Positions 1 to 64,000 of a stretch of 64,000 bases of DNA are shown here, piece after piece (positions within the stretch are counted from its first letter, which is position 1; each line of letters begins with the position of its first letter). A model generated the notes under the pieces. It did not search any database and was not told where the DNA came from. It saw nothing but the letters and a program-made list of their open reading frames with translations. The translations under genes were made by a program, and so were the position numbers. The stretch is from Rhizophagus irregularis (Eukaryota; Glomeromycota; Glomeromycetes; Glomerales; Glomeraceae): contig NC_089431.1 of assembly GCF_026210795.1 (NCBI RefSeq), positions 930,001 to 994,000 on the forward strand, written 5' to 3'.

Positions 1-807
1 TATCTACTGCTGCTCAAGAAGCTAAAAATCCACAAAGAGATTTACCTATTGGAATCATTGTGAGTTTAATCATCTGTACTATTTTATACGTGGCAGTTTG
101 CGTTGTCTTAACAGGGATTGTTCATTATCCCGAGTTGAATGATCCAGCTCCCGTAACTGTTGCGATTAATGCGATGGGAATGAGTTGGTTAGGAGTTATT
201 GTAGATTTTGGTGCTCTCGCTGGATTATTATCTGGTATACTTGTTTTTCTCATGGGACAAACACGTATTTTTTATGCAATGGCAAAGTAAGTTCTCATGT
301 TACGTGACCTTTTTTTGCAATTTATAAACTCACATTCCTTAATCTTTTTCTTTTGAATTTTTTTTTATTTTTTTTAGGGATGGATTATTCTTCCCGACAA
401 TTGCATCAAAGATTCATCCAAAGTATAAAACGCCGCACATTTCAACGGCTGTCACAGGAGTAATCTGTGCAATTATATCATCTCTTCTTCCGATAGGGGT
501 ACTAGCAGAATTAACATCAGTTGGCACTTTATTAGCATTCCTTTTAGTAAATATTGGAGTTTTGGTATTAAGAATTACAGCTCCTAATGCACCAAGAAAA
601 TTTAAAGTTCCGGGAGGACCTTATTTGATTCCTATTATAGGAGCTTTATTAGATTTATTATTATTGTTTACTGCTACTACTGCTAGTTTAATAAGATTAC
701 TTGTTTGGATGTTAATCGGGTTGGTTATTTATTTCCTTTACGGTAGATCACATTCGGTCGCTAATAATAGTAATCAATATATGAAAAATAAAGAATTAAA
801 TGGATGA
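1..807 (+). CDS. Cationic/neutral amino-acid permease (APC superfamily), 3' part
   Basis: Only the C-terminal ~237 residues are in the window; the 5' end is cut off at base 1. Exon 1 runs to 286, an intron occupies 287-377 (GTAAGT...TTTAG), and the last exon is 378-807. Reading begins STAAQEAKNPQRDLPIGI, the conserved block of CAT/YfnA-like transporters that move amino acids across a membrane by proton coupling or exchange. Around the splice joint it reads GQTRIFYAMAKDGLFFPTIA, then IHPKYKTPHISTA, the usual loop sequence of this family. About six hydrophobic segments remain, and the protein ends in a short polar cytosolic tail (YGRSHSVANNSNQY). Convergent with the F-box gene downstream. Family assignment is firm; substrate and target membrane (plasma or vacuolar) cannot be told from this fragment. 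Confidence 0.9.
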
Positions 808-1132
808 AATAGAAATATTTTTTAATTTATTTTAACATTATGTAATTCCATGTAATAATGAAATATCAAATAAATTTTATAACTGAGAATGATATTGAAA
901 ACGGGAAAATGTTTTCGAATGAATTATGATGATACTCCAAAACGCGTAATTTAATGATTCATTTTATAATTACCTTATAATCTAAAATACAATCGTTTTT
1001 TAACAAATAAACAAAGTCAGTTCTAACCAAGAAATAATAAAATAAAAGTAGTTCTCAAATTATTACATAAAAAAAAAATATATATATATATTATTAATAT
1101 AATAAAACATTAAATATAAAAATTAATTAAAT
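808..1132. other. Intergenic, convergent 3' ends
   Basis: About 325 bases between two convergent genes. AT-rich, with an A-run and an AT dinucleotide run near 1068-1092. No coding or structural signal seen beyond likely 3' UTRs. Confidence 0.6.
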
Positions 1133-2809
1133 TTATTTTTTCCAATCTACGCCATACCATCCTTCTTCGCCATTCTCCCAATCCCATTGTTCAAAAGTGC
1201 GATCCACGATCGGTTCTTCAACCCATTCTTCGCCCCAATATCTCAAATTCCAAAATGTAGGATATTTTCTATCTTCTTTATAAACATAATCAACCCGATT
1301 AATAATTGAACGTGCTTTTCTCAATCCTTCACTAGTTACTTGTGAAGGTGATGCATAACTAACATCTAAATGTTGTAAACTATCACCTAAATATTCAGTT
1401 ATAACGCAAAGGTGATTATCACTTATTAAATAACAATCTGGCATATGTAAACTTCTTAATCTAGCTTTACAGTTCTCTAACCCAATTGCAAGTTCGTTTG
1501 CGGAAAAATGCCAATCCGCATTAATTATTAAATGTTCTAAGGTAGGTGGAAGAGCGTGAAAGAAATTTTCTAATAAACTATCAATACGAAGAATGCTTCC
1601 AAAAATTTCTAACTTATTAAGATATCTACTAAAACTTAATAAAGTTAATAAATATGGTAGGTCAGGCCTTTGAACATCTAATGCCAAATCTACAAGGTTC
1701 GGACAATATTTTGTGATTAAATCGATTACTATATTTGGATTATACACATCTTTAATTTCTATTGGTCCTAAATATATTGTAGATAAAGTTGATCCTGCAT
1801 TTTTTATTAAAGCTGCTAAAACATCATCCCTAACAGTAGACTTTTTAAAATTAAGTTTTTCTAACCGATTTAATGAACTAGAAACAAATGGTTCCATTAT
1901 ATTCTCAAGACTTGAACATTCTTCGAATGTTAAAGTCACTAATTTTTTCGATTCTGCCAAAGGTGCTAATGTAACACATTCTATAAAATCTACCTTAAAG
2001 AATTCCACATGAACTAAAGAATTAATTTGACTTTCAAGCAGCGCAGAAATTATGCGACTTGATTTGTTGCAAGTATGAATAACAAAATATTCAAGAGATT
2101 TTTGTCCTTTAATAAGATTTATTAAGGAATCATATTGTTTCTCAGGAACAGATCTATTTCCCGAAGTGCAAACTCGACCTGGACTTACAAATAATGTCTT
2201 GATATTTTTGCAAATTTTAGCAGCTCCCGCGAAAATATCTGCCTTCAAAAAATCTCCAATACATATAAATTGTCGAAGTTTAGATAAACAAATCTCAGAA
2301 CCTTGATGTGAAAAAAAATTAAGATGGTTATTTGGAACCATAACCATTTCACCAGTTTCAATTGATAGTTTATGAAATGCAGATGAATGACTCATAAAAG
2401 AGTAAATTAACAATTTAGATACCAAAGCTACTCTTTCTCGATATACTTCTCCCCATGGTTCATACCATTCAAACCATGCAGCAATCCCATTATATAAATC
2501 TAAATATGAGATTTGTCGTAAGAACGATGGATAATCAAATGTTGGTGGTATTCTATTATCAGTAATTTCCAAAATATCTTTTTCACTATCGGTAAGTACT
2601 TGTGGATCAAGACAATTTATATATGTTTGAACTAATTTAGAGGAAGGAGTTCTACGTGTTAAACGAAAAGGTTGACTCCATAATAAAGATACTACAGTTT
2701 CACACCAGAGTCTATTCACTAAAAGACATGAATGTAGAGTATATCTATCTTCTTCAAAATCCTTGAAAATGAGATGTAAACAATCCGTTGTTAATAAAGG
2801 TGGAGACAT
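1133..2809 (-). CDS. F-box / leucine-rich-repeat-like protein, single exon
   Basis: Intronless 558-residue frame starting at an ATG preceded by AT-rich leader. Residues ~5-50 are an F-box: DCLHLIFKDFEEDRYTLHSC then LLVNRLWCETVVSLLWSQPF, the Skp1-binding helix bundle of SCF ubiquitin ligases. The rest (~150-530) is a degenerate leucine-rich solenoid with recurring units such as LVTLTFEECSSLENI, LEKLNFKKS, LRSLHMPDC and LQHLDVS, expected to bind a target protein. The C-terminus is Trp/acid-rich (WDWENGEEGWYGVDWKK). F-box genes of this layout are strongly expanded in Rhizophagus. The target is unknown. The convergent neighbour is the permease. Confidence 0.85.
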   Translation of the reverse strand: MSPPLLTTDCLHLIFKDFEEDRYTLHSCLLVNRLWCETVVSLLWSQPFRLTRRTPSSKLVQTYINCLDPQVLTDSEKDILEITDNRIPPTFDYPSFLRQISYLDLYNGIAAWFEWYEPWGEVYRERVALVSKLLIYSFMSHSSAFHKLSIETGEMVMVPNNHLNFFSHQGSEICLSKLRQFICIGDFLKADIFAGAAKICKNIKTLFVSPGRVCTSGNRSVPEKQYDSLINLIKGQKSLEYFVIHTCNKSSRIISALLESQINSLVHVEFFKVDFIECVTLAPLAESKKLVTLTFEECSSLENIMEPFVSSSLNRLEKLNFKKSTVRDDVLAALIKNAGSTLSTIYLGPIEIKDVYNPNIVIDLITKYCPNLVDLALDVQRPDLPYLLTLLSFSRYLNKLEIFGSILRIDSLLENFFHALPPTLEHLIINADWHFSANELAIGLENCKARLRSLHMPDCYLISDNHLCVITEYLGDSLQHLDVSYASPSQVTSEGLRKARSIINRVDYVYKEDRKYPTFWNLRYWGEEWVEEPIVDRTFEQWDWENGEEGWYGVDWKK

Positions 2810-5800
2810 TTTTTTATTATAAAAAATTTGAAAAAATTTTTTTAGAAAGATAATTTGGAACTATTCTTTTTTTTTTTATGCGGGGTATATATTTTATATT
2901 GTGATTATATCATATGCATAATTTAATAATTTAATTTTTTTTCTTGAAAATTTCATTTCTCGTGACCATCATGACGAAATATTTTAAAACAATTTTCTTT
3001 TTTAAAAAAAAATTTTTGGCTTTTTTGTTTGTAAAAAAGAAAAAATTTTTTTCTTAACGGCAATAACTCCTTTTTCTCCATTGTTTATCTACTTATTGTT
3101 CTTATTGTCACAAAATCTAGTGACGGAAAAATTTTTGAATCAACTATTAATATATCATGCATGAATATTATAGTTCAAAAATAGGATTAAAAAAAGCCTT
3201 TGTCCTCGAATTTATACTAAAGATGGTTGGCTTATCAAATGAATAATGTAATGATCCTGACCGAGATAAGAATTGGTATTCTATAAAAGGAATTAAACCA
3301 AACAAAGATTTTGATCGATTACGACCGAATTTGAATTTCTCGGCCGGAATTAATTCGGACCTATAAATTACAAATTAACAGAGTCCAAATACGGCAACAT
3401 CCTTGTGTTGATCGTCATGATCGATCTTATCGATCATATGATAATAAATCTATACTTCTTTATATATGAAATTTCAAATCATCCCCTACATAGTATTCGC
3501 GCGTATTGAAAATGAACAGTAATTAATAAGGGAATTTCACTGTAAATTACGCATTAAACTATTATTAACTTCATTTTATTTATATTATTGCTAATTAAGA
3601 AAGACACTTAACTCTGTGTAGATATATTCTCTATAAATGCATTTCTTTTAAATGCATGATTCTAAACTTATATGACACTCTTTTTAAGTTCAGGATTTCC
3701 TGTTATAGCATTTATAAAAAGTTAGCTTGTATACATTTAAATTTAATTATTTATTATTATAATTAAGAAATTTACTAGCAACTGTAGATAACTTGCTTGT
3801 ATTTTCAAATAAATGTTTATATGATTATATGATTAAAATAAAAGGTTCAATTTAATATTTAAAAATTTTAAAATTAAATTGGCCACTAGTTTTAGATAAT
3901 ATCATATACCTTCACTTACCTGTAAATAAATAATATATGACTAACTAGCTGTAATTTAATTTAATAAATAAATTTTTTTTAAAGGTAATTATTCCCTTTA
4001 AAATTAATATAATTTACTAAAAATCAAATTATCTCATCAAATTTAATTTAATTTAGAACTATAACATGTAAAACTAATATTATTTAACTTATTTTATTGA
4101 AATAAATTAAATGAGTTATATTTCATTTTTTTACAATTACTAAGTGGCAAGATATCTAATAAAATGTATTTTAATATACAATTAGATTTCTATATACTGA
4201 TATTCTATATACCAATAATTACCTGTATTAATAAATTTTTTATGTCCTGTTAGAATCTCTAGATATAATAATAGAAATTTTATTATATAGATTTAATAAT
4301 TTAGTGTTAAAATTTGATCTATGATTCTTATTATACATGTATGAATATAAAAAATTGACTAAAGTTTAAAGTATAGATTTAAACAAATAATGATTTGTTT
4401 TATTGTATAAATTTACAATAAAATTGATTTTGTATATAAATTTACAATAAATTTTACCTTCATACTTTAGAATTAAAGGGTTTGATGTATAAAACTTATA
4501 AATATACTTTTTATTATATTTTTTTTTATCAATTAATTTAATTATAAATGTAAATTTCAGTAAAAAAAGTAACTAATATAAATAGAAGTAAAGTAATAAA
4601 ATTAAAAAAAAAATTAGTAAACAATAATAATAATTATAATGATAATTATAATAATAATGATAAGAATAATTTTAGTGATGAATTTGAAGAATCTTTAAAC
4701 TAAAATTTAAAATAAGGGCCCTAATAGAGAAGGAAAAAAAAGATAATCTTCAATTTACTAATATTTGAATCATATTTTTTCTACCAAATATAACATCAAA
4801 ACTTTAGCTAATAGAAATTAAAATAATTCAAAACTTTAAAAATTATTGCTTAAATATAAAATTATAAGTAGCTATATATTTGAAATTTAATTAAATAATT
4901 TGAATAAGGTTTTGATATAAGCAAGCATTTATTTTTTTTGTAATTTTATATTTTTTTTATATTTACTAATTTTTTTAAGTATAGAAATAAATTAAATATT
5001 AAATAAGCAATTGATTTTATTGTTAAACTTGAAAAAGTGTAAAATAGAAAACTATATGCAATTTGCTATTTATTTCTGATTCTGAATCAATTTAAAAAAT
5101 ATAAGCTATTGCATATGTGCCGATTTTTGGAATTAGTCTAAATTAAGATTTTTATAAAAATTTAATATTTTAGTAAGATTAACATTACACAAATCTAAAT
5201 TAAATATGTGTTACATATTTACGTAACTCAGATTTAATAAAAAATAAAAAAAATTTTTTTAATCAATATTCAAAAATAACGGTAATAACCACTTCTTTTT
5301 CCCCATCACTGCCCATCACTTTTCCATCATTTTTCTATTCACTTTTATTAATTATGACAAAAAAGTTTATAAGCAAATATAGCAGTTATTTTTAAGTGGT
5401 AAGTAAAAGAAAAAACTTAATATTTTATATACATAGATAAGACATATTTTTTCATAATTTTTAGCTTTAATTTATTGTTTTTCTTTGTAAAAAATACATG
5501 CAAATAAAAAATAATTATGATGTAAAATAGTTGTAAAATGAATAATAAGATATTCTTTTTTTTCAAAATAACTAATTATATATTTGTTTTTTATCTTTTA
5601 AAATTATTTTATTAGATTTATTCTATTAAAATCCTTAAATGGCAAATAAAATCTTTTAAATAAAGTAAAAGAATTTGGGATTCTCTTATGAAAGCATTTT
5701 TTGGTAAGAAATAAAATTTTCAGATCGGACTTTATGCAGGTGACAAAATCGTGCATTATTATTCCTGGAGATATGCTAACGTCATCATTTTACATTCATT

Positions 5801-5833
5801 TGAAAGCTGAGAATTTGCTCTATCGTAAGAATC
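2810..5833. other. Gene-free AT-rich interval
   Basis: No convincing gene on either strand. It starts with the likely promoter of the F-box gene (T/A tracts at 2814-2880). A perfect 9-bp inverted repeat, ATGATCGAT/ATCGATCAT with 3-nt loop, lies at 3417-3437. A possible orphan terminal exon at 4561-4703 is listed separately. The rest is low-complexity A/T sequence. Confidence 0.6.
4561..4703 (+). pseudogene. Possible orphan terminal exon, Asn-rich
   Basis: After an acceptor-like TTTCAG at 4555-4560 there is an open stretch to a TAA at 4701-4703. It reads lysine-rich then asparagine-rich, ending NNFSDEFEESLN. The acidic end looks protein-like, but there is no ATG and no recognisable upstream exon, and AAT-repeat DNA can produce Asn runs by chance. 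It may be a relic of a decayed gene or plain low-complexity sequence. Confidence 0.2.
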
Positions 5834-6373
5834 AAAGATCAGGAAAATTGGATCACTGGATGAGGCGTAATTAACGATCAAAGTCAAATCAAATTTAAAA
5901 ATTAAAAATAAATATATTAGACATAATTATTCACAATCCAGTGATTCAATTCATTCGATTTTAGGCTTATTAGATAGACCTCAATTTTCTCTTTCAAATG
6001 AATATAATTTCATTCGTGTAGCTTGCATCTACAGGTATTTAATAAATTTTTTTATATCAGATTTTATCAAACTTATAAAATTTTATATTAATAATATAAT
6101 TGATGATTCCTAAACATCTACATATATTAAACGAATTATTTTAAATTTATTTTAAAGATAAAAGTTGGCATCACCTTAGGGAGCAAAGATCATTCAAATT
6201 GAATCACTACATGTGAAGTAATTAACGATCAAATTTAGATAAAATTCAATAAATATACTGAACGTGATTACTGAACAACTAGTGATTCAATTCACTTGAT
6301 TTTAGATTCATTAGATAGATCTCGATTTTCTCTTTCAAATGAATGTAAATTTATTTGTATAGCTTATTTCTAC
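5834..6373. repeat. Direct repeat pair (~190-200 bp copies) with internal inverted ends
   Basis: Two related copies at about 5834-6031 and 6184-6373. Shared blocks include AATTAACGATCAAA, GTGATTCAATTCA, TTTTCTCTTTCAAATGAAT and TGTAGCTT/TATAGCTT. Each copy also carries an inner inverted repeat: TTGGATCACTGG against CCAGTGATTCAA in copy 1, and TTGAATCACTA against TAGTGATTCAA in copy 2. This fits a miniature inverted-repeat element present twice in tandem, with an unrelated spacer. Confidence 0.65.
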
Positions 6374-7083
6374 GAAGAATTATCAATAATTTTGTCATGA
6401 GAGTTATATTTAATCTTTTAAATTTTAATGATATCTTATATTAAAAAAAAATTAAAAATTATATAATTAATTAGTTTTTTTTGCATTATCTAGTATAAAT
6501 TTATTATTCTTATATAAATGATAATTTATATTTGCTTTAATAAAATTATTTTTGTGTAAAAAATTAGATTCCAAGAATCGGCCCATATGGTATAAAATTA
6601 GATATACTTATTAATAAAATTTCAAATATTATTTCAACTATTTTTATTGATAATAAATAAGGTTCAATATGATTTAATGAATCATATTAATGATGCAAAT
6701 TTCTTTACATACCAAAAAAAATCTTAGATAATATACAAATTATAAATCTTATATATACAAAATAAAGAAATACCTGCAGGCCTGCTGCAAAAAATAATAC
6801 TAATAATGAAAAGCAAGGTATTAACTTCAAAAGTTTCACTAAAAGAAGTAATTAAAAAGGTAATTCTTTTTTATAAACAACAACCTATTGATAATAATTG
6901 TAAAATAAAAGATTTTAAACTTTTTAGATATTAGTATACTTTAGATTTAAAATTTTATTATATTAGTTTTTTACAATAAAAGTTAATTAAAAATTATTAT
7001 TTTTCTTATAATTAAATACTATTAATATTGTATAATTGATTTTGGAATTTTTATAACAATTAATAATAATTAATATAAGGGGA
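6374..7083. other. Gene-free AT-rich interval
   Basis: Mostly A/T sequence. A less AT-rich patch at 6770-6860 (CCTGCAGGCCTGCTGC) reads open for ~25 codons before a GTAATT donor-like site, but no exon partner was found. Confidence 0.45.
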
Positions 7084-7282
7084 CACACGTCAAATGACCA
7101 AAAATAGGCAAAAAAAATGGCGCAAATCGCATAAACTATTCGCAAATTTGTATAAACTATTTACAAATAGTATAGGTTAATTCGTAAATAGCCAAAAACA
7201 GCCAAGAATAGCCAAGAATAGCCAAGAATAGCCACTGCTTTTCGCACCATTTTTTTTGCCGATTTTTAGCATTTTGACCTGT
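7084..7282. mobile_element. MITE-like element with ~37-bp imperfect terminal inverted repeats
   Basis: The left end (~7084-7123) contains GTCAAATGACC, AAAAATAGGCAAAAAAAATGG and CGC in order. The reverse complement of the right end (7244-7282) reads GTCAAAATGCT, AAAAATCGGCAAAAAAAATGG and TGC, so about 37 bp match with few differences. Between them is a short minisatellite of the 10-mer AGCCAAGAAT (about four copies, 7190-7233) and an ACTATTYRCAAAT palindromic stretch. No coding capacity and no clear target-site duplication. Confidence 0.6.
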
Positions 7283-8920
7283 AGAAGTTACACATATCAC
7301 ATAATATTCATTTTATTATAAACCTTACCCCCCCTTGTTAGATTTTATAACCAATCAAATTATAATATTTATAAATCATATGATTTAAATAAGTGTAACG
7401 TAAAATTTTAACTACCTCCTCCTCCCTATAATAATTATGTAATATGTGTAAGCTCCCTAATTAAGTTTTAAATTTTAATTTTATAATAAATAATACAATA
7501 AATATTGAAATATGATTTTTTTTGCACTTGCAATATGTTATATCTTCCTTTTTTAATATTAATTATGTCAATTATTTTGATTACATAATTTTATTAAGAT
7601 TTTCTATTTTTTATGGTATGAAACTTTATGCACTTATTATATACTATAAAAAACTTTATACTATACATATTTTTGATTATTTTACAAGTTTTCTTAATAT
7701 ATTAAAAAGTGTTATTTTTACTTTTATATATAACATATTATAGGGGTATAACATAATATAGATGTGATAAAAAAAATAATTTTTTATTATTATTATTATA
7801 TTCAAGGAAATAATGTTTTTTATTTAAAAAAAATACAAAAATCAAATTTATTTTAAATAAATCACATTCTACTTGTTTACAAATATATTTTATAAATTCA
7901 ATAAATATATTAAAATAAATTATTTTATAGGTTTTTATAATATATTTATTATTAAAATTTATAAAAAAAAATTTTTTTATTTATAGTCATATCTTTTTAA
8001 ATGAATTATTCTAAATGTGTAATTATAAAGAAAGTTAACTATATTTTAGTAAATAATAAATTTCAAAATTTTCAGAATTTAAAAGTCAGATTTTTCTGTA
8101 AACTTTTTTTTTGGATTTTTTTCTTAAGTTTTATTGAATTTTTTTTTGGATTTTTTTTTTATATTTCTTTTTTAGATTTTTTTTAATTTTTCTTTGAATT
8201 TCTTTTTTGGATTTCTTTTAAGTTTCTTTTTTTTTTGTTAAAATTTTTTATTTTTTTTTATATTTTACTTTATATTTAATTTTAATTTTACTTTAATTTT
8301 AATTATTTATTAATCTTTTCATTTATTTTATTATTGGTTTTAGTTTATTCTAACTTTGTATATTTTATTTTTAATTTCATTTAATCTTATTTTGATTTTA
8401 TTTTATTTTATCTTTTTATTTCAATTTTAATTATTTTTAACTTCAGTATAGTTATTAAAAGTCTGTAAAAATCATATGAACTATAATATAATATAATGAG
8501 ATTATAGATTTTTCCATTTACAGTAAATGTATTTTAGATTAAAACTATATATAAATTTTTTAATTTTTTATACATGTGTGAAATCATCTGATTTTAATAA
8601 ATTTATATATTGAAGAGTAAATTAGCAACAGTTATTTTTTTTTAGAGCTTACCCCCTGGGTTAAATAATTTGGGTTAAATCATCCTCTTAAAATTTATAT
8701 TTCACATCAATCATTTTTTTTTTTAAAAAAAAAATTATTTGTATAGTATTATTAATAACCAAGTTTTCTTACATTCTTGATAGTCTTTTGTTTTTGATTG
8801 TGACTATAATTTACATTTTTTTTTGAAAATTTGGGCAAAATTATATAATTATATGAAATTTACTAATAGGTTAAATTACCCAGGTTAAATCATATATATA
8901 TTTTTAGAATTTTTCTAACT
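7283..8920. other. Gene-free low-complexity interval
   Basis: Contains a long T-rich polypyrimidine tract (about 8095-8460) with repeated TTTTTGGATTTTTT blocks, which produces spurious hydrophobic reading frames. A T(n)A(n) palindrome lies near 8713-8734. A direct repeat, GGGTTAAATAATTTGGGTTA at about 8659 and AGGTTAAATTACCCAGGTTA at about 8870, shares the element GGTTAAATCAT that follows each copy. No gene seen. Confidence 0.5.
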
Positions 8921-9037
8921 ATCACCGGGGTGATGATCACCGGTGACTGAAATAACGATGATCGACCAGCATTAAAAAAATATAGTGCCGGTAAAAATTG
9001 ATAATTCCGGCCAACGGTGATGTTCACCCCCGGTGAT
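8921..9037. mobile_element. Short GC-richer inverted-repeat element
   Basis: The left end is ATCACCGGGG then TGATGATCACCG; the reverse complement of the right end is ATCACCGGGGGTGAACATCACCG. The arms match over ~22 bp with few differences and stand out as GC-rich islands in AT-rich surroundings. The inner part contains further CCGG-bearing palindromic bits (GTGCCGGTAA, TTCCGGCC). Non-coding; probably a MITE or a fold-back unit. No TSD could be assigned. Confidence 0.6.
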
Positions 9038-10200
9038 TTGAAGTAAAAATCATATTTTTATATGCAAAAAACAAATAAATATAAAAATATATATATTGAT
9101 TATACCAATGTATTCAGTTATAGTCATGTATTATATATTTTTAATGTTACTTTATTTTATTATTTTATATTATTAATAATTGTATTTTTTAAAAAACAAA
9201 ATAATGAATTATTTTCCTTGTTCCACAAGATCACAGTTTGCACCAATCATGCTTCACAAAAAAATAAAGATCAAAATTGAGATGGTACAACGCTCTTGCT
9301 GACATTTATGATACAAAGAACTTATCGAGAATGTGCTTAGTTTAAAGAGCGATAGAAAGCATTAAAGGTTTCTAAGGTAACAGAATATGTAAAAGGATAG
9401 TGGAAATGGATTTTCCTGAATAATCTTTAGGGCAAGACGAACTTATTGAAAGTCGGGACATAAAAGATTCATATTATCGTAAAGTTGCCATGCAAGTGCT
9501 TGGTATATTTTCGTTAATTTGTCCTGCAAACTTTACTCAACACGTCTTTGTTTTAAAGATCTCAACTTGGAAGAGGAATTGTCATGTACTCTACCACCCG
9601 TCATATATTCTCAAAATGTACTACATCAAAGACTACTACGAAGGAACAACCATAATTGTCAGTAGTAAGCTTAGGGACAACAACAAACTCACATGCCGGA
9701 TTTTAAGCGGAGTTATTGATCTTGGTGATTGAAATTAGAGAAAGTATTTTAGATGAAAAGACAAGAATAGTAATCCAACAATTTTATAATTATGATATTA
9801 TTACCACTTAATGGATTCTACACCAAGAGTCCGAATTTTCATACAATCAGAATCCGTACTCAAGGTTTAACTCGACAGACAAAGGAGAAATCTCTTCATG
9901 GGGTAATAATCATACTCAAAATTATCGTTCAGCCAATTAGTAAATTAAAACTCAGCGATATTATATCAAATGAATAAATATATTTATGGCATTATTTATT
10001 TAATTCATTGGATAATATCAAATATGTTGTATCTAAAGTTGGAAGGGAATACTAAGCGCTAGAACATAATAATATTTACAAGTTTAAGTTTAGCATTTTT
10101 ACATCATGTAAACAAAAATAATAAAGTTTCTGATTAACTGAGTGTGTATTTACTGTATATATGTGGATGATTGTGTTGTACAAATTAAAGTTTTTAAAGA
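9038..10200. other. Interval with possible decayed coding sequence (9200-9980)
   Basis: Base composition from ~9215 to 9980 is more gene-like than its surroundings, and short open stretches appear in several + strand frames (for example FKDLNLEEELSCTLPPVIYS around 9550-9610). They are broken by stops and frame changes, no domain was recognised and no start codon fits. It is either a decayed gene or intron-containing coding sequence that I could not assemble. Confidence 0.3.
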
Positions 10201-11600
10201 TCAGTCACTAGATCGGCGATGCTGGAAATAGTGGGTAATAAAGAACAGAAGGCTAACCAGCATACCACCAATGTATCCAATTCCATCATTTTGGAAGCCG
10301 ACCAATAATCCTGCTGTTACGATCACTAGGGTAAAATTCTTCTTTTTTGTCTCATCATCATCATGATCACCTTTTCTCACGAAATTTCGTGCTGCAGATG
10401 ATAATTCTGCTCCAGAAACAAAGAGCATTAAACCGAGAATTGACATGGGAAAATAATTTAAAAGACTAGTTAAAGTCTTTCCAAATAATATCCCAAGAAT
10501 CAATTTAAAAAATCCAAGAATCAAAATGCTAACTTCGGATCTTGCGCCGAAACGGTATTGTCCAGCCAGTCCACCCGATCCATGACAATATGGGGTAGAG
10601 CCGAAAAAACATCCAATAATGTTCATAAGTCCGATGGAAATTGAAATTCTTCCAACAGTATTCAATGAGGAACGTTCCGGGAACAAATCATTAGCTAATG
10701 CTGCTAATGCGATAACAGAATTGAGAGCTGTCAGTGGAAGTTGACCAAGAGATGCACTAAGAAATCCGACTTTAAATTCTTCTAAAGTTGGGACAATAAC
10801 TTCAGGATAATTAAATGAGGCTGATGGTAATATACTGTCAGATCTAAAAACTTTTATTAAGGCGATTATTAGCCCAACAATGAATAGAATTAGTGCTGAC
10901 GGTACTCTTTTTGATGAATAAAATGTGAATACGAATATGAACGATAGAATAGCCCATTCATAATTATCATTCCATTTCCAAGAACTACCACCCCAACCAC
11001 TACTTTTTCGAACCATATCAGCAGCTTTTATTATCAGCGTTACGCCCGCTCCCAATTGAATACCCCTGACAACTGGAATAGGTGTCCATTTTTCGATGAT
11101 TTTAATAGTTCTAGTGATACCAAGAATAAGTATCATTGACCCAACACCAATACCTGCTGACATGATTTCTCCTATTGATAAATTTGCCGATATTGCAACC
11201 GCTGCAATAGCTATATATAGACATTAAGACATTATTAACTTTTTTTTTAAAAAAAAAAGAAAAAAAAGTAAAATTAACGAAATAAATTATCACCTTTCAT
11301 AGGTTGAACGCACATAGGGATTCGAAACATCAAGCCACTAACGATATTCCATAGACCTCCGAATATAAGTGATGAAGTCAAAGAAATTTGTCCATTGATT
11401 GAAAGAGCTACCAAGATTGGAAGTAAGGTGCCCAAATCTCCAAGACTGCCACTCAATTCAGATAGAGAAGTGTTCTTTTTCATATGTAATGTTCTCTCTT
11501 TAACGGATGAGCGAATATAAAGTAAAGGCTCGTTCCAAAAGGAAAAGCCATGGTTCGAATTTGGCGATTCATCAATTTCGACAATTTCATGAGATGGCAT
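10201..11600 (-). CDS. Molybdate transporter, MOT1 family (SLC26-like fold)
   Basis: Two exons on the minus strand: 11600-11294 and 11210-10201, intron 11293-11211 (GTGATA...TATAG). The joined protein is ~438 residues. Residues ~47-60 read LSGSLGDLGTLLPILVALS, and the exon joint restores MCVQPMK+AIAAVAISANLS, the PxxVQPMKxIAA signature of MOT1 molybdate permeases. The second half carries LTTLNSVIALAALANDLFPE-like helix text and GSTPYCHGSGGLAGQYRFGA, the second family motif, then hydrophobic helices to the end. About ten membrane segments are expected. It supplies molybdate for molybdenum-cofactor enzymes such as nitrate reductase. The N-terminal ~40 residues are polar. Sulfate transport is less likely because the STAS domain of SULTR proteins is absent. 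Confidence 0.9.
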
Positions 11601-13334
11601 GATTTAAATTTTATTAAGAAATATTTGCGGTCATTTTATCAAAAAATTTTTCCATCTTGTGATGATACACTGTATCCGATTCATAACGGTTTTTGAAGTA
11701 TAGACCAAAAATTTTTTAAATTTAATTGGTTTATCAATATGAACGAAATTTTTGCTGGATCTATTCGGGATAAGATAGTAAACGAATACTGTATTTAAAC
11801 TTTTGTGGATAATATTACATAATAATTATTAAAAATAAATTAAAAAGTTCAATTGTAAATCAGCCAATTGATGCGGATTGTGATTTACTGTACATAATAA
11901 GACTTGATTATCAAAAAAATCTAAACAATAATTATTTTGATTTTTTTCATACACAATCGGATCAACCTTTTGAGAAAGTAAATATTTATGCAGGGATCCA
12001 GACACAGTTTATTATTAGCAAATTTTTCGTAACTCTACTATTGTACTTTAATACTATCGATAACGATAATCTACATTGCATCAAAAAATTTTTTCACTTG
12101 ATATTCCAGAAAACTTGTGATTAAAACTCTATAGTATATATTGATAACGAATTTAATGTTATAATATTGAACATTCAGTACAAAATAATGATGCCAAAGG
12201 AATTTAGAAATTATATTTTAAAAAAGACAATTTGTGTAGTTTATTTTCGTTTACAAAATAATTTTTGAAAAAAAAAAAATCCATACATAGCATATAATGT
12301 ATTTACTAAGTATAGTACAGTACAGTCGTACAGTACTGTACTAAATTGTATTGGTACAGACGCATTGTATATTATTGCTTCTGTTATAATACAGTATATC
12401 TGTCAAGAAAAGATAAAAAAATTAAAACTCATCTAACTTATGTTAACTTCAAATAAACAGTATCATTAACAATTATGGGCGAGGTCGGGGATGGTGGGAA
12501 AATTGTATAGAATAGTAAATATGTTCGAAATTATTGTTGAAAAATAGATCAATTTCAATGGTCAGGTTGATAATTCATAAAACAAGTGTATGATGACGGG
12601 AAAATTTCTCAATTTTTCTCATTACTTCCGAAGCGTAATTATAAACTCTAACAAAATTATGTGAAGTGTTTCCAAAATTTTTTGAAAAAAAAAAAGTTCC
12701 GGGCTATACGAATACGCAAAATAAGGTGCAGTATTTTCGGGTGAAGTGACTTAAACTAATATCCGATTTTTTTTCGTTCCAAGATTCAGAGGATATTATT
12801 TCTTTTATGAAAAACGAACAACGTAAAGCCTTGCTCAGATAAATGGATAGAATTGAAGTCGGGCGGAACGTGACTTTATTTTTACAGAAAAAAGTTCCCA
12901 ATCTATAAAAAAGTTTGGAAAACCTGATTAGAGGTCACGTTAATATATGAGTATATATCTACACGTGCGTAGCACCTCATTCAAGTCTTTCTTGGTCCCA
13001 TGATAATCATTAGCTGGAACTATTATTGGTTTATTTGTGGATGATTAAAAGAGGCAGGAGGTAAAGAAATCACACCCAACGCGAAGCAATGACACTTACG
13101 TGTCTGATTTTAGAATTACAGTATATTTTTGTTTACTACTTTTACATAATTAAATGGTCAAATACAAAATTTTACCTAAAAATATAAATTTCCGTAACGC
13201 TAATAAATTTTTCGGAGGAATTAACATAAAAAATCTTTAAGTTGATATAACCAATATAACCACAACTCAATCTGTTTTAATAAATTTTATAATTGATAAA
13301 GAATTACCTGAAAACAATTACATGAAGTGTAGAG
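11601..13334. other. Gene-free interval upstream of the molybdate transporter
   Basis: No gene supported. At 12314-12341 there is a cluster of overlapping palindromes built on GTACAGTACTGTAC (perfect 14 bp at 12328-12341) next to AGTACAGTACAGT. It could be a binding site or chance. The promoter of the molybdate transporter would lie at the start of this interval. Confidence 0.5.
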
Positions 13335-13572
13335 TAAGGATGAAAACAAAACCTAATCTTGAAAAAATGAGGGCTAAACCTTTTTCAAATAAATAAAATT
13401 TTTATTATAAATAAGACAATCCTATTTGTTTTTTTAAAAAGAATATATTATGATATATTAGATTAATATCAAATACAAAAAAGGAGAAAATGTTTTGTTA
13501 ATGTTTAGTTTCACCTGGCTAAATTATGCTATAGGGCTAAATTAGGCTAAATAGTTTTTGTTTGCATCTCTA
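13335..13572. mobile_element. hAT-like MITE, 238 bp, with 8-bp target-site duplication
   Basis: The element is flanked on both sides by the 8-mer GTGTAGAG (13327-13334 and 13573-13580). Its left end is TAAGGATGAAAACAAAAC and the reverse complement of its right end is TAGAGATGCAAACAAAAAC, so the terminal inverted repeats match at most positions. The TA-purine start and 8-bp duplication are typical of hAT transposons. The interior is A/T-rich and repeats GGGCTAAATTAGGCTAAAT-type words; it has no transposase, so it must have moved with a helper. Confidence 0.8.
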
Positions 13573-14735
13573 GTGTAGAGAAGATAATGTTAATAGAATT
13601 GAAAGCATTTATAGAGGGATATGGGAAGGTATGATGGGAACTTAATTTCCTGATTAATAAGAAAATGAATTATTAATATACCGTATGTAATTTTAGTTAA
13701 AATTGAGCTTCTCTTTATTCGATTCAATTTTTGGCTAATAAATAAAAGGGTATGATGTTAGCAACAAAGTTTTTCTATACTTTATGTATGTTATTAATAA
13801 AAAAGTACTTCTTAATAATTTTATATATAAAAAGGGTTAAATTTTATCATTGTAAATTTGAGTTCGCGTTGATTGATTTTCGTGTTCAAACTTTATTCGA
13901 CGACAAATTATATCTGGTCAAAATCAAATCAAATTAAACACGCTAACGCATATACAGTATATATATATATGCACATTATGTAAGACTCTATATATTATAT
14001 TGACAAAGGATTACACTACATGACGAAATTTTCGCTTTTAAATTTTAGTGTGTAACACACTTAAATGTACTGTCACGGACGCGGAACGTCTAATGCAAAT
14101 TGTAATCAAGATGTCGTCGACTCAGAACTTAGAATACCTTATTCGATATGGCTGTGTGCATAAGATTATCACGTAAATAAGAGTATAAGGCCATCAAAAG
14201 AGCGCATATTTACGGCATACTGCGGTATTATGAAGAGCTGGAGAAATTGTTGGAAACGAAATCTGATGCATGCATAGCTAGCTGCGGAATTTAATTCACG
14301 TGACTAACCAACCAATAGGATAATAATTCTGATAGATGACCAGCGTAAATTCTTTATATATCAAATTTAGATTCAAATGAATAAAATGTTCAAAATTTAG
14401 AAGGTTGCATGGACCGTTACTAGCATTATACGCACAAGAAGAAATTTTCCTAACGGGATGCACAATAATTTTAGGGGAGTACACATACTATTGACTTTTT
14501 GGTGACCGATATTTACTCTACCCTCCTCCCTTCTTTATGGTGATAATAAAGAGGTACAATATCTTTCAAATCAAAGTTAATGAATTATGCTAAATTGGAA
14601 TTGAAATGGGGGGAATTAAAAATTGGTGAAACGCGTAACAAAAAGAATAATCAATTAAATTGCTAAAAGAAAAAAAATGTTGGGGAAAAATATGTATGGT
14701 TCTAAAGAGAAGAGTAAAAATTCTATTTGGAAAAT
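13573..14735. other. Gene-free interval
   Basis: No gene recognised. A block at about 14030-14290 is less AT-rich than its surroundings (for example CACGGACGCGGAACGTCTAA) but has no long frame and no splice-joined protein that I could build. Confidence 0.45.
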
Positions 14736-15443
14736 TTACATTTAATCAAATCAGGATTTCAATGAAAAAGAATTAATCATATTTGTTCAAATCATTTGAA
14801 CTCATGCATGAAGATTAATAATAATAAAAAAATAGACCTGTTCAATTGTCATGTTGCAGGATATTAGATAAACTGATAGAGTCATTAATAATAAAATTAG
14901 AACGAATTATCTGTTGCCAAGAAGTATTATGTATTTTAAATTAACCAAATCAGGTTTTTCTTTTGTCTCTTTGTAAGAATAAAAGGATATAATCATATGT
15001 TCAAAATCATTTGAGCTCTTGCATAAAAGCAAAATGGATGTCTGCATTAATAAATAATTAATTTTTTTTAAAAAAATAAAGTCTCTAATAAAACAGAACA
15101 AAAGAATCTTCTTTTTATTAATAAAGATATTCTATTAACCCAAATTGAACTTTTCTTTTGTTATTTGTGAAAAAAATTAATCATATGCTCTAAAACATTT
15201 GGACTCTTGCATGAAGAAACATCACTGGCTGTATAAATTTTTTTTTTTAAAAAAAAATAAGCCTAGTAAAATAATCAAGTTATTACCCGTTTACTAGAGT
15301 GTTGATAAGGTAAAAAATTATATTAACTAAATTAGGCATTCTTTTGTTCTTTTTGTGAGAAAAATTTTTAATCACATGTTCAAAAATCTGCATAAGTAGA
15401 AAAACATTAAACCAAATTAGGCATTCTTTTGTGAAAACACCAA
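14736..15443. repeat. Degenerate tandem repeat, ~190-200 bp period
   Basis: Four to five diverged copies begin near 14750, 14937, 15135, 15322 and (short) 15410. Each has AACCAAATYAGGxWTTCTTTTG, then (except the short last copy) a purine-rich spacer, ATCATATGTTCAAAA-like text, CATTTGARCTC and TTGCATGAAG. Copies differ by 15-25% on inspection. Frames that open here are translations of the repeat and not genes. It may be an old satellite. Confidence 0.65.
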
Positions 15444-15633
15444 ATCAATTATATTAAATTGGATGTAATTTTAGGGTGATTACATACTAAAATATATATT
15501 AAATATGTTCAAAATATATTAAAATATATTAGAAAAAATCATACTACTTTCTTTTGTTATTTAAGTATATAACATTGTTCTGAAAAATATTATATTCGAT
15601 TAAAGGAAATTAATAGAATCTGAAAAAGGTTAT

Positions 15634-15876
15634 TTACTGCGTTACAGATCTAAGGAGATGATCCAAAATCGGAAAAACCCCATTGATAACTACTACATTG
15701 TTATGCATTTTATCATTGGTGATTTCATCATTATAGCGGACTTTGTAGCGGACAACCTGAAAATAGCTTACTTTGTAATTTCCTGTTTGCCGCGGCTGCT
15801 GTTGTTCAACATATGAAATTCCATTTTTGTCAATAAACTTGTTTTTTTCAACCACAAGCCTGTGACCTAGATGCAT
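15634..15876 (-). CDS. Unrecognised possible exon
   Basis: An 80-codon frame ending in TAA. The text looks protein-like (KVSYFQVVRYKVRYNDEI, VVVINGVFPILDHLLRSV) and the composition is less skewed than its surroundings. A CATCTAG acceptor-like site sits just inside the 5' end (about 15868), so it could be the last exon of a spliced gene starting further right, but I could not assemble upstream exons. No family recognised; it may be a relic. Confidence 0.25.
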   Translation of the reverse strand: MHLGHRLVVEKNKFIDKNGISYVEQQQPRQTGNYKVSYFQVVRYKVRYNDEITNDKMHNNVVVINGVFPILDHLLRSVTQ

Positions 15877-16839
15877 GTAAGTAAACCGTCAAAATCCCAA
15901 AGAAAACCTGTTTTATGCATATTCCAACATCTAACAATGAGATAACAAGAGGAAAATCAATGAATATTATTAAAATATGTTTGTAATAACTATATCACAA
16001 TACATGTAGATAATTTCCTGAATAATTTGTATTATTGAAAAAAATTTCAACGAGTCAGAATTTTTTTTTAAAAAAAACAAGTTTGTCTTCTTTTTTTTTT
16101 CTTCAATTTTAAATTTATACCCAATGACATAAATATATGCATTTTTTGGAGATAAAATATTAATTTGCATACATCTTTATAAGTGACTTATCTCGTTTAT
16201 TTACCTTTTTAGAGTTTTATTGATACCTTCGTAGAAAGATATACAAAAAATGCCATTCCTTAAGTAGTAATCCGGCAAAATATATCCGATATTGTACATT
16301 ATTAATGTAAAGATTTGAAGTTGTTAAATTCTTATCCTTTTTGTCCCTCTATTAAACATGAAAAAAATAGAGATTGGGACCAGTTAACGTTAACCGGGTA
16401 AGGTTTTTTTGGGCGGTTCCAATCTCTAGGAAAAATATATATATATATCACACTACAAACAAATAGATCAATCCAGCTTTACTTACATATCATACAAATA
16501 TATCAAGATTAATGGTACTTTATTCAATAATTAAACACTGCATTTTTTTTTTTGTTTTCAGATCAGTTTTGTTTCTTTTTTTTTAAAAAAAAAAAGATTC
16601 ACAGATTAAATTCATCACTTGCGAGTTAGACCTAGGTTTCTTGTTAAAAAAAAAAAAGAAATCCTATTTCAAAACAAGTTCACACAAAATAATGTAACGT
16701 TAATGATTTCAAATTCAATTGATATGACTGGTTTTTATTATTTAAAGGAAATAATATTAAATGAATTTATTAAATATTGACAAATATAATTTTATTATCG
16801 AAATATAAAAATAATGACCCACCCTCCGCTACAATACAT
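15877..16839. other. Gene-free interval with T(n)A(n) palindromes
   Basis: T(8-9)A(7-11) palindromes occur at about 16061-16078 and 16576-16595. A short inverted repeat at 16368-16428 is listed separately. No gene. Confidence 0.5.
16368..16428. repeat. Short inverted repeat with TA ends
   Basis: TAGAGATTGGGACC on the left is answered by GGTTCCAATCTCTA on the right, giving a 14-bp stem with one mismatch. The loop includes the 12-bp palindrome GTTAACGTTAAC. Flanking TA at each end recalls Tc1/mariner-type tips, but at 61 bp it may be only an element remnant or a simple hairpin. Confidence 0.5.
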
Positions 16840-16849
16840 TAAGAAAAAC

Positions 16850-17400
16850 CACTCTCCCACTACTGCTCTCCCATCACAATTAGAAAAATTGTTAAAGAAA
16901 TACCGCTCTCCCACTACAACTAGAAAAATTGTTAAAGAAATACCGCTTTCCCACCACAATTAGAAAATTGTTAAAGTACCGCTCTCCCGCTCTCCCACCA
17001 CAATTAGAAAATTGTTAAAGAAATACCGCTCTCCACCATAATTAGAAAAATTGTTAAAGAAATACCGCTCTCCCACCACAATTAGAAAAATTGTTAAAGA
17101 AATACCGCTCTCCCACCACAATTAGAAAAATTGTTAAAGAAATACCGCTCTCCCACCACAATTAGAAAAATTGTTAAAGAAATACCGCTCTCCCACCACA
17201 ATTAGAAAAATTGTTAAAGAAGTACCGCTCTCCCACCACAATTAGAAAAATTGTTAAAGAAATACCGCTCTCCCACCACAATTAGAAAAATTGTTAAAGA
17301 AATACCGCTCTCCCACCACAATTAGAAAAATTGTTAAAGAAATACAGCTCTCCCACGAAAAATTGTTAAAGAAGTACCGCTCTCCCACTACAATAAACTA
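16850..17400. repeat. 40-bp minisatellite, about 13 units
   Basis: Near-identical 40-bp units: ACCGCTCTCCCACCACAATT followed by AGAAAAATTGTTAAAGAAAT. TTGTTAAAG recurs 13 times between ~16889 and 17371. Units between ~17061 and 17340 are almost perfect; edge units are diverged or shortened, as expected for an array that expands from its middle. Each unit contains the perfect inverted repeat ACAATT-AGAAA-AATTGT, so every unit can form a small hairpin. Confidence 0.9.
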
Positions 17401-17421
17401 CAATTAGAATAGACTAAAAGA

Positions 17422-17474
17422 AAACCGAAATCTCCTCATGGATCTATTTCCAGATTTCCAGAGGAGATTGGTTT
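17422..17474. repeat. Hairpin next to the minisatellite
   Basis: AAACCGAAATCTCCTC at 17422-17437 pairs with GAGGAGATTGGTTT at 17461-17474 (one small bulge), loop ~23 nt. It borders the 40-bp array immediately downstream; function unknown. Confidence 0.55.
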
Positions 17475-19106
17475 CCTTTTTATTCTTTTTATTCTTTAAA
17501 CAATGAACTTTAAAGAAAACATATTGGCATTTAATAATAAATTAAAATAAATAATTCATTGAATGGAAAAAATCCTTTCAATAAATAAATTTTCATTTTA
17601 AATAAATTAATATATTAATAATAATTAATATTAATATTAATGTTTTGTTTTTAATTATAACAATTTTAAGAATTTTGTAGTCCATAAATTATAGTCTACA
17701 AAATTCAATGATTTGTGAAAGAGATTTTTTAGAAAAAAGTAATTTTGAAAAAATTTTTTGGGTTAAGATTTCTAAGGTGTGTGTGTATTATGGAGAATCA
17801 AAATAATCTTGGTGGGTTTATATAACAAAATTTATCTTTCACCATCTATGAATTACAAAATTTATAATTTACACAACAGTATATACAGTATACATCAGTA
17901 ATATTTTTTCTTTTTTATGACTTTATCACTAGATATAGTCCCGAAATATCACTATAATCAAAATTTTTTAGGGTTTATACTTTTTTTTAGTTTCTTTTTT
18001 ATTAGCCGGGGTGTTTTCCTAAAACTTGTCCCCTATAATTTGGAAATCAGAAAAATTTTTGATTAAAATACAAAATATGTAATTTTTGATTTTTGTAATA
18101 TAAGTTTCAAATATTGATTAAATAGATACGTTTTATAGAAAAAAAAATGCAAGTTACATTATACGTTTCCGTAATATGTTTAATATAATATAAAAAGAAC
18201 GAAAGGAAGCATTTGAATATAAAGAAAATGGCCATGGAGCCTTTACAAATTATGACTATAACTACATTAAAATGATGAACTATAAATTAAGAATTTGTTT
18301 ATTAGAATATCTTATTTTTCGTTTTTACTCTTTACTGTAATAAGCTTGAATTAACTTCCCCATTTAAACTCCTCGATTAAAAGTGGTTCAATATCTGAAC
18401 TAAGTTAATTCTGTTTTATTTACTGCGTATAAGTGTTAATTTCGTGTCATCTCTTGAAATTTTTTCATAAAGCCAAAATTTTACATCTTCATTCATCAAA
18501 CTAAGAATTATTTTATTCTTTGTTAAGCATCTATTTCAATAGAATCCCTAACTTGAAATATTTGATATAACATTCGTTTTTTATCGAGAATGACCAGCAA
18601 TGAATGCGTTCGAAATCGGATGCTGAATTCATAGGTTTGGGTGTTCCAAGTAGTTACACCACACTGACAACTTGTTAATGTGCATATATAAACGAATGGA
18701 CCGTTAATAAAATATAAATTCCTTAAATAACTAAATATTATAATGATTAAAGTGCGGCTCGATTCTTATAGAAAGTAATTTACGTTTTATTAAGTTAAGT
18801 GGAATTGTAGGAAAGATATGATGTAAACAAATGTTATAATTTCATAGTCGAAAGATTGTGGTAGTTATATATACAATTTTCACGTTCGTGATAAATGCTG
18901 TTTCACGTGATATCACGTGTGAGTACACAAGATTATCAGATGATAAAAATGAAATTTTTTTCTCCGTTTGCTTTTTAATAATATTTTGACGCATGTATTT
19001 CTTACGTGAATTTAACAAAATTAATCCAAGATTATATAATTTTCTACCCCTTAGTTGCGGTTTACAAACCAATACTTTGATTAATCGAAAATTTTCCTCT
19101 TCAAGA
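17475..19106. other. Gene-free interval, upstream region of the FAH-family gene
   Basis: AT-rich with no convincing gene. The last ~250 bases should contain the promoter of the gene starting at 19107, including a CACGTG palindrome (separate entry). Confidence 0.5.
18904..18919. promoter_or_regulatory. Double CACGTG palindrome upstream of the FAH-family gene
   Basis: CACGTGATATCACGTG is a perfect 16-bp palindrome containing two CACGTG E-box cores, ~190 bases upstream of the ATG at 19107. CACGTG is the core bound by fungal bHLH regulators of the Cbf1/Pho4/SREBP type. A regulatory role is inferred from position and symmetry only. Confidence 0.4.
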
Positions 19107-20484
19107 ATGGTTTCTCAGGTTTGTTTTTTTTTATAATTAAAATAATTAAAAGTATTGAAATATAAATATATTTATGTTCTTTTATTGTTGTTTAGACTGG
19201 ATGGACGAGATTAATTCGGTAATGAAATTTATTTAATTTTTTAATTAATTATTTTGTTATTTTGATTATTAAAATCCTTTTATGAATAGATTCATAGGTG
19301 AAGATAATAAATCATATTCGGGTCAACCTATTGTTGATTCGAATGGATTTTTACCGCCCATTTCGGAATTAAAAGCCAATATAATTCAAGGTGATGTTCT
19401 TACGGAAGAAAAAATAAATATTACGGATAAGACGATCAAAGTCAAAAAAGTAATTCTTTTTAAAATTTAAATTTTAATGTCTCTCTTTTTTTAATAGCTA
19501 AGTATAATTAATAAAATTAAAGGAGTTATTATTTTTTATTTTTAAATTTCTAGTTGTTGACACCATTAGAACCATCAAAAATTCCAATAATTCGATGTAT
19601 TGGACTGAATTATCGAGAACATGCAATAGAAACATCAAAACCAATACCAAAATATCCAATATTATTTATAAAACCATCATCTAGTTTACAAAATCCTTTT
19701 GATAAAATTAGAATACCTACTTTAGTTTCTAATAATCAAGTTGATTATGAAGCTGAATTAGCTGTGATAATTGGTAAAGATTGTAAAGATGTTAGTAAAG
19801 AAGATGCTTTACAATATGTTTTGGGATATACTGCGTCAAATGATGTTTCCGCTAGGAAATGGCAAGGTGCTAATTAATTTCTTTAAGAAATTTCTATAAA
19901 TTATTTAAATAAATTAATTTATTTTATTATTTAGATAGTAGACTTGGATCTGGTCAATGGTGTTTTTCGAAGGTAAAGTATGTTATTTATAAATATATAC
20001 CTCGTTGATTTTTTTTTACCTGTTTTATTTGATTGTTATCTTAATTTATAGGGATTTGATACCTTTTGTCCAATCGGACCACAATTAGTCTCACCGTCGA
20101 TTATAAAAGATCCAAATTCATTAAGAATAAGAACAAGACTTAACGATAATAATCAATTATTACAAGATTCAAATACATCTGATATGATTTTTAATGTAGC
20201 TGAATTAATTAGTTTTTTAAGTCAAGGCACTACATTACAAGCTGGTTCTTTAATTTTAACAGGAACTCCTCAAGGTATAGTTTTTAATTAACAATGATGT
20301 TTGATTTAATAAGAAGCATTGTTTATTAAAAAAATAAAATATATTTTTTGAATTTATAGGTGTTGGATATACTAGGAAACCTCCAATTTATCTTCAACAC
20401 AATGATAAAATTGAAATTGAAATTGAGCAAATTGGTACTTTAACTAATTTGGTTGAATATGAAAATCACAATTCTAAATTATAG
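19107..20484 (+). CDS. Fumarylacetoacetate hydrolase-family protein (FAHD2-like)
   Basis: Seven exons join in frame: 19107-19118, 19196-19218, 19290-19449, 19554-19866, 19935-19972, 20052-20274 and 20360-20484, giving ~297 residues. The start MVSQ+TGWTRLIR+FIGED matches the FAHD2-type N-terminus. Family landmarks: IRCIGLNYREHAIE, then PILFIKPSSSL, DYEAELAVIIGKDCKDV, GYTASNDVSARKWQ+DSRLG and LTGTPQG+VGYTRKPP. The Glu of YEAELAV and the following acidic residues are the usual Mg2+ ligands. Members cleave or decarboxylate beta-diketo acids; FAHD1 is an oxaloacetate decarboxylase, while FAHD2 activity is less certain. No clear mitochondrial presequence. Two very small first exons (12 and 23 nt) are supported by frame and homology. 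Confidence 0.9.
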
Positions 20485-20899
20485 ATTTAATTTCTTTTTT
20501 GGAGATTTCATATATGTAATATACAATAAATTTACATTTTAAATTTTATATAATAATTGAACATTTGAATTAATGAATTTAAAAATTTTTTATAATATGG
20601 GGAATGATGACAAAGTACATTAGTTAGAAAAAATTCATGAAATAGAAGGTATTAAAGCTGACTAAGTTAATTATGTAAATAAATCCGAATCGAAATTCGA
20701 AGAAATATTCAATACTAGAAACACTTTCTAATATCATAAACGATTATATCAGGAGTTAATGTTCCTTAAGATTGAAGCCAATTTATGGCATTTACATAAA
20801 AGGCAGTCAATTGAAAGATTGATTAAATACATATACACAAAAGTTTGAATCATGATGAATTATGGCGAAATTTCTTCGGATATAATTATCATAACAATT
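20485..20899. other. Intergenic, convergent 3' ends
   Basis: AT-rich interval between the FAH-family gene and kinase 1. Nothing else recognised. Confidence 0.5.
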
Positions 20900-22493
20900 T
20901 TACGCAGTTTCATCAATTACGCAATCAAAACACTCCGAAACTGAAATTTAAATTAAAAAAAAGTTAAAAAATATACAATAATAGAGGATCTTTATATAAA
21001 TAAATTGAAAATTACCTAAATCATTTGAATTTACTGGCTCCGGAAGATTTTTGAAACTTAACAGTCTACTGGTATAGATTGCTTGAGGGTGAGTTTCTAT
21101 ATTTTTAGATATATTTTTAGATATATTTTCATTATTAAATCTTTTTATATATTTATGTCCTTTTATTTGGGAATAAAAATTTCCATTCATGTTTCTTATT
21201 TCATTTCTCCATTTTCTTAATTTATGGGATAATTCCTTAGCAGTTGGTCTATTTTCTGCTTTAGCATCCCAGCATTTAACGATCAAATCTGCGAGCGGTT
21301 TTGGAATATCTTCGGAGATATTTGGTCGAAGTCCTTTACATATCCCAACAGCTAACGTATGATCATGAGGAATATTACTATAAGGAGTTTCTTCAGACAT
21401 TAATTCATTCATCACTATTCCAAATGAATAAATATCAGCTGCTTTTGTATATTGGCATCCACGTAAAATTTCTGGTGACATATAAGGCAATACTCCATAA
21501 CCTCCTTCCTTGTCATTATTTGCTTGTCGGCACATTCCTAAATCACTTATATATGCATGTTTACGATTCATATTAAGTAATATATTTCCTATATGAAGGT
21601 CTCCATGAACTTTTTTAGCATCATGAATATTTTGAAGTCCTCTTGCTATATGAAATAAGTACTGAATTTTTAACTTTATATCCATATAATTTTCATTTAA
21701 ATAATTTCTTAAATTTCCACATTCACAATATTCTAAAACCATCATATACTCTTTAGAATTTGGATCTTGAGTTATTCCAAAATATTGAATAATATCCCAA
21801 GTATACATGTGAAGATAAGATTTGATCTAGTACAATATGACGTTGAAAAAATTAATATTTGCGTGAAAGATCAAGTAAATTATTTAATAAATTACCTCAT
21901 TTAACAAATCTAAATTCGTGTCGAAAGAATCATCCAAGCTTTTTAATGCAACTTTAACATTTTCACTTCTATAATATTCTTGGTTGTCAATATCCCAATA
22001 AATAATAAATCCTTTAGTCCATGTAGCTGAATAAACTTTACCAAACCCTCCTCTAGTAATATAAGTAATATCTTGTAAATCCTCATAAGTTATCCATTCA
22101 AGACATTTCTTACTACTTACAGCATTAAGTTGTGAATCTTGGATGAATTCATCAATATCTTTATTTCCACTAGTCCAATTTTTAAAATTTTCCTTAAATC
22201 TTTTGGCATTACAAGATTGACACCAAAGTTCTCCTGTGCCAGGTTCTTTACATTCCCAACATGTTCCATATATTTCTTCTCTTTTTTCCAAATCTTCTAT
22301 ATAAATTACTCTATCATCTGTCTTATTATATTCTTCTTCGGCAGTTGAATTAATATGAAAAATTGAAACATATTCCTTTTTTTTAAAAAAACAAATGATT
22401 AAAAATGATTAAAACTAAATATAAATAAATTGATTATTTACGATATAAAAATTCTACCTGATATTGAGCACTACCGCGTTTCCATGAATACAT
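20900..22493 (-). CDS. Rhizophagus-type protein kinase (kinase 1), TKL-like
   Basis: Four exons: 22493-22458, 22375-21896, 21826-21016 and 20940-20900, ~455 residues. Residues ~51-67 form a possible zinc ribbon, CWECKEPGTGELWCQSC, followed by NWTSGNKDIDEFIQ, the N-terminal block found in many Rhizophagus kinases. Kinase domain from ~120: ITRGGFGKVYSATW (Gly loop), VALKSLDD (beta-3 Lys), catalytic loop HGDLHIGN at ~246, SDLG at ~266 in place of DFG, SPE, and CWDAKAENRPTAKEL near the end. The Arg of HRD is Gly, but catalytic Asp, Asn and Lys are present, so it is probably active. The tail HPQAIYTSRLLSFKNLPEP and last exon VSECFDCVIDETA are shared with the array kinases. A paralogue of those at 52-64 kb, clearly more diverged. 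The minimal first exon is modelled by analogy. Confidence 0.85.
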
Positions 22494-23576
22494 TGTTATT
22501 TTTTTTGTTTAATAATAACGTAAAAGTAAAAGTTCACGGATCACCCATCATTGATGCTTTTATATACGAAATAATGAAACGATTTTTTAAAAATAGATTT
22601 GTTTTTAAAATAGATTTGTTTTCTAATCAAAAAAAATTGATCAGCATTATCCGATTCTGATCGTGATCTTTAACTTCCCCAGTATCACCGTAGAAAAATG
22701 TCACATTTGGCCCGCATTACGGCGTTATGCACTAACACGTGAAAATAAACAGTGACGAATAAGGGGTGATGAATAAGGGTTTGCCTACTCGAAAAAAACT
22801 AAGTCCCTCAGATACTTATAGAAAATGGAAACGCAGTGGGGTGACGGTTGTGATGAATAAAAAACGATCACGTGAATGTGACATTTTTTCTGGGGAAATT
22901 GTGATCTTTGGACTGCGCCAGTACTGCGGAGAAAACGGGAACTGAAATAGCATCATCACACTATCCTCTTCCGACGAGTCGATGATATGCTCGATTCTTC
23001 GGAAAGTCTCAAATGGGTTTCAAACATTTTGTAAACTTTTCAGCTGGGCAAAGCTGACGAAATACTTCCATATGAGTTCAAACCTTTGTACTGTTGAGCA
23101 CGAGAGAAGCACCTAAAGCAAGATTAAAATCAAAGAAGGCAGCAATGGAGAGTTGTCGATTATTTCAAATTTTTTATACCCAATTTGAAACATGCTTCAT
23201 TATTTTAAATATCAAATTCGTATTATGACAATCAATTAATACAATCGCGCTATTTAAAAACGAAAATTTCTATTGAAAAGTTTAAAGTATTTTATTTTTT
23301 AAGGGAAGTGAAATATTACAAAATTTTGACATGTTTATAATATATGTAAAGTGTTCATATTTACTTTAGAAAGAAAAATTATTTTAATTTAGTTCGTGAT
23401 AATAAAGGAACATAAATTAATATAAGAAACTTTGAAGGTAACCGCGAATGAAAATTTGTCCTAATAGATTCGAGATACCATTTCATTGTCATCATCTCAT
23501 TCACTTCTTCATTTGATAAATTTATTTGGTCCAATAAATAATAATAAATATAGTAAACGTAACCGGAATATCATTC
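22494..23576. other. Intergenic with one MITE
   Basis: Upstream of kinase 1 and downstream of the App1-like gene. Apart from the element at 22672-22900, no gene or structure recognised. Confidence 0.5.
22672..22900. mobile_element. MITE, 229 bp, with 9-bp target-site duplication
   Basis: Flanked by direct 9-mers GTGATCTTT at 22663-22671 and 22901-22909. The left end is AACTTCCCCAG and the reverse complement of the right end is AATTTCCCCAG; further in, both arms carry AAAAATGTCACATT. The 9-bp duplication suggests a Mutator-like (MULE) helper. The interior (CACGTG-like, AACACGTGAAAATAAACAGT) has no coding frame. It lies between the kinase 1 promoter and the 3' end of the App1-like gene. Confidence 0.8.
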
Positions 23577-26028
23577 TTAATATTTAAGTGCTGCTTTAAT
23601 AGCAGGGTCATCTTCTAATTCTTTGGCATCAGTAAAAGTATGGAATAAATCATCAGGTATTCCTTCTCTCAATAATTCAAGTCTTTCGTGGAACATTTCC
23701 AAGGGGGTTTTCAATACTTCATTATCTTTATTGCTTTTATCGTCATCATCAATATTATTATCGATATCATCATCAGATAAATTATTGTCATTCTTATCTT
23801 CAGCTTTATTGTCACTTTTAATATTACGTAGTTTTGTTGTTATTTTAGAAGAAATGGAAGCAGCTTTATGAGGTGATAATATTTTCGCGCTTAAGGGAGT
23901 TTTTGGTTTACTCGTAGCTGATTTAGTTGAATCGCTATCAATAGAATCAGGTGAATCCATAGCAGTACCATATAAATATGAAACATCTACGTGAAGTTTA
24001 TCTAATAATCGATTGGTTAAACTTGACTGTCGTACAGGTTTATGAGGATCCCTGGGATCTGTTGTTACTTCTCCTGAAGTAGCTGCAGCTGCTTGCTGTG
24101 CAATAACCTGGGTTGCCGCATCTTCAGCTTTCTTTTCCTCTGGTGTTTCATTCTTTATTTCTTCTTCATCACCAGCATAGTAATTACGGAGATAATTATA
24201 AATTGTTGGAAAGGTTCGAGTATATGAATGTTTTGGTTTTTCTGGTGGCAAATCCTTTACATGTTCTGTTGTACAATCTCGAACATATATACGAAGAATT
24301 CTTCCAGGATTTTCTCTTGCAATAGTTGTATATCTAAATAAAAATAAATGTTAATTATTATTATAAATGATGACGCTAAATAATAAACTACGCACATTTC
24401 CGGATCGAGTTCGCCGGTATCTCCAATAAGAATAAATTTACGATTAGGAAAATCCTATTACGTCATGAAAAAAAGTTTTTTTTTTTAATTCATTTTATTT
24501 TGAAACATTAAATAAGAAATTATATTAGTATTACTTACTTTGAGTAACTCTCTAATGTACATGAATTTACTAGCCATAGGATTTTCTTTTTGTTCATAAG
24601 CACTTTTAATTAAACCATCATAAAATTTAAAATGTGCCGAACCGGGAGGGAAATTATAGGTTTGAAAGAAACTTCTTAAAGATGGAAATAATTGCCATGG
24701 TGAGTTAGATACATAATGAACTGATGCTCCTTTTTCATACTAAAATAAAAATAAAAATAAATATATAAATGAAAATTCTTATAAAAGACCCTATATATGA
24801 AATAAACTTACAAATTTACGATAGAGGTCGGCCATTCCTGGAACCTTTAATTAATTAAAATAAAATAATAATAATTATTCATTTGTATAATTAATTATAA
24901 TTAATCGAAATATAAAAATTGTCTTACATCTTTGAAAGGATGCAAAAATGTGTTGGATAAAACTCTTTTTGCACCTCGGAGAATATTTGTATCTTTGATT
25001 GTATCATCAATATCCTACACACGAAATAAAAATAAAATTAGTCTTATATATTTAATAATTAGAGATCTAAGATGTTACTTACGGAAATAATGGAAACTCC
25101 TTCAGGTTCAATTAGATTCACAACACCATAATGAGGATCAATACCATCTCTAAAAACTCTAACTTTTAATAATCTAACTCTATTTTTATCTTTATTTCCA
25201 ATAATATTATTAATAAGTCCAGTAACAACATTTTCATTATTTTCTTCCCCAATCCATTTATGAATAGTTTGTTTCGGAATTGCCAAACTACCATGGAAAT
25301 GACCTGATTTTGGAGTAATTGTTACACGAGTAATTTCACTTTCTGGATGAGTTTGTGGGTTAATAATCTTCCCTGCTTGATTTAATACTTTATTTAAGTC
25401 AGGTACATTCACAGTTGCTGTTGTGGTCGTAGAACCTTCTCCATGAGGTTCAACGGTGGTTGTTAATGGACCTTCATCATTAGGATCACCTTCAATGGAC
25501 ATTTTGTTGGAATCAGTCAAGCCTTCTACTTGTACAGTAAATTCTCCTTGACTAACATTATTTGCCCAGAAATATGATGTACGTGATTCAAGAAATTGAA
25601 ATCTTTCATCATCTTTTTGAAATGCCAACGCCGTTAATCCTTATTTAAAATGAATTAAAATTAAAATTTTTTCTTTTTCTTAAATTATACTAGAATGATT
25701 ATAATACCAACCTAAGAATAGACTACGCGTTTTACTTTTTTTTGGTGCAGAGAATGCCCAACCACGAACACGAATATTCCAATCATCGGTAGTAGACTTT
25801 CCTATTTTAAGTCAAAAACGTTAATTTTTGGCTAAATTACACTAACTTTATTAAAATTTAAACTTTATCGTTTTTATTACCGTCAGGATTCCTAGTAGCA
25901 TAAGTAGGAAATAATAAGCAAACTGATTCTAACGGACCCTCATTTTCTTCTTCAGCAGACCTATTTTTACTGTTTAAATCGTTTATAGCTCCTTCTACTT
26001 TTGCCATTAATTTGTTATAAATTTCCAT
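23577..26028 (-). CDS. App1-like phosphatidate phosphatase
   Basis: Eight exons: 26028-25881, 25801-25712, 25639-25083, 25014-24928, 24844-24812, 24739-24539, 24454-24396 and 24333-23577, ~643 residues. Residues ~1-265 are the beta-rich N-terminal region (DDWNIRVRGWAFSAPKKS, then WIGEENNENVV and VNLIEPEGVSIIS). The HAD-type catalytic part joins across exons as SDIDDTIKDTNILRGAKR (D266xD268xT270) with HYVSNSPWQLFPSLR and KFILIGDTGELDPEMYTTIA (~378-397), the motifs that define yeast App1 (DUF2183). App1 dephosphorylates phosphatidate to diacylglycerol at actin patches in a Mg2+-dependent way. The C-terminal ~220 residues are low-complexity, with an acidic Asp/Asn stretch and many Ser/Thr-Pro sites, and probably bind partners. 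Start at MEIYNKLMAKV chosen over an upstream in-frame ATG at 26154, which lies in AT-rich leader. Confidence 0.92.
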
Positions 26029-27972
26029 TTTAAAAGAAAACACGATTAATATATATATGTTTTTTAACGATGATCTGCAATTTTCAATCTTTAAAAGGGA
26101 GTATTGGTATTTTTGATTATAGTTCACTTTTAAGGAGACATTTCTTTGTATCAATAAATGTGTCCTCGTGTGGATTTACAATTATAGTATTAACAATGAA
26201 TTTTTTTGTTTTTGGGACAAAAGAAAAAAAAAATTTAAAAATATCTTTTCAAAGATTATTCTTATTATTCTTTTTTAATTAATCGAAACAATTGTAAAAA
26301 GTTGGTAAGTTTAAAAAAAAAGAAAATTCCATTCTTATAAAGTATTATTTGAATAATTTTAATAATAATTTATAGTAACATCGTCAAAATTACGCGAACT
26401 AAAGACTTTTTAGGAAATTAAAAAAAAATTAAGGGACAAAAATAAATTTTACGCCGTAATTATGTTGGCGTAATAGATTTACTTAAAAGGACTTATTAAT
26501 TCCCATCGACACGTTATTTTAATTTTTCCCCATCTATATATTTAGATATACATTATTTATGATGACGCAAATTTTTGGGTTAGGTTGAAAGATCGACATA
26601 ATGAGCATAATGAGAATATGGGATAATGGATAATAAGTGTGAAGGTACAAGTCACAATCCTGAAAGTAAAATGATTTGTGTTGTTATATTTTATTTTTAT
26701 AGGTTATCGATAATAATTTTAATCCTCAAACTTTTCATTAATGCTTTGCATAATTCCCTATGAAAAGAATGAACCGACCGAAAAGGTAGCCCAAATATGT
26801 TAAATAAAACAATGATTTTGTTTCAGGCAAGAAGAATTATAACCAAAAATGTTCAAGGTTAACTTTCATTTCGTCACGTGACTCCATTTAACTTATTAAC
26901 TTTACTTATAGCAGGTGTATAATGCATGTACTTTCATCTGGGTCATCGATGTTTTTGGCAACTCAGTCTTACTTTCTATCCCGTCAGATTTTCGAATTAG
27001 GTAAAATGGTAAATGAATGGCGGATGACGTAAATTTTAACAAAGAATGATATTTATCTTTGCTTTTTTTTTAAAAAAAAATGACTAATTAGAACGAAGAA
27101 TATCTTTATCTCCGACATTTAAGGTGTGTGATATTAGTCATGTAATTTAGTCTTTCAAATTGATATTCAGGAGCATTGATTATAAATTATATCGTTTATA
27201 TGGGATTTATAGCAATGATACTAACCTTATCTAAAGCTTAATTTAAGCTTTTAGCGTGTTTTTTTTTTAATAAACTGTATAATGGTTACCATATTTAGTA
27301 TTAAAATCATTAAACTATATGTGCCATACTGAGACTTTTTTAACCTTAAAATTTTCGTTGGTATTTTTGAACATTTCAAAATATAACTAAATATTCAAAC
27401 CCCATTTCACATTTTAAAAAGAACGAAAAAAAAAGGACAAATTTTTTTTAAAAATCAATAAATTTTCATATTACATACGCCATACTTTTTTATTCAATGA
27501 AGGAAAGGGAGTTTGAGTACATGTAGTATTTTTTTCAAAAAAAAAACTATAACCGTAAATCAAAACCATAAAAACTCTATAGGAAGGGAAGAGAAGATAA
27601 TAAAGAAAATCGCTGGGATTTTCGTTAGTGGAGAAAATGGATATTTACAAGGGAACAAGGGAAGAAGGAGATGTGTACAACCATACGAAGAGAAAAAAAA
27701 GGTAGGTTAAACAAATGGTGTAATGATGAAGAGGAATAAAATGTATTATTAAGAGATTATTACGTCAAGTAATTAATGATAAATTAAAATAAATTAAAAA
27801 TTCTATTATATATGTGAGGTATTTTATCTAAGAATTAAATTAAATACAAAGAATGCTTTTTAACCGCCTTTTATATAAATCCTCCGGATGGAAATATTTA
27901 AATAAAAAAACTCTATTTATCTAATGAATATAGAAAAAAGATTAGAGAATTAAGAAGAACTTTTATAAATAA
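26029..27972. other. Gene-free interval
   Basis: Upstream region of the App1-like gene. Some patches are less AT-rich (26560-27050) but no frame or splice assembly gave a recognisable protein. A T(n)A(n) palindrome lies at 27063-27080. Confidence 0.5.
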
Positions 27973-28224
27973 TTAATAATGTACAGGATTATAATTATGT
28001 TCGATTAATTTTACGGCCAGTAAATCTCCTTCGACTCGTGGATCCCAAGCGGCATAAACAACTAAAGCAAGACTTAGAGCGATAAGAGAATGAATTAGAG
28101 TCCTTTCCCAAGGTCCTAATTCAACCAAACAAGAAGTGCTTGCAGAAGTTGATATGTCGACTATATGGTGGTTGATGGAAATTTGAGTTCGAATGGTTCG
28201 GATGGATGAAATGAGTGATTTCAT
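27973..28224 (-). CDS. Small single-span membrane protein, possibly mitochondrial
   Basis: Intronless 83-residue frame with a clean ATG. The N-terminus MKSLISSIRTIRTQISINHH is basic and Ser/Ile-rich without acids, resembling a mitochondrial targeting sequence. Residues ~40-60, PWERTLIHSLIALSLALVVY, form one membrane span, and the C-terminus is polar (DLLAVKLIEHNYNPVHY). Small inner-membrane proteins of respiratory complexes look like this, but I do not recognise the family. Non-coding cannot be excluded; codon use and the clear span favour a real gene. Confidence 0.6.
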   Translation of the reverse strand: MKSLISSIRTIRTQISINHHIVDISTSASTSCLVELGPWERTLIHSLIALSLALVVYAAWDPRVEGDLLAVKLIEHNYNPVHY

Positions 28225-29365
28225 GGTGAAATGAAAGTTTTAATGAGTTTTGAATTAATTGGAGTTTTGTGAACAGGTTAAACCTTTGACTTTAATATGA
28301 GGAGTATGAAGAAAAATTTGGATGATAAGGAAAAATGGTATGTATTGTTATAAGAAAAAGGTTTAGTGCTCACCGGGAGAGTGATTATTATGAATAATAT
28401 AGGAAATATAGGAATTCGAGAAGAAATGAAAGTATGGGTATGAAATATAAAAAAATTTTGATCTAGATTAATGCATTCCCAATTCCAAAATACTCTATTT
28501 CTATTTTTGAGAGAAAGACAGTCAAAGAAAAAAAAAAAAAAAAAAAAGAATTTTCACACTTTTTATATTTCAATGTTATGCCCGGTTAATTAATGTCCTG
28601 CATGAACCGACCTTGATTGGAAAAGCTCACTTGCAATTAACTCTTGTCAAACTGTTACGGTTATGCACATGTTGATATTATTTAATTTCTTTTTGAAATT
28701 CGGAATTGGGGATTTCCTTATCAAGTATGACATGCAAAATATGATTAAAAATGGAGTGTAATTTAAATATTTTATTAATTTATTATCCACAAATAGTCAT
28801 TCATTTATCTAATCTTTGAAATCAATCAAGTATCATATTATAATGAAGTGCATATGTGAACATTAAATAAAATTTGTGTATATAAATTTGTGTATATATA
28901 ACGAAATTTCTGTATTGATATAAATATAAACAACATTATTTAATACTAAACATATTTGGAAATTTGTGATCCGGGTAAGAATGGGACTCACGAAATTACC
29001 ATATATATGACCAATATAACATTAAAATAGTAATAAAGATAAATTTAATATTTCCTTTAATGAAAATCAAATTCTAAACGGTTTAATATTAAAGGGTAAT
29101 CTTTTTTGTAATTTTTGTAATAAATTTTTTTTTTTAAACAACTATATTACAATTTTTTTTTTCATTTCCTTTTTTTTTTTGAAATGTACATATATTCTAA
29201 ATATATACTAATCTATAAAAAGTATTACTGTCCAGCAGTATTTTTTTTCTTTTTTTAAAACAAATAATATAAATAAAAATTCAGTAATACTTTTTTTTCT
29301 TTTTTTTTTTAAAAAAAAAATTACATTAAAATAAATAAAAAATACATTTAAAACTTAAATGTTTT
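28225..29365. other. Gene-free interval
   Basis: AT-rich, with an A(20) run near 28529-28548 and long T-runs and T(n)A(n) tract at 29100-29320. No gene seen. Confidence 0.5.
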
Positions 29366-29981
29366 TCATATGTAATAATAAAACCTTCGTTTTATTGGTG
29401 ATGGATTTGAATCAAATATAGGAAAATTTTTTGGTATGCCAACTATCGGAGCTACAAAACCCCATCGTTTCATTTTCTTTTTTTGTTCACTTGTTATAGA
29501 ATCTTCTTGATCAATATTATCAATATTTGATTCTTCCGAATTAGTGTTAGATGAAGGTACATTAACGTAACCCCAACGTTTTTTTGATAATTCGGGAACC
29601 TTGTGAACTGCAAGTGATTCTACCACTACAACCATTGCTTTTGGAAAGTAGTGATATCTATTCGGATATGAGATTATTGTATTGAATTCATTCAATTCAT
29701 TCAATTCATCTAATTCATCTAATTCACTTAATTGTGATTCCGATGATATGCGAGAACTTTTATATGTATCTGGAATTATTTTAATATTGCTGGTAATTGA
29801 TCTTGATCTTCTTATACATTTCCCTACCTAAATGAAAAAAATTAATTAATTTAAAATTAAAATTAATTAAAATTTATAAATAAAAAAAAAAAAAAAAATT
29901 TTTTTTATCTCCGAAACAACGGTCCAATTAAAAGAAGTTTTTACTTACTTTGGAGATTAAACTATTATTTCTACGAGACAT
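29366..29981 (-). CDS. Unrecognised protein with repeated KRWG(Y/F)V motif
   Basis: Two exons, 29981-29949 and 29827-29366 (intron 29948-29828, GTAAGT...TTTAG), giving ~164 residues: MSRRNNSLISK+VGKCIRRSRS onward. A short tandem repeat at the DNA level encodes SELDELDELNELNEF. Two related motifs follow, KKRWGYVNVPS and MKRWGFVAPIVGIPKNFP, ~35 residues apart, and the end is basic and Tyr-rich (IKRRFYYYI). No signal peptide, so kexin-type processing at the KR pairs is unlikely despite appearance. No family recognised. The exon joint is good; function unknown. Confidence 0.6.
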
Positions 29982-31297
29982 ATTGATATTATTAATAATG
30001 ATTTTTTTTTTTATTTATCTATATATAAATTGCTCTGATCCAAAGCAGAAACAAGATTTACTTGGTTGAATTTTTATTTTTTTAATTTTTGTGCGTATTT
30101 TGAAAAAAAGAGAAAATCTTTTTTTTATTTTTTTTTTTAGAATGCAAATACTTCGTATTCTTATATATGATTTCAATAATAAAGAATCAAAAGATTGTCT
30201 ATACCGTTAAAGTATTATCTCCTTGTCAATTTTTACAAAAAAAGGCAAAAAACAAAGTGTTTAAACCCTTTGTTGGAAAAATACTAAAATATCCTTTGTA
30301 TTATCTGACGTTGTTAAGATTGTTCCTGTAATCTTTAAAAGGAAATGATTGTCCTCCAAAAAAATTTTATTCTAATAATACCTTTTGATATCATAAAAAA
30401 AGTTTAGCATAATATATTTATTGGATTGTTTTGGAATAATATATAACAAACCCTAAAAAAAATTCGATTTTTTTCGATCATATACATAAAATTTTACTAA
30501 AATTAATTATTATCCTTTCTTCTTTTTTTAAACGAGTCAGATGAGGACATAATAACTCTGTTGTCTAACAAGGGATCTTGCTTTATGTACCACTTTACCT
30601 ATTACGATAAATATTGTTAATACAATATGTTTAAAGATAACACAACGATGGCGTAAAGTACATGTGAGTTATAACAGATAAGGTCTTGTAATAATAACAC
30701 AATAGTAAAAATTGATGAATCATATTCTTTTTTGGACAAAAGTGCAACAATAGGAGTTATAAGATTTCGAAATTGCACTCAAACTCAACTAGCATTTTAT
30801 TCATGCAGGAACAAATTCTAAAACGTAATATTTAAACTAAAGCGAAATGGTTAAATAAGAGAGATGAATGTATGTTAGAAACAACATTAACGATCAGTAT
30901 GGTGGTCTTCGAAGAATTTGTTGTTTGTCTTGGAACGGTAAATCAACATTGGGACGTTAGTCTAACATATTCCTTACTAAATACGGTTACAAGTTATTCC
31001 GTAATGCATGATTAATTTTTAATTGGTTAAACTTAGTTTTATAACGACTGTAATTCATAAATAATAAATTTAATATAATAAAAAAGAAATATTGGTTTAA
31101 TAATGTTACATTATGAACGTTTGTTTTTATTAGCTGACCAAACATTAACATGAAAAAATATCATTGAATAATAATATTTATTAATGTTTAGGTATAATTT
31201 AATAAATAATACATCATATCATAAAAAAAAATTAATAATTATTATTAAATACAAAAAACCTAATCTATAATACATCGGGGTCAACCATTTTATTACA
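29982..31297. other. Gene-free interval
   Basis: Upstream of the KRWG protein gene and downstream of the CC2D1 homologue. A/T-rich; no gene or repeat array recognised. Confidence 0.5.
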
Positions 31298-34200
31298 TTA
31301 TTCGATGGCACCACTAGCCATGGCTTCTTCTACTTCTTTAACTTCTCCTTCCATAATTTTACTTCTTCCAAGTGCTTTCTTTGCTTCATCAAGTTTATTC
31401 GCTTTCTTAAATACTAAAGCCAACTTTTTACAATCTACAATACTTATTCTTACTTGATCTAAATATTTATCCATTGTCAATTGTCCAGTTTGTACTTGTA
31501 TAACTAATAAATTCTGCTTAATCTCTAAAGCATTTTTCCTATCTGTTAAATCGTCTGGAATTGATTTATGTTGTGCTTCCAATGTTGCAATTTGAGCATC
31601 AACTGCTTCAACTTCATGTTGTATTACAAGATTAGAAACAAGGGCATCAACACTAGTAATAATACATATGTTAATAAATTTTCAAATAATCAATATATCA
31701 TTTAACTAAAAAAAAAAATAAATTACTTGTTTAATTGCTCTACTGCTTGCTCCAAATCATTTTGTTCGCTACCTGTTGAAATCGTATCACGACTTGGAGT
31801 TGCTGCTGCAACTGTTCTATGTGGAGTTGCTTTTTGTTGTGGGACAGGAGTTGATATTTGGGAAGGAGTTTCATTTTTAACAGAAATAGGTGTACTTGGG
31901 GGAACTGATGATTTTGGTGTAGATGTGACTTTTGGTTTGATTGGTGTTTGTTGTGGTGTCTTTGGAGTAGCAGCTAGTGGATCTGATTGTAAAGTATTTC
32001 TAATAGGGGTTACCGGATCTGATTGTAAAGTATTTCTAATAGGAGTTACCGGAGCTGATTGTAAAGTATTTCTAATAGGAGTTACTGGAGCTGATGTTGA
32101 TGCTTGAGTAGTAGATTGTAAACTAGCAAAAGTTGAATTATTAGTGTTAAACTCATCTATAATAAGCCATTTTTCAGTCTTAGCTACAATATCTGCTTTC
32201 GTTAAGGGTATTCGTATTCTTAAACGAATTTCTAACTTTCCACCTGTAGGTTTCCGTAAGTGATCTACTAGCTGATAATGAATAACATTAAATTATTTGA
32301 TTATATATATTATAAATAAATAATATTAATTAAAATAATTATCACATACATCTAAAACTTGATGAATTTCGGCCTTATTTAAAAATTGTTCCAACTTAAT
32401 GGTAGCTTTTCCTAATGAAATGGCTTTTCGTAAAAATCCTCTATAATGAAATACTTCAAAAGTAGCTTTTTTGGAGCTCACATAACGTTGAAATGCTTTT
32501 GTCCGTTCTATGTTTATAACTTTTTTCCAATTAAATACTAAATTTATAAAGGAAATTATGGAAATTAGTAAATTTTATAACATTAGTAAATTTTTTATTA
32601 AAAATTAAATAATTTTAAACCTGGATCCATTCCACGTGGAGCAGTTGAAGTATCGCCTTTACCACTACCAGCACCAGGACTACCTTCAGTTGGCCATCCA
32701 ATATCCCAACTTACGAATGCATCAACATCTTTTCCATTCACTTCTTTACTGCCTAGATTATAGGCTCTAACAATGCAAACTTCCATATCATTTGCGGATA
32801 ATTCTAAGAAAGCATTTTCAATACTATATGTTATGTCTTGAAAATGAAACGCTGGTACATCTTTCCCGTGCGTACGATATGAAATCAATGAAGTTAGATC
32901 AGCCGCAAAAGATTTTTTATAACGGTAAAAAGTCGTAGCTTCAACCTTATTTCCAGTTTTCAAATAATAAGCTGATAGTGTAGTACATAAAGCAACTTGT
33001 GATTCTAATTGAGATATTAGACGCGCATACTGTTCTTCCGTTGAAATCTAAAAAAAAAAAAATAAAATAATTTTAGAATATCGTAAAATACCACAAAAAA
33101 ATAAAAATGCCATAAAATAATATCTATTTAAATTTACCATGGTAAATGGTTGTTCGTCATCATCAATGATACTCGCATTAATAGCATTATCTAATACTGT
33201 TAATACTCTTTTTTTTGGAGTCGATACTGGCGTTACGTTCGTTGATGCATTTTTTCGTATGGTGGGTGGACTTTGTGGTACAGGTTCACGTTGAGACACG
33301 TCAGGATCACCGGGAATCCCCCACCCTTCAGGTAAATTGGCACCATTTTCTAAAGATTTCATTATTTTTCGGATATCTGTTGCTGTATTAAGAAACTCTT
33401 TTGCGCGCGGAATATCGGAGGTTTTAAATTTAATAGCCGCCTCCTTATATTGCATAAACTTTTTATTTAAAATATCAATGATCTCCTGATTTCGAGAAGA
33501 AATTTCTGTTTTTTGCTGTGCACTAATATCAACCTGAATATTCTCTGATTTAACTTCAATTTCGGAAACTTGTTTACTTTGTGACAAAAGCTGAGCTCGT
33601 TTCGCTTCTAGTTGTTTATATGCTTTCACTGATTCTACAGCTCCAGCTTTGTCACCTTCCCGCTTTTTCATAAGAGCATTGAATTTTTCTTCTTGTATAT
33701 ATTTCGCTAAAAGGTCTACATCATTTGATTGTAATTTATCTTCAATTGATTGCTCTTCAACGACTTGCAACTCCGAACTTTGACTTATTAGAGATTCACT
33801 GTTATCTTTACTAACTTTAGTCTGAGTTTCCTGTACAACAATTTTCTCTGTTGCAGTAATTTTTTTCACATCCTCAATTTTTTCTTCATCATTTTGATGG
33901 CCTCCTAATCCTTGTAACTCTTTCTATAATTATCAACTAAGTTAGTATAATCGTTTAAATATATTATCTTAATTAAATCAAGATCAAGATAAAAAGTAGA
34001 AATAAAAATAAAAAAAAAGTAGAAATTAAAGTAAAAAAAAAAAAAAGTAGGAATCAAATAAAAACAAAAATTAGAAATCAGAATAAAAATAGAACAAAAT
34101 CAAAATAAAAATGAAAATTAAAATGAAGATAAAATGAAAATAAATGAAAATAAAATAAAAATAAAATATAATCAAATAAAATAAAATAAATAAAAATAAA

Positions 34201-34667
34201 AATAAAAATAAAACTATTAAAAAAAACGTACTAACAAATTTGGATCCTTCATATCATCTTCAGTAAATTCAACTTCATGATCATCATTCTCTGCTCCCAA
34301 AGCATTTATTGCATCAATATCAACATCACCAGGAAAATTTGGGATTGATGTAAGATTAGATTTAGTTTGAGGTTGTGGTTGTGGTTGTGGTTTTGATTTT
34401 GATTTTGGTTTATTTCTTTGAATACTTGAACTTAAAGCATTTAATTCCCCCTTTAAAATTTAAAAGAAAAACAATCATATTTATAATATTCATTTACTAT
34501 TAGTAATATAAATAAATAAAAAGTCATACCAATAAATCTGGATCATTTAAATCCATTTCATCAAAATCATCATTCATAGGTATATCTAAATCATCAAGTC
34601 CTTCTATACCAAGACTTCCTAAATCAATTTTATCAGAATTATTTGGTGCTTTAGACCATTTAAACAT
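31298..34667 (-). CDS. CC2D1 / Lgd homologue (coiled-coil, DM14 and C2 domains)
   Basis: Seven exons: 34667-34530, 34450-34232, 33923-33138, 33047-32621, 32537-32350, 32271-31727 and 31652-31298, ~885 residues. It starts MFKWSKAPNNSDKIDLGSLG and is acidic, as in Lgd. DM14-like units include FNALMKKREGDKAGAVESVK and FMQYKEAAIKFKTSDIPRAK, followed by NLPEGWGIPGDPDVS. Then ISTEEQYARLISQLESQVAL leads into the C2 domain (YSIENAFLELSANDMEVCIV; FVSWDIGWPTEG; GMDP+VFNWKKVINIERT). A Ser/Thr/Pro-rich linker precedes the C-terminal coiled-coil helices (LVIQVQTGQLTMDKYLDQVR). CC2D1/Lgd proteins bind the ESCRT-III subunit CHMP4/Shrub and control endosomal sorting. The linker has three 12-residue repeats, (A/D)PVTPIRNTLQS. 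The intron 34231-33924 is long for this window (308 nt) and is an A-rich microsatellite. Confidence 0.92.
31984..32091. repeat. 36-bp coding repeat in the CC2D1 homologue
   Basis: Three near-identical 36-bp units encode (A/D)PVTPIRNTLQS in the Thr/Pro-rich linker. Near-identity at DNA level suggests recent expansion. TPIR/TP sites are potential proline-directed phosphorylation sites, which is inference. Confidence 0.8.
33960..34219. repeat. A-rich microsatellite inside an intron
   Basis: Long interrupted (AAAAT)n/(AAATA)n-type purine tract filling most of the second intron of the CC2D1 homologue; no coding content. Confidence 0.7.
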
Positions 34668-35303
34668 TTTTATTATTATTTTTTTTTTATTGATATTATT
34701 ATTATTATAAATAAAATAAGTAAAAGAACAGGTATGAATAAAATAAAAAATTTTTTTAACTATATTTTAATTTAAGACGAGAATAAAGAGTATTTAATAA
34801 ATAAAAAGTATTATTTTTTTTTCCGTTTTTTTGTAACGGCTTTTATCTAAAAAAAAAATAAAAAAAAAATCATGAGAAAGATATTCATTTTCAAGGTCCA
34901 AAATCATACGTGCATTCACTCTAATATAATGTTAAATCTTTCATAAATCTGTATTGTTAAAATAAAATAAAAAATTAATAAATATATTGCCTACCATATA
35001 ACGAATTCAATTGAAAAGTATAAATAATAAAAAATGTTTTTTTGATCGATAAAGCTGAAAAGAACGGCTATTTTGTTTATATATTTATGTGATAGTTACA
35101 CGACATCTCAAAATTTTTTTAAAAATCGTTAGATTAATTTTTATTAGGTTGAAGATTACTAAGAAATATTTATTTAATAAAACTAATTATACAGCAAGAA
35201 GCAAAGCTATTTTGTAGTAAATCAAGGAGTCATTTTATGATTCAGATAAACTCACTAACGTTACAAATGAACATAATACAATCGTTAAAGATCAGATAAT
35301 TTG
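34668..35303. other. Intergenic
   Basis: Promoter side of the CC2D1 homologue and 3' side of the promethin-like gene. A/T-rich, no feature recognised. Confidence 0.5.
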
Positions 35304-35897
35304 TTATTCTTCCTCCTCTTGAATTTTTTGTTGTTTTTGTTCATCATATAGAGTATCTCCTCCCAACAAACCAATATTATGTAAAATATAAACTGCCATT
35401 TTGTAAACACTCCAAATAGAAACGGTAAAGAAAGTGGTCGAGATTGCTGAAAAGGTTAAAAAAAGTGCGACAGGAACAAAGAATAACAAACCAATCCCAA
35501 CGAAAAATCCTTCTGCCAACAAAATACCCATTCCACTGACAAATAAGACAAGAGTAAGAGTACCGATAAGAAAGGTGATTAAAATGGCTAAAGGAATAAC
35601 ATTTAAAACTGCTACACCATAACCAAACCAACTTAGAGGAGGAAAATTATTCCAAACATATCTAACCGACTTGATAATCGGTTTAGAATAATCACGTGGG
35701 TGTTGAAAAATTTCGCGTCCTTTATCCATTGCCGTTTCTAAAAGATTATATACCAATGATTCTTTTACGATTCCCCTTTGTGTGAAAGAGCGTTGAGAAA
35801 AATTATTTAGTGCTTCATTGACTTTATCTTCCCTTTCTTGAAAATCATCATAATAATATTTTTCATTATCATTAGAACATAACTGTTCTTCAGACAT
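35304..35897 (-). CDS. Promethin/LDAF1-like lipid-droplet membrane protein
   Basis: Single exon, 197 residues from MSEEQLCSNDNEKYY. An in-frame ATG 34 codons upstream adds a hydrophobic leader in AT-rich sequence and is judged to be UTR. Residues ~1-85 are polar. Residues ~85-175 are an almost continuous hydrophobic stretch (PLSWFGYGVAVLNVIPLAIL; LTLVLFVSGMGILLAEGFF; LLFFVPVALFLTFSAISTTF) that can form paired membrane hairpins. The tail is Gln/Glu-rich. This layout and the Gly-rich hairpin text match promethin (TMEM159/LDAF1) and the fungal Ldo/Osw5 relatives, which partner seipin in lipid-droplet formation. Similarity is judged by eye; another small hairpin-type ER protein is possible. Confidence 0.65.
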   Translation of the reverse strand: MSEEQLCSNDNEKYYYDDFQEREDKVNEALNNFSQRSFTQRGIVKESLVYNLLETAMDKGREIFQHPRDYSKPIIKSVRYVWNNFPPLSWFGYGVAVLNVIPLAILITFLIGTLTLVLFVSGMGILLAEGFFVGIGLLFFVPVALFLTFSAISTTFFTVSIWSVYKMAVYILHNIGLLGGDTLYDEQKQQKIQEEEE

Positions 35898-36323
35898 TGT
35901 GAACATGTAAAAGCAAAAAAGAGAAAATAGAAGGTTAAAAAAAATTTTTTTTCGCGATACTACTAAATTTATTAGATTTTTATCAATTATATAAATCAAA
36001 TTTTTTCATGCATCATATTAATGAACTATGACCAAATATTATTACAGAAATAATCTAATGAGTAATCATATAATCATTTAATTAATCAATTAATCAATCA
36101 ATCAATACAAGTTTCTGAGCAAATTTATCGAATCTCACTATTAGACATAAAAATTGTGCTGCGACAAAAATAATTTTTGTGCTACTGGCGAGGTATCACA
36201 TGATTAAACAATTTTTGTGACGCGAGGACGCGAGGTATCACATGATTAATAAAGTATTTAAATAAGCCACTCGATGGTCATTATTAAAATAATAATAATA
36301 ATAGTTTTACATTGACTTCAATT
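35898..36323. promoter_or_regulatory. Divergent promoter region with a 20-bp direct repeat
   Basis: About 430 bases between two divergent genes. GCGAGGTATCACATGATTAA occurs at 36188-36207 and again at 36230-36249, 42 bases apart, ~75-135 bases upstream of the F-box ATG. Between and before the copies, ATTTTTGTG also repeats. A/TCACATGAT could be a transcription-factor site; function is inferred. Confidence 0.45.
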
Positions 36324-38207
36324 ATGGACAAAATCAATAGTAATATTTTAAATAAAAGTCCAGTTCTTGTTCCTGACTGTCTTAATCTAGTCTTTAATTA
36401 TTTAGCAAATGATAAAAATACTTTATTTTCATGTCTATTTGTAAATCACTTATGGTGCAATTTAGCCGCTCAACATTTATGGAAAGATCCTTTTTCGTTG
36501 ACTTCGAAAATTCAAAAGGTAAAACTTTTTCAAGTCTACGTATCAAGTTTACCACATAAAGAAATACGACAACTTAACGAGAAAGGTTTGAAGATTCCAA
36601 ATCTTGTAACTCCAAACTTTAAACTTCCATATTTTTCTTATTTAAAACAAATTTTTTATCGAAAAATTGAAGAATGTGCACTTGAATGGCTTTTATATGA
36701 GGATGATTCAGATTCTAGTGATAAATTTTCATTGAATTGTTTCGAAAATATGGAATATAATGATGATGACATTTCTGATGAGGAATATGAACCAACAGAA
36801 TCAGAATTAGAAGTTAGTTCTGAAGAAAGTTCTGATGAATGTTCTGAAGATGATAGTGGATCTATGAAAATAGTTTTTAGAGATACATTTTTTCAACAAG
36901 ATCCAAATCATCCAGTATTTGCCCTTCATCAGAAAGCATTAACTTTTGCAGTATTTAAACAACTTCTTGCAAGTTGTAACAAATTAGATGTGTTAAACAT
37001 GTCATTATTTTCTTCAAATTCAACTATTCCAGATATTGTTCTTATACCAGGATGTCATACAGCATTTTCTGATATAACCGTATTTAATTTTTTTCAAAAA
37101 GGAATTTATGGGGATGCAGAACGAGCTAAAATCATCTGCTTCTTGAATATACTTGGATATTCGTCTCGTAATATTTCTAAGATTGGAATAATCGTAGACA
37201 CAGAGATAGAAGAGACCTATATATCAAATTTAATTAATGTTCAAGAAGATCTTAAATACTTAACAATTAAATATGCACAGGGTCGTACAAACCTGCAATC
37301 ATTTCTGGAATCTATACCTCAAACCTTAGTGTACTTGGAGTTATATGCTGTTAAACTTAGCGATTGTTCATTCAACGCTCTTTTTGAATGTAAAAATTTA
37401 GAAGAAATTAAATTAGTAAGATGTCGATTTATTTGTCATAAATTAGATCAAGAACAGGTGTCAGAATCTGAAGGTCTTAAATTGAGAAAGATCTTTTGGA
37501 AAGAGAATGTATATAATCATTATAAATATTTTGTATCTCTCATTAGAGGTGCAAATAAAACCCTTAAAGAAGTTGTACTCTGCCTCCCCGCGAATCGAGT
37601 AAGAGACGTTACTGATACTAATGAAATTTTAAATGCTCTTGCCAAATTTTGCCCAAACATTAAGCTCTTTGCGATTCTGGTAAAATTACAGAGAAATTGG
37701 TCTTATTTTCATGAAAAATTTTATGTTCATTTATTGACGTGCTTCTATTAATTCTAGGACGTTTACTCGTATTATACACAACTCGTAAAAGTATTTGAAT
37801 CCTATCCTTGGGAAAATTTAACTTCTTTAACATTAGGATCAGAACATTCTTATTCAGTACCGTATATTGCCATAGATAGATTGGCTCCATACCTTCCTGC
37901 GTCTTTACGCAAGTTGCGTATTGCGTGTGCAGTATCTGAGCAAGATTTAAAAACTTTCTTTGACAAATGTCAAGCACCAATTGAAGAGTTGAGTATTCCT
38001 AATTTGAATCAAATATTTACAAATCGTCATTTGAGAATTATTAGAGATTACATCAAGGAAAAGAGAACTTTGAAACAATTTGATTTTGAATTTAGTCACA
38101 ATCAAGTAATTTCTTACGAATTATGGAAAGAAATAAAAGAAATGGTAGATACTAGAACACATCATCTTTTTGATCCATTTTATTATCCTCCTTGTGATCT
38201 ATTTTAA
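36324..38207 (+). CDS. F-box / leucine-rich-repeat-like protein 2
   Basis: Residues ~14-60 form an F-box: VPDCLNLVFNYLANDKNTLF then SCLFVNHLWCNLAAQHLWKD. A long acidic insertion follows at ~130-185 (YNDDDISDEEYEPTESELEV and more Ser/Asp/Glu). The remainder is a leucine-rich solenoid ending in LFDPFYYPPCDLF. The frame is interrupted by TAA at 37749 and TAG at 37755. I model an intron 37680-37757 (GTAAAA...TTCTAG, 78 nt), which joins FAIL to DVYSYYTQLVKVF and restores one frame of ~601 residues. The reading frame is the same on both sides, so the alternative is a nonsense-mutated gene or a 475-residue truncated protein. ATG at 36324 chosen; an upstream in-frame TTG is not a likely start. Confidence 0.75.
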
Positions 38208-38282
38208 GGTTAGAGTTAGGTTAGTGTTAGGTTAGAATTAGAGTTAAGTTGGAGTTAGGTTGGAGTTAGGTTGGAGTTCGAC
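38208..38282. repeat. Degenerate TTAGG-like tandem repeat after the F-box gene
   Basis: Immediately after the stop codon come repeated GTTAGG/GTTAGAG/GTTGGAG words (GGTTAGAGTTAGGTTAGTG, then TTAGGTTAGAATTAGAGTTA, then GTTGGAGTTAGGTTGGAGTT). They resemble the TTAGGG telomere repeat of filamentous fungi but are degenerate, so this may be an interstitial telomere-like tract or a simple repeat in the 3' UTR. Confidence 0.55.
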
Positions 38283-40389
38283 TGTCTCGTGCCCTAATTG
38301 TTTCCTGCAATTAGCGAAGCAATCGATCCACGTCTTCCTGCATAATTCCGTGCTGGGTAATGGGTTTCAAAACAACAGAATCTTGGGAAGTAACAAACTT
38401 AGACCAGATTAGACAAGAATGTTAGATTTAGGTTAAAGTTAGAATTAGGGAAATAAAAAAGTGTTATAGAATTAGGGGTAAAACAATTATGTAGTGAATT
38501 TTAATTTTAATTGTTTTTAAAATATTGTTATTCGGGATCCGAAGGAGTTATCCGACGACATTGAAAAGATTTAACACGCAAAAAAAGCAGCAAGAATGAA
38601 TAGTGGGTTACTTCATTGCAAGTAAACCTCCAGTTGATGCACTCAATTGGTACGTAATATGATCTTGCGAAAAAGGGTTTAGACATAATGGATGATTATT
38701 TAATTTTAATAAGTATGGGCTTTTCTGGAGTAACACAAAAGAGATATATAATATTAGTATAGTATGTTTGTGGAATTTTTTACTTTGTATGTATGATTTT
38801 TTATGGTACATATATACTTATCACAATATATAATAATATGTATGTATGATAGTATGATTTAAATTTTTTTATTACGTATAAACGAGTGAAATTTTAAAGA
38901 AGGAGCGAGCGCAATCGAAAAGGTGTATGACGAGGCTGGTAAAAAAAGTATGATTTATATACGTATGTATGAAATTTTTTTCACTACATACGTACAATTT
39001 TTCTATATTTAACAATCAAAGTAGTACGTACTACTAGTGTTGGTCTCCGTAAATAGTTGAAGTCCAAAAGTCAAGTAAATATAATGTTTGTAAATCAGAA
39101 TTACCATCTTTTAACTAACCACAATAGTGTAGTATTTACAGCCAATTTACAGCTTACGTTTATAATATTACAACCGCTAAAGGTTGTAATTCGATATATA
39201 ATAATCGTTACTTACGACAACCAACCTTAGTACGTGCGATTTAAAATCATACGTACTAACAAAAAATGCAATATACATACTATTTTACAAATCATACCAT
39301 ACTAAGATCGGATACACCGAATACAAAATATGTTTTTTCAATCAAAATATTAACAATTGAATAAGTGGTATGATTTTTAATGAAAATAATGAAAATCATT
39401 ATACTTTAAAAATAGTAACGTTTCATAAATAATATTTCGGATTTTCTTTCAATAAAAGTCGTGTAACGAATTTTTGGTCTAGAATCTCTTTTGATATATC
39501 AACATAACAGATAAACAATTACGAAAAATCACGAAAAGTAAAAATTTGATTAAAAGGGAAATTTAAATTATTAAACAAATTTTTAAAATTTTTTTCAATA
39601 TTTTCGGTATAACAAAGAAATTAATATTAAAAATAAATAAATAAATAACAAACAAACGCGAAATGTCAAAAAAAAAAAAAAAAAAAATAAGTAATCATTT
39701 TCAACTAGGAAAAAAAAATGGACGAAAAAGGTAAAAAAAAAAATGAACGAAAATGGTAAAAAACGAAAAAGATGATGATTTTCCTGAATTCATCAACAGC
39801 TGATTCTATCTTCAGCAAATCCTATTAATTAAATAAAGTTTTTCGTAGTTTTAATTGGGTAATACATGAAAAAATCAAAATAATAACTTTATTAAATCCC
39901 TATTGAACCCTTGTTGAACCTCATGTTTAACTATTTTGAACCTGTGATTCAAAATTTTCTGGTTTGGATCTGCCATATCATCGGGTATTTTCACCATTTT
40001 GGGACATTACCGAACCCTTACTAATAATTAATTGAAATATGCCTAATATTAGTAAGGTTAGTAAAGTTTTAGATAATAAAATAATAATTTAAATTATAGG
40101 TGATTTTTTAAAATAGAAAATTAAAAAAAATCATGGTATCCAATAATATTACATAAAAAAAAATAAACAATTTTTCCGGAATTTATCTCAAAAATAAAAT
40201 TTTAACAGTTGATTAAAATTAACAATAACAGATTAATAACAGGTAAATAAATAAATCAGACGTGCATAAAAACTCTTTTTTATTTCGTTTCATTTCATTT
40301 CATTTCATTTTTTTTTAAAGAAATAAAAATATTGTAATAAAAGATTAATAACATAGTAATAAATAATCATTTTTTTTTAAAAAAAAACT
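38283..40389. other. Gene-free interval with palindrome cluster
   Basis: No gene supported. The segment 38940-39260 is rich in TACGTA palindromes (separate entry). Downstream, 39640-39760 is poly(A) and AAAAATG-type low complexity. A TTTCATTTCATTTCATTTC pentamer run and a T(n)A(n) palindrome (about 40371-40387) sit directly before the first methyltransferase ATG. Confidence 0.5.
38960..39260. repeat. Cluster of inverted repeats around TACGTA
   Basis: AGTAGTACGTACTACT at 39020-39035 is a perfect 16-bp palindrome. ATTACAACC-GCTAAA-GGTTGTAAT is a perfect 9-bp hairpin at 39167-39190. TTAGTACGT at 39227-39235 is answered by ACGTACTAA at 39250-39258. GTACTACTAGTGTTGG on the left is roughly inverted to CCAACCTTAGTACG on the right, which would bound an element of ~230 bp. 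ATACGTATGTATG lies just upstream. Probably nested or decayed fold-back elements. Confidence 0.5.
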
Positions 40390-41625
40390 ATGGGAAACGG
40401 TAAGTCAAAAATTAAAAAACAAACAAAACTTACGACAGAGGTTAAGCCTCAAATAATAAATGAAGTAAAAGAAGATAAAGAACTGAAATATTATTTACCA
40501 AATAATTATACGGACGTTGATAGACAACACAATAATACATTTGTAAAAAAAGAAGTTTTTCAAGGTAGTTTTTCTGCTTCTATTGAAGAGAGATTAAATA
40601 GAGGAGAATGTAAAGTATTAGATGTATGGTAAGTAAAAAGTGGTAAGTAAAGAAAATTATATGATATTTTTTAAAATAATTTTATTAATAATATATATTT
40701 TTATACCATATTCTTTAGTTGTGGTCCTGGAACATGGTTATTAGACCTAGCAGCCAAACACGAGAAATCCTCTTTTTTTGGAGTGGATATTAAGCCAATA
40801 TTTCCAACGGAGGTAAATTACTTTTAAAGGGATATTAAATTTATATAATACATTATAATACATTAATTAATACTTTTGCTAATATTTTTTTTTTTTTTAG
40901 ATAAAACCATCAAATTTAAATTTTATTCAAGCAGATGTATCGAATGGATTACCATTTCCTGATAACGAATTTGATTTTGTGAATCAGGAAACAATGTTAT
41001 TTATTTGGACGATAGATCAATGGGATTTTATCCTATCTGAGCTCGTTAGGTATTTATAATTTATATATGTATATATAAAATTTTTCTTTTATATCAATTT
41101 TAAATATTTGTTTTATAGAGTAACATGCCCAGGTGGATATATTCAAATATGCGAGCAAAATTTTTCTGTATATAAAGGCATAGGTCCAGTTTTTTATAAA
41201 ATTCTTGAAGATGGACGTAAGTATTATTCGGTCCTTTCTTAAAAAAAAAAAACTTGATAATAGAATTCTCTCATTCATACTGTATGTTTTTAGATTACGC
41301 CTCTGGTTTAAAGCGAAATGTAGATATAAAAATAACACCTCGTCTTAAGGAAAAACTTGGATCCCAGCAAAATATTACAACGGTTCATGAAGAAGAAAGA
41401 CAAGTTGTTCTTGGTCCAAATGGTGGTAAAATTGGATTAGCATTACAAGACATTTATTTAAGTTATATGTCAACTAATATAGCAATTGAAACAATGAGTG
41501 TTCTTTTAGGAATGTCAAAGGAAGAATATAGAAATCATTTAAATTATGATCTTATAAATGAATTTAAAGAAACTAATACTTTTCATATAGTAAATAGATA
41601 TTGGGCTCAAAAGAATGTAAATTAA
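40390..41625 (+). CDS. SAM-dependent methyltransferase 1, putatively N-myristoylated
   Basis: Five exons: 40390-40628, 40719-40812, 40901-41049, 41119-41216 and 41294-41625, ~303 residues. It begins MGNGKSKIKKQTK: Gly2 and Ser6 fit the N-myristoylation consensus, followed by a lysine cluster as in Src-type membrane anchors. Class I methyltransferase fold: motif I spans the first intron as VLDVC+CGPGTWLLDLAA, then FFGVDIK (acidic loop), NFIQADVSNGLPFPDNEFDF and RVTCPGGYIQI. Unlike its paralogues (IGCGPG), the first Gly of motif I is Cys, which may weaken SAM binding. A family-specific block VVLGPNGGKIGLALQDIYLS lies near residue 230, and the C-terminus is NRYWAQKNVN. Substrate unknown. First of three paralogues. 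Confidence 0.88.
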
Positions 41626-42575
41626 AAGTGTCTTCTTATTAAAAATATATTAATGTACTTATTTATTATACAGTTATTATTGTACTACTTTATTACCCTT
41701 AATATTAATAGAATTTGAATAATTTAATATAATTTTTTTGATTTTTTTTTTCCACTATAATTTCATTGTGAGTTGTGACATATGCGATTACAGTACGATT
41801 TTCTGAATGGTATTTCCCGAATATAATTTAATTACCTGAATGCCAATTTTCCGAACTGGACATTTTCCTGAATTTGCATAAATTACAGTTTTTAAATTTT
41901 GTTAAACAATAATTATAATAACTTTATTAAAATTTATACAAAAATGCATTCAGAAAAGAAACGCGGAATAGAATGAGCAATTATCATTCAACTAGATTAC
42001 TAGAAATGTCTCACTTTATAAAATTTGGGAAGAAACATCAAATATATACAGTAAGTGAATCTTGAACCGAGATTATCATTAACGTAGTGGTACGGTAATT
42101 TCATGCGGTAATCACTTTGGGATGGCGTTTTTGTTTTTGTATTATGAAACGCTGTTATTTGATTTTCACGTGATCATTTGTCAAAGTGATACTTAGTAAT
42201 TGCTGTTACGTTTAACTTAAAAATTCCCCTGATTATTAGCGTAACCACTTCTTTTAATAAAATAAAATAAAAAAAAAAAAACTGAATTTCTACGTGTTTT
42301 AATAATGGCGTGATTTTAAAATCTTAATTTTTTTTCGGTCTCCCTATGAAAAAGGAATTTCAGAATTTGTCTGGAATTTGCCCTCGTTGTCTGAATAATA
42401 ATGTCTGGATAATGACCGGAATCTTTCACATTTCGGTACATTATTCTTCATCTATAATATACTTTACAATCCTCAATATTTATTTGGGTTATAAGAAATT
42501 TTTTTCTTTTTTTCAGAATGTAGCAATAGGAATACAATAAAAATTTTAATTTTCTTTCATAAATCAAGGTATAAA

Positions 42576-42720
42576 TAAAGACCCGGACGTCCGGAATCAT
42601 TCATATTTCGGTTCATTGTCCGGATGTCCGGAATTATTCATACTTCGGTTACATTATCCAGACGTCCGGAACCATGGTACATTTTCCGGAACGTTCCAGA
42701 CATTCTCGCTGGACATCTTT
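42576..42720. repeat. Tandem TCCGGA repeat, ~45-bp period
   Basis: Three diverged units with GACGTCCGGAATCATTCATA, then TTTCGGTTCATTGTCCGGAT and GTCCGGAATTATTCATACTT, the last ending CCAGACGTCCGGAACCATGG. A variant follows, TTCCGGAACGTTCCAGACA. Each unit carries palindromic GACGTC/TCCGGA words, unlike the AT-rich surroundings. The same TCCGGACA word is prominent in the element at 51.3-51.7 kb, so this may derive from a relative of it. Confidence 0.65.
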
Positions 42721-42766
42721 TTTTTTTTTTGTAGGGACTAGGGATCTTATAAAATAAAAAAGTGGA

Positions 42767-42802
42767 ATTATAAACATTATAAACATTATAAACATTATAA
42801 TG
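42767..42802. repeat. 9-bp microsatellite (ATTATAAAC)
   Basis: Three perfect copies of ATTATAAAC and a fourth ending ATG. Confidence 0.85.
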
Positions 42803-44689
42803 TTTTCGTTAATCCATACTTTTTTAAATAATCATAGAGTTATTCGGTTTTCAGACATGTGATCAAAATTTTTAAATCATGTGATTGGAAACTCGTGTAA
42901 ACCAATCAAAATAGTTTATTTATACAGAACCATTTGAGCCAATCATTCGAATTTTTTGAATTTTTTACCAAATTAATATTAGCTTAAAAATTTCCTTTTT
43001 AGATAAAAAAAGAATTTGTTTTGAAAATGATAAAATAATACGTAATATTAGTATTTTGGTAAAAATAAACAACATTTGTATAAACAACTTGAAAATATTT
43101 AAAGCATCCAATAAAAATCATTCAAATTAATCATACAAAAAAAAAAAAATTTCGTAATGAACCTAAAAAGAATGATCTAGACAAAACTTTCATCTAAATT
43201 TTATTTTTATTGGTGAAGATTTACAATCTTTTTGATTTATAAAGAGAAGAAGAGAAAGATTATTTTTTTGAAAGTTATTGTGAAAACCGATTCGTTCTTT
43301 TTTTTTTTGATATCATGACCATAAAGAAAGTAACTGGTACCTTATCAATGTTACCAATAATATATCATAATATTTAAAGAATGGTACCAGAAAGTAATAA
43401 AGTAATATAATTCGTTCTTTCTCACATAGTAATGACTAAAATAACTAAAGAAAAAGTGAAAATTTTACATAAAAACTCAACATATTGCATATTTCCGATA
43501 TACAGTATTTATAATATTACGGGATTTCCTTTTTTCTTCACAAAAAAATTATTTTCTGTAGCAGTTCAAAAAAAATGAAGCTAAAAAAGGGAAAAATAAT
43601 AAAGTATACAAAGAATTTTAATCTTTTTGCGCGTTTTTACACAAATGTTTTTTACATACCAGATACTGTAAATGTTATTTTCGCATATACATACGTTATA
43701 CTGTTGATATACATGATCATGTTTTTTTTTTAAGTGTGCATAAAAAACTAAAAAATCCCTTATTGTATTAACAAGGGTTATACATATTTTTTTTTTCTTT
43801 ATTATGACAAAAGTATATTTTTGTAATGTTTTTTTGTCTGCATGTAATCTAAAAATTTAGAATTTACCAATAAATAGAGTTTTAAAAACTGTCCTATTAA
43901 GGAGAATATTTGAATTGTGAGACAATTGAGACATTGCTTTTTTTTTAATGTATAAATATATATACAACATAGTTAAAACAACGATATATGCAGGGTCCCT
44001 CGAAAAATAACGTGGAATCGAGGGAATTTGATTGGATGAATTTTTCTCGTGTAACAATATAAATAAAGGAAACTGTAAACAAAGTGTTACTAATAGTCAA
44101 AAGATTCAATATTCCGAATTTCCCGATTATTATTATTTTTTTTTTTAAAAAAAAACTTCTAAAGGTGCAAATCCTTTCACCTGACTCTTCTTATGCATTA
44201 ATGAGTAAAATTTACATGTAAAATTTTTAAGGGATGATATTCATTCCCTTACTTTTTTTTTTAAAAAAAAAATAAAATAAAATAAAATAAAATAAAATAA
44301 ATATTAATATTTTAAATAATTTTTCATCGAATTTTCAATAACTGGAATTAAGAAATACCGATAAATAAAAAATAATTTTAAATTAAACTAATTTTATATT
44401 TGAATATGCAAAAATTTCTCATTTGAGGTTCATATAAATTGACATTGCATTTTGATCCCTGCATATTTATCTGGAAAAAAAACAATAAGCAAATATAGTA
44501 AAATTAAAAATTTTTTTTTTTTTCAAGAATAATTTTTCTATTCCGGGTTTGTAATGAACATGTTACAGTTGTTACACGACTTTTTTTTATTATTTTGGTC
44601 GTAAAATATTTGTTTTGAATAAACACATAAATAATGTTTTTTTTCTTAAGTCTGTTCAACGAAAATGATGTAATCAAAAATAAAAAACG

Positions 44690-44805
44690 TATCAAAAGCA
44701 TCAAAAGTCATCAAACAACATAACATCAAAAAAAAAAAAAAAGTATCAAAAAGTATCAAATGTCATCAAATGTTATCAAACGTACAAAAAAGTATCAAAT
44801 GTATG
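44690..44805. repeat. Imperfect TATCAAA/TCATCAAA repeat
   Basis: Words GTATCAAAAG, GCATCAAAAG, TCATCAAAC, AGTATCAAAAAGTATCAAAT and TGTTATCAAACGTAC recur for ~115 bases, broken by a poly(A) run. Non-coding simple repeat. Confidence 0.65.
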
Positions 44806-45717
44806 AATTTATGCTAAAGAAAGAAAAAAGGCTTTTATTTATTAAATTATACGTACATAATTTTTTATATATAAAAAAAAACTGTAGTTAACATTTTGTG
44901 GCTGCATTTTTTTCATATTATACCTTTTTAATACCTTTTGTTTTTTAATAAAGTACAAAAAGGAAAAACGTTATGTTTTTGTTATTTTTGAAATTTTAAT
45001 AATATTTATTAAAAATAAGTTTTAGTTCTTACTATAAGTCGTACAAAAGTTAATAATTTTTTTTATTAAAATTAGTAAAATTTAATAAGTTTCAAGTTTA
45101 GTTTTATTTTTTTATTATTTTTTTTATTTTATTTTATTTTTTTTTTGTTTTTATTTTTTTTTTTTAAAATTTTTTTTTCCTTGTTCTCTTTCGTAACTTC
45201 TAAAGATACATGAGATGAGATAATCATCAATCCTATTATTTATTTATAAAAGTAAGCCTCTATTTTTTTTAAAAAAAAGATTGCACGTCAACTGTTGTAA
45301 TAAAAAAGATTTGGAAAAGATCTGCATATTTTTATTTAGTTTAAACATTCCACATGGAAATACGATAAATTAAACAGATAACTTAATAAATTACAACTGA
45401 AACAATGCTTTTTTACAACATGATCAAACAAAATTGGTAAATTAATTATGTCGTGAATATTGATTGCGTATTTATTTATTATTTACAAACCTTAAAAATC
45501 GTACTATTAAGACTTTTACTATTAACTTGATAATTTGATAATGTCATATATTTTAAAATAACGATTTAAAAGTAAAACTTTTTTTTCTTTTTTTTTTTTA
45601 CTTCATATTTCAAAGATTTTTATTTTTTTTAAAAAAAAAATAAAAATAAAAATAACACTCAAATAAAGATCATTTTTAAAGATCTTTTATTTCATTCTTT
45701 TTTTTGTAAAAAAAAAA

Positions 45718-46968
45718 ATGGGAAATAACAAATCAAAAGTTAAAAGAACATTATCAAATTCTTCCAAAAAACATCACCAAAACTCACAATACTTATTATC
45801 AAAAGAATCCGAATCACGGAATTTAGATAAAGAAAAGGAGTTGACATATTACTTATCGAATCATAATGATGAAGATATTGATAGACAACATTTTAATCAT
45901 TTTTTTAGAAAACATATATTTCAAAATAATTTTTCTGTTCCAATAGAAGAAGGATTAATCCAAGGAGGATGTAAAGTATTAGACATCGGGTAAGTAACTA
46001 GTTTGATTTCTTGAATAATGAATATTTTTTAAATGATCTATAAATTAGATGCGGTCCTGGATCGTGGTTATTAGATCTAGCAAGTAAATACGAGAATTCT
46101 TATTTCTTTGGAATTGATATAAAACCAGTATATCCGAATGAGGTAAATATTAAAGTGAACGCTGGATAAAAATGTATATCGTATCGTATAATAAATATGT
46201 ACATTTTTTATATATATAGATAAAACCGAAAAATTTAGAATTCTGCGAAGCCGATATGTTTAATGGATTGCCATTTCCCGATAATGAATTCGATTTTGTG
46301 CATCAAGAAGTAATGTCATTCATAATAAAAGCAGATCAGTGGAATTATGTGATTTCCGAACTTATTAGGTATTGTATAATGTATAATGTATAATGATGCC
46401 TTTATTATTATTTACAGTATACCGACCTAAAAAACTTTTTTTTTTTACAGGGTGACGAAACCAGGAGGATTTATTGAAATTGTTGAATATATTTCACCCG
46501 AAAATAGTGGTCCAGTATTAACTAATGTGTATAAAACACGTAAGTAATAAATAAAATATATATGTATAATAAAGATTTTAATTTTTATATAATATATATA
46601 TAATTAATATATATGTTATATATGTTATATATTATTTAGATTTTGATTTATGCCTTCAACGAGGCGTGGATATGAGTTTGATACCTAATCTTGATAAAAT
46701 AATTGAATCACATCAAAATATATCACAAGTTCATAGAGATGAACGTTCATTTATAATAGGACCAAATGGGGGTAAAGCTGGTTTAGTCATTCAAGATATT
46801 ATAATAACATTTAATACTTCTGACCTTGCAACTGATGATATTTCTTCTAAAAAAGGAATTTCTAAAGAAGAATATAAAAATATGATTTTAAGAGATTTTA
46901 AGAATGAATTAAAAATTACTAAACCCAAATTAAAAGTTTGTAGATTTTGGGCCCAAAAAAATGCCTAA
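45718..46968 (+). CDS. SAM-dependent methyltransferase 2, putatively N-myristoylated
   Basis: Five exons at the same positions and phases as the other two: 45718-45989, 46049-46142, 46220-46368, 46451-46539 and 46640-46968, ~310 residues. The N-terminus MGNNKSKVKRTLSNSSKKHH has Gly2, Ser6 and a basic stretch and is a little longer than in the paralogues. Motif I joins as VLDIG+CGPGSWLLDLAS with intact Gly, then YFFGIDIKPVYPNE, DMFNGLPFPDNEFDFVHQ and RVTKPGGFIEIVE. The block FIIGPNGGKAGLVIQDIIIT matches the family. It ends CRFWAQKNA. The ATG follows a poly(A) run directly. Substrate unknown; the tandem setting suggests duplication and divergence. Confidence 0.9.
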
Positions 46969-48269
46969 AAAAAAAATAACATATATACATATATAAAAGT
47001 ACATATTTAAAAAATATTTATATTAAAAAATTTTATTGTATTAAATAAAAAGAGATTTTGTACGAACGAATTATATTTGTATTTAAAAAGAGATTTGTAA
47101 GAATAAATTAGAATAATTATTATTATAAATTATAAATAAATAATATAATAAATTATTTTTTTTTCGGGGTTCTTATTTCCGATTAAAACAAAATTCAAAC
47201 CGTCTTTTTCTTTTTTGGTAACAAGAATTATATTTTATGGGATTCTTAAATCCGATTGAAAATTCGAACCATTTTCGGCTTTCGGCTTTTATATAATTAC
47301 ATCGCGTATCACATGAAGTATTGTAACTGTAAACATTCCTTTTACATTGTTGCCCGAATAAATTTAAATCGGAATTACAAAATTAATTAAGGCGCATAAT
47401 AAAACCGATTAAATTAGGTTTGTTATACCTCCGAAATAATTTATTATATAAAACTGTTTGAAAATAATGTTGTGAAAGTTAATTTCCAAATTTGGTCGTA
47501 TTAAAATAATAATGAGTAATTTTCATTACATACAGTATTTTTACATTTCGTGAATGATCTTGATCGAAAATATTAAAAGAAAAATAATTATACTATCATT
47601 ATATAATAATCTTTTTACTTGAATAATTTTGATTGAAACATTTAAAAATAATTGATAAAAACAAATTGATAAAAACTAATAAGGAAAAGTAAAACTGTAC
47701 GTTGTAAATCCCACATACTACCACAAAATATATTAAAATCCTCTTTCTGTTTTTTTTTTCCTTTATTATTATATAAACAAATTCCTTTTTTTACTATAAA
47801 TAAATATATATATATATATATTCAATATTATTTATATTTTTTATAAATTATTTTCTAATTTAGATTCCTTCTTTATATTTCACTATTTTCATTCCTTTTT
47901 AATAATTATCATATAATTGTCATTATTTTCTACAATATTCGCTCATTAATTGACAAAACCCTCCTTTTTATACGTCATTTATCCCTTAATTTAATCTTTT
48001 CTCCCGTCGTTCTTTTTCTTTAACATTCTTTTCCCCCTCCTTTATAACTCATTACCCCCCTTGTAATACGTCAACTTCCTTCCTACTTTCTTTTATTATT
48101 CGTATTTTCTTGCCACTTCAGGCGGAAAATTTATAATGAGTTTAAATTCCAAATTCTTTTAATAAATAGAACACATTTTTTAAAATCACAATTTCGTTGA
48201 GAAATCTTTTATTTAATAATATATTTTTTTTTTCTTGTATATCGTATTATTATTTTATAATAAATAAAT
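46969..48269. other. Gene-free interval between methyltransferases 2 and 3
   Basis: AT-rich with a (TA)n run near 47800-47820 and a C-rich pyrimidine patch at 48000-48110 (TTCTCCCGTCG, CCCCCTCC, ACCCCCC). No gene seen. Confidence 0.5.
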
Positions 48270-49496
48270 ATGGGAAATAATAATTCGACTTTTAAACGTA
48301 AAAATAAAAAAATAGTATTAGATAAAAATGAAACTATGGACTTGGAAGTAGGAAAGGATTTAAAATATTATTTACCGAATAATTATGAAGATATTGATAG
48401 GATTCATATGTTTCATTTTTTTCAAAGATATATATATCAAGGTAATTTTTCTTCTCCGATTGAAGAAAGATTAATGCAAGAAAAATGTAAAGTATTAGAT
48501 ATTGGGTAAGTTAAAATAAATAAATTAATTAATTAACTTTTTTTAAAAGCATTTTTTTTTTTTTTTTTGAGAATTAAATTTTTTTAAATAAAGATGCGGA
48601 CCCGGAACTTGGTTGTTGGATCTTGCAAATAAATATGAAAAATCTTTATTTCATGGGCTTGATAATAATTCAATATTTCCAAATGAGGTTAGTAACGTGA
48701 CAATTAATAAAATAGTAATTAGGTAATTAGGTAATTAGGTATAATAATTAATATATATATATATATAAATTTAATTAGATAAAACCGTCAAACTTAAATT
48801 TTATGAAAGCGGATATGTTTGATGGATTACCGTTCCCTGATAATGAATTTGATTTTGTACATCAGGGTACAATGGCGTTCATTATTAAAGCAGATCAATG
48901 GACCTTTATCATTTCTGAAATGATTAGGTATAACTTTATTATAAATATGTAAATAATTTAAAAAATGGATATTTATTTATTTATTTATTATAGAGTAACA
49001 AAACCTGGTGGATTTGTTGAGATTCATGAACCATATTGTATATCTAAAGGATTTGGTCCAATTTTAAATAAAATAAATGAAGCGCGTAAGTAAATTAATT
49101 ATTTCTTCATATTTATCAACTATTTATTATTAAGGAATGACTAAGATCTATTTTTTAAAAATTATAGACATTTCATCTTGTTTACAAAGAGGAGTAGATA
49201 TGAAATTATTACCAAATCTTGATAAAATAATTAAATCAAATCCAAATACGCCAATAACTTATAAAGATGAAAAATTCTATATTTTAGGACCTAATGGTGG
49301 TAAGATTGGTATGGTTAATCAAGATATTTTTATAGGTTTTCATGATAATGATGTGGCGATGGAAAATTTAAGTCCAGTATTAGGTATTTCTAAAGAAGAA
49401 TATAAAATTATGATGACAAAAGATCTTATAGAAGAACTTAAATATACTAGTCCAGAATATTCATTAATTAGATTTTGGGCTAAAAAAATTAATTAA
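48270..49496 (+). CDS. SAM-dependent methyltransferase 3, putatively N-myristoylated
   Basis: Five exons: 48270-48505, 48594-48687, 48779-48927, 48994-49085 and 49168-49496, ~299 residues. The start MGNNNSTFKRKNKKIVLD keeps Gly2 and Ser6 and a basic cluster. Motif I is VLDIG+CGPGTWLLDLAN; then LFHGLDNNSIFPNE, in which the Asp of the acidic loop is kept but DIKP is DNNS. Further motifs are DMFDGLPFPDNEFDFVHQ, RVTKPGGFVEIHEP and FYILGPNGGKIGMVNQDIFI. It ends IRFWAKKIN. The second intron has a GTTAGT donor; the second exon follows an AAAG acceptor, a little weak but fixed by frame and homology. Confidence 0.9.
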
Positions 49497-52208
49497 AAAT
49501 TAATTAATAACTGATTAATAATATTATTATAGTATTTTTATAGTATTTTATATTTTTTATATTAGTTTATAAGTTATTATTATTTTATGATATAGTATAA
49601 ATAGAGTATAACAATTATTTTATATATACTTATATTTATACAACTTTTTATATATGAAAAATTTATTTAATTTAGTAGCTTAATTAAATATTTATTTGGT
49701 AATATATATATATATATATATATTAATTTTTAATAAATAGGCGCTAATTACCAAATAAAAATTATTGAAGCATACTGTTAATAATGTTTGTATAATAATA
49801 ATACAAAAAAACAGCACAGTAATGAAGTACTAATTTTTACGTTATTTTGACTCGACATTTTCGTATCTTGTTTTTCCGCTTCAATTTTTTTTCCGAATAA
49901 TTTATTTGTATTTTCTAAAAAAAAAAACAAATCAACAATTAACAATTAATCCGTTCGTTTCATAATCATAGCAAGTTGCACTATTTTATCAGCGTTACTG
50001 GTGATGGACCGATCTAAACTCGGTTAGGATTAGTTGTAAATAATATTGTATATGTTTTTCACATGATATGAAACGAGTTTAATCATTTTTAGTTAAGGTC
50101 AGAAACACCATTTGTCCATTGTCCATCTGATTCAGCAATCACTTCTCTATAATTCGTTAAATTTTTAATGATATTCGGGATTTTTTCGGTCGCGATTGCG
50201 TGCGTCCACTAGTATTACTCTGTCGGAATAGATACCGAAAACTCTAAAGTGATTTCACTTTATGTAAAATCGTTAATTATCATTCTCTTATTCTTCATAA
50301 CTACAGTAAAGGTAATCCGTAGTAATCTTCCCGTTTGTTTAAACTTAATATTATGGTGACTTGAATAAGTTAATAAAAGGGTATGATGGTCGTTCTTTCT
50401 GCAATTACATTTAATGTTGTCATAATAGAGTATTTATAATAATAACTTTTAGATTTAAGTGAAGATACTACTTTATAAAACCTATGAAATTCAATATAAG
50501 AGCGAACGTGATCCCATTTTCATTTCGGATTCTTTAAAAAGTACGTTTATCGTTAGCGTTAAGTATAATCATGTGATAGAATGGTATGATAGTTGATTCA
50601 TTTCTTTTAATATTAAAAATCCGATTAATTAATAAATAATGTTATGGAAATACTAGTATTTCAGTTATTATCGGTTTACCATGATTTCATTGATTAAATT
50701 GTTACTTGTTTCAATAGATGTAATGTTTTTTAGAAAAAAATCTCGAATCTCAAGAACCTTCATCATGATAGTATTATATAAAATGACAATACGATATTTC
50801 TATTATACAAACTTTTTAAGTATTATATATTATATCTTATTCCAAGTTAGAAGATTGAATTTATTACTAATAAAAATATTTTTTATTTATTAAATTAACG
50901 CTCGTTTATATCCTACAGTATAATAATTAGTTTTTTTTCGTTTCGATTAAAATTAATTTTTTCATTTAAAATTAAATAGTAACTATACGTTTATATAAAA
51001 AAAAATATATAACAACCAGCAAAACATTCTTGCTTTTCGATCCGATAGTTTGTGAATAGCATGATCTATATATATATAATTCAATACTTTATTTTCGTCA
51101 ATATCTAATTAATTGGTGCAGGAGAAACCGAATTTTGATCAATTTATTATTTTTTGTCCTTTAAGATTGTGAATACTATAAGATATTCTATTAAACTTAC
51201 TGTACTATTGGAAAAAAATAAAAAGAAAATTTTAAGATGATATAAATGAGTACGATTGCAGTTTATGTTTCATGAAAGAAAATATACGTTTTTTTTAACC
51301 TCTGTTTCAAAAATAATTTTAGATGGATCAATTATTGCGGTTTTCAGAAATGTTGGCATTGATAGATTTTCAATATATTGTATATTTTGTGTTTTTGTGT
51401 TTTTCCGGACATTTTTGATGACAATTTCCGGACAATTTCCAGATATTTTCTGGACAAAAAAAAAAACAAACAAAATATAATTTTTTTCCGGACATTTTCG
51501 ATGACAATTTCTGGACATTGCCTGGACATTTTCCAGATATTTTCCGGATATTTTACAGACAAAATATTGTATTTATGTTTTGTATTTTGTGTTCTTTTTT
51601 GTCCGGAAAATATCTGGAAAATGTCCAGAAATTGTCACCAAAAATGTCCGGAAAAACACAAAAACACAAATATACAATATATTATTGAAAATCTATCAAT
51701 GCCAACATTTCTGAAAACCGCAATAAAGTCTTAGACAACTTAAAGAGAAAAAAAATTTTTATTTAAAAATTTATTCAAATAAAAAAATTAAAAAAGTGAA
51801 TCACTTTAAATATAAAAATAAAAATAATAACAAATATAAAATTATTTGTTTGTTTGCTGCTAATTTTAAATTTTTTCTTAAAGCTTGATATACAAATAAA
51901 TTTTTCATCATCATCGTATCAGAATGCTATTTTGCTAAGCATTTTCGATTTCTAACGTTTCTACCGGTTTGTGATCAAAGTTGAGCGTCTCTTTTTAATT
52001 TTTTAACACGTCCCCCAATAAATAATATAATTTCTAATATATATATATATTTTTTTCGTTTATTTGATCCTGACATAAGAAATTTCCGTTAAGATATAGT
52101 ACTAAATAAATAAAATATATACTAAGTTAATAAAAATTTTTTAAATACTAACTTTTAAATTTATTAAATAATATTCTGACTATTTCCAAAAAAAAAACTT
52201 ACTATAAT
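49497..52208. other. Intergenic flank of tandem unit A
   Basis: From ~49990 on this is the shared flank of the kinase repeat unit (compare 54540-56440). It carries the miniature element at 51335-51723. Short frames here are not conserved between units and are not genes. Confidence 0.6.
51335..51723. mobile_element. TA-flanked MITE (Tc1/mariner/pogo-like tips), 389 bp
   Basis: The long inverted repeat (arms ~120 bp or more) begins TTGCGGTTTTCAGAAATGTT and ends with its reverse complement AACATTTCTGAAAACCGCAA. It is flanked by TA on both sides (51333-51334 and 51724-51725). Unit B of the array has the uninterrupted sequence ATGGATCAATTAAAGTCTTA (55821-55840), where a single TA replaces the whole element: a paralogous empty site. 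The inside repeats TCCGGACATTTT and CAGATATTTTC. No transposase. Spurious frames on both strands come from this palindrome. Confidence 0.9.
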
Positions 52209-54090
52209 TTAAGACTCATCATTCAAATCATCATCTTCTTGATTAATTTCGTTGAGATCTATTATTAAAATAATTAATAAATAAAATTAGACGAATAAAA
52301 TAATAAATTACTTCAAATAAATTATTTTACCTAATTCACTAAATTGAACGTCAAAGCATTCTGAAACTATAAATTAAACAATAATATAATTGTTAGAATA
52401 AAATATAAATTTATAATTAATATTAATAATAGTTATACTTACTTATATTTGCTGATACTGATGGAACATCATCTGTTATTAAAAAAAAAATTTGATATCG
52501 TTAAAACTTGAATAAGATTTTTTCATAATTAAAAATTAAAAATTTACCCGAATTAATTTGAAATGATGATAAATCTGATGAATTTACTGGTTCTGGAAGA
52601 TTTTTGAAATTTAACAGTCTACTTGTATAGATTGCTTGAGGATGAGTTTTAATACTTTCAGATTTATTTTCATTTGAACTGTTTTTCAATTTTTTTTCTC
52701 TAGTTTTTGTATAATATTCCCTCATTTGAAAATAAATTTCATTATCACATGTTGTTTCTTTCCATTTATTTAATATTTGATACAATTCTTTAGCAGATGG
52801 TCTATTTTCTGCTTTAGCATCCCAACATTTCGTAATTAAATCTACAAGAAATTTTGGAATATTTTCAAAAATTTTTGGTCTTAGTCCTTTACATATTTTA
52901 ACAGCTAAAATATGATCATGAGGAATATCATTAAAAGGAATTTCTTCAGAAAGGTACTCATTCATAATTATTCCAAATGAATAAATATCAGATGCTTTTG
53001 TATATTGATATCCACGTAAAACTTCTGGTGCCATATAAGGTAATACTCCATAAACTCCTTCTTTTTTATCTGATTTCTCTTTATTATTTACTGGTTGACA
53101 CATTCCTAAATCGCTTATATATAGAGTATCTAATATGTTACCTGAATGAAAATCTTTATGAACTTTTTCAGCATTATGGATGCTTAACAGTCCATTTGCA
53201 ATTCTTGATAAATTATAAAGTTTTATAGTGTCAGAAGAACTATTTAAATAGTAATTTCTTAAATTTCCATTTCCACAATAAAATAAGACCATCATATAAT
53301 CTTTGGTATTTGGATCCTGTGTTATTCCATAGCAGTAAACAATATTCCGAATATAAATCTGAAGATAAGATTTGATCTAATAATTAATATTTTAAAAAAA
53401 AAGTTTAATAAAATTACAATGACAATTTTATATAACGCACAATAAATTAATTTTTTTTTATTTAATTACCTCATTTATAAAGTCAGTACAAATTTCAGAA
53501 GAATTATCCAAACTTTTTAATGCAACTTTACAATTTATGTTTCTTTCCCATTTTTGATTTTCAATATCCCAATGCCAAATATATCCTTCAGGCCATTCAG
53601 CTGAATAAATTTTACTAAAGCCTCCTCTGGTAATATAAGTAACATTTTGTAAATTCTCAAAAGGTATCCATTCAAGGCATTTAAGATAATATACAGCATT
53701 AAGTTGTGAATATTGTATTAATTCATCAATATCTTTATTTCCACTAGTCCAATTTTTAAAATTTTCTTCAAATCTTTTTGCATTACAAGGTTGACACCAA
53801 TTTTCTCCTGTACCAGGTTCATTACATTCTCCACATATGCCATATGCTTCTTTTCTTTTTTCTATTTCATCCATATAGATTACTTTATCATCAATCTCTT
53901 CTGATTTGGTAGCTGAATCAATAGTAGAAATTGTAACATGAACCTAAATAAGTAATAAAAATATATTTGTTAATTAAATCATATTATTTATACATAGTAA
54001 ATTATAATTTGAAACTGCATTTACATGATATTTTTTCGAATCAACTCCTTTCCATAAATTTCTTGGCTTTTCTTTATTCAAAATTTCCAT
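52209..54090 (-). CDS. Rhizophagus-type protein kinase (kinase 2, unit A), intact
   Basis: Six exons: 54090-54025, 53943-53470, 53376-52548, 52472-52443, 52366-52331 and 52258-52209, ~494 residues. Residues ~59-75 carry the Cys block CGECNEPGTGENWCQPC, then NWTSGNKDIDELIQ. Kinase domain: ITRGGFSKIYSAEW (the third Gly of GxGxxG is Ser), VALKSLDN, YGITQDPNTKDYMMVL, catalytic loop HKDFHSGN at ~253, SDLGMC, PYMAPEVLRGYQ, CWDAKAENRPSAKEL. The tail HPQAIYTSRLLNFKNLPEP continues over three small exons to DLNEINQEDDDLNDES. TKL-like signalling kinase, substrate unknown. Small 3' exons are supported by the equivalent sequence in the other units. Confidence 0.88.
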
Positions 54091-56447
54091 ACTAGTATTT
54101 CTTGGCTTTTTTTGAATATCTTTTTTAACGTGTTTACTACAGTAATTTTAGTTATATGTATAGTACTGTTATTTACTTTATAATAAATGAAAATTTTTAA
54201 AACAAATTTAGTGAACGTAATGTTGTTTTATTAACAGAGCTTAGGCTGCTCAGCTAAATATATACAAAAATATGCATCATGCACATCTGAGCAATACCAA
54301 TCAGAATCAACAATTTTGTCAGCCACACATTTTTATCCTAATCGAATCATTTTAGATAATTTTGTATTATGATTATGGCTAAGATTTTTTTTATACAATT
54401 TAAAAATTGAAGAATATATGGCAACTGGTATTATATCCTTAATTACATAAATTTTATTAGTAGATAATTCAATATTAAAAGTTTAATGTGTACTAACCAA
54501 TATTTATAATTATAAAGTAACTTTTTGTGCTGTCGGTACATAATTTTTAATGGATCTAAACTAGGTTAGTATTGGGTAATAAATAATATTATATACTTTT
54601 CACATGATAAGAGTTTAATCATTTTTAGTTAAGGTCAGAAACACCATGATTGTCCATTGTCCATCTGATTCAGCAATCACTTCTCTATAATTCGTTAAAT
54701 TTTCAATGATATTCGGAATTTTTTCGGTCGCGATTGCATGCGTCCACTATTACTCTATCGGAATAGATACCGAAAACTCTAAAGTGATTTCACTTTATGT
54801 AAAATCGTTAATTATCATTCTCTTATTCTTCATAACTACAGTAAAGATAATCCGTAGTAATCTTCCCGTTTGTTTAAACTTAATATTATGGTGACTTGAA
54901 TAAGTTAATAAAAGTGTATGATGATCGTTCTTTTGCTCTGCAATTACATTGTATTTATAATAATCATTTTTAGATTTAAGTGAATATACTACTTTATTAT
55001 AAAACCTAGTATGAAATTCAATGTACTAGTAAGAGCGAGCCGATTCTTTAAAAAGTACGTTATCGTTTAATAACGTTAAGTATAATCATGTGATAGAATG
55101 GTATGATAGTTGATTAATATTAAAAATCCGATTAATTAATAACTGAAATAATATTATATTATGGAAATAGTATTTATTATCGGTTTACCATGATTACATA
55201 GTAGATTAAATTGTTACTTGTTTCAATAGATGTAATGTTTCTAGAAAAAATTCTTTCAATGTCTCGAATCTCAAGTACCTTCATCATGATATTATATAAA
55301 ATGACCAGTACATTATTTCTATTATACAAATTTTTTAAAGTATTATATATATATCTTATTCCAAGTTGGAAGATTGAATTTATTATTATTATAAAAGTAT
55401 TTTTATTTTGTTAAATTAACGCTTCGTTTATATCATACAGTAATAATAAATAGTTTTTTTTTAGTTTCGATTATAATTAATTTTTCATTTAAAATTAAAT
55501 AGTAACGTTTATATAAAAAAAAATATAACAACCAGCAAAACATTCTTGCTTTTTGATCCGATAGTTGTGAATAGCATGACCTATATATATATATAATTCA
55601 ATACTTTATTTCGTCAATAAACTAATCAATTGTTGCAGGAGAAACCGAATTTTGATTAATTTATTATTCTATTAAACTTACTTTAATGTTAAAAAGAAAT
55701 AAAAAGAAAATTTTAAGATGATATAAATGAACTAATATTTTTCAGGGAATACGATTACAGTTTCAGTATCATGAAAGAGAATATACTTTTTTTTAACCTC
55801 TGTTTCAAAAACAATTTTAGATGGATCAATTAAAGTCTTAGATAACTTAAAGAGAAAAAAAAAATATTTTATTTAAAAATTTATTCAGATAAAAAACTAA
55901 TATGTATAAATGAATCACTTTAAATATATAAAATAAAAATAATAACAAATTTAAAATTTTTTGTTTGTTTGCTGCTAATTTTAAATTTTTCTTAATGCTT
56001 TATATACAAGTAAAATTTTTATCATCATCGCTATTTTGCTAAACATTTTCGATTTCTAACGTTTTTAACGTTTTGTAATCAAAGTTGAGCGTCTCTTTTA
56101 ATTTTTTAACACGTCCCCAATAAATAATATAATTTCTAATATATATATTTTTTTTCGTTTATTTGATCCTGACATAAAAAATTTCCGTTATTAAGATAGT
56201 TAAGATATAATACTAAAGTAAATAAAATATAAGTTAAGTTTAAAATAAAAATTTTTAAATACTAACTTTTAAATTTATTAAATAATATTCTGACTATTCC
56301 CAAAAAAAACTTACTATAATTTAAGACTCATCATTCAAATTATCTTCTTGATTAATTTCGTTGAGGTCTATTATTAAAATAATTAAATAAAATTAAACGA
56401 ATAAAATAATAAATTACTTATTCAAATAAATTATTTTACCTGATTCA
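54091..56447. other. Flank of tandem unit B
   Basis: 54091-54530 is the upstream region of kinase 2; from ~54540 the unit flank is repeated and reaches the 3' end of kinase 3. No gene of its own. It provides the empty site (55831) for the element in unit A. Confidence 0.6.
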
Positions 56448-58229
56448 CTAAATTTTACAATCAAAACATTCCGAAACTATAAATTAAACAATAACATACT
56501 AATGTTAGAATAAAATATAAATTTATAATTAATAATTAATATTAATAATGGTTATACTTACTTAGATTTTCTGATATTGATGGGACATCTATTATTAAAA
56601 AAAAAATTTGATATTGTTAAAAATTGAATAAGATTTTCATCATTAAAATTAAAAATTTACCCGAATTAACTTGAAATGATGATAAATCTGATGAATTTAC
56701 TGGTTCTGGAAGATTTTTGAAATTTAACAGTCTACTTGTATATATTGCTTGAGGATGAGTTATAATACTTTCAGACTTATTTTCAATTGATATATTTTTA
56801 AATTTTTTTTCTTTAATTTTTTCATATTCTCCCATTTGAGAACGAATTTCATTATTATTGAATTTCTTATCTTCTTCATGCCAATTTTTTAATATTTGAT
56901 ACAATTCTTTAGCAGATAGTCTATTTTCTGCTTTAGCATCCCAACATTTCATAATTAAATCTACAAGAAATTTTGGAATATCTTCAGAAATTTTTGGTCT
57001 TAGTCCTTTACATATTTTAATAGCTAAAATATGATCATGAGGAATATCATTAAAAGGAATTTCTTCAGAAAGAAACTCATTCATAATTATTCCAAATGAA
57101 TAAATATCAGCTGCTTTTGTATATTGATATCCACGTAAAACTTCTGGTGCCATATAAGGTAATACTCCATAAACTCCTTCTTTTTTATCTGATTTCTCTT
57201 TATTATTTACTTGTTGACACATTCCTAAATCGCTTATGTATACAGTATTTAATATATTTCCTGAATGAAAGTCTTTATGAACTTTTTCAGCATTATGGAT
57301 ACTTAACAGTCCATTTGCAATTTTTGATAATCTATAAAGTTTATTAATACTACTAGAATTATTTAAATAGAAATTTCTTAAATTTCCATTTTCACAATAT
57401 TTTAAAACCATCATATAATCCTTGGTATTTGGATCTTGTGTTATTCCATAGCAATAAACAATATTCCGAATATAAATCTGAAGATAAGTTTTGATCTAAT
57501 AATTAATATTTTTTTTTTAAAAAAAAAAAGTTTAATAAAATTATAATGACAATTTGTATATATCGCACAATAAATTAATTTTTTTTTTATTTAATTACCT
57601 CATTTATAAAGTCAGTACAAATTTCGGAAGAATTATCCAAACTTTTTAATGCAACTTTACAGTTTTTGACTCTTTCCCATTTTTGATTTTCAATATCCCA
57701 ATACCAAATATATCCTTCAGGCCATTCAGCTGAATAAATTTTACCAAAGCCTCCTCTGGTAATATAAGTAACATTTTGTAAATTCTCAAAAGGTATCCAT
57801 TCAAAGCATTTAAGAAAATATACAGCATTAAGTTGTGAGTATTGTATTAATTCATTAATATCTTTATTTCCACTAGTCCAATTTTTAAAATTTTCTTCAA
57901 ATCTTTTTGCATTACAAGGTTGACACTAATAATCTCCTGTGCCAGGTTCATTACATTTTCCACATATACCATATACTTCTTTTCTTTTTTCTATTTCATC
58001 CATATAGATTACTTTATCATCAATCTCTTCTGATTTGGTAGCTGAATCAATAGTAGAAATTGTAACATGAACCTAAATAATAAGTAGTCAAATATATTTG
58101 TTAATTAAATCATATTATTTATCATAATAAATTACAAATTGAAATTGTATTTACATGATATTTATTCGAATCAACTATTTTCCATAAATTTCTTGGCTTT
58201 TCTTTGGATATCTTTTTTAACGATTCCAT
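56448..58229 (-). pseudogene. Kinase 3 (unit B) with an in-frame stop in the Cys block
   Basis: Same structure as kinase 2: exons 58229-58155, 58072-57599, 57495-56661, 56588-56562 and 56476-56448. The codon for the conserved Trp of the Cys block is TAG at 57928-57926 (codon ~74), directly before CQPC. Apart from this the reading frame is open: Gly loop ITRGGFGKIYSAEW, VALKSLDN, HKDFHSGN, SDLGMC, PYMAPEVL and CWDAKAENRLSAKEL (R-P changed to R-L) remain. The penultimate exon has one extra base relative to kinase 2 and ends early, ISECFDCKI. It is probably a young pseudogene; a shorter kinase starting after the stop is possible. Confidence 0.8.
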
Positions 58230-58589
58230 ACTTATCAATTACGAAATAAATGTGTTAACTACAGTAATTTTAGTTATATGTGGTTATTTACTTTATAATT
58301 GAAATTTTTAAAACAAATTTAGTGAACGTAATGTTGTTTTATTTACAGAGCTCAACTAAATATATAAAAATATGCACAACATGTATCATGCACATCTGAG
58401 CAATACCAATCAGAATCAACAATTTTTGCCAGCCACACGTTTTTATCCTAATCGAATCATTGTGGAATTAATAAGGGGTCGTAACTCGTAAAATTTTGTA
58501 TTATCATGGTGGCTAAGATTTTTTTTTTTATTAAATTATGCAATTTACAAATTGACAAATTGAAGAATATATGGTAACTGATATTATCA

Positions 58590-58762
58590 CCTGGCTACTA
58601 ATTGGTATTTAGGATTTTTTCCGCCAGTTATAAACTGGCGGACCAATTACTATATCTAGGATGATAAAAAAGTTATTTACTGATCTAGTTTAGTATATAA
58701 ATGGGCCATCATCCTTCGGATGATAACCCATTTATATACTATTAGATTAGTAAATAACTAAT
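58590..58762. repeat. Compound fold-back structure between units B and C
   Basis: Three nested hairpins. CCGCCAGTT-ATA-AACTGGCGG at 58621-58641 is a perfect 9-bp stem. TAATTGGT (58609-58616) and ACCAATTA (58642-58649) enclose it. Next comes a ~43-bp imperfect stem (58671-58760) closed by C-TTCG-G at 58714-58719, with arms AGTTATTTACTGATCTAG... and ...TAGATTAGTAAATAACTA. The structure is absent from the A/B junction. Confidence 0.75.
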
Positions 58763-59223
58763 ACATACTTTTCACATGATATGAAACGAGATTAATCATT
58801 TTTTAGTTAAGGTCATAAACATCATTGTTCCATTAATCAGACTTCTTTATAATTCGTTAAATTTTCAAATGATATTCAGAATTTTTTTCGGTCACAATTG
58901 CGTAAAGAAAATTACATTATTACGCTATCGGAATAGTAGATGCAAGTGCTTTTCATTCATAATTATAATAAAGGAAATCCGTAGTAATCTTTCCGTTTGT
59001 TTAATATGATGATGATTTGAAATAAGTAATGGGATATGAATGATGTTCTTTTATTTATAATATTGTCATAATAAAGTATTTATAATTAGAAATTGGTTAC
59101 TGTACTTCTATGTTAAGTGTAATACTACTTTCAGTTATAGCGTCTATGTAACTGAATTCAATATAAGAACGGGCGTAATCCCAATTTCATTCCTGATTCT
59201 TTAAAAGGTACGTTATTTTTTTT

Positions 59224-61797
59224 TTCTTTTTTAAATTTTATTTAATTATTTATAATCATGATAGAGATTAACATAATTTTATAAAATACCTAGAGGTATC
59301 GTCGAAAGGCGATAACCCTATAACTAACCGATCTAATCTAAATGACTATAGTCGTGACTCGTGAGACTAAAAAAAAACTAATTGTGTAAAGTCTACAAAA
59401 TTGATAAACTATTACTAATTATTGCGATTAGTGTGATCAGGTGATTTGTTAACGAAAAAACCGAAAATAACCGAAACCCCTATTCAAAAAGTTATTCCAA
59501 ATAATTAATGGTCAATTGGTTTGTGTTCTGGTCACTTTTAATACAGTAACCACTAATGTAATAATAAGAATTACATGAAAAGAAGTTGGAAATCGATTAT
59601 AGAAATATAGAAAAATCGTTACAGTGACGGCTAAGCATTGTGTAGATCAAATAACATTTATAGTAGTTTATATGTCCACATGATCACATGATCACTTTTC
59701 GCAGCCGATATTTACGATCCATGGTTTAAAGTTTTTTTTTTGAATTTTCTAATATTTTCTTCTGTTTTTGGGTTATAATTTTCTAATCAAATCAATAACT
59801 ATATATATAAAAATTTCTAATACAAATTGTGAAATTAAATAATAGATACATTAAGAAAAATAAAATCTAATTAATTTTCTAATAGGAACGTACGCGAAAT
59901 TAGACAAAAATTCTCCACTTGTCCAGAAATCTGATTCCTTTTCCAAAACAACTTGACCTAATTCGTCCTAAATTTATTTACTCTGTTGAACGTTTATTCG
60001 CTATCAGAGTCGTCTCTGCAACCCTGTATGTCACTATGCGTTTCTTGTTTTCATTCAATTTTTCGGTTTCTGACTCCACAACTTTTTCTTTACCTTTAGA
60101 TACACTTTTTTCTTCTTTTCCGCTTATTTCGTTAATTCGACTACTAAACAGAGTTTAATTGATTAGAATTTTCTACCACATCGTTATTCGGAACCGTGGA
60201 TACTGAAGGATAGTTAACGCATCTACAAATTAGTTGTTCGTAGGGAGTGCTCCTAACGGGTCGGGTTGGGTCAGGTTTAAGGGATATTTGAATTCGATTC
60301 GAATATTCATGTGATTCGACTTGAAAATTCGGATCGATCAACCGTGTAACCAAACTTGACTCGACCCGATCATAGTTTAACCCGAATAACCTGGGTCAAA
60401 CTCGAATTTATATTAAATTTATGATCAGCTAAATTAATCGTCATTTTACGCAATTTTTTTACGAAAAATTTTACAATTTTTATTGTAATAATGTTTATTT
60501 ATTAATTAATATAAAATTCAGTTTGGAATCTTGGTAAGTGTGAAAAATCAAAGAAATTTAAACTCATACATGCACGAACAGTTTGTGTTTTAAGGCTGAA
60601 TCATTTTGTTGCCAGTAGATCAGCTCCACCAAAAAAAATTCGTTCTACTGGAACACTTGTTCAATAATATTATCAATAATTGCATACAATAAGCTTATTT
60701 ATCTGTAATAGCCAGATAACCTTGGACGTATTGGAGTCACCAATTTTCCGTAACCAAGTCTTATTAACTCTAGAGTTTTAAAAAGAATTATGAAATAATA
60801 TTAAATATATATTTTAAATTAAATACAATAAAAACTTTTACTTACGAAAACCGCGGCATCCGGGTCACCCGGGTTGATCTGATTCAAAACAACAGTACGA
60901 CCCTAACCCGACGGGTCGGGTCATGCGGGTTACAAGTCATTAAAATGATTAATCCTGATTCGATTCAAAATTCGAGTCGGGTCGATCACCCGGGTCTGAT
61001 CTGACCCGTACGGAGCACTAGTGCGACGTTGTCAGCCCCGTAAAAAAAGTCTATCCGTTTTTTTTATATTCCATCTTTTTTCCGTAAAAGGCTCATATTT
61101 CCGGAATTAATAGCCTTATATCACGGAATTTATCAAATTATTTACATTTTCCGTGAATGGATCCGGGAAAGGCTCATTTTTACGTAGTTTTTACAGAAAT
61201 AATGGATAAAATTTTTTATAGGGTAGACGTCTTTCGATTGCCCGGTTTCCTGAATTTCATCTTGCGCTTTTATTTGTAATCCATTCCCTAAATCCTCTGT
61301 CATTGCTCATTGATACGTGGCCTTGGATAAATCTTGTCCATTATTTAAATACATTAAAATATATTTCACTTTGTTAATTTTAATGGTTTTAGCAAAATGG
61401 CCGCCATATTCTCTAATGTAGTCCTTTATAATCGTGTAGTCGTGTTTCCAATATCTTATTCGCTCAACTTATTAACTGCCTGCCAACTATATCTTTTCTT
61501 TATATCGTTCGATGAAATCTTTTCTTCAAACATTCTAAAGAAATATAAACGTCCATTTTTTGTTATTGGTATATTAGATCCACCCTTTATGAAAATTGAT
61601 TCCATATTATTTGTTAAGCGGATTTTAATCTGGACAGTTTTATATTTGTAGTTTCATTTGACCGTAGACGTTCCACACTTCCACATAACCCACTTGTTCA
61701 TCACATCTCTTCATCTTTCCAATACGCTACGCCGGAAATCATATTATAATCTCAAGTCACGTGAAACACTCGTGAAACGTTGGCAAAATATTTATCC
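59224..61797. mobile_element. 2.6-kb segment interrupting unit C
   Basis: AAAAGGTACGTTATT occurs at both edges (left ~59203-59217, right ~61798-61812), and unit sequence resumes to the right exactly where it stopped on the left. The 15-bp duplication and the T-run just inside the left edge would fit a retroposon inserted with its poly(A) end at the left. However, the left edge also seems to keep a little unit homology after the T-run (ATAATCATGATAGA), so an unequal exchange is an alternative. The right part (61390-61800) has open stretches (SLNLLTACQLYLFFISFDEI; later SRETLVKRWQNIYPKG), perhaps from a captured gene. A TIR-bearing element is nested inside. Confidence 0.5.
60246..61022. mobile_element. 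TIR-bounded, GGGTC-rich non-autonomous element, nested
   Basis: The left end AGTGCTCCTAACGGGTC and the reverse complement of the right end, AGTGCTCCGTACGGGTC, differ at two positions. Subterminal regions on both sides are GC-rich and dense in GGGTC/GACCC words (CGGGTCGGGTTGGGTCAGG; GACCCTAACCCGACGGGTCG), while the middle is AT-rich. Dense subterminal repeats are typical of hAT-type elements, but no 8-bp target duplication is visible, so the class is unsure. No transposase frame. Confidence 0.65.
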
Positions 61798-63311
61798 AAA
61801 AGGTACGTTATTGTTTAAACGTTAAGTATATAATGGCATCATTATAGTTGATTCATTTCTTTTAATATTAAAAATCCAATATTAAAAAACTTTAATTAAT
61901 AAATAATATACTATAGAAATAGTAATTATTATAATTTTACCATAGATTGAATGTTACTTTTTTCAACAGATATATGTTTTCTAGAAAAAATCTTTCAATG
62001 GCTCAAATCTCGAAACCCTTGATATCATATAAAATGACTAGTACGATATTATACAAACTTTTTTAAAGTATTATATAATTATTATATATTTTATATTTTA
62101 TTCCAAGTTGGAAGAATAAATTTATTATTTATTATAAAAATATTTTTATTTTATGAGAGTAACGTTCGTTACCTACAGTATAATAAATAGTTTTTTCGTT
62201 TCGATTAAAAATAATTTTTTCATTTATATAATGAAATAATAGCATTTAGTATATAAAAAATACAAATGTTCTTGTTTTTTTTGTAATTTAGTTATTATAT
62301 TTTGATCTGATAGTCATTGAATAGCGTGATCTATATACAATTCAATTGTAAATCAATTAAATTAGGCATTGCATTTTTAATTCTGCCCAAAATTCTACTC
62401 TAATTCTAGTAAGTTGACATTCACCAGCGGTGATATTTAGCAATACTTAATTAAATTAGTGTAAGAGAATTTTATTAAGACAAAATTCTTTAAAAATTCT
62501 TAACTGAACCAAATTTCGATCAATTTATTATTTTTGTCGTGATCATATACAGTATTTTATTAAATTTATTATATTGGAAAGAGATAAAAGAAAATTATAA
62601 GATGATAAATGAACTAATATTTTTCTCGGATATGATTGTAAATTTCTGTTTCATAAAAGAAAATTTTTTTTAACTCGTACCTCAAAATAAATTAAGCAAA
62701 GTCTAGATAACTTAAGAAGAAACAAAAAAATATTTTATTTAATATTTATTCAAATAAAAAAACTAATAATAAATATATAAAAATAAATCACTTTTAAATA
62801 TAAAAATAATAGATTTAAAATTATGTTTGTTTACTACAACTAATTTTGAAGTAGTTTTCTTAATGCTTAATAGATCAGCTACTAACCCAAGTAACATTTT
62901 TTGTCATCATATCAGAAATTCTATTTATCAAACATTTCGCTTTCTAACGTTTCTAACGTTTTGTAATCAAAGTTGAGCGTCTCTTTTTAACATTTTAACA
63001 CAATCCCAATAAATAATATAATTTCTAATATATACATTTTTTCGCTTATTTAATCCTGACAAAAAATTTCCACTAAGTTATAATACTAAAGTAAATAAAA
63101 TATAAACTAAGTTAATAAAAATTTTACTTTTAAATTTATTAAATAATATTCTGACTATTCCCAAAAAAAACCTACTATAATTTAAGATTAATCATTCAAA
63201 TTACTATCATCTTCTTGATTAATTTCGTTGAGATCTATTATTAAAATAATTAAATAAAATTAGACGAATAAAATAATAAATTACTTCAAATAAATTATTT
63301 TACCTGATTTA

Positions 63312-64000
63312 CTAAATTTTACAATCAAAACATTCTGAAACTATAAATTAAACAATAACATAGTGTTAGAATAAAATGTAAATTTATAATTAATATTAAT
63401 AATAATTATACTTACTTATATTTGCTGATACTGATGGAATATCATCTATTATTAAAAAAAATTGATATCGTTAAAACTCGAATAAGATTTTTTCATAATT
63501 AAAATTAAAAATAAAATTTACCCGAATTAACTTGAAATGATGATAAATCCGATGAGTTTACAGGTTCTGGAAGATTTTTGAAACTTAAAAATCTACTTGT
63601 GTATACTGCTTGAGGATGAGTTTTAATACTTTCAGACTTATTGTCATTCGATCTGTTTTTCAATGTTTTTTCTCTAATTTTTCTATTATATTTATCCATT
63701 TGAGTACGAATTTCACTACTGAGTTTCTCGTCTTCTTTATCCCATTTTTTTAATATTTGATACAATTCTTTAGCAGATGGTCTATTTTCTGTTTTAGCAT
63801 CCCAACATTTCATAATTAAATCTACAAGAAATTTTGGAATATCTTCAGAAATTTTTGGTCTTAGTCCTTTACATATTTTAACAGCTAAAATATGATCATG
63901 AGGAATATCATTAAAAGGAATTTCTTCAGAAAGAAACTCATTCATAATTATTCCAAATGAATAAATATCAGCTGCTTTTGTATATTGATGCCCACGTAAA
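63312..64000 (-). CDS. Kinase 4 (unit C), 3' part, cut by window edge
   Basis: The C-terminal part of a third array kinase; the 5' end lies beyond 64000. Exons: 64000 (partial) to 63522, 63445-63416 and 63340-63312. Visible: LRGHQYTKAADIYSFGIIMN, then LSEEIPFNDIPHDHILAVKI, CWDAKTENRPSAKELYQIL and the tail HPQAVYTSRFLSFKNLPEP. The last exon ends ISECFDCKI with the same extra base as kinase 3, so these two share a C-terminus that differs from kinase 2. No inactivating change is visible in this part; whether the whole gene is intact is unknown. Confidence 0.8.

What the first reader, a model, noticed from the sequence alone, without database searches (positions are those of the whole stretch)
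40390..49496. Three tandem methyltransferases with N-myristoylation and polybasic starts
Seen: all three proteins begin MGNxxS followed by lysine-rich text, and share exon positions, motif I, and a block (I/L)GPNGGKxG(L/M)xxQDI I cannot tie to a known subfamily. Known: Gly2 and Ser6 with downstream basic residues are the membrane-targeting signal of N-myristoyltransferase substrates. Inference: a small family of membrane-tethered SAM methyltransferases, acting on lipids or membrane proteins. The N-terminal anchor is the best conserved part of otherwise variable first exons, which argues for selection. This is the best candidate for an undescribed system here.
Basis: partly seen in the sequence, partly recalled or inferred. 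Interest (0 to 1): 0.72.

Follow-up and report, generated by a model that had tools for sequence, protein, structure and literature searches.

The report
Lipid-anchored fungal methyltransferase gene family
Three neighbouring fungal genes encode methyl-transferring enzymes that start with a signal for attaching a fatty acid and sticking to membranes, and the same start recurs in most of about ninety related gene copies examined in this genome, so the cell may keep a large set of such enzymes at its membranes; what they methylate is unknown.

Summary
Three same-strand genes (40390-41625, 45718-46968, 48270-49496) have five exons with identical intron phases, a class I SAM-methyltransferase domain (Pfam Methyltransf_25), and MGN-x-x-S at the first in-frame ATG. 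They are not a small family. I examined 90 loci (3 in the window, 87 fetched from the same genome, on 22 of 32 contigs). By a fixed rule (5'-most in-frame ATG), 54 of 90 start MGxxx[ST]. Controls: 8 of 575 internal Mets, 0 of 174 mechanical ORFs nearby. Where Gly2 is present, residue 6 is Ser/Thr in 54 of 58 and residues 7-20 are basic (mean net charge +3.6). Where Gly2 is absent, the basic patch is mostly absent too (2 of 24 reach +3). One N-myristoyltransferase locus is present. The 'GPNGGKxG' block is the clade's version of a superfamily block (P-I-G-x-W-G-G-x-L-G-E). Best reading: methyltransferases tethered to membranes by myristate plus basic residues, resembling a fungal LaeA-like type, with the tether built in rather than supplied by an adaptor as in VapA-VipC-VapB. 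Myristoylation, location and substrate are inferred, not shown. No fungal homologue outside this genome could be tested.

The parts
40390..41625 (+). MT1 gene, coding exons 40390-40628, 40719-40812, 40901-41049, 41119-41216, 41294-41625 (303 aa)
   Evidence: spliced model; Methyltransf_25 E 1.2e-14
40390..40422 (+). MT1 N-terminal anchor signal MGNGKSKIKKQ (Gly2, Ser6, basic 7-10)
41410..41436 (+). MT1 block LGPNGGKIG (exon 5)
   Evidence: aligned with the superfamily block
45718..46968 (+). MT2 gene, coding exons 45718-45989, 46049-46142, 46220-46368, 46451-46539, 46640-46968 (310 aa)
   Evidence: spliced model; exon boundaries recovered by a spliced alignment to MT3; Methyltransf_25 E 1.4e-16
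45718..45747 (+). MT2 N-terminal anchor signal MGNNKSKVKR
46756..46782 (+). MT2 block IGPNGGKAG (exon 5)
48270..49496 (+). MT3 gene, coding exons 48270-48505, 48594-48687, 48779-48927, 48994-49085, 49168-49496 (299 aa)
   Evidence: spliced model; Methyltransf_25 E 6.6e-15
48270..48308 (+). MT3 N-terminal anchor signal MGNNNSTFKRKNK
49284..49310 (+). MT3 block LGPNGGKIG (exon 5)

Best explanation
The three genes are members of a large fungal superfamily of class I SAM-dependent methyltransferases, many of whose enzymes are tethered to membranes by a built-in two-part anchor. SHOWN: first in-frame ATG followed by Gly2, Ser/Thr6 and a basic stretch; a class I methyltransferase domain; the same start in most examined relatives in this genome, across deep divergences; joint presence and absence of Gly2 and the basic patch; an N-myristoyltransferase locus in the genome. 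INFERRED: the initiator Met is removed; NMT attaches myristate to Gly2; lysines and arginines at 7-20 hold the protein on acidic membrane surfaces, and a few members add cysteines (MGNCFCK, MGCVCVK, MGTCASK) that could be palmitoylated; a fast-evolving linker carries the catalytic domain, which methylates a partner at or near the membrane. MOST LIKELY ROLE (inferred, about 0.4): protein-directed regulatory methylation, as proposed for the membrane-held VipC-VapB pair of Aspergillus, rather than bulk lipid or small-molecule methylation (about 0.35); the rest is undecided.
For: Gene models and first ATG. Domain. Fixed-rule count: MGxxx[ST] in 21 of 27 core and 33 of 63 wider loci; controls 8 of 575 internal Mets and 0 of 174 other mechanical ORFs. 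Among 58 Gly2 starts: Ser/Thr6 in 54 (no other position from 3 to 16 exceeds 17 of 58), Lys/Arg7 in 31, no Asp/Glu at 3-6, mean net charge of residues 7-20 +3.64; among 24 non-Gly2 starts: Ser/Thr6 in 6, mean charge -0.08. Charge of at least +3: 46 of 58 with Gly2, 2 of 24 without, Fisher p 2e-9. Retention across a tree whose end branches have a median of 0.59 changes per column. Position-specific purifying pattern at 2, 3, 6, 9 and 11 in 25 close paralog pairs. NMT domain (PF01233) exons at one locus, C31:1755332-1755866. Precedents: PRMT8 is held at the plasma membrane by N-terminal myristoylation plus basic residues (passages of PMC8621972); VapA tethers the methyltransferases VipC-VapB to the plasma membrane (passages of PMC4299510).
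Against: No lipidation, localisation or expression data. Codons 2-7 as a block are not more constrained than the linker (pN/pS 1.44 against 0.52; 1.75 without one unanchored pair). The phylogeny-aware test of Gly2 with charge rests on only 4 independent pairs on supported branches (sign test median p 0.125); paralogs are not independent, so the Fisher values overstate. 22 of 63 wider loci start otherwise by the rule, and 4 more have Gly2 without Ser/Thr6, so the anchor is not a defining feature of the superfamily. 11 of 58 Gly2 starts fail the strict PROSITE myristoylation pattern (pattern recalled; 8 of the 11 because of Lys, His or Phe at position 3), though the three window proteins fit it. 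MT1's motif I has Cys for the first Gly. The substrate is unknown.
Confidence: 0.75

Rival explanations
1. The shared MGNxxS is only inherited similarity among recent tandem copies and has no function; the enzymes are ordinary soluble methyltransferases.
For: The three window genes are close paralogs (51% identity to MT1) in a 274-kb cluster; codons 2-7 as a block show no lowered pN/pS.
Against: The same start recurs in 33 of 63 wider loci, most of whose end branches on the domain tree are 0.5-1.4 changes per column long, while positions 4, 5, 7, 8 and 10 change freely in close paralogs. Ser/Thr at 6 and the basic patch depend on Gly2. An unselected start would not be expected to keep residues 2, 6, 9 and 11.
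Confidence: 0.1
2. Membrane-tethered enzymes of lipid or small-molecule metabolism (for example phospholipid, sterol or quinone methylation), the anchor placing them next to a hydrophobic substrate.
For: The best solved-structure profile hit of the window proteins is a phosphomethylethanolamine N-methyltransferase (5wp5, E 4.4e-9, query positions 20-179), and UbiE and fatty-acid methyltransferase models are among the NCBIfam hits.
Against: The hits mostly cover the generic Rossmann part, and the NCBIfam equivalogs listed for MT1 lie far below their cut-offs (37 bits or less against 155 or more). About 90 diverging copies with variable linkers do not look like housekeeping lipid metabolism (inference).
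Confidence: 0.3
3. The true start lies in an unseen upstream exon, and the MGN is internal.
For: No transcript data were available; some wider relatives have introns in the N-terminal linker.
Against: In-frame stops lie 3, 17 and 2 codons upstream of the window starts with no ATG between, and A is at -3 in all three genes. The MG start is kept in relatives whose upstream readings differ (bracketed readings).
Confidence: 0.04

Closest known systems
VapA-VipC-VapB methyltransferase complex, with LaeA and LaeA-like (Llm) methyltransferases of Aspergillus nidulans
   Same: Fungal SAM-dependent methyltransferases, several per genome, with two members held at the plasma membrane until a signal releases them to the nucleus (passages of PMC4299510; nine LaeA-like genes, passages of PMC3547832).
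   Different: There the tether is a separate FYVE zinc-finger protein (VapA); here a myristoyl-polybasic signal is encoded in the enzyme itself. Homology to LaeA, VipC or VapB was not tested, because no such sequence was at hand; the review also says that the four Aspergillus enzymes resemble each other only around the SAM-binding part (PMC4299510). Here there are about 90 loci.
PRMT8 (vertebrate N-myristoylated protein arginine methyltransferase)
   Same: Works alike: a SAM methyltransferase held at the plasma membrane by N-terminal myristoylation combined with basic residues in the first 20 amino acids (passages of PMC8621972).
   Different: Different family: no arginine-methyltransferase model is among the matches shown here; PRMT8 is a single protein with expression restricted to neurons.
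Methyltransf_25 / Methyltransf_11 class I methyltransferases (Pfam)
   Same: All three proteins score above the curated cut-offs.
   Different: Generic fold models; they give neither substrate nor subfamily, and do not cover the N-terminal anchor, the ...LPN..D.DR.. block or the C-terminal GPNGGKxG region (match ranges).

Membership tests
Class I SAM-dependent methyltransferases (Methyltransf_25) | Profile match above the curated cut-off | tested here: met
   55.2, 61.4 and 56.0 bits against a cut-off of 27
Class I SAM-dependent methyltransferases (Methyltransf_25) | Glycine-rich motif I and acidic residue after strand 2 | tested here: met
   MT2 VLDIGCGPG...GID and MT3 VLDIGCGPG...GLD; MT1 VLDVCCGPG...GVD, with Cys for the first Gly
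N-myristoyltransferase substrates | Gly right after the initiator Met | tested here: met
   MT1, MT2 and MT3; 58 of 90 examined loci by the 5'-most-ATG rule
N-myristoyltransferase substrates | Small residue, best Ser/Thr, at position 6; basic residues following | tested here: met
   Ser6 in all three; Ser/Thr6 in 54 of 58 Gly2 starts; charge of at least +3 in 46 of 58. The strict PROSITE pattern (recalled) fits 47 of 58, the three window proteins among them
N-myristoyltransferase substrates | An NMT enzyme in the organism | tested here: met
   PF01233 exons at C31:1755332-1755866
N-myristoyltransferase substrates | Myristate found on Gly2 | not testable with these tools
   needs labelling or mass spectrometry
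LaeA-like (Llm, VipC, VapB) methyltransferases | Sequence homology to LaeA beyond the generic SAM domain | not tested
   no LaeA, VipC or VapB sequence was at hand; the resemblance of the WGG block to LaeA-type proteins is recalled, not tested
LaeA-like (Llm, VipC, VapB) methyltransferases | Membrane tether through a VapA-type FYVE adaptor and release to the nucleus | not testable with these tools
   needs localisation and interaction data
Protein arginine methyltransferases (PRMT8-like) | Match to arginine-methyltransferase models | tested here: not met
   none among the Pfam matches to E 0.01, nor among the NCBIfam families shown (20 for member 1; 25 of 36 over all three members)

The most novel reading that the evidence does not exclude
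This fungus has turned a LaeA-type regulatory methyltransferase into a large, birth-and-death family of self-anchoring membrane enzymes. Several dozen methyltransferases carry their own myristoyl-polybasic (in places also cysteine) anchor in place of an adaptor such as VapA, forming a surface methylation system in an arbuscular mycorrhizal-type fungus. Members lose the anchor from time to time, Gly2 and basic patch together, and could thereby change compartment.
Probability: 0.3. Interest if true: 0.72.

Novelty: new variant of a known kind. Interest (0 to 1): 0.5.

Why it matters
Myristoylated methyltransferases are rare in what I know (PRMT8 is the standard case; recalled). A genome with several dozen candidates of one superfamily would be the largest such set I know of. 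It would make a clear question testable: whether an arbuscular mycorrhizal-type fungus uses membrane-placed protein methylation in signalling. It also gives a simple sequence handle (MGxxxS plus a basic patch, lost and kept together) for sorting an expanded family into membrane-bound and free members.

Tried and rejected
Rejected: 'small family of three'; 'GPNGGKxG is an orphan motif'; 'no function, mere shared descent'; PRMT-like identity.

Led nowhere: AlphaFold2 on exon 5 alone with the three window sequences gave mean pLDDT 42.9, so no fold search was run. The full spliced proteins were not handed to the structure tool, because its rule admits only letter-for-letter translations of the DNA. 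The whole-genome ATGGG pattern count (1182 forward and 1160 reverse, against 677 and 721 for the reversed pattern) was not interpreted. The region-averaged pN/pS test went against the idea that the anchor block is the most constrained. Of 8 other methyltransferase loci taken as controls, 4 had no ATG upstream of the match in the open frame and the other 4 did not start MG, which is a weak control. The 174 control ORFs are mechanical and mostly not genes.

The start rule was run twice. The first landmark (the NFSSP-like block) failed in 7 of 90 loci and gave MGxxx[ST] in 52 of 90; the second (motif I) failed in 5 and gave 54 of 90 (both counted). The counts given are those.

Dropped rows: L012, L022, L023, L028 and L229 (apparently damaged or fragmentary) were left out of the tree but kept in the denominators. 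L011 and L033 (second ATG is MGxxxS) and L243 (MGKIHSK, not placed) were labelled as bearing the signal in the tree only; by the rule L011 and L033 count as non-Gly2. L219 (MGCVCVK) was labelled as not bearing it. L005 was left out of the pooled and per-position figures, and the pair L223-L227 of the per-position figures. At least 14 further matched places were not fetched (C3 fragments near 0.24, 0.52, 0.54, 0.59, 0.65, 1.24 and 1.29 Mb; C27:2851619; C5:3930325; C20:3632954; C25:987841; C31:1875747; C7:5015519; C14:4351846), and one search did not list all its 178 matches.

Passages from term searches only were seen of PMC4299510, PMC8621972, PMC3547832, PMC10234402 and PMC6123716; of PMC6007072 the term search found no passage.
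Full report
WHAT IS THERE. The window lies at C3:930001-994000 of a 146.7-Mb, 32-contig genome. That size and number would suit Rhizophagus irregularis; this is recall, not a test. Three genes on the plus strand, 4.1 and 1.3 kb apart, were spliced by hand: MT1 40390-41625, MT2 45718-46968, MT3 48270-49496; 303, 310 and 299 aa; five exons each; intron phases 2, 0, 2, 1 at homologous places. A protein-to-DNA spliced alignment recovered the MT2 exon boundaries from MT3. Each start is the first in-frame ATG after an in-frame stop (3, 17 and 2 codons upstream), with A at -3. MT2 and MT3 are each 51% identical to MT1. Pfam calls all three Methyltransf_25 above the cut-off. NCBIfam equivalogs match MT1 only weakly, 37 bits or less against cut-offs of 155 or more. 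The best solved-structure match is a phosphomethylethanolamine N-methyltransferase (5wp5, query positions 20-179).

HOW LARGE THE FAMILY IS. Exon-5 and exon-1 searches of the own genome gave 39 and 66 matches, and a hand-written consensus of the wider block gave 178 exon-level matches. I fetched 87 loci and, with the three window genes, examined 90 on 22 of 32 contigs; at least 14 matched places were not fetched. The closest set ('core', 27 loci as I drew it) has 22 members within C3:970390-1244111, among them apparently damaged copies (L012, L022, L023, L028; stops or missing exons), so the cluster seems to grow and decay by local duplication. On an 85-row tree of the domain the 23 core rows kept lie on one side of a branch, but with support of only 63.

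THE ANCHOR. Rule: take the 5'-most in-frame ATG of the open frame that holds the part 25 residues before motif I. Result: core, MGxxx[ST] 21 of 27, other 2, no Met 1, not placed 3; wider, MGxxx[ST] 33 of 63, MG only 4, other 22, no Met 2, not placed 2. An earlier landmark gave 52 of 90 in place of 54 of 90. Outside the rule, L011 and L033 have the signal at their second ATG, and L243 starts MGKIHSK and L219 MGCVCVK. Controls: among 575 internal Mets of the same proteins 32 are followed by Gly and 8 also have Ser/Thr four places further on; of 174 other mechanical ORFs of at least 40 aa in the same loci 1 begins MG and none MGxxx[ST]. Conditioning on Gly2 alone (58 starts), Ser/Thr fills position 6 in 54, while at the other positions from 3 to 16 it fills 2 to 17; Lys/Arg fills position 7 in 31; mean net charge of residues 7-20 is +3.64, and of residues 31-44 -1.02. 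The 24 starts without Gly2 have Ser/Thr6 in 6 and mean charge -0.08. A charge of +3 or more is found in 46 of 58 with Gly2 and 2 of 24 without (the two are L038 and L234). These tests treat paralogs as independent. The tree-aware version finds only 4 independent pairs on supported branches, on average 3.6 in the expected direction and 0.0 against (median p 0.125), so it agrees but lacks power. Gly2 needs at least 14 changes on the tree, against a mean of 20.9 for shuffled labels (minimum 17 of 100).

SELECTION, FOR AND AGAINST. In 25 pairs of close paralogs, nonsynonymous changes summed over pairs are 0 at positions 2, 3 and 6, 3 at position 9 (12 synonymous) and 1 at position 11 (5 synonymous), but 14-20.5 at positions 4, 5, 7, 8, 10 and 12. 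That is the spacing expected of an NMT signal followed by lysines. The pairs overlap in rows and are not independent. Domain dN/dS in pairs runs from 0.15 to 0.84, which is purifying but relaxed in some pairs. L005, which lacks the MG start, also has a degraded motif I (VLDARSGTG).

THE UNASSIGNED BLOCK. In an alignment of 85 domains the core consensus I-G-P-N-G-G-K-I-G-L-x-x-Q-D-I aligns with the consensus of the 62 other rows, P-i-G-x-W-G-G-x-l-G-e (small letters: a third to a half of rows). It is therefore the clade's form of a superfamily feature in the C-terminal part of the domain. Its likeness to LaeA-type proteins is recalled; no LaeA sequence could be compared.

HOW IT LIKELY WORKS. 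One NMT locus was found (C31). The simplest reading is co-translational myristoylation of Gly2 and electrostatic binding by the basic patch; a few members have cysteines near Gly2 (L036 MGNCFCKPK and L213 MGTCASK; L219 MGCVCVK) that could be palmitoylated. This is the same two-part logic as PRMT8 (passages of PMC8621972). A fungal precedent for holding methyltransferases at the membrane until a signal comes is VapA-VipC-VapB (passages of PMC4299510); there an adaptor does the tethering, here the enzyme would do it itself. That the substrate is a protein in signalling is my preferred guess, not a result.

NOVELTY. Searches for N-myristoylation with Rhizophagus (one paper, on oil palm), myristoylated with methyltransferase and Mucoromycota (none), and Rhizophagus irregularis with S-adenosyl-L-methionine-dependent methyltransferase (two papers, on bean drought genes and maize heat stress, listing only) found nothing on this. 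Three genome papers of the genus do not hold the word methyltransferase in the main text (term searches: PMC10234402, PMC6007072, PMC6123716; the last names tyrosine-kinase-type motifs as the commonest among inflated genes). Subscription papers and supplements were not seen, so large methyltransferase families may be on record elsewhere. I file it as a new variant of a known kind: known fold, known lipidation signal, new combination and scale.

Noticed in passing
window 50030-58205: Tandem duplication of a kinase gene with its flanks (pieces 72-98% identical, start-to-start spacing 4.1-4.5 kb; PK_Tyr_Ser-Thr domain in the first copy). Copy spacing drops from about 4.5 to 4.1 kb across 51250-51750.
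   Followed up: partly
window 51332-51726: About 395-bp foldback element (inverted arms) present in the first kinase copy and absent from the second; the edges read TA|TTGCGGTTTTC...GAAAACCGCAA|TA, so probably a Tc1/mariner-type MITE with a TA target site.
   Followed up: partly
window 35304-35999 (-): ORF with a Promethin (lipid-droplet assembly factor) match just above the cut-off (29.9 bits, cut-off 27).
   Followed up: no
window 10201-11163 (-): Molybdate transporter of the MFS_MOT1 family (130.7 bits).
   Followed up: no
window 20948-21808 (-): Another protein kinase ORF (137.3 bits), not part of the tandem pair.
   Followed up: no
L005 (G000:C3:1242200-1244350): Core paralog that lacks the MG start and also has a degraded motif I (VLDARSGTG), perhaps a decaying copy.
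   Followed up: no
L040, L223, L227: Wider members that appear to have lost the anchor: L040 starts MERNLSK, which looks like MGxxxSK with Gly2 changed to Glu; sister loci L223 and L227 start MYRHLK and MCISRK.
   Followed up: no
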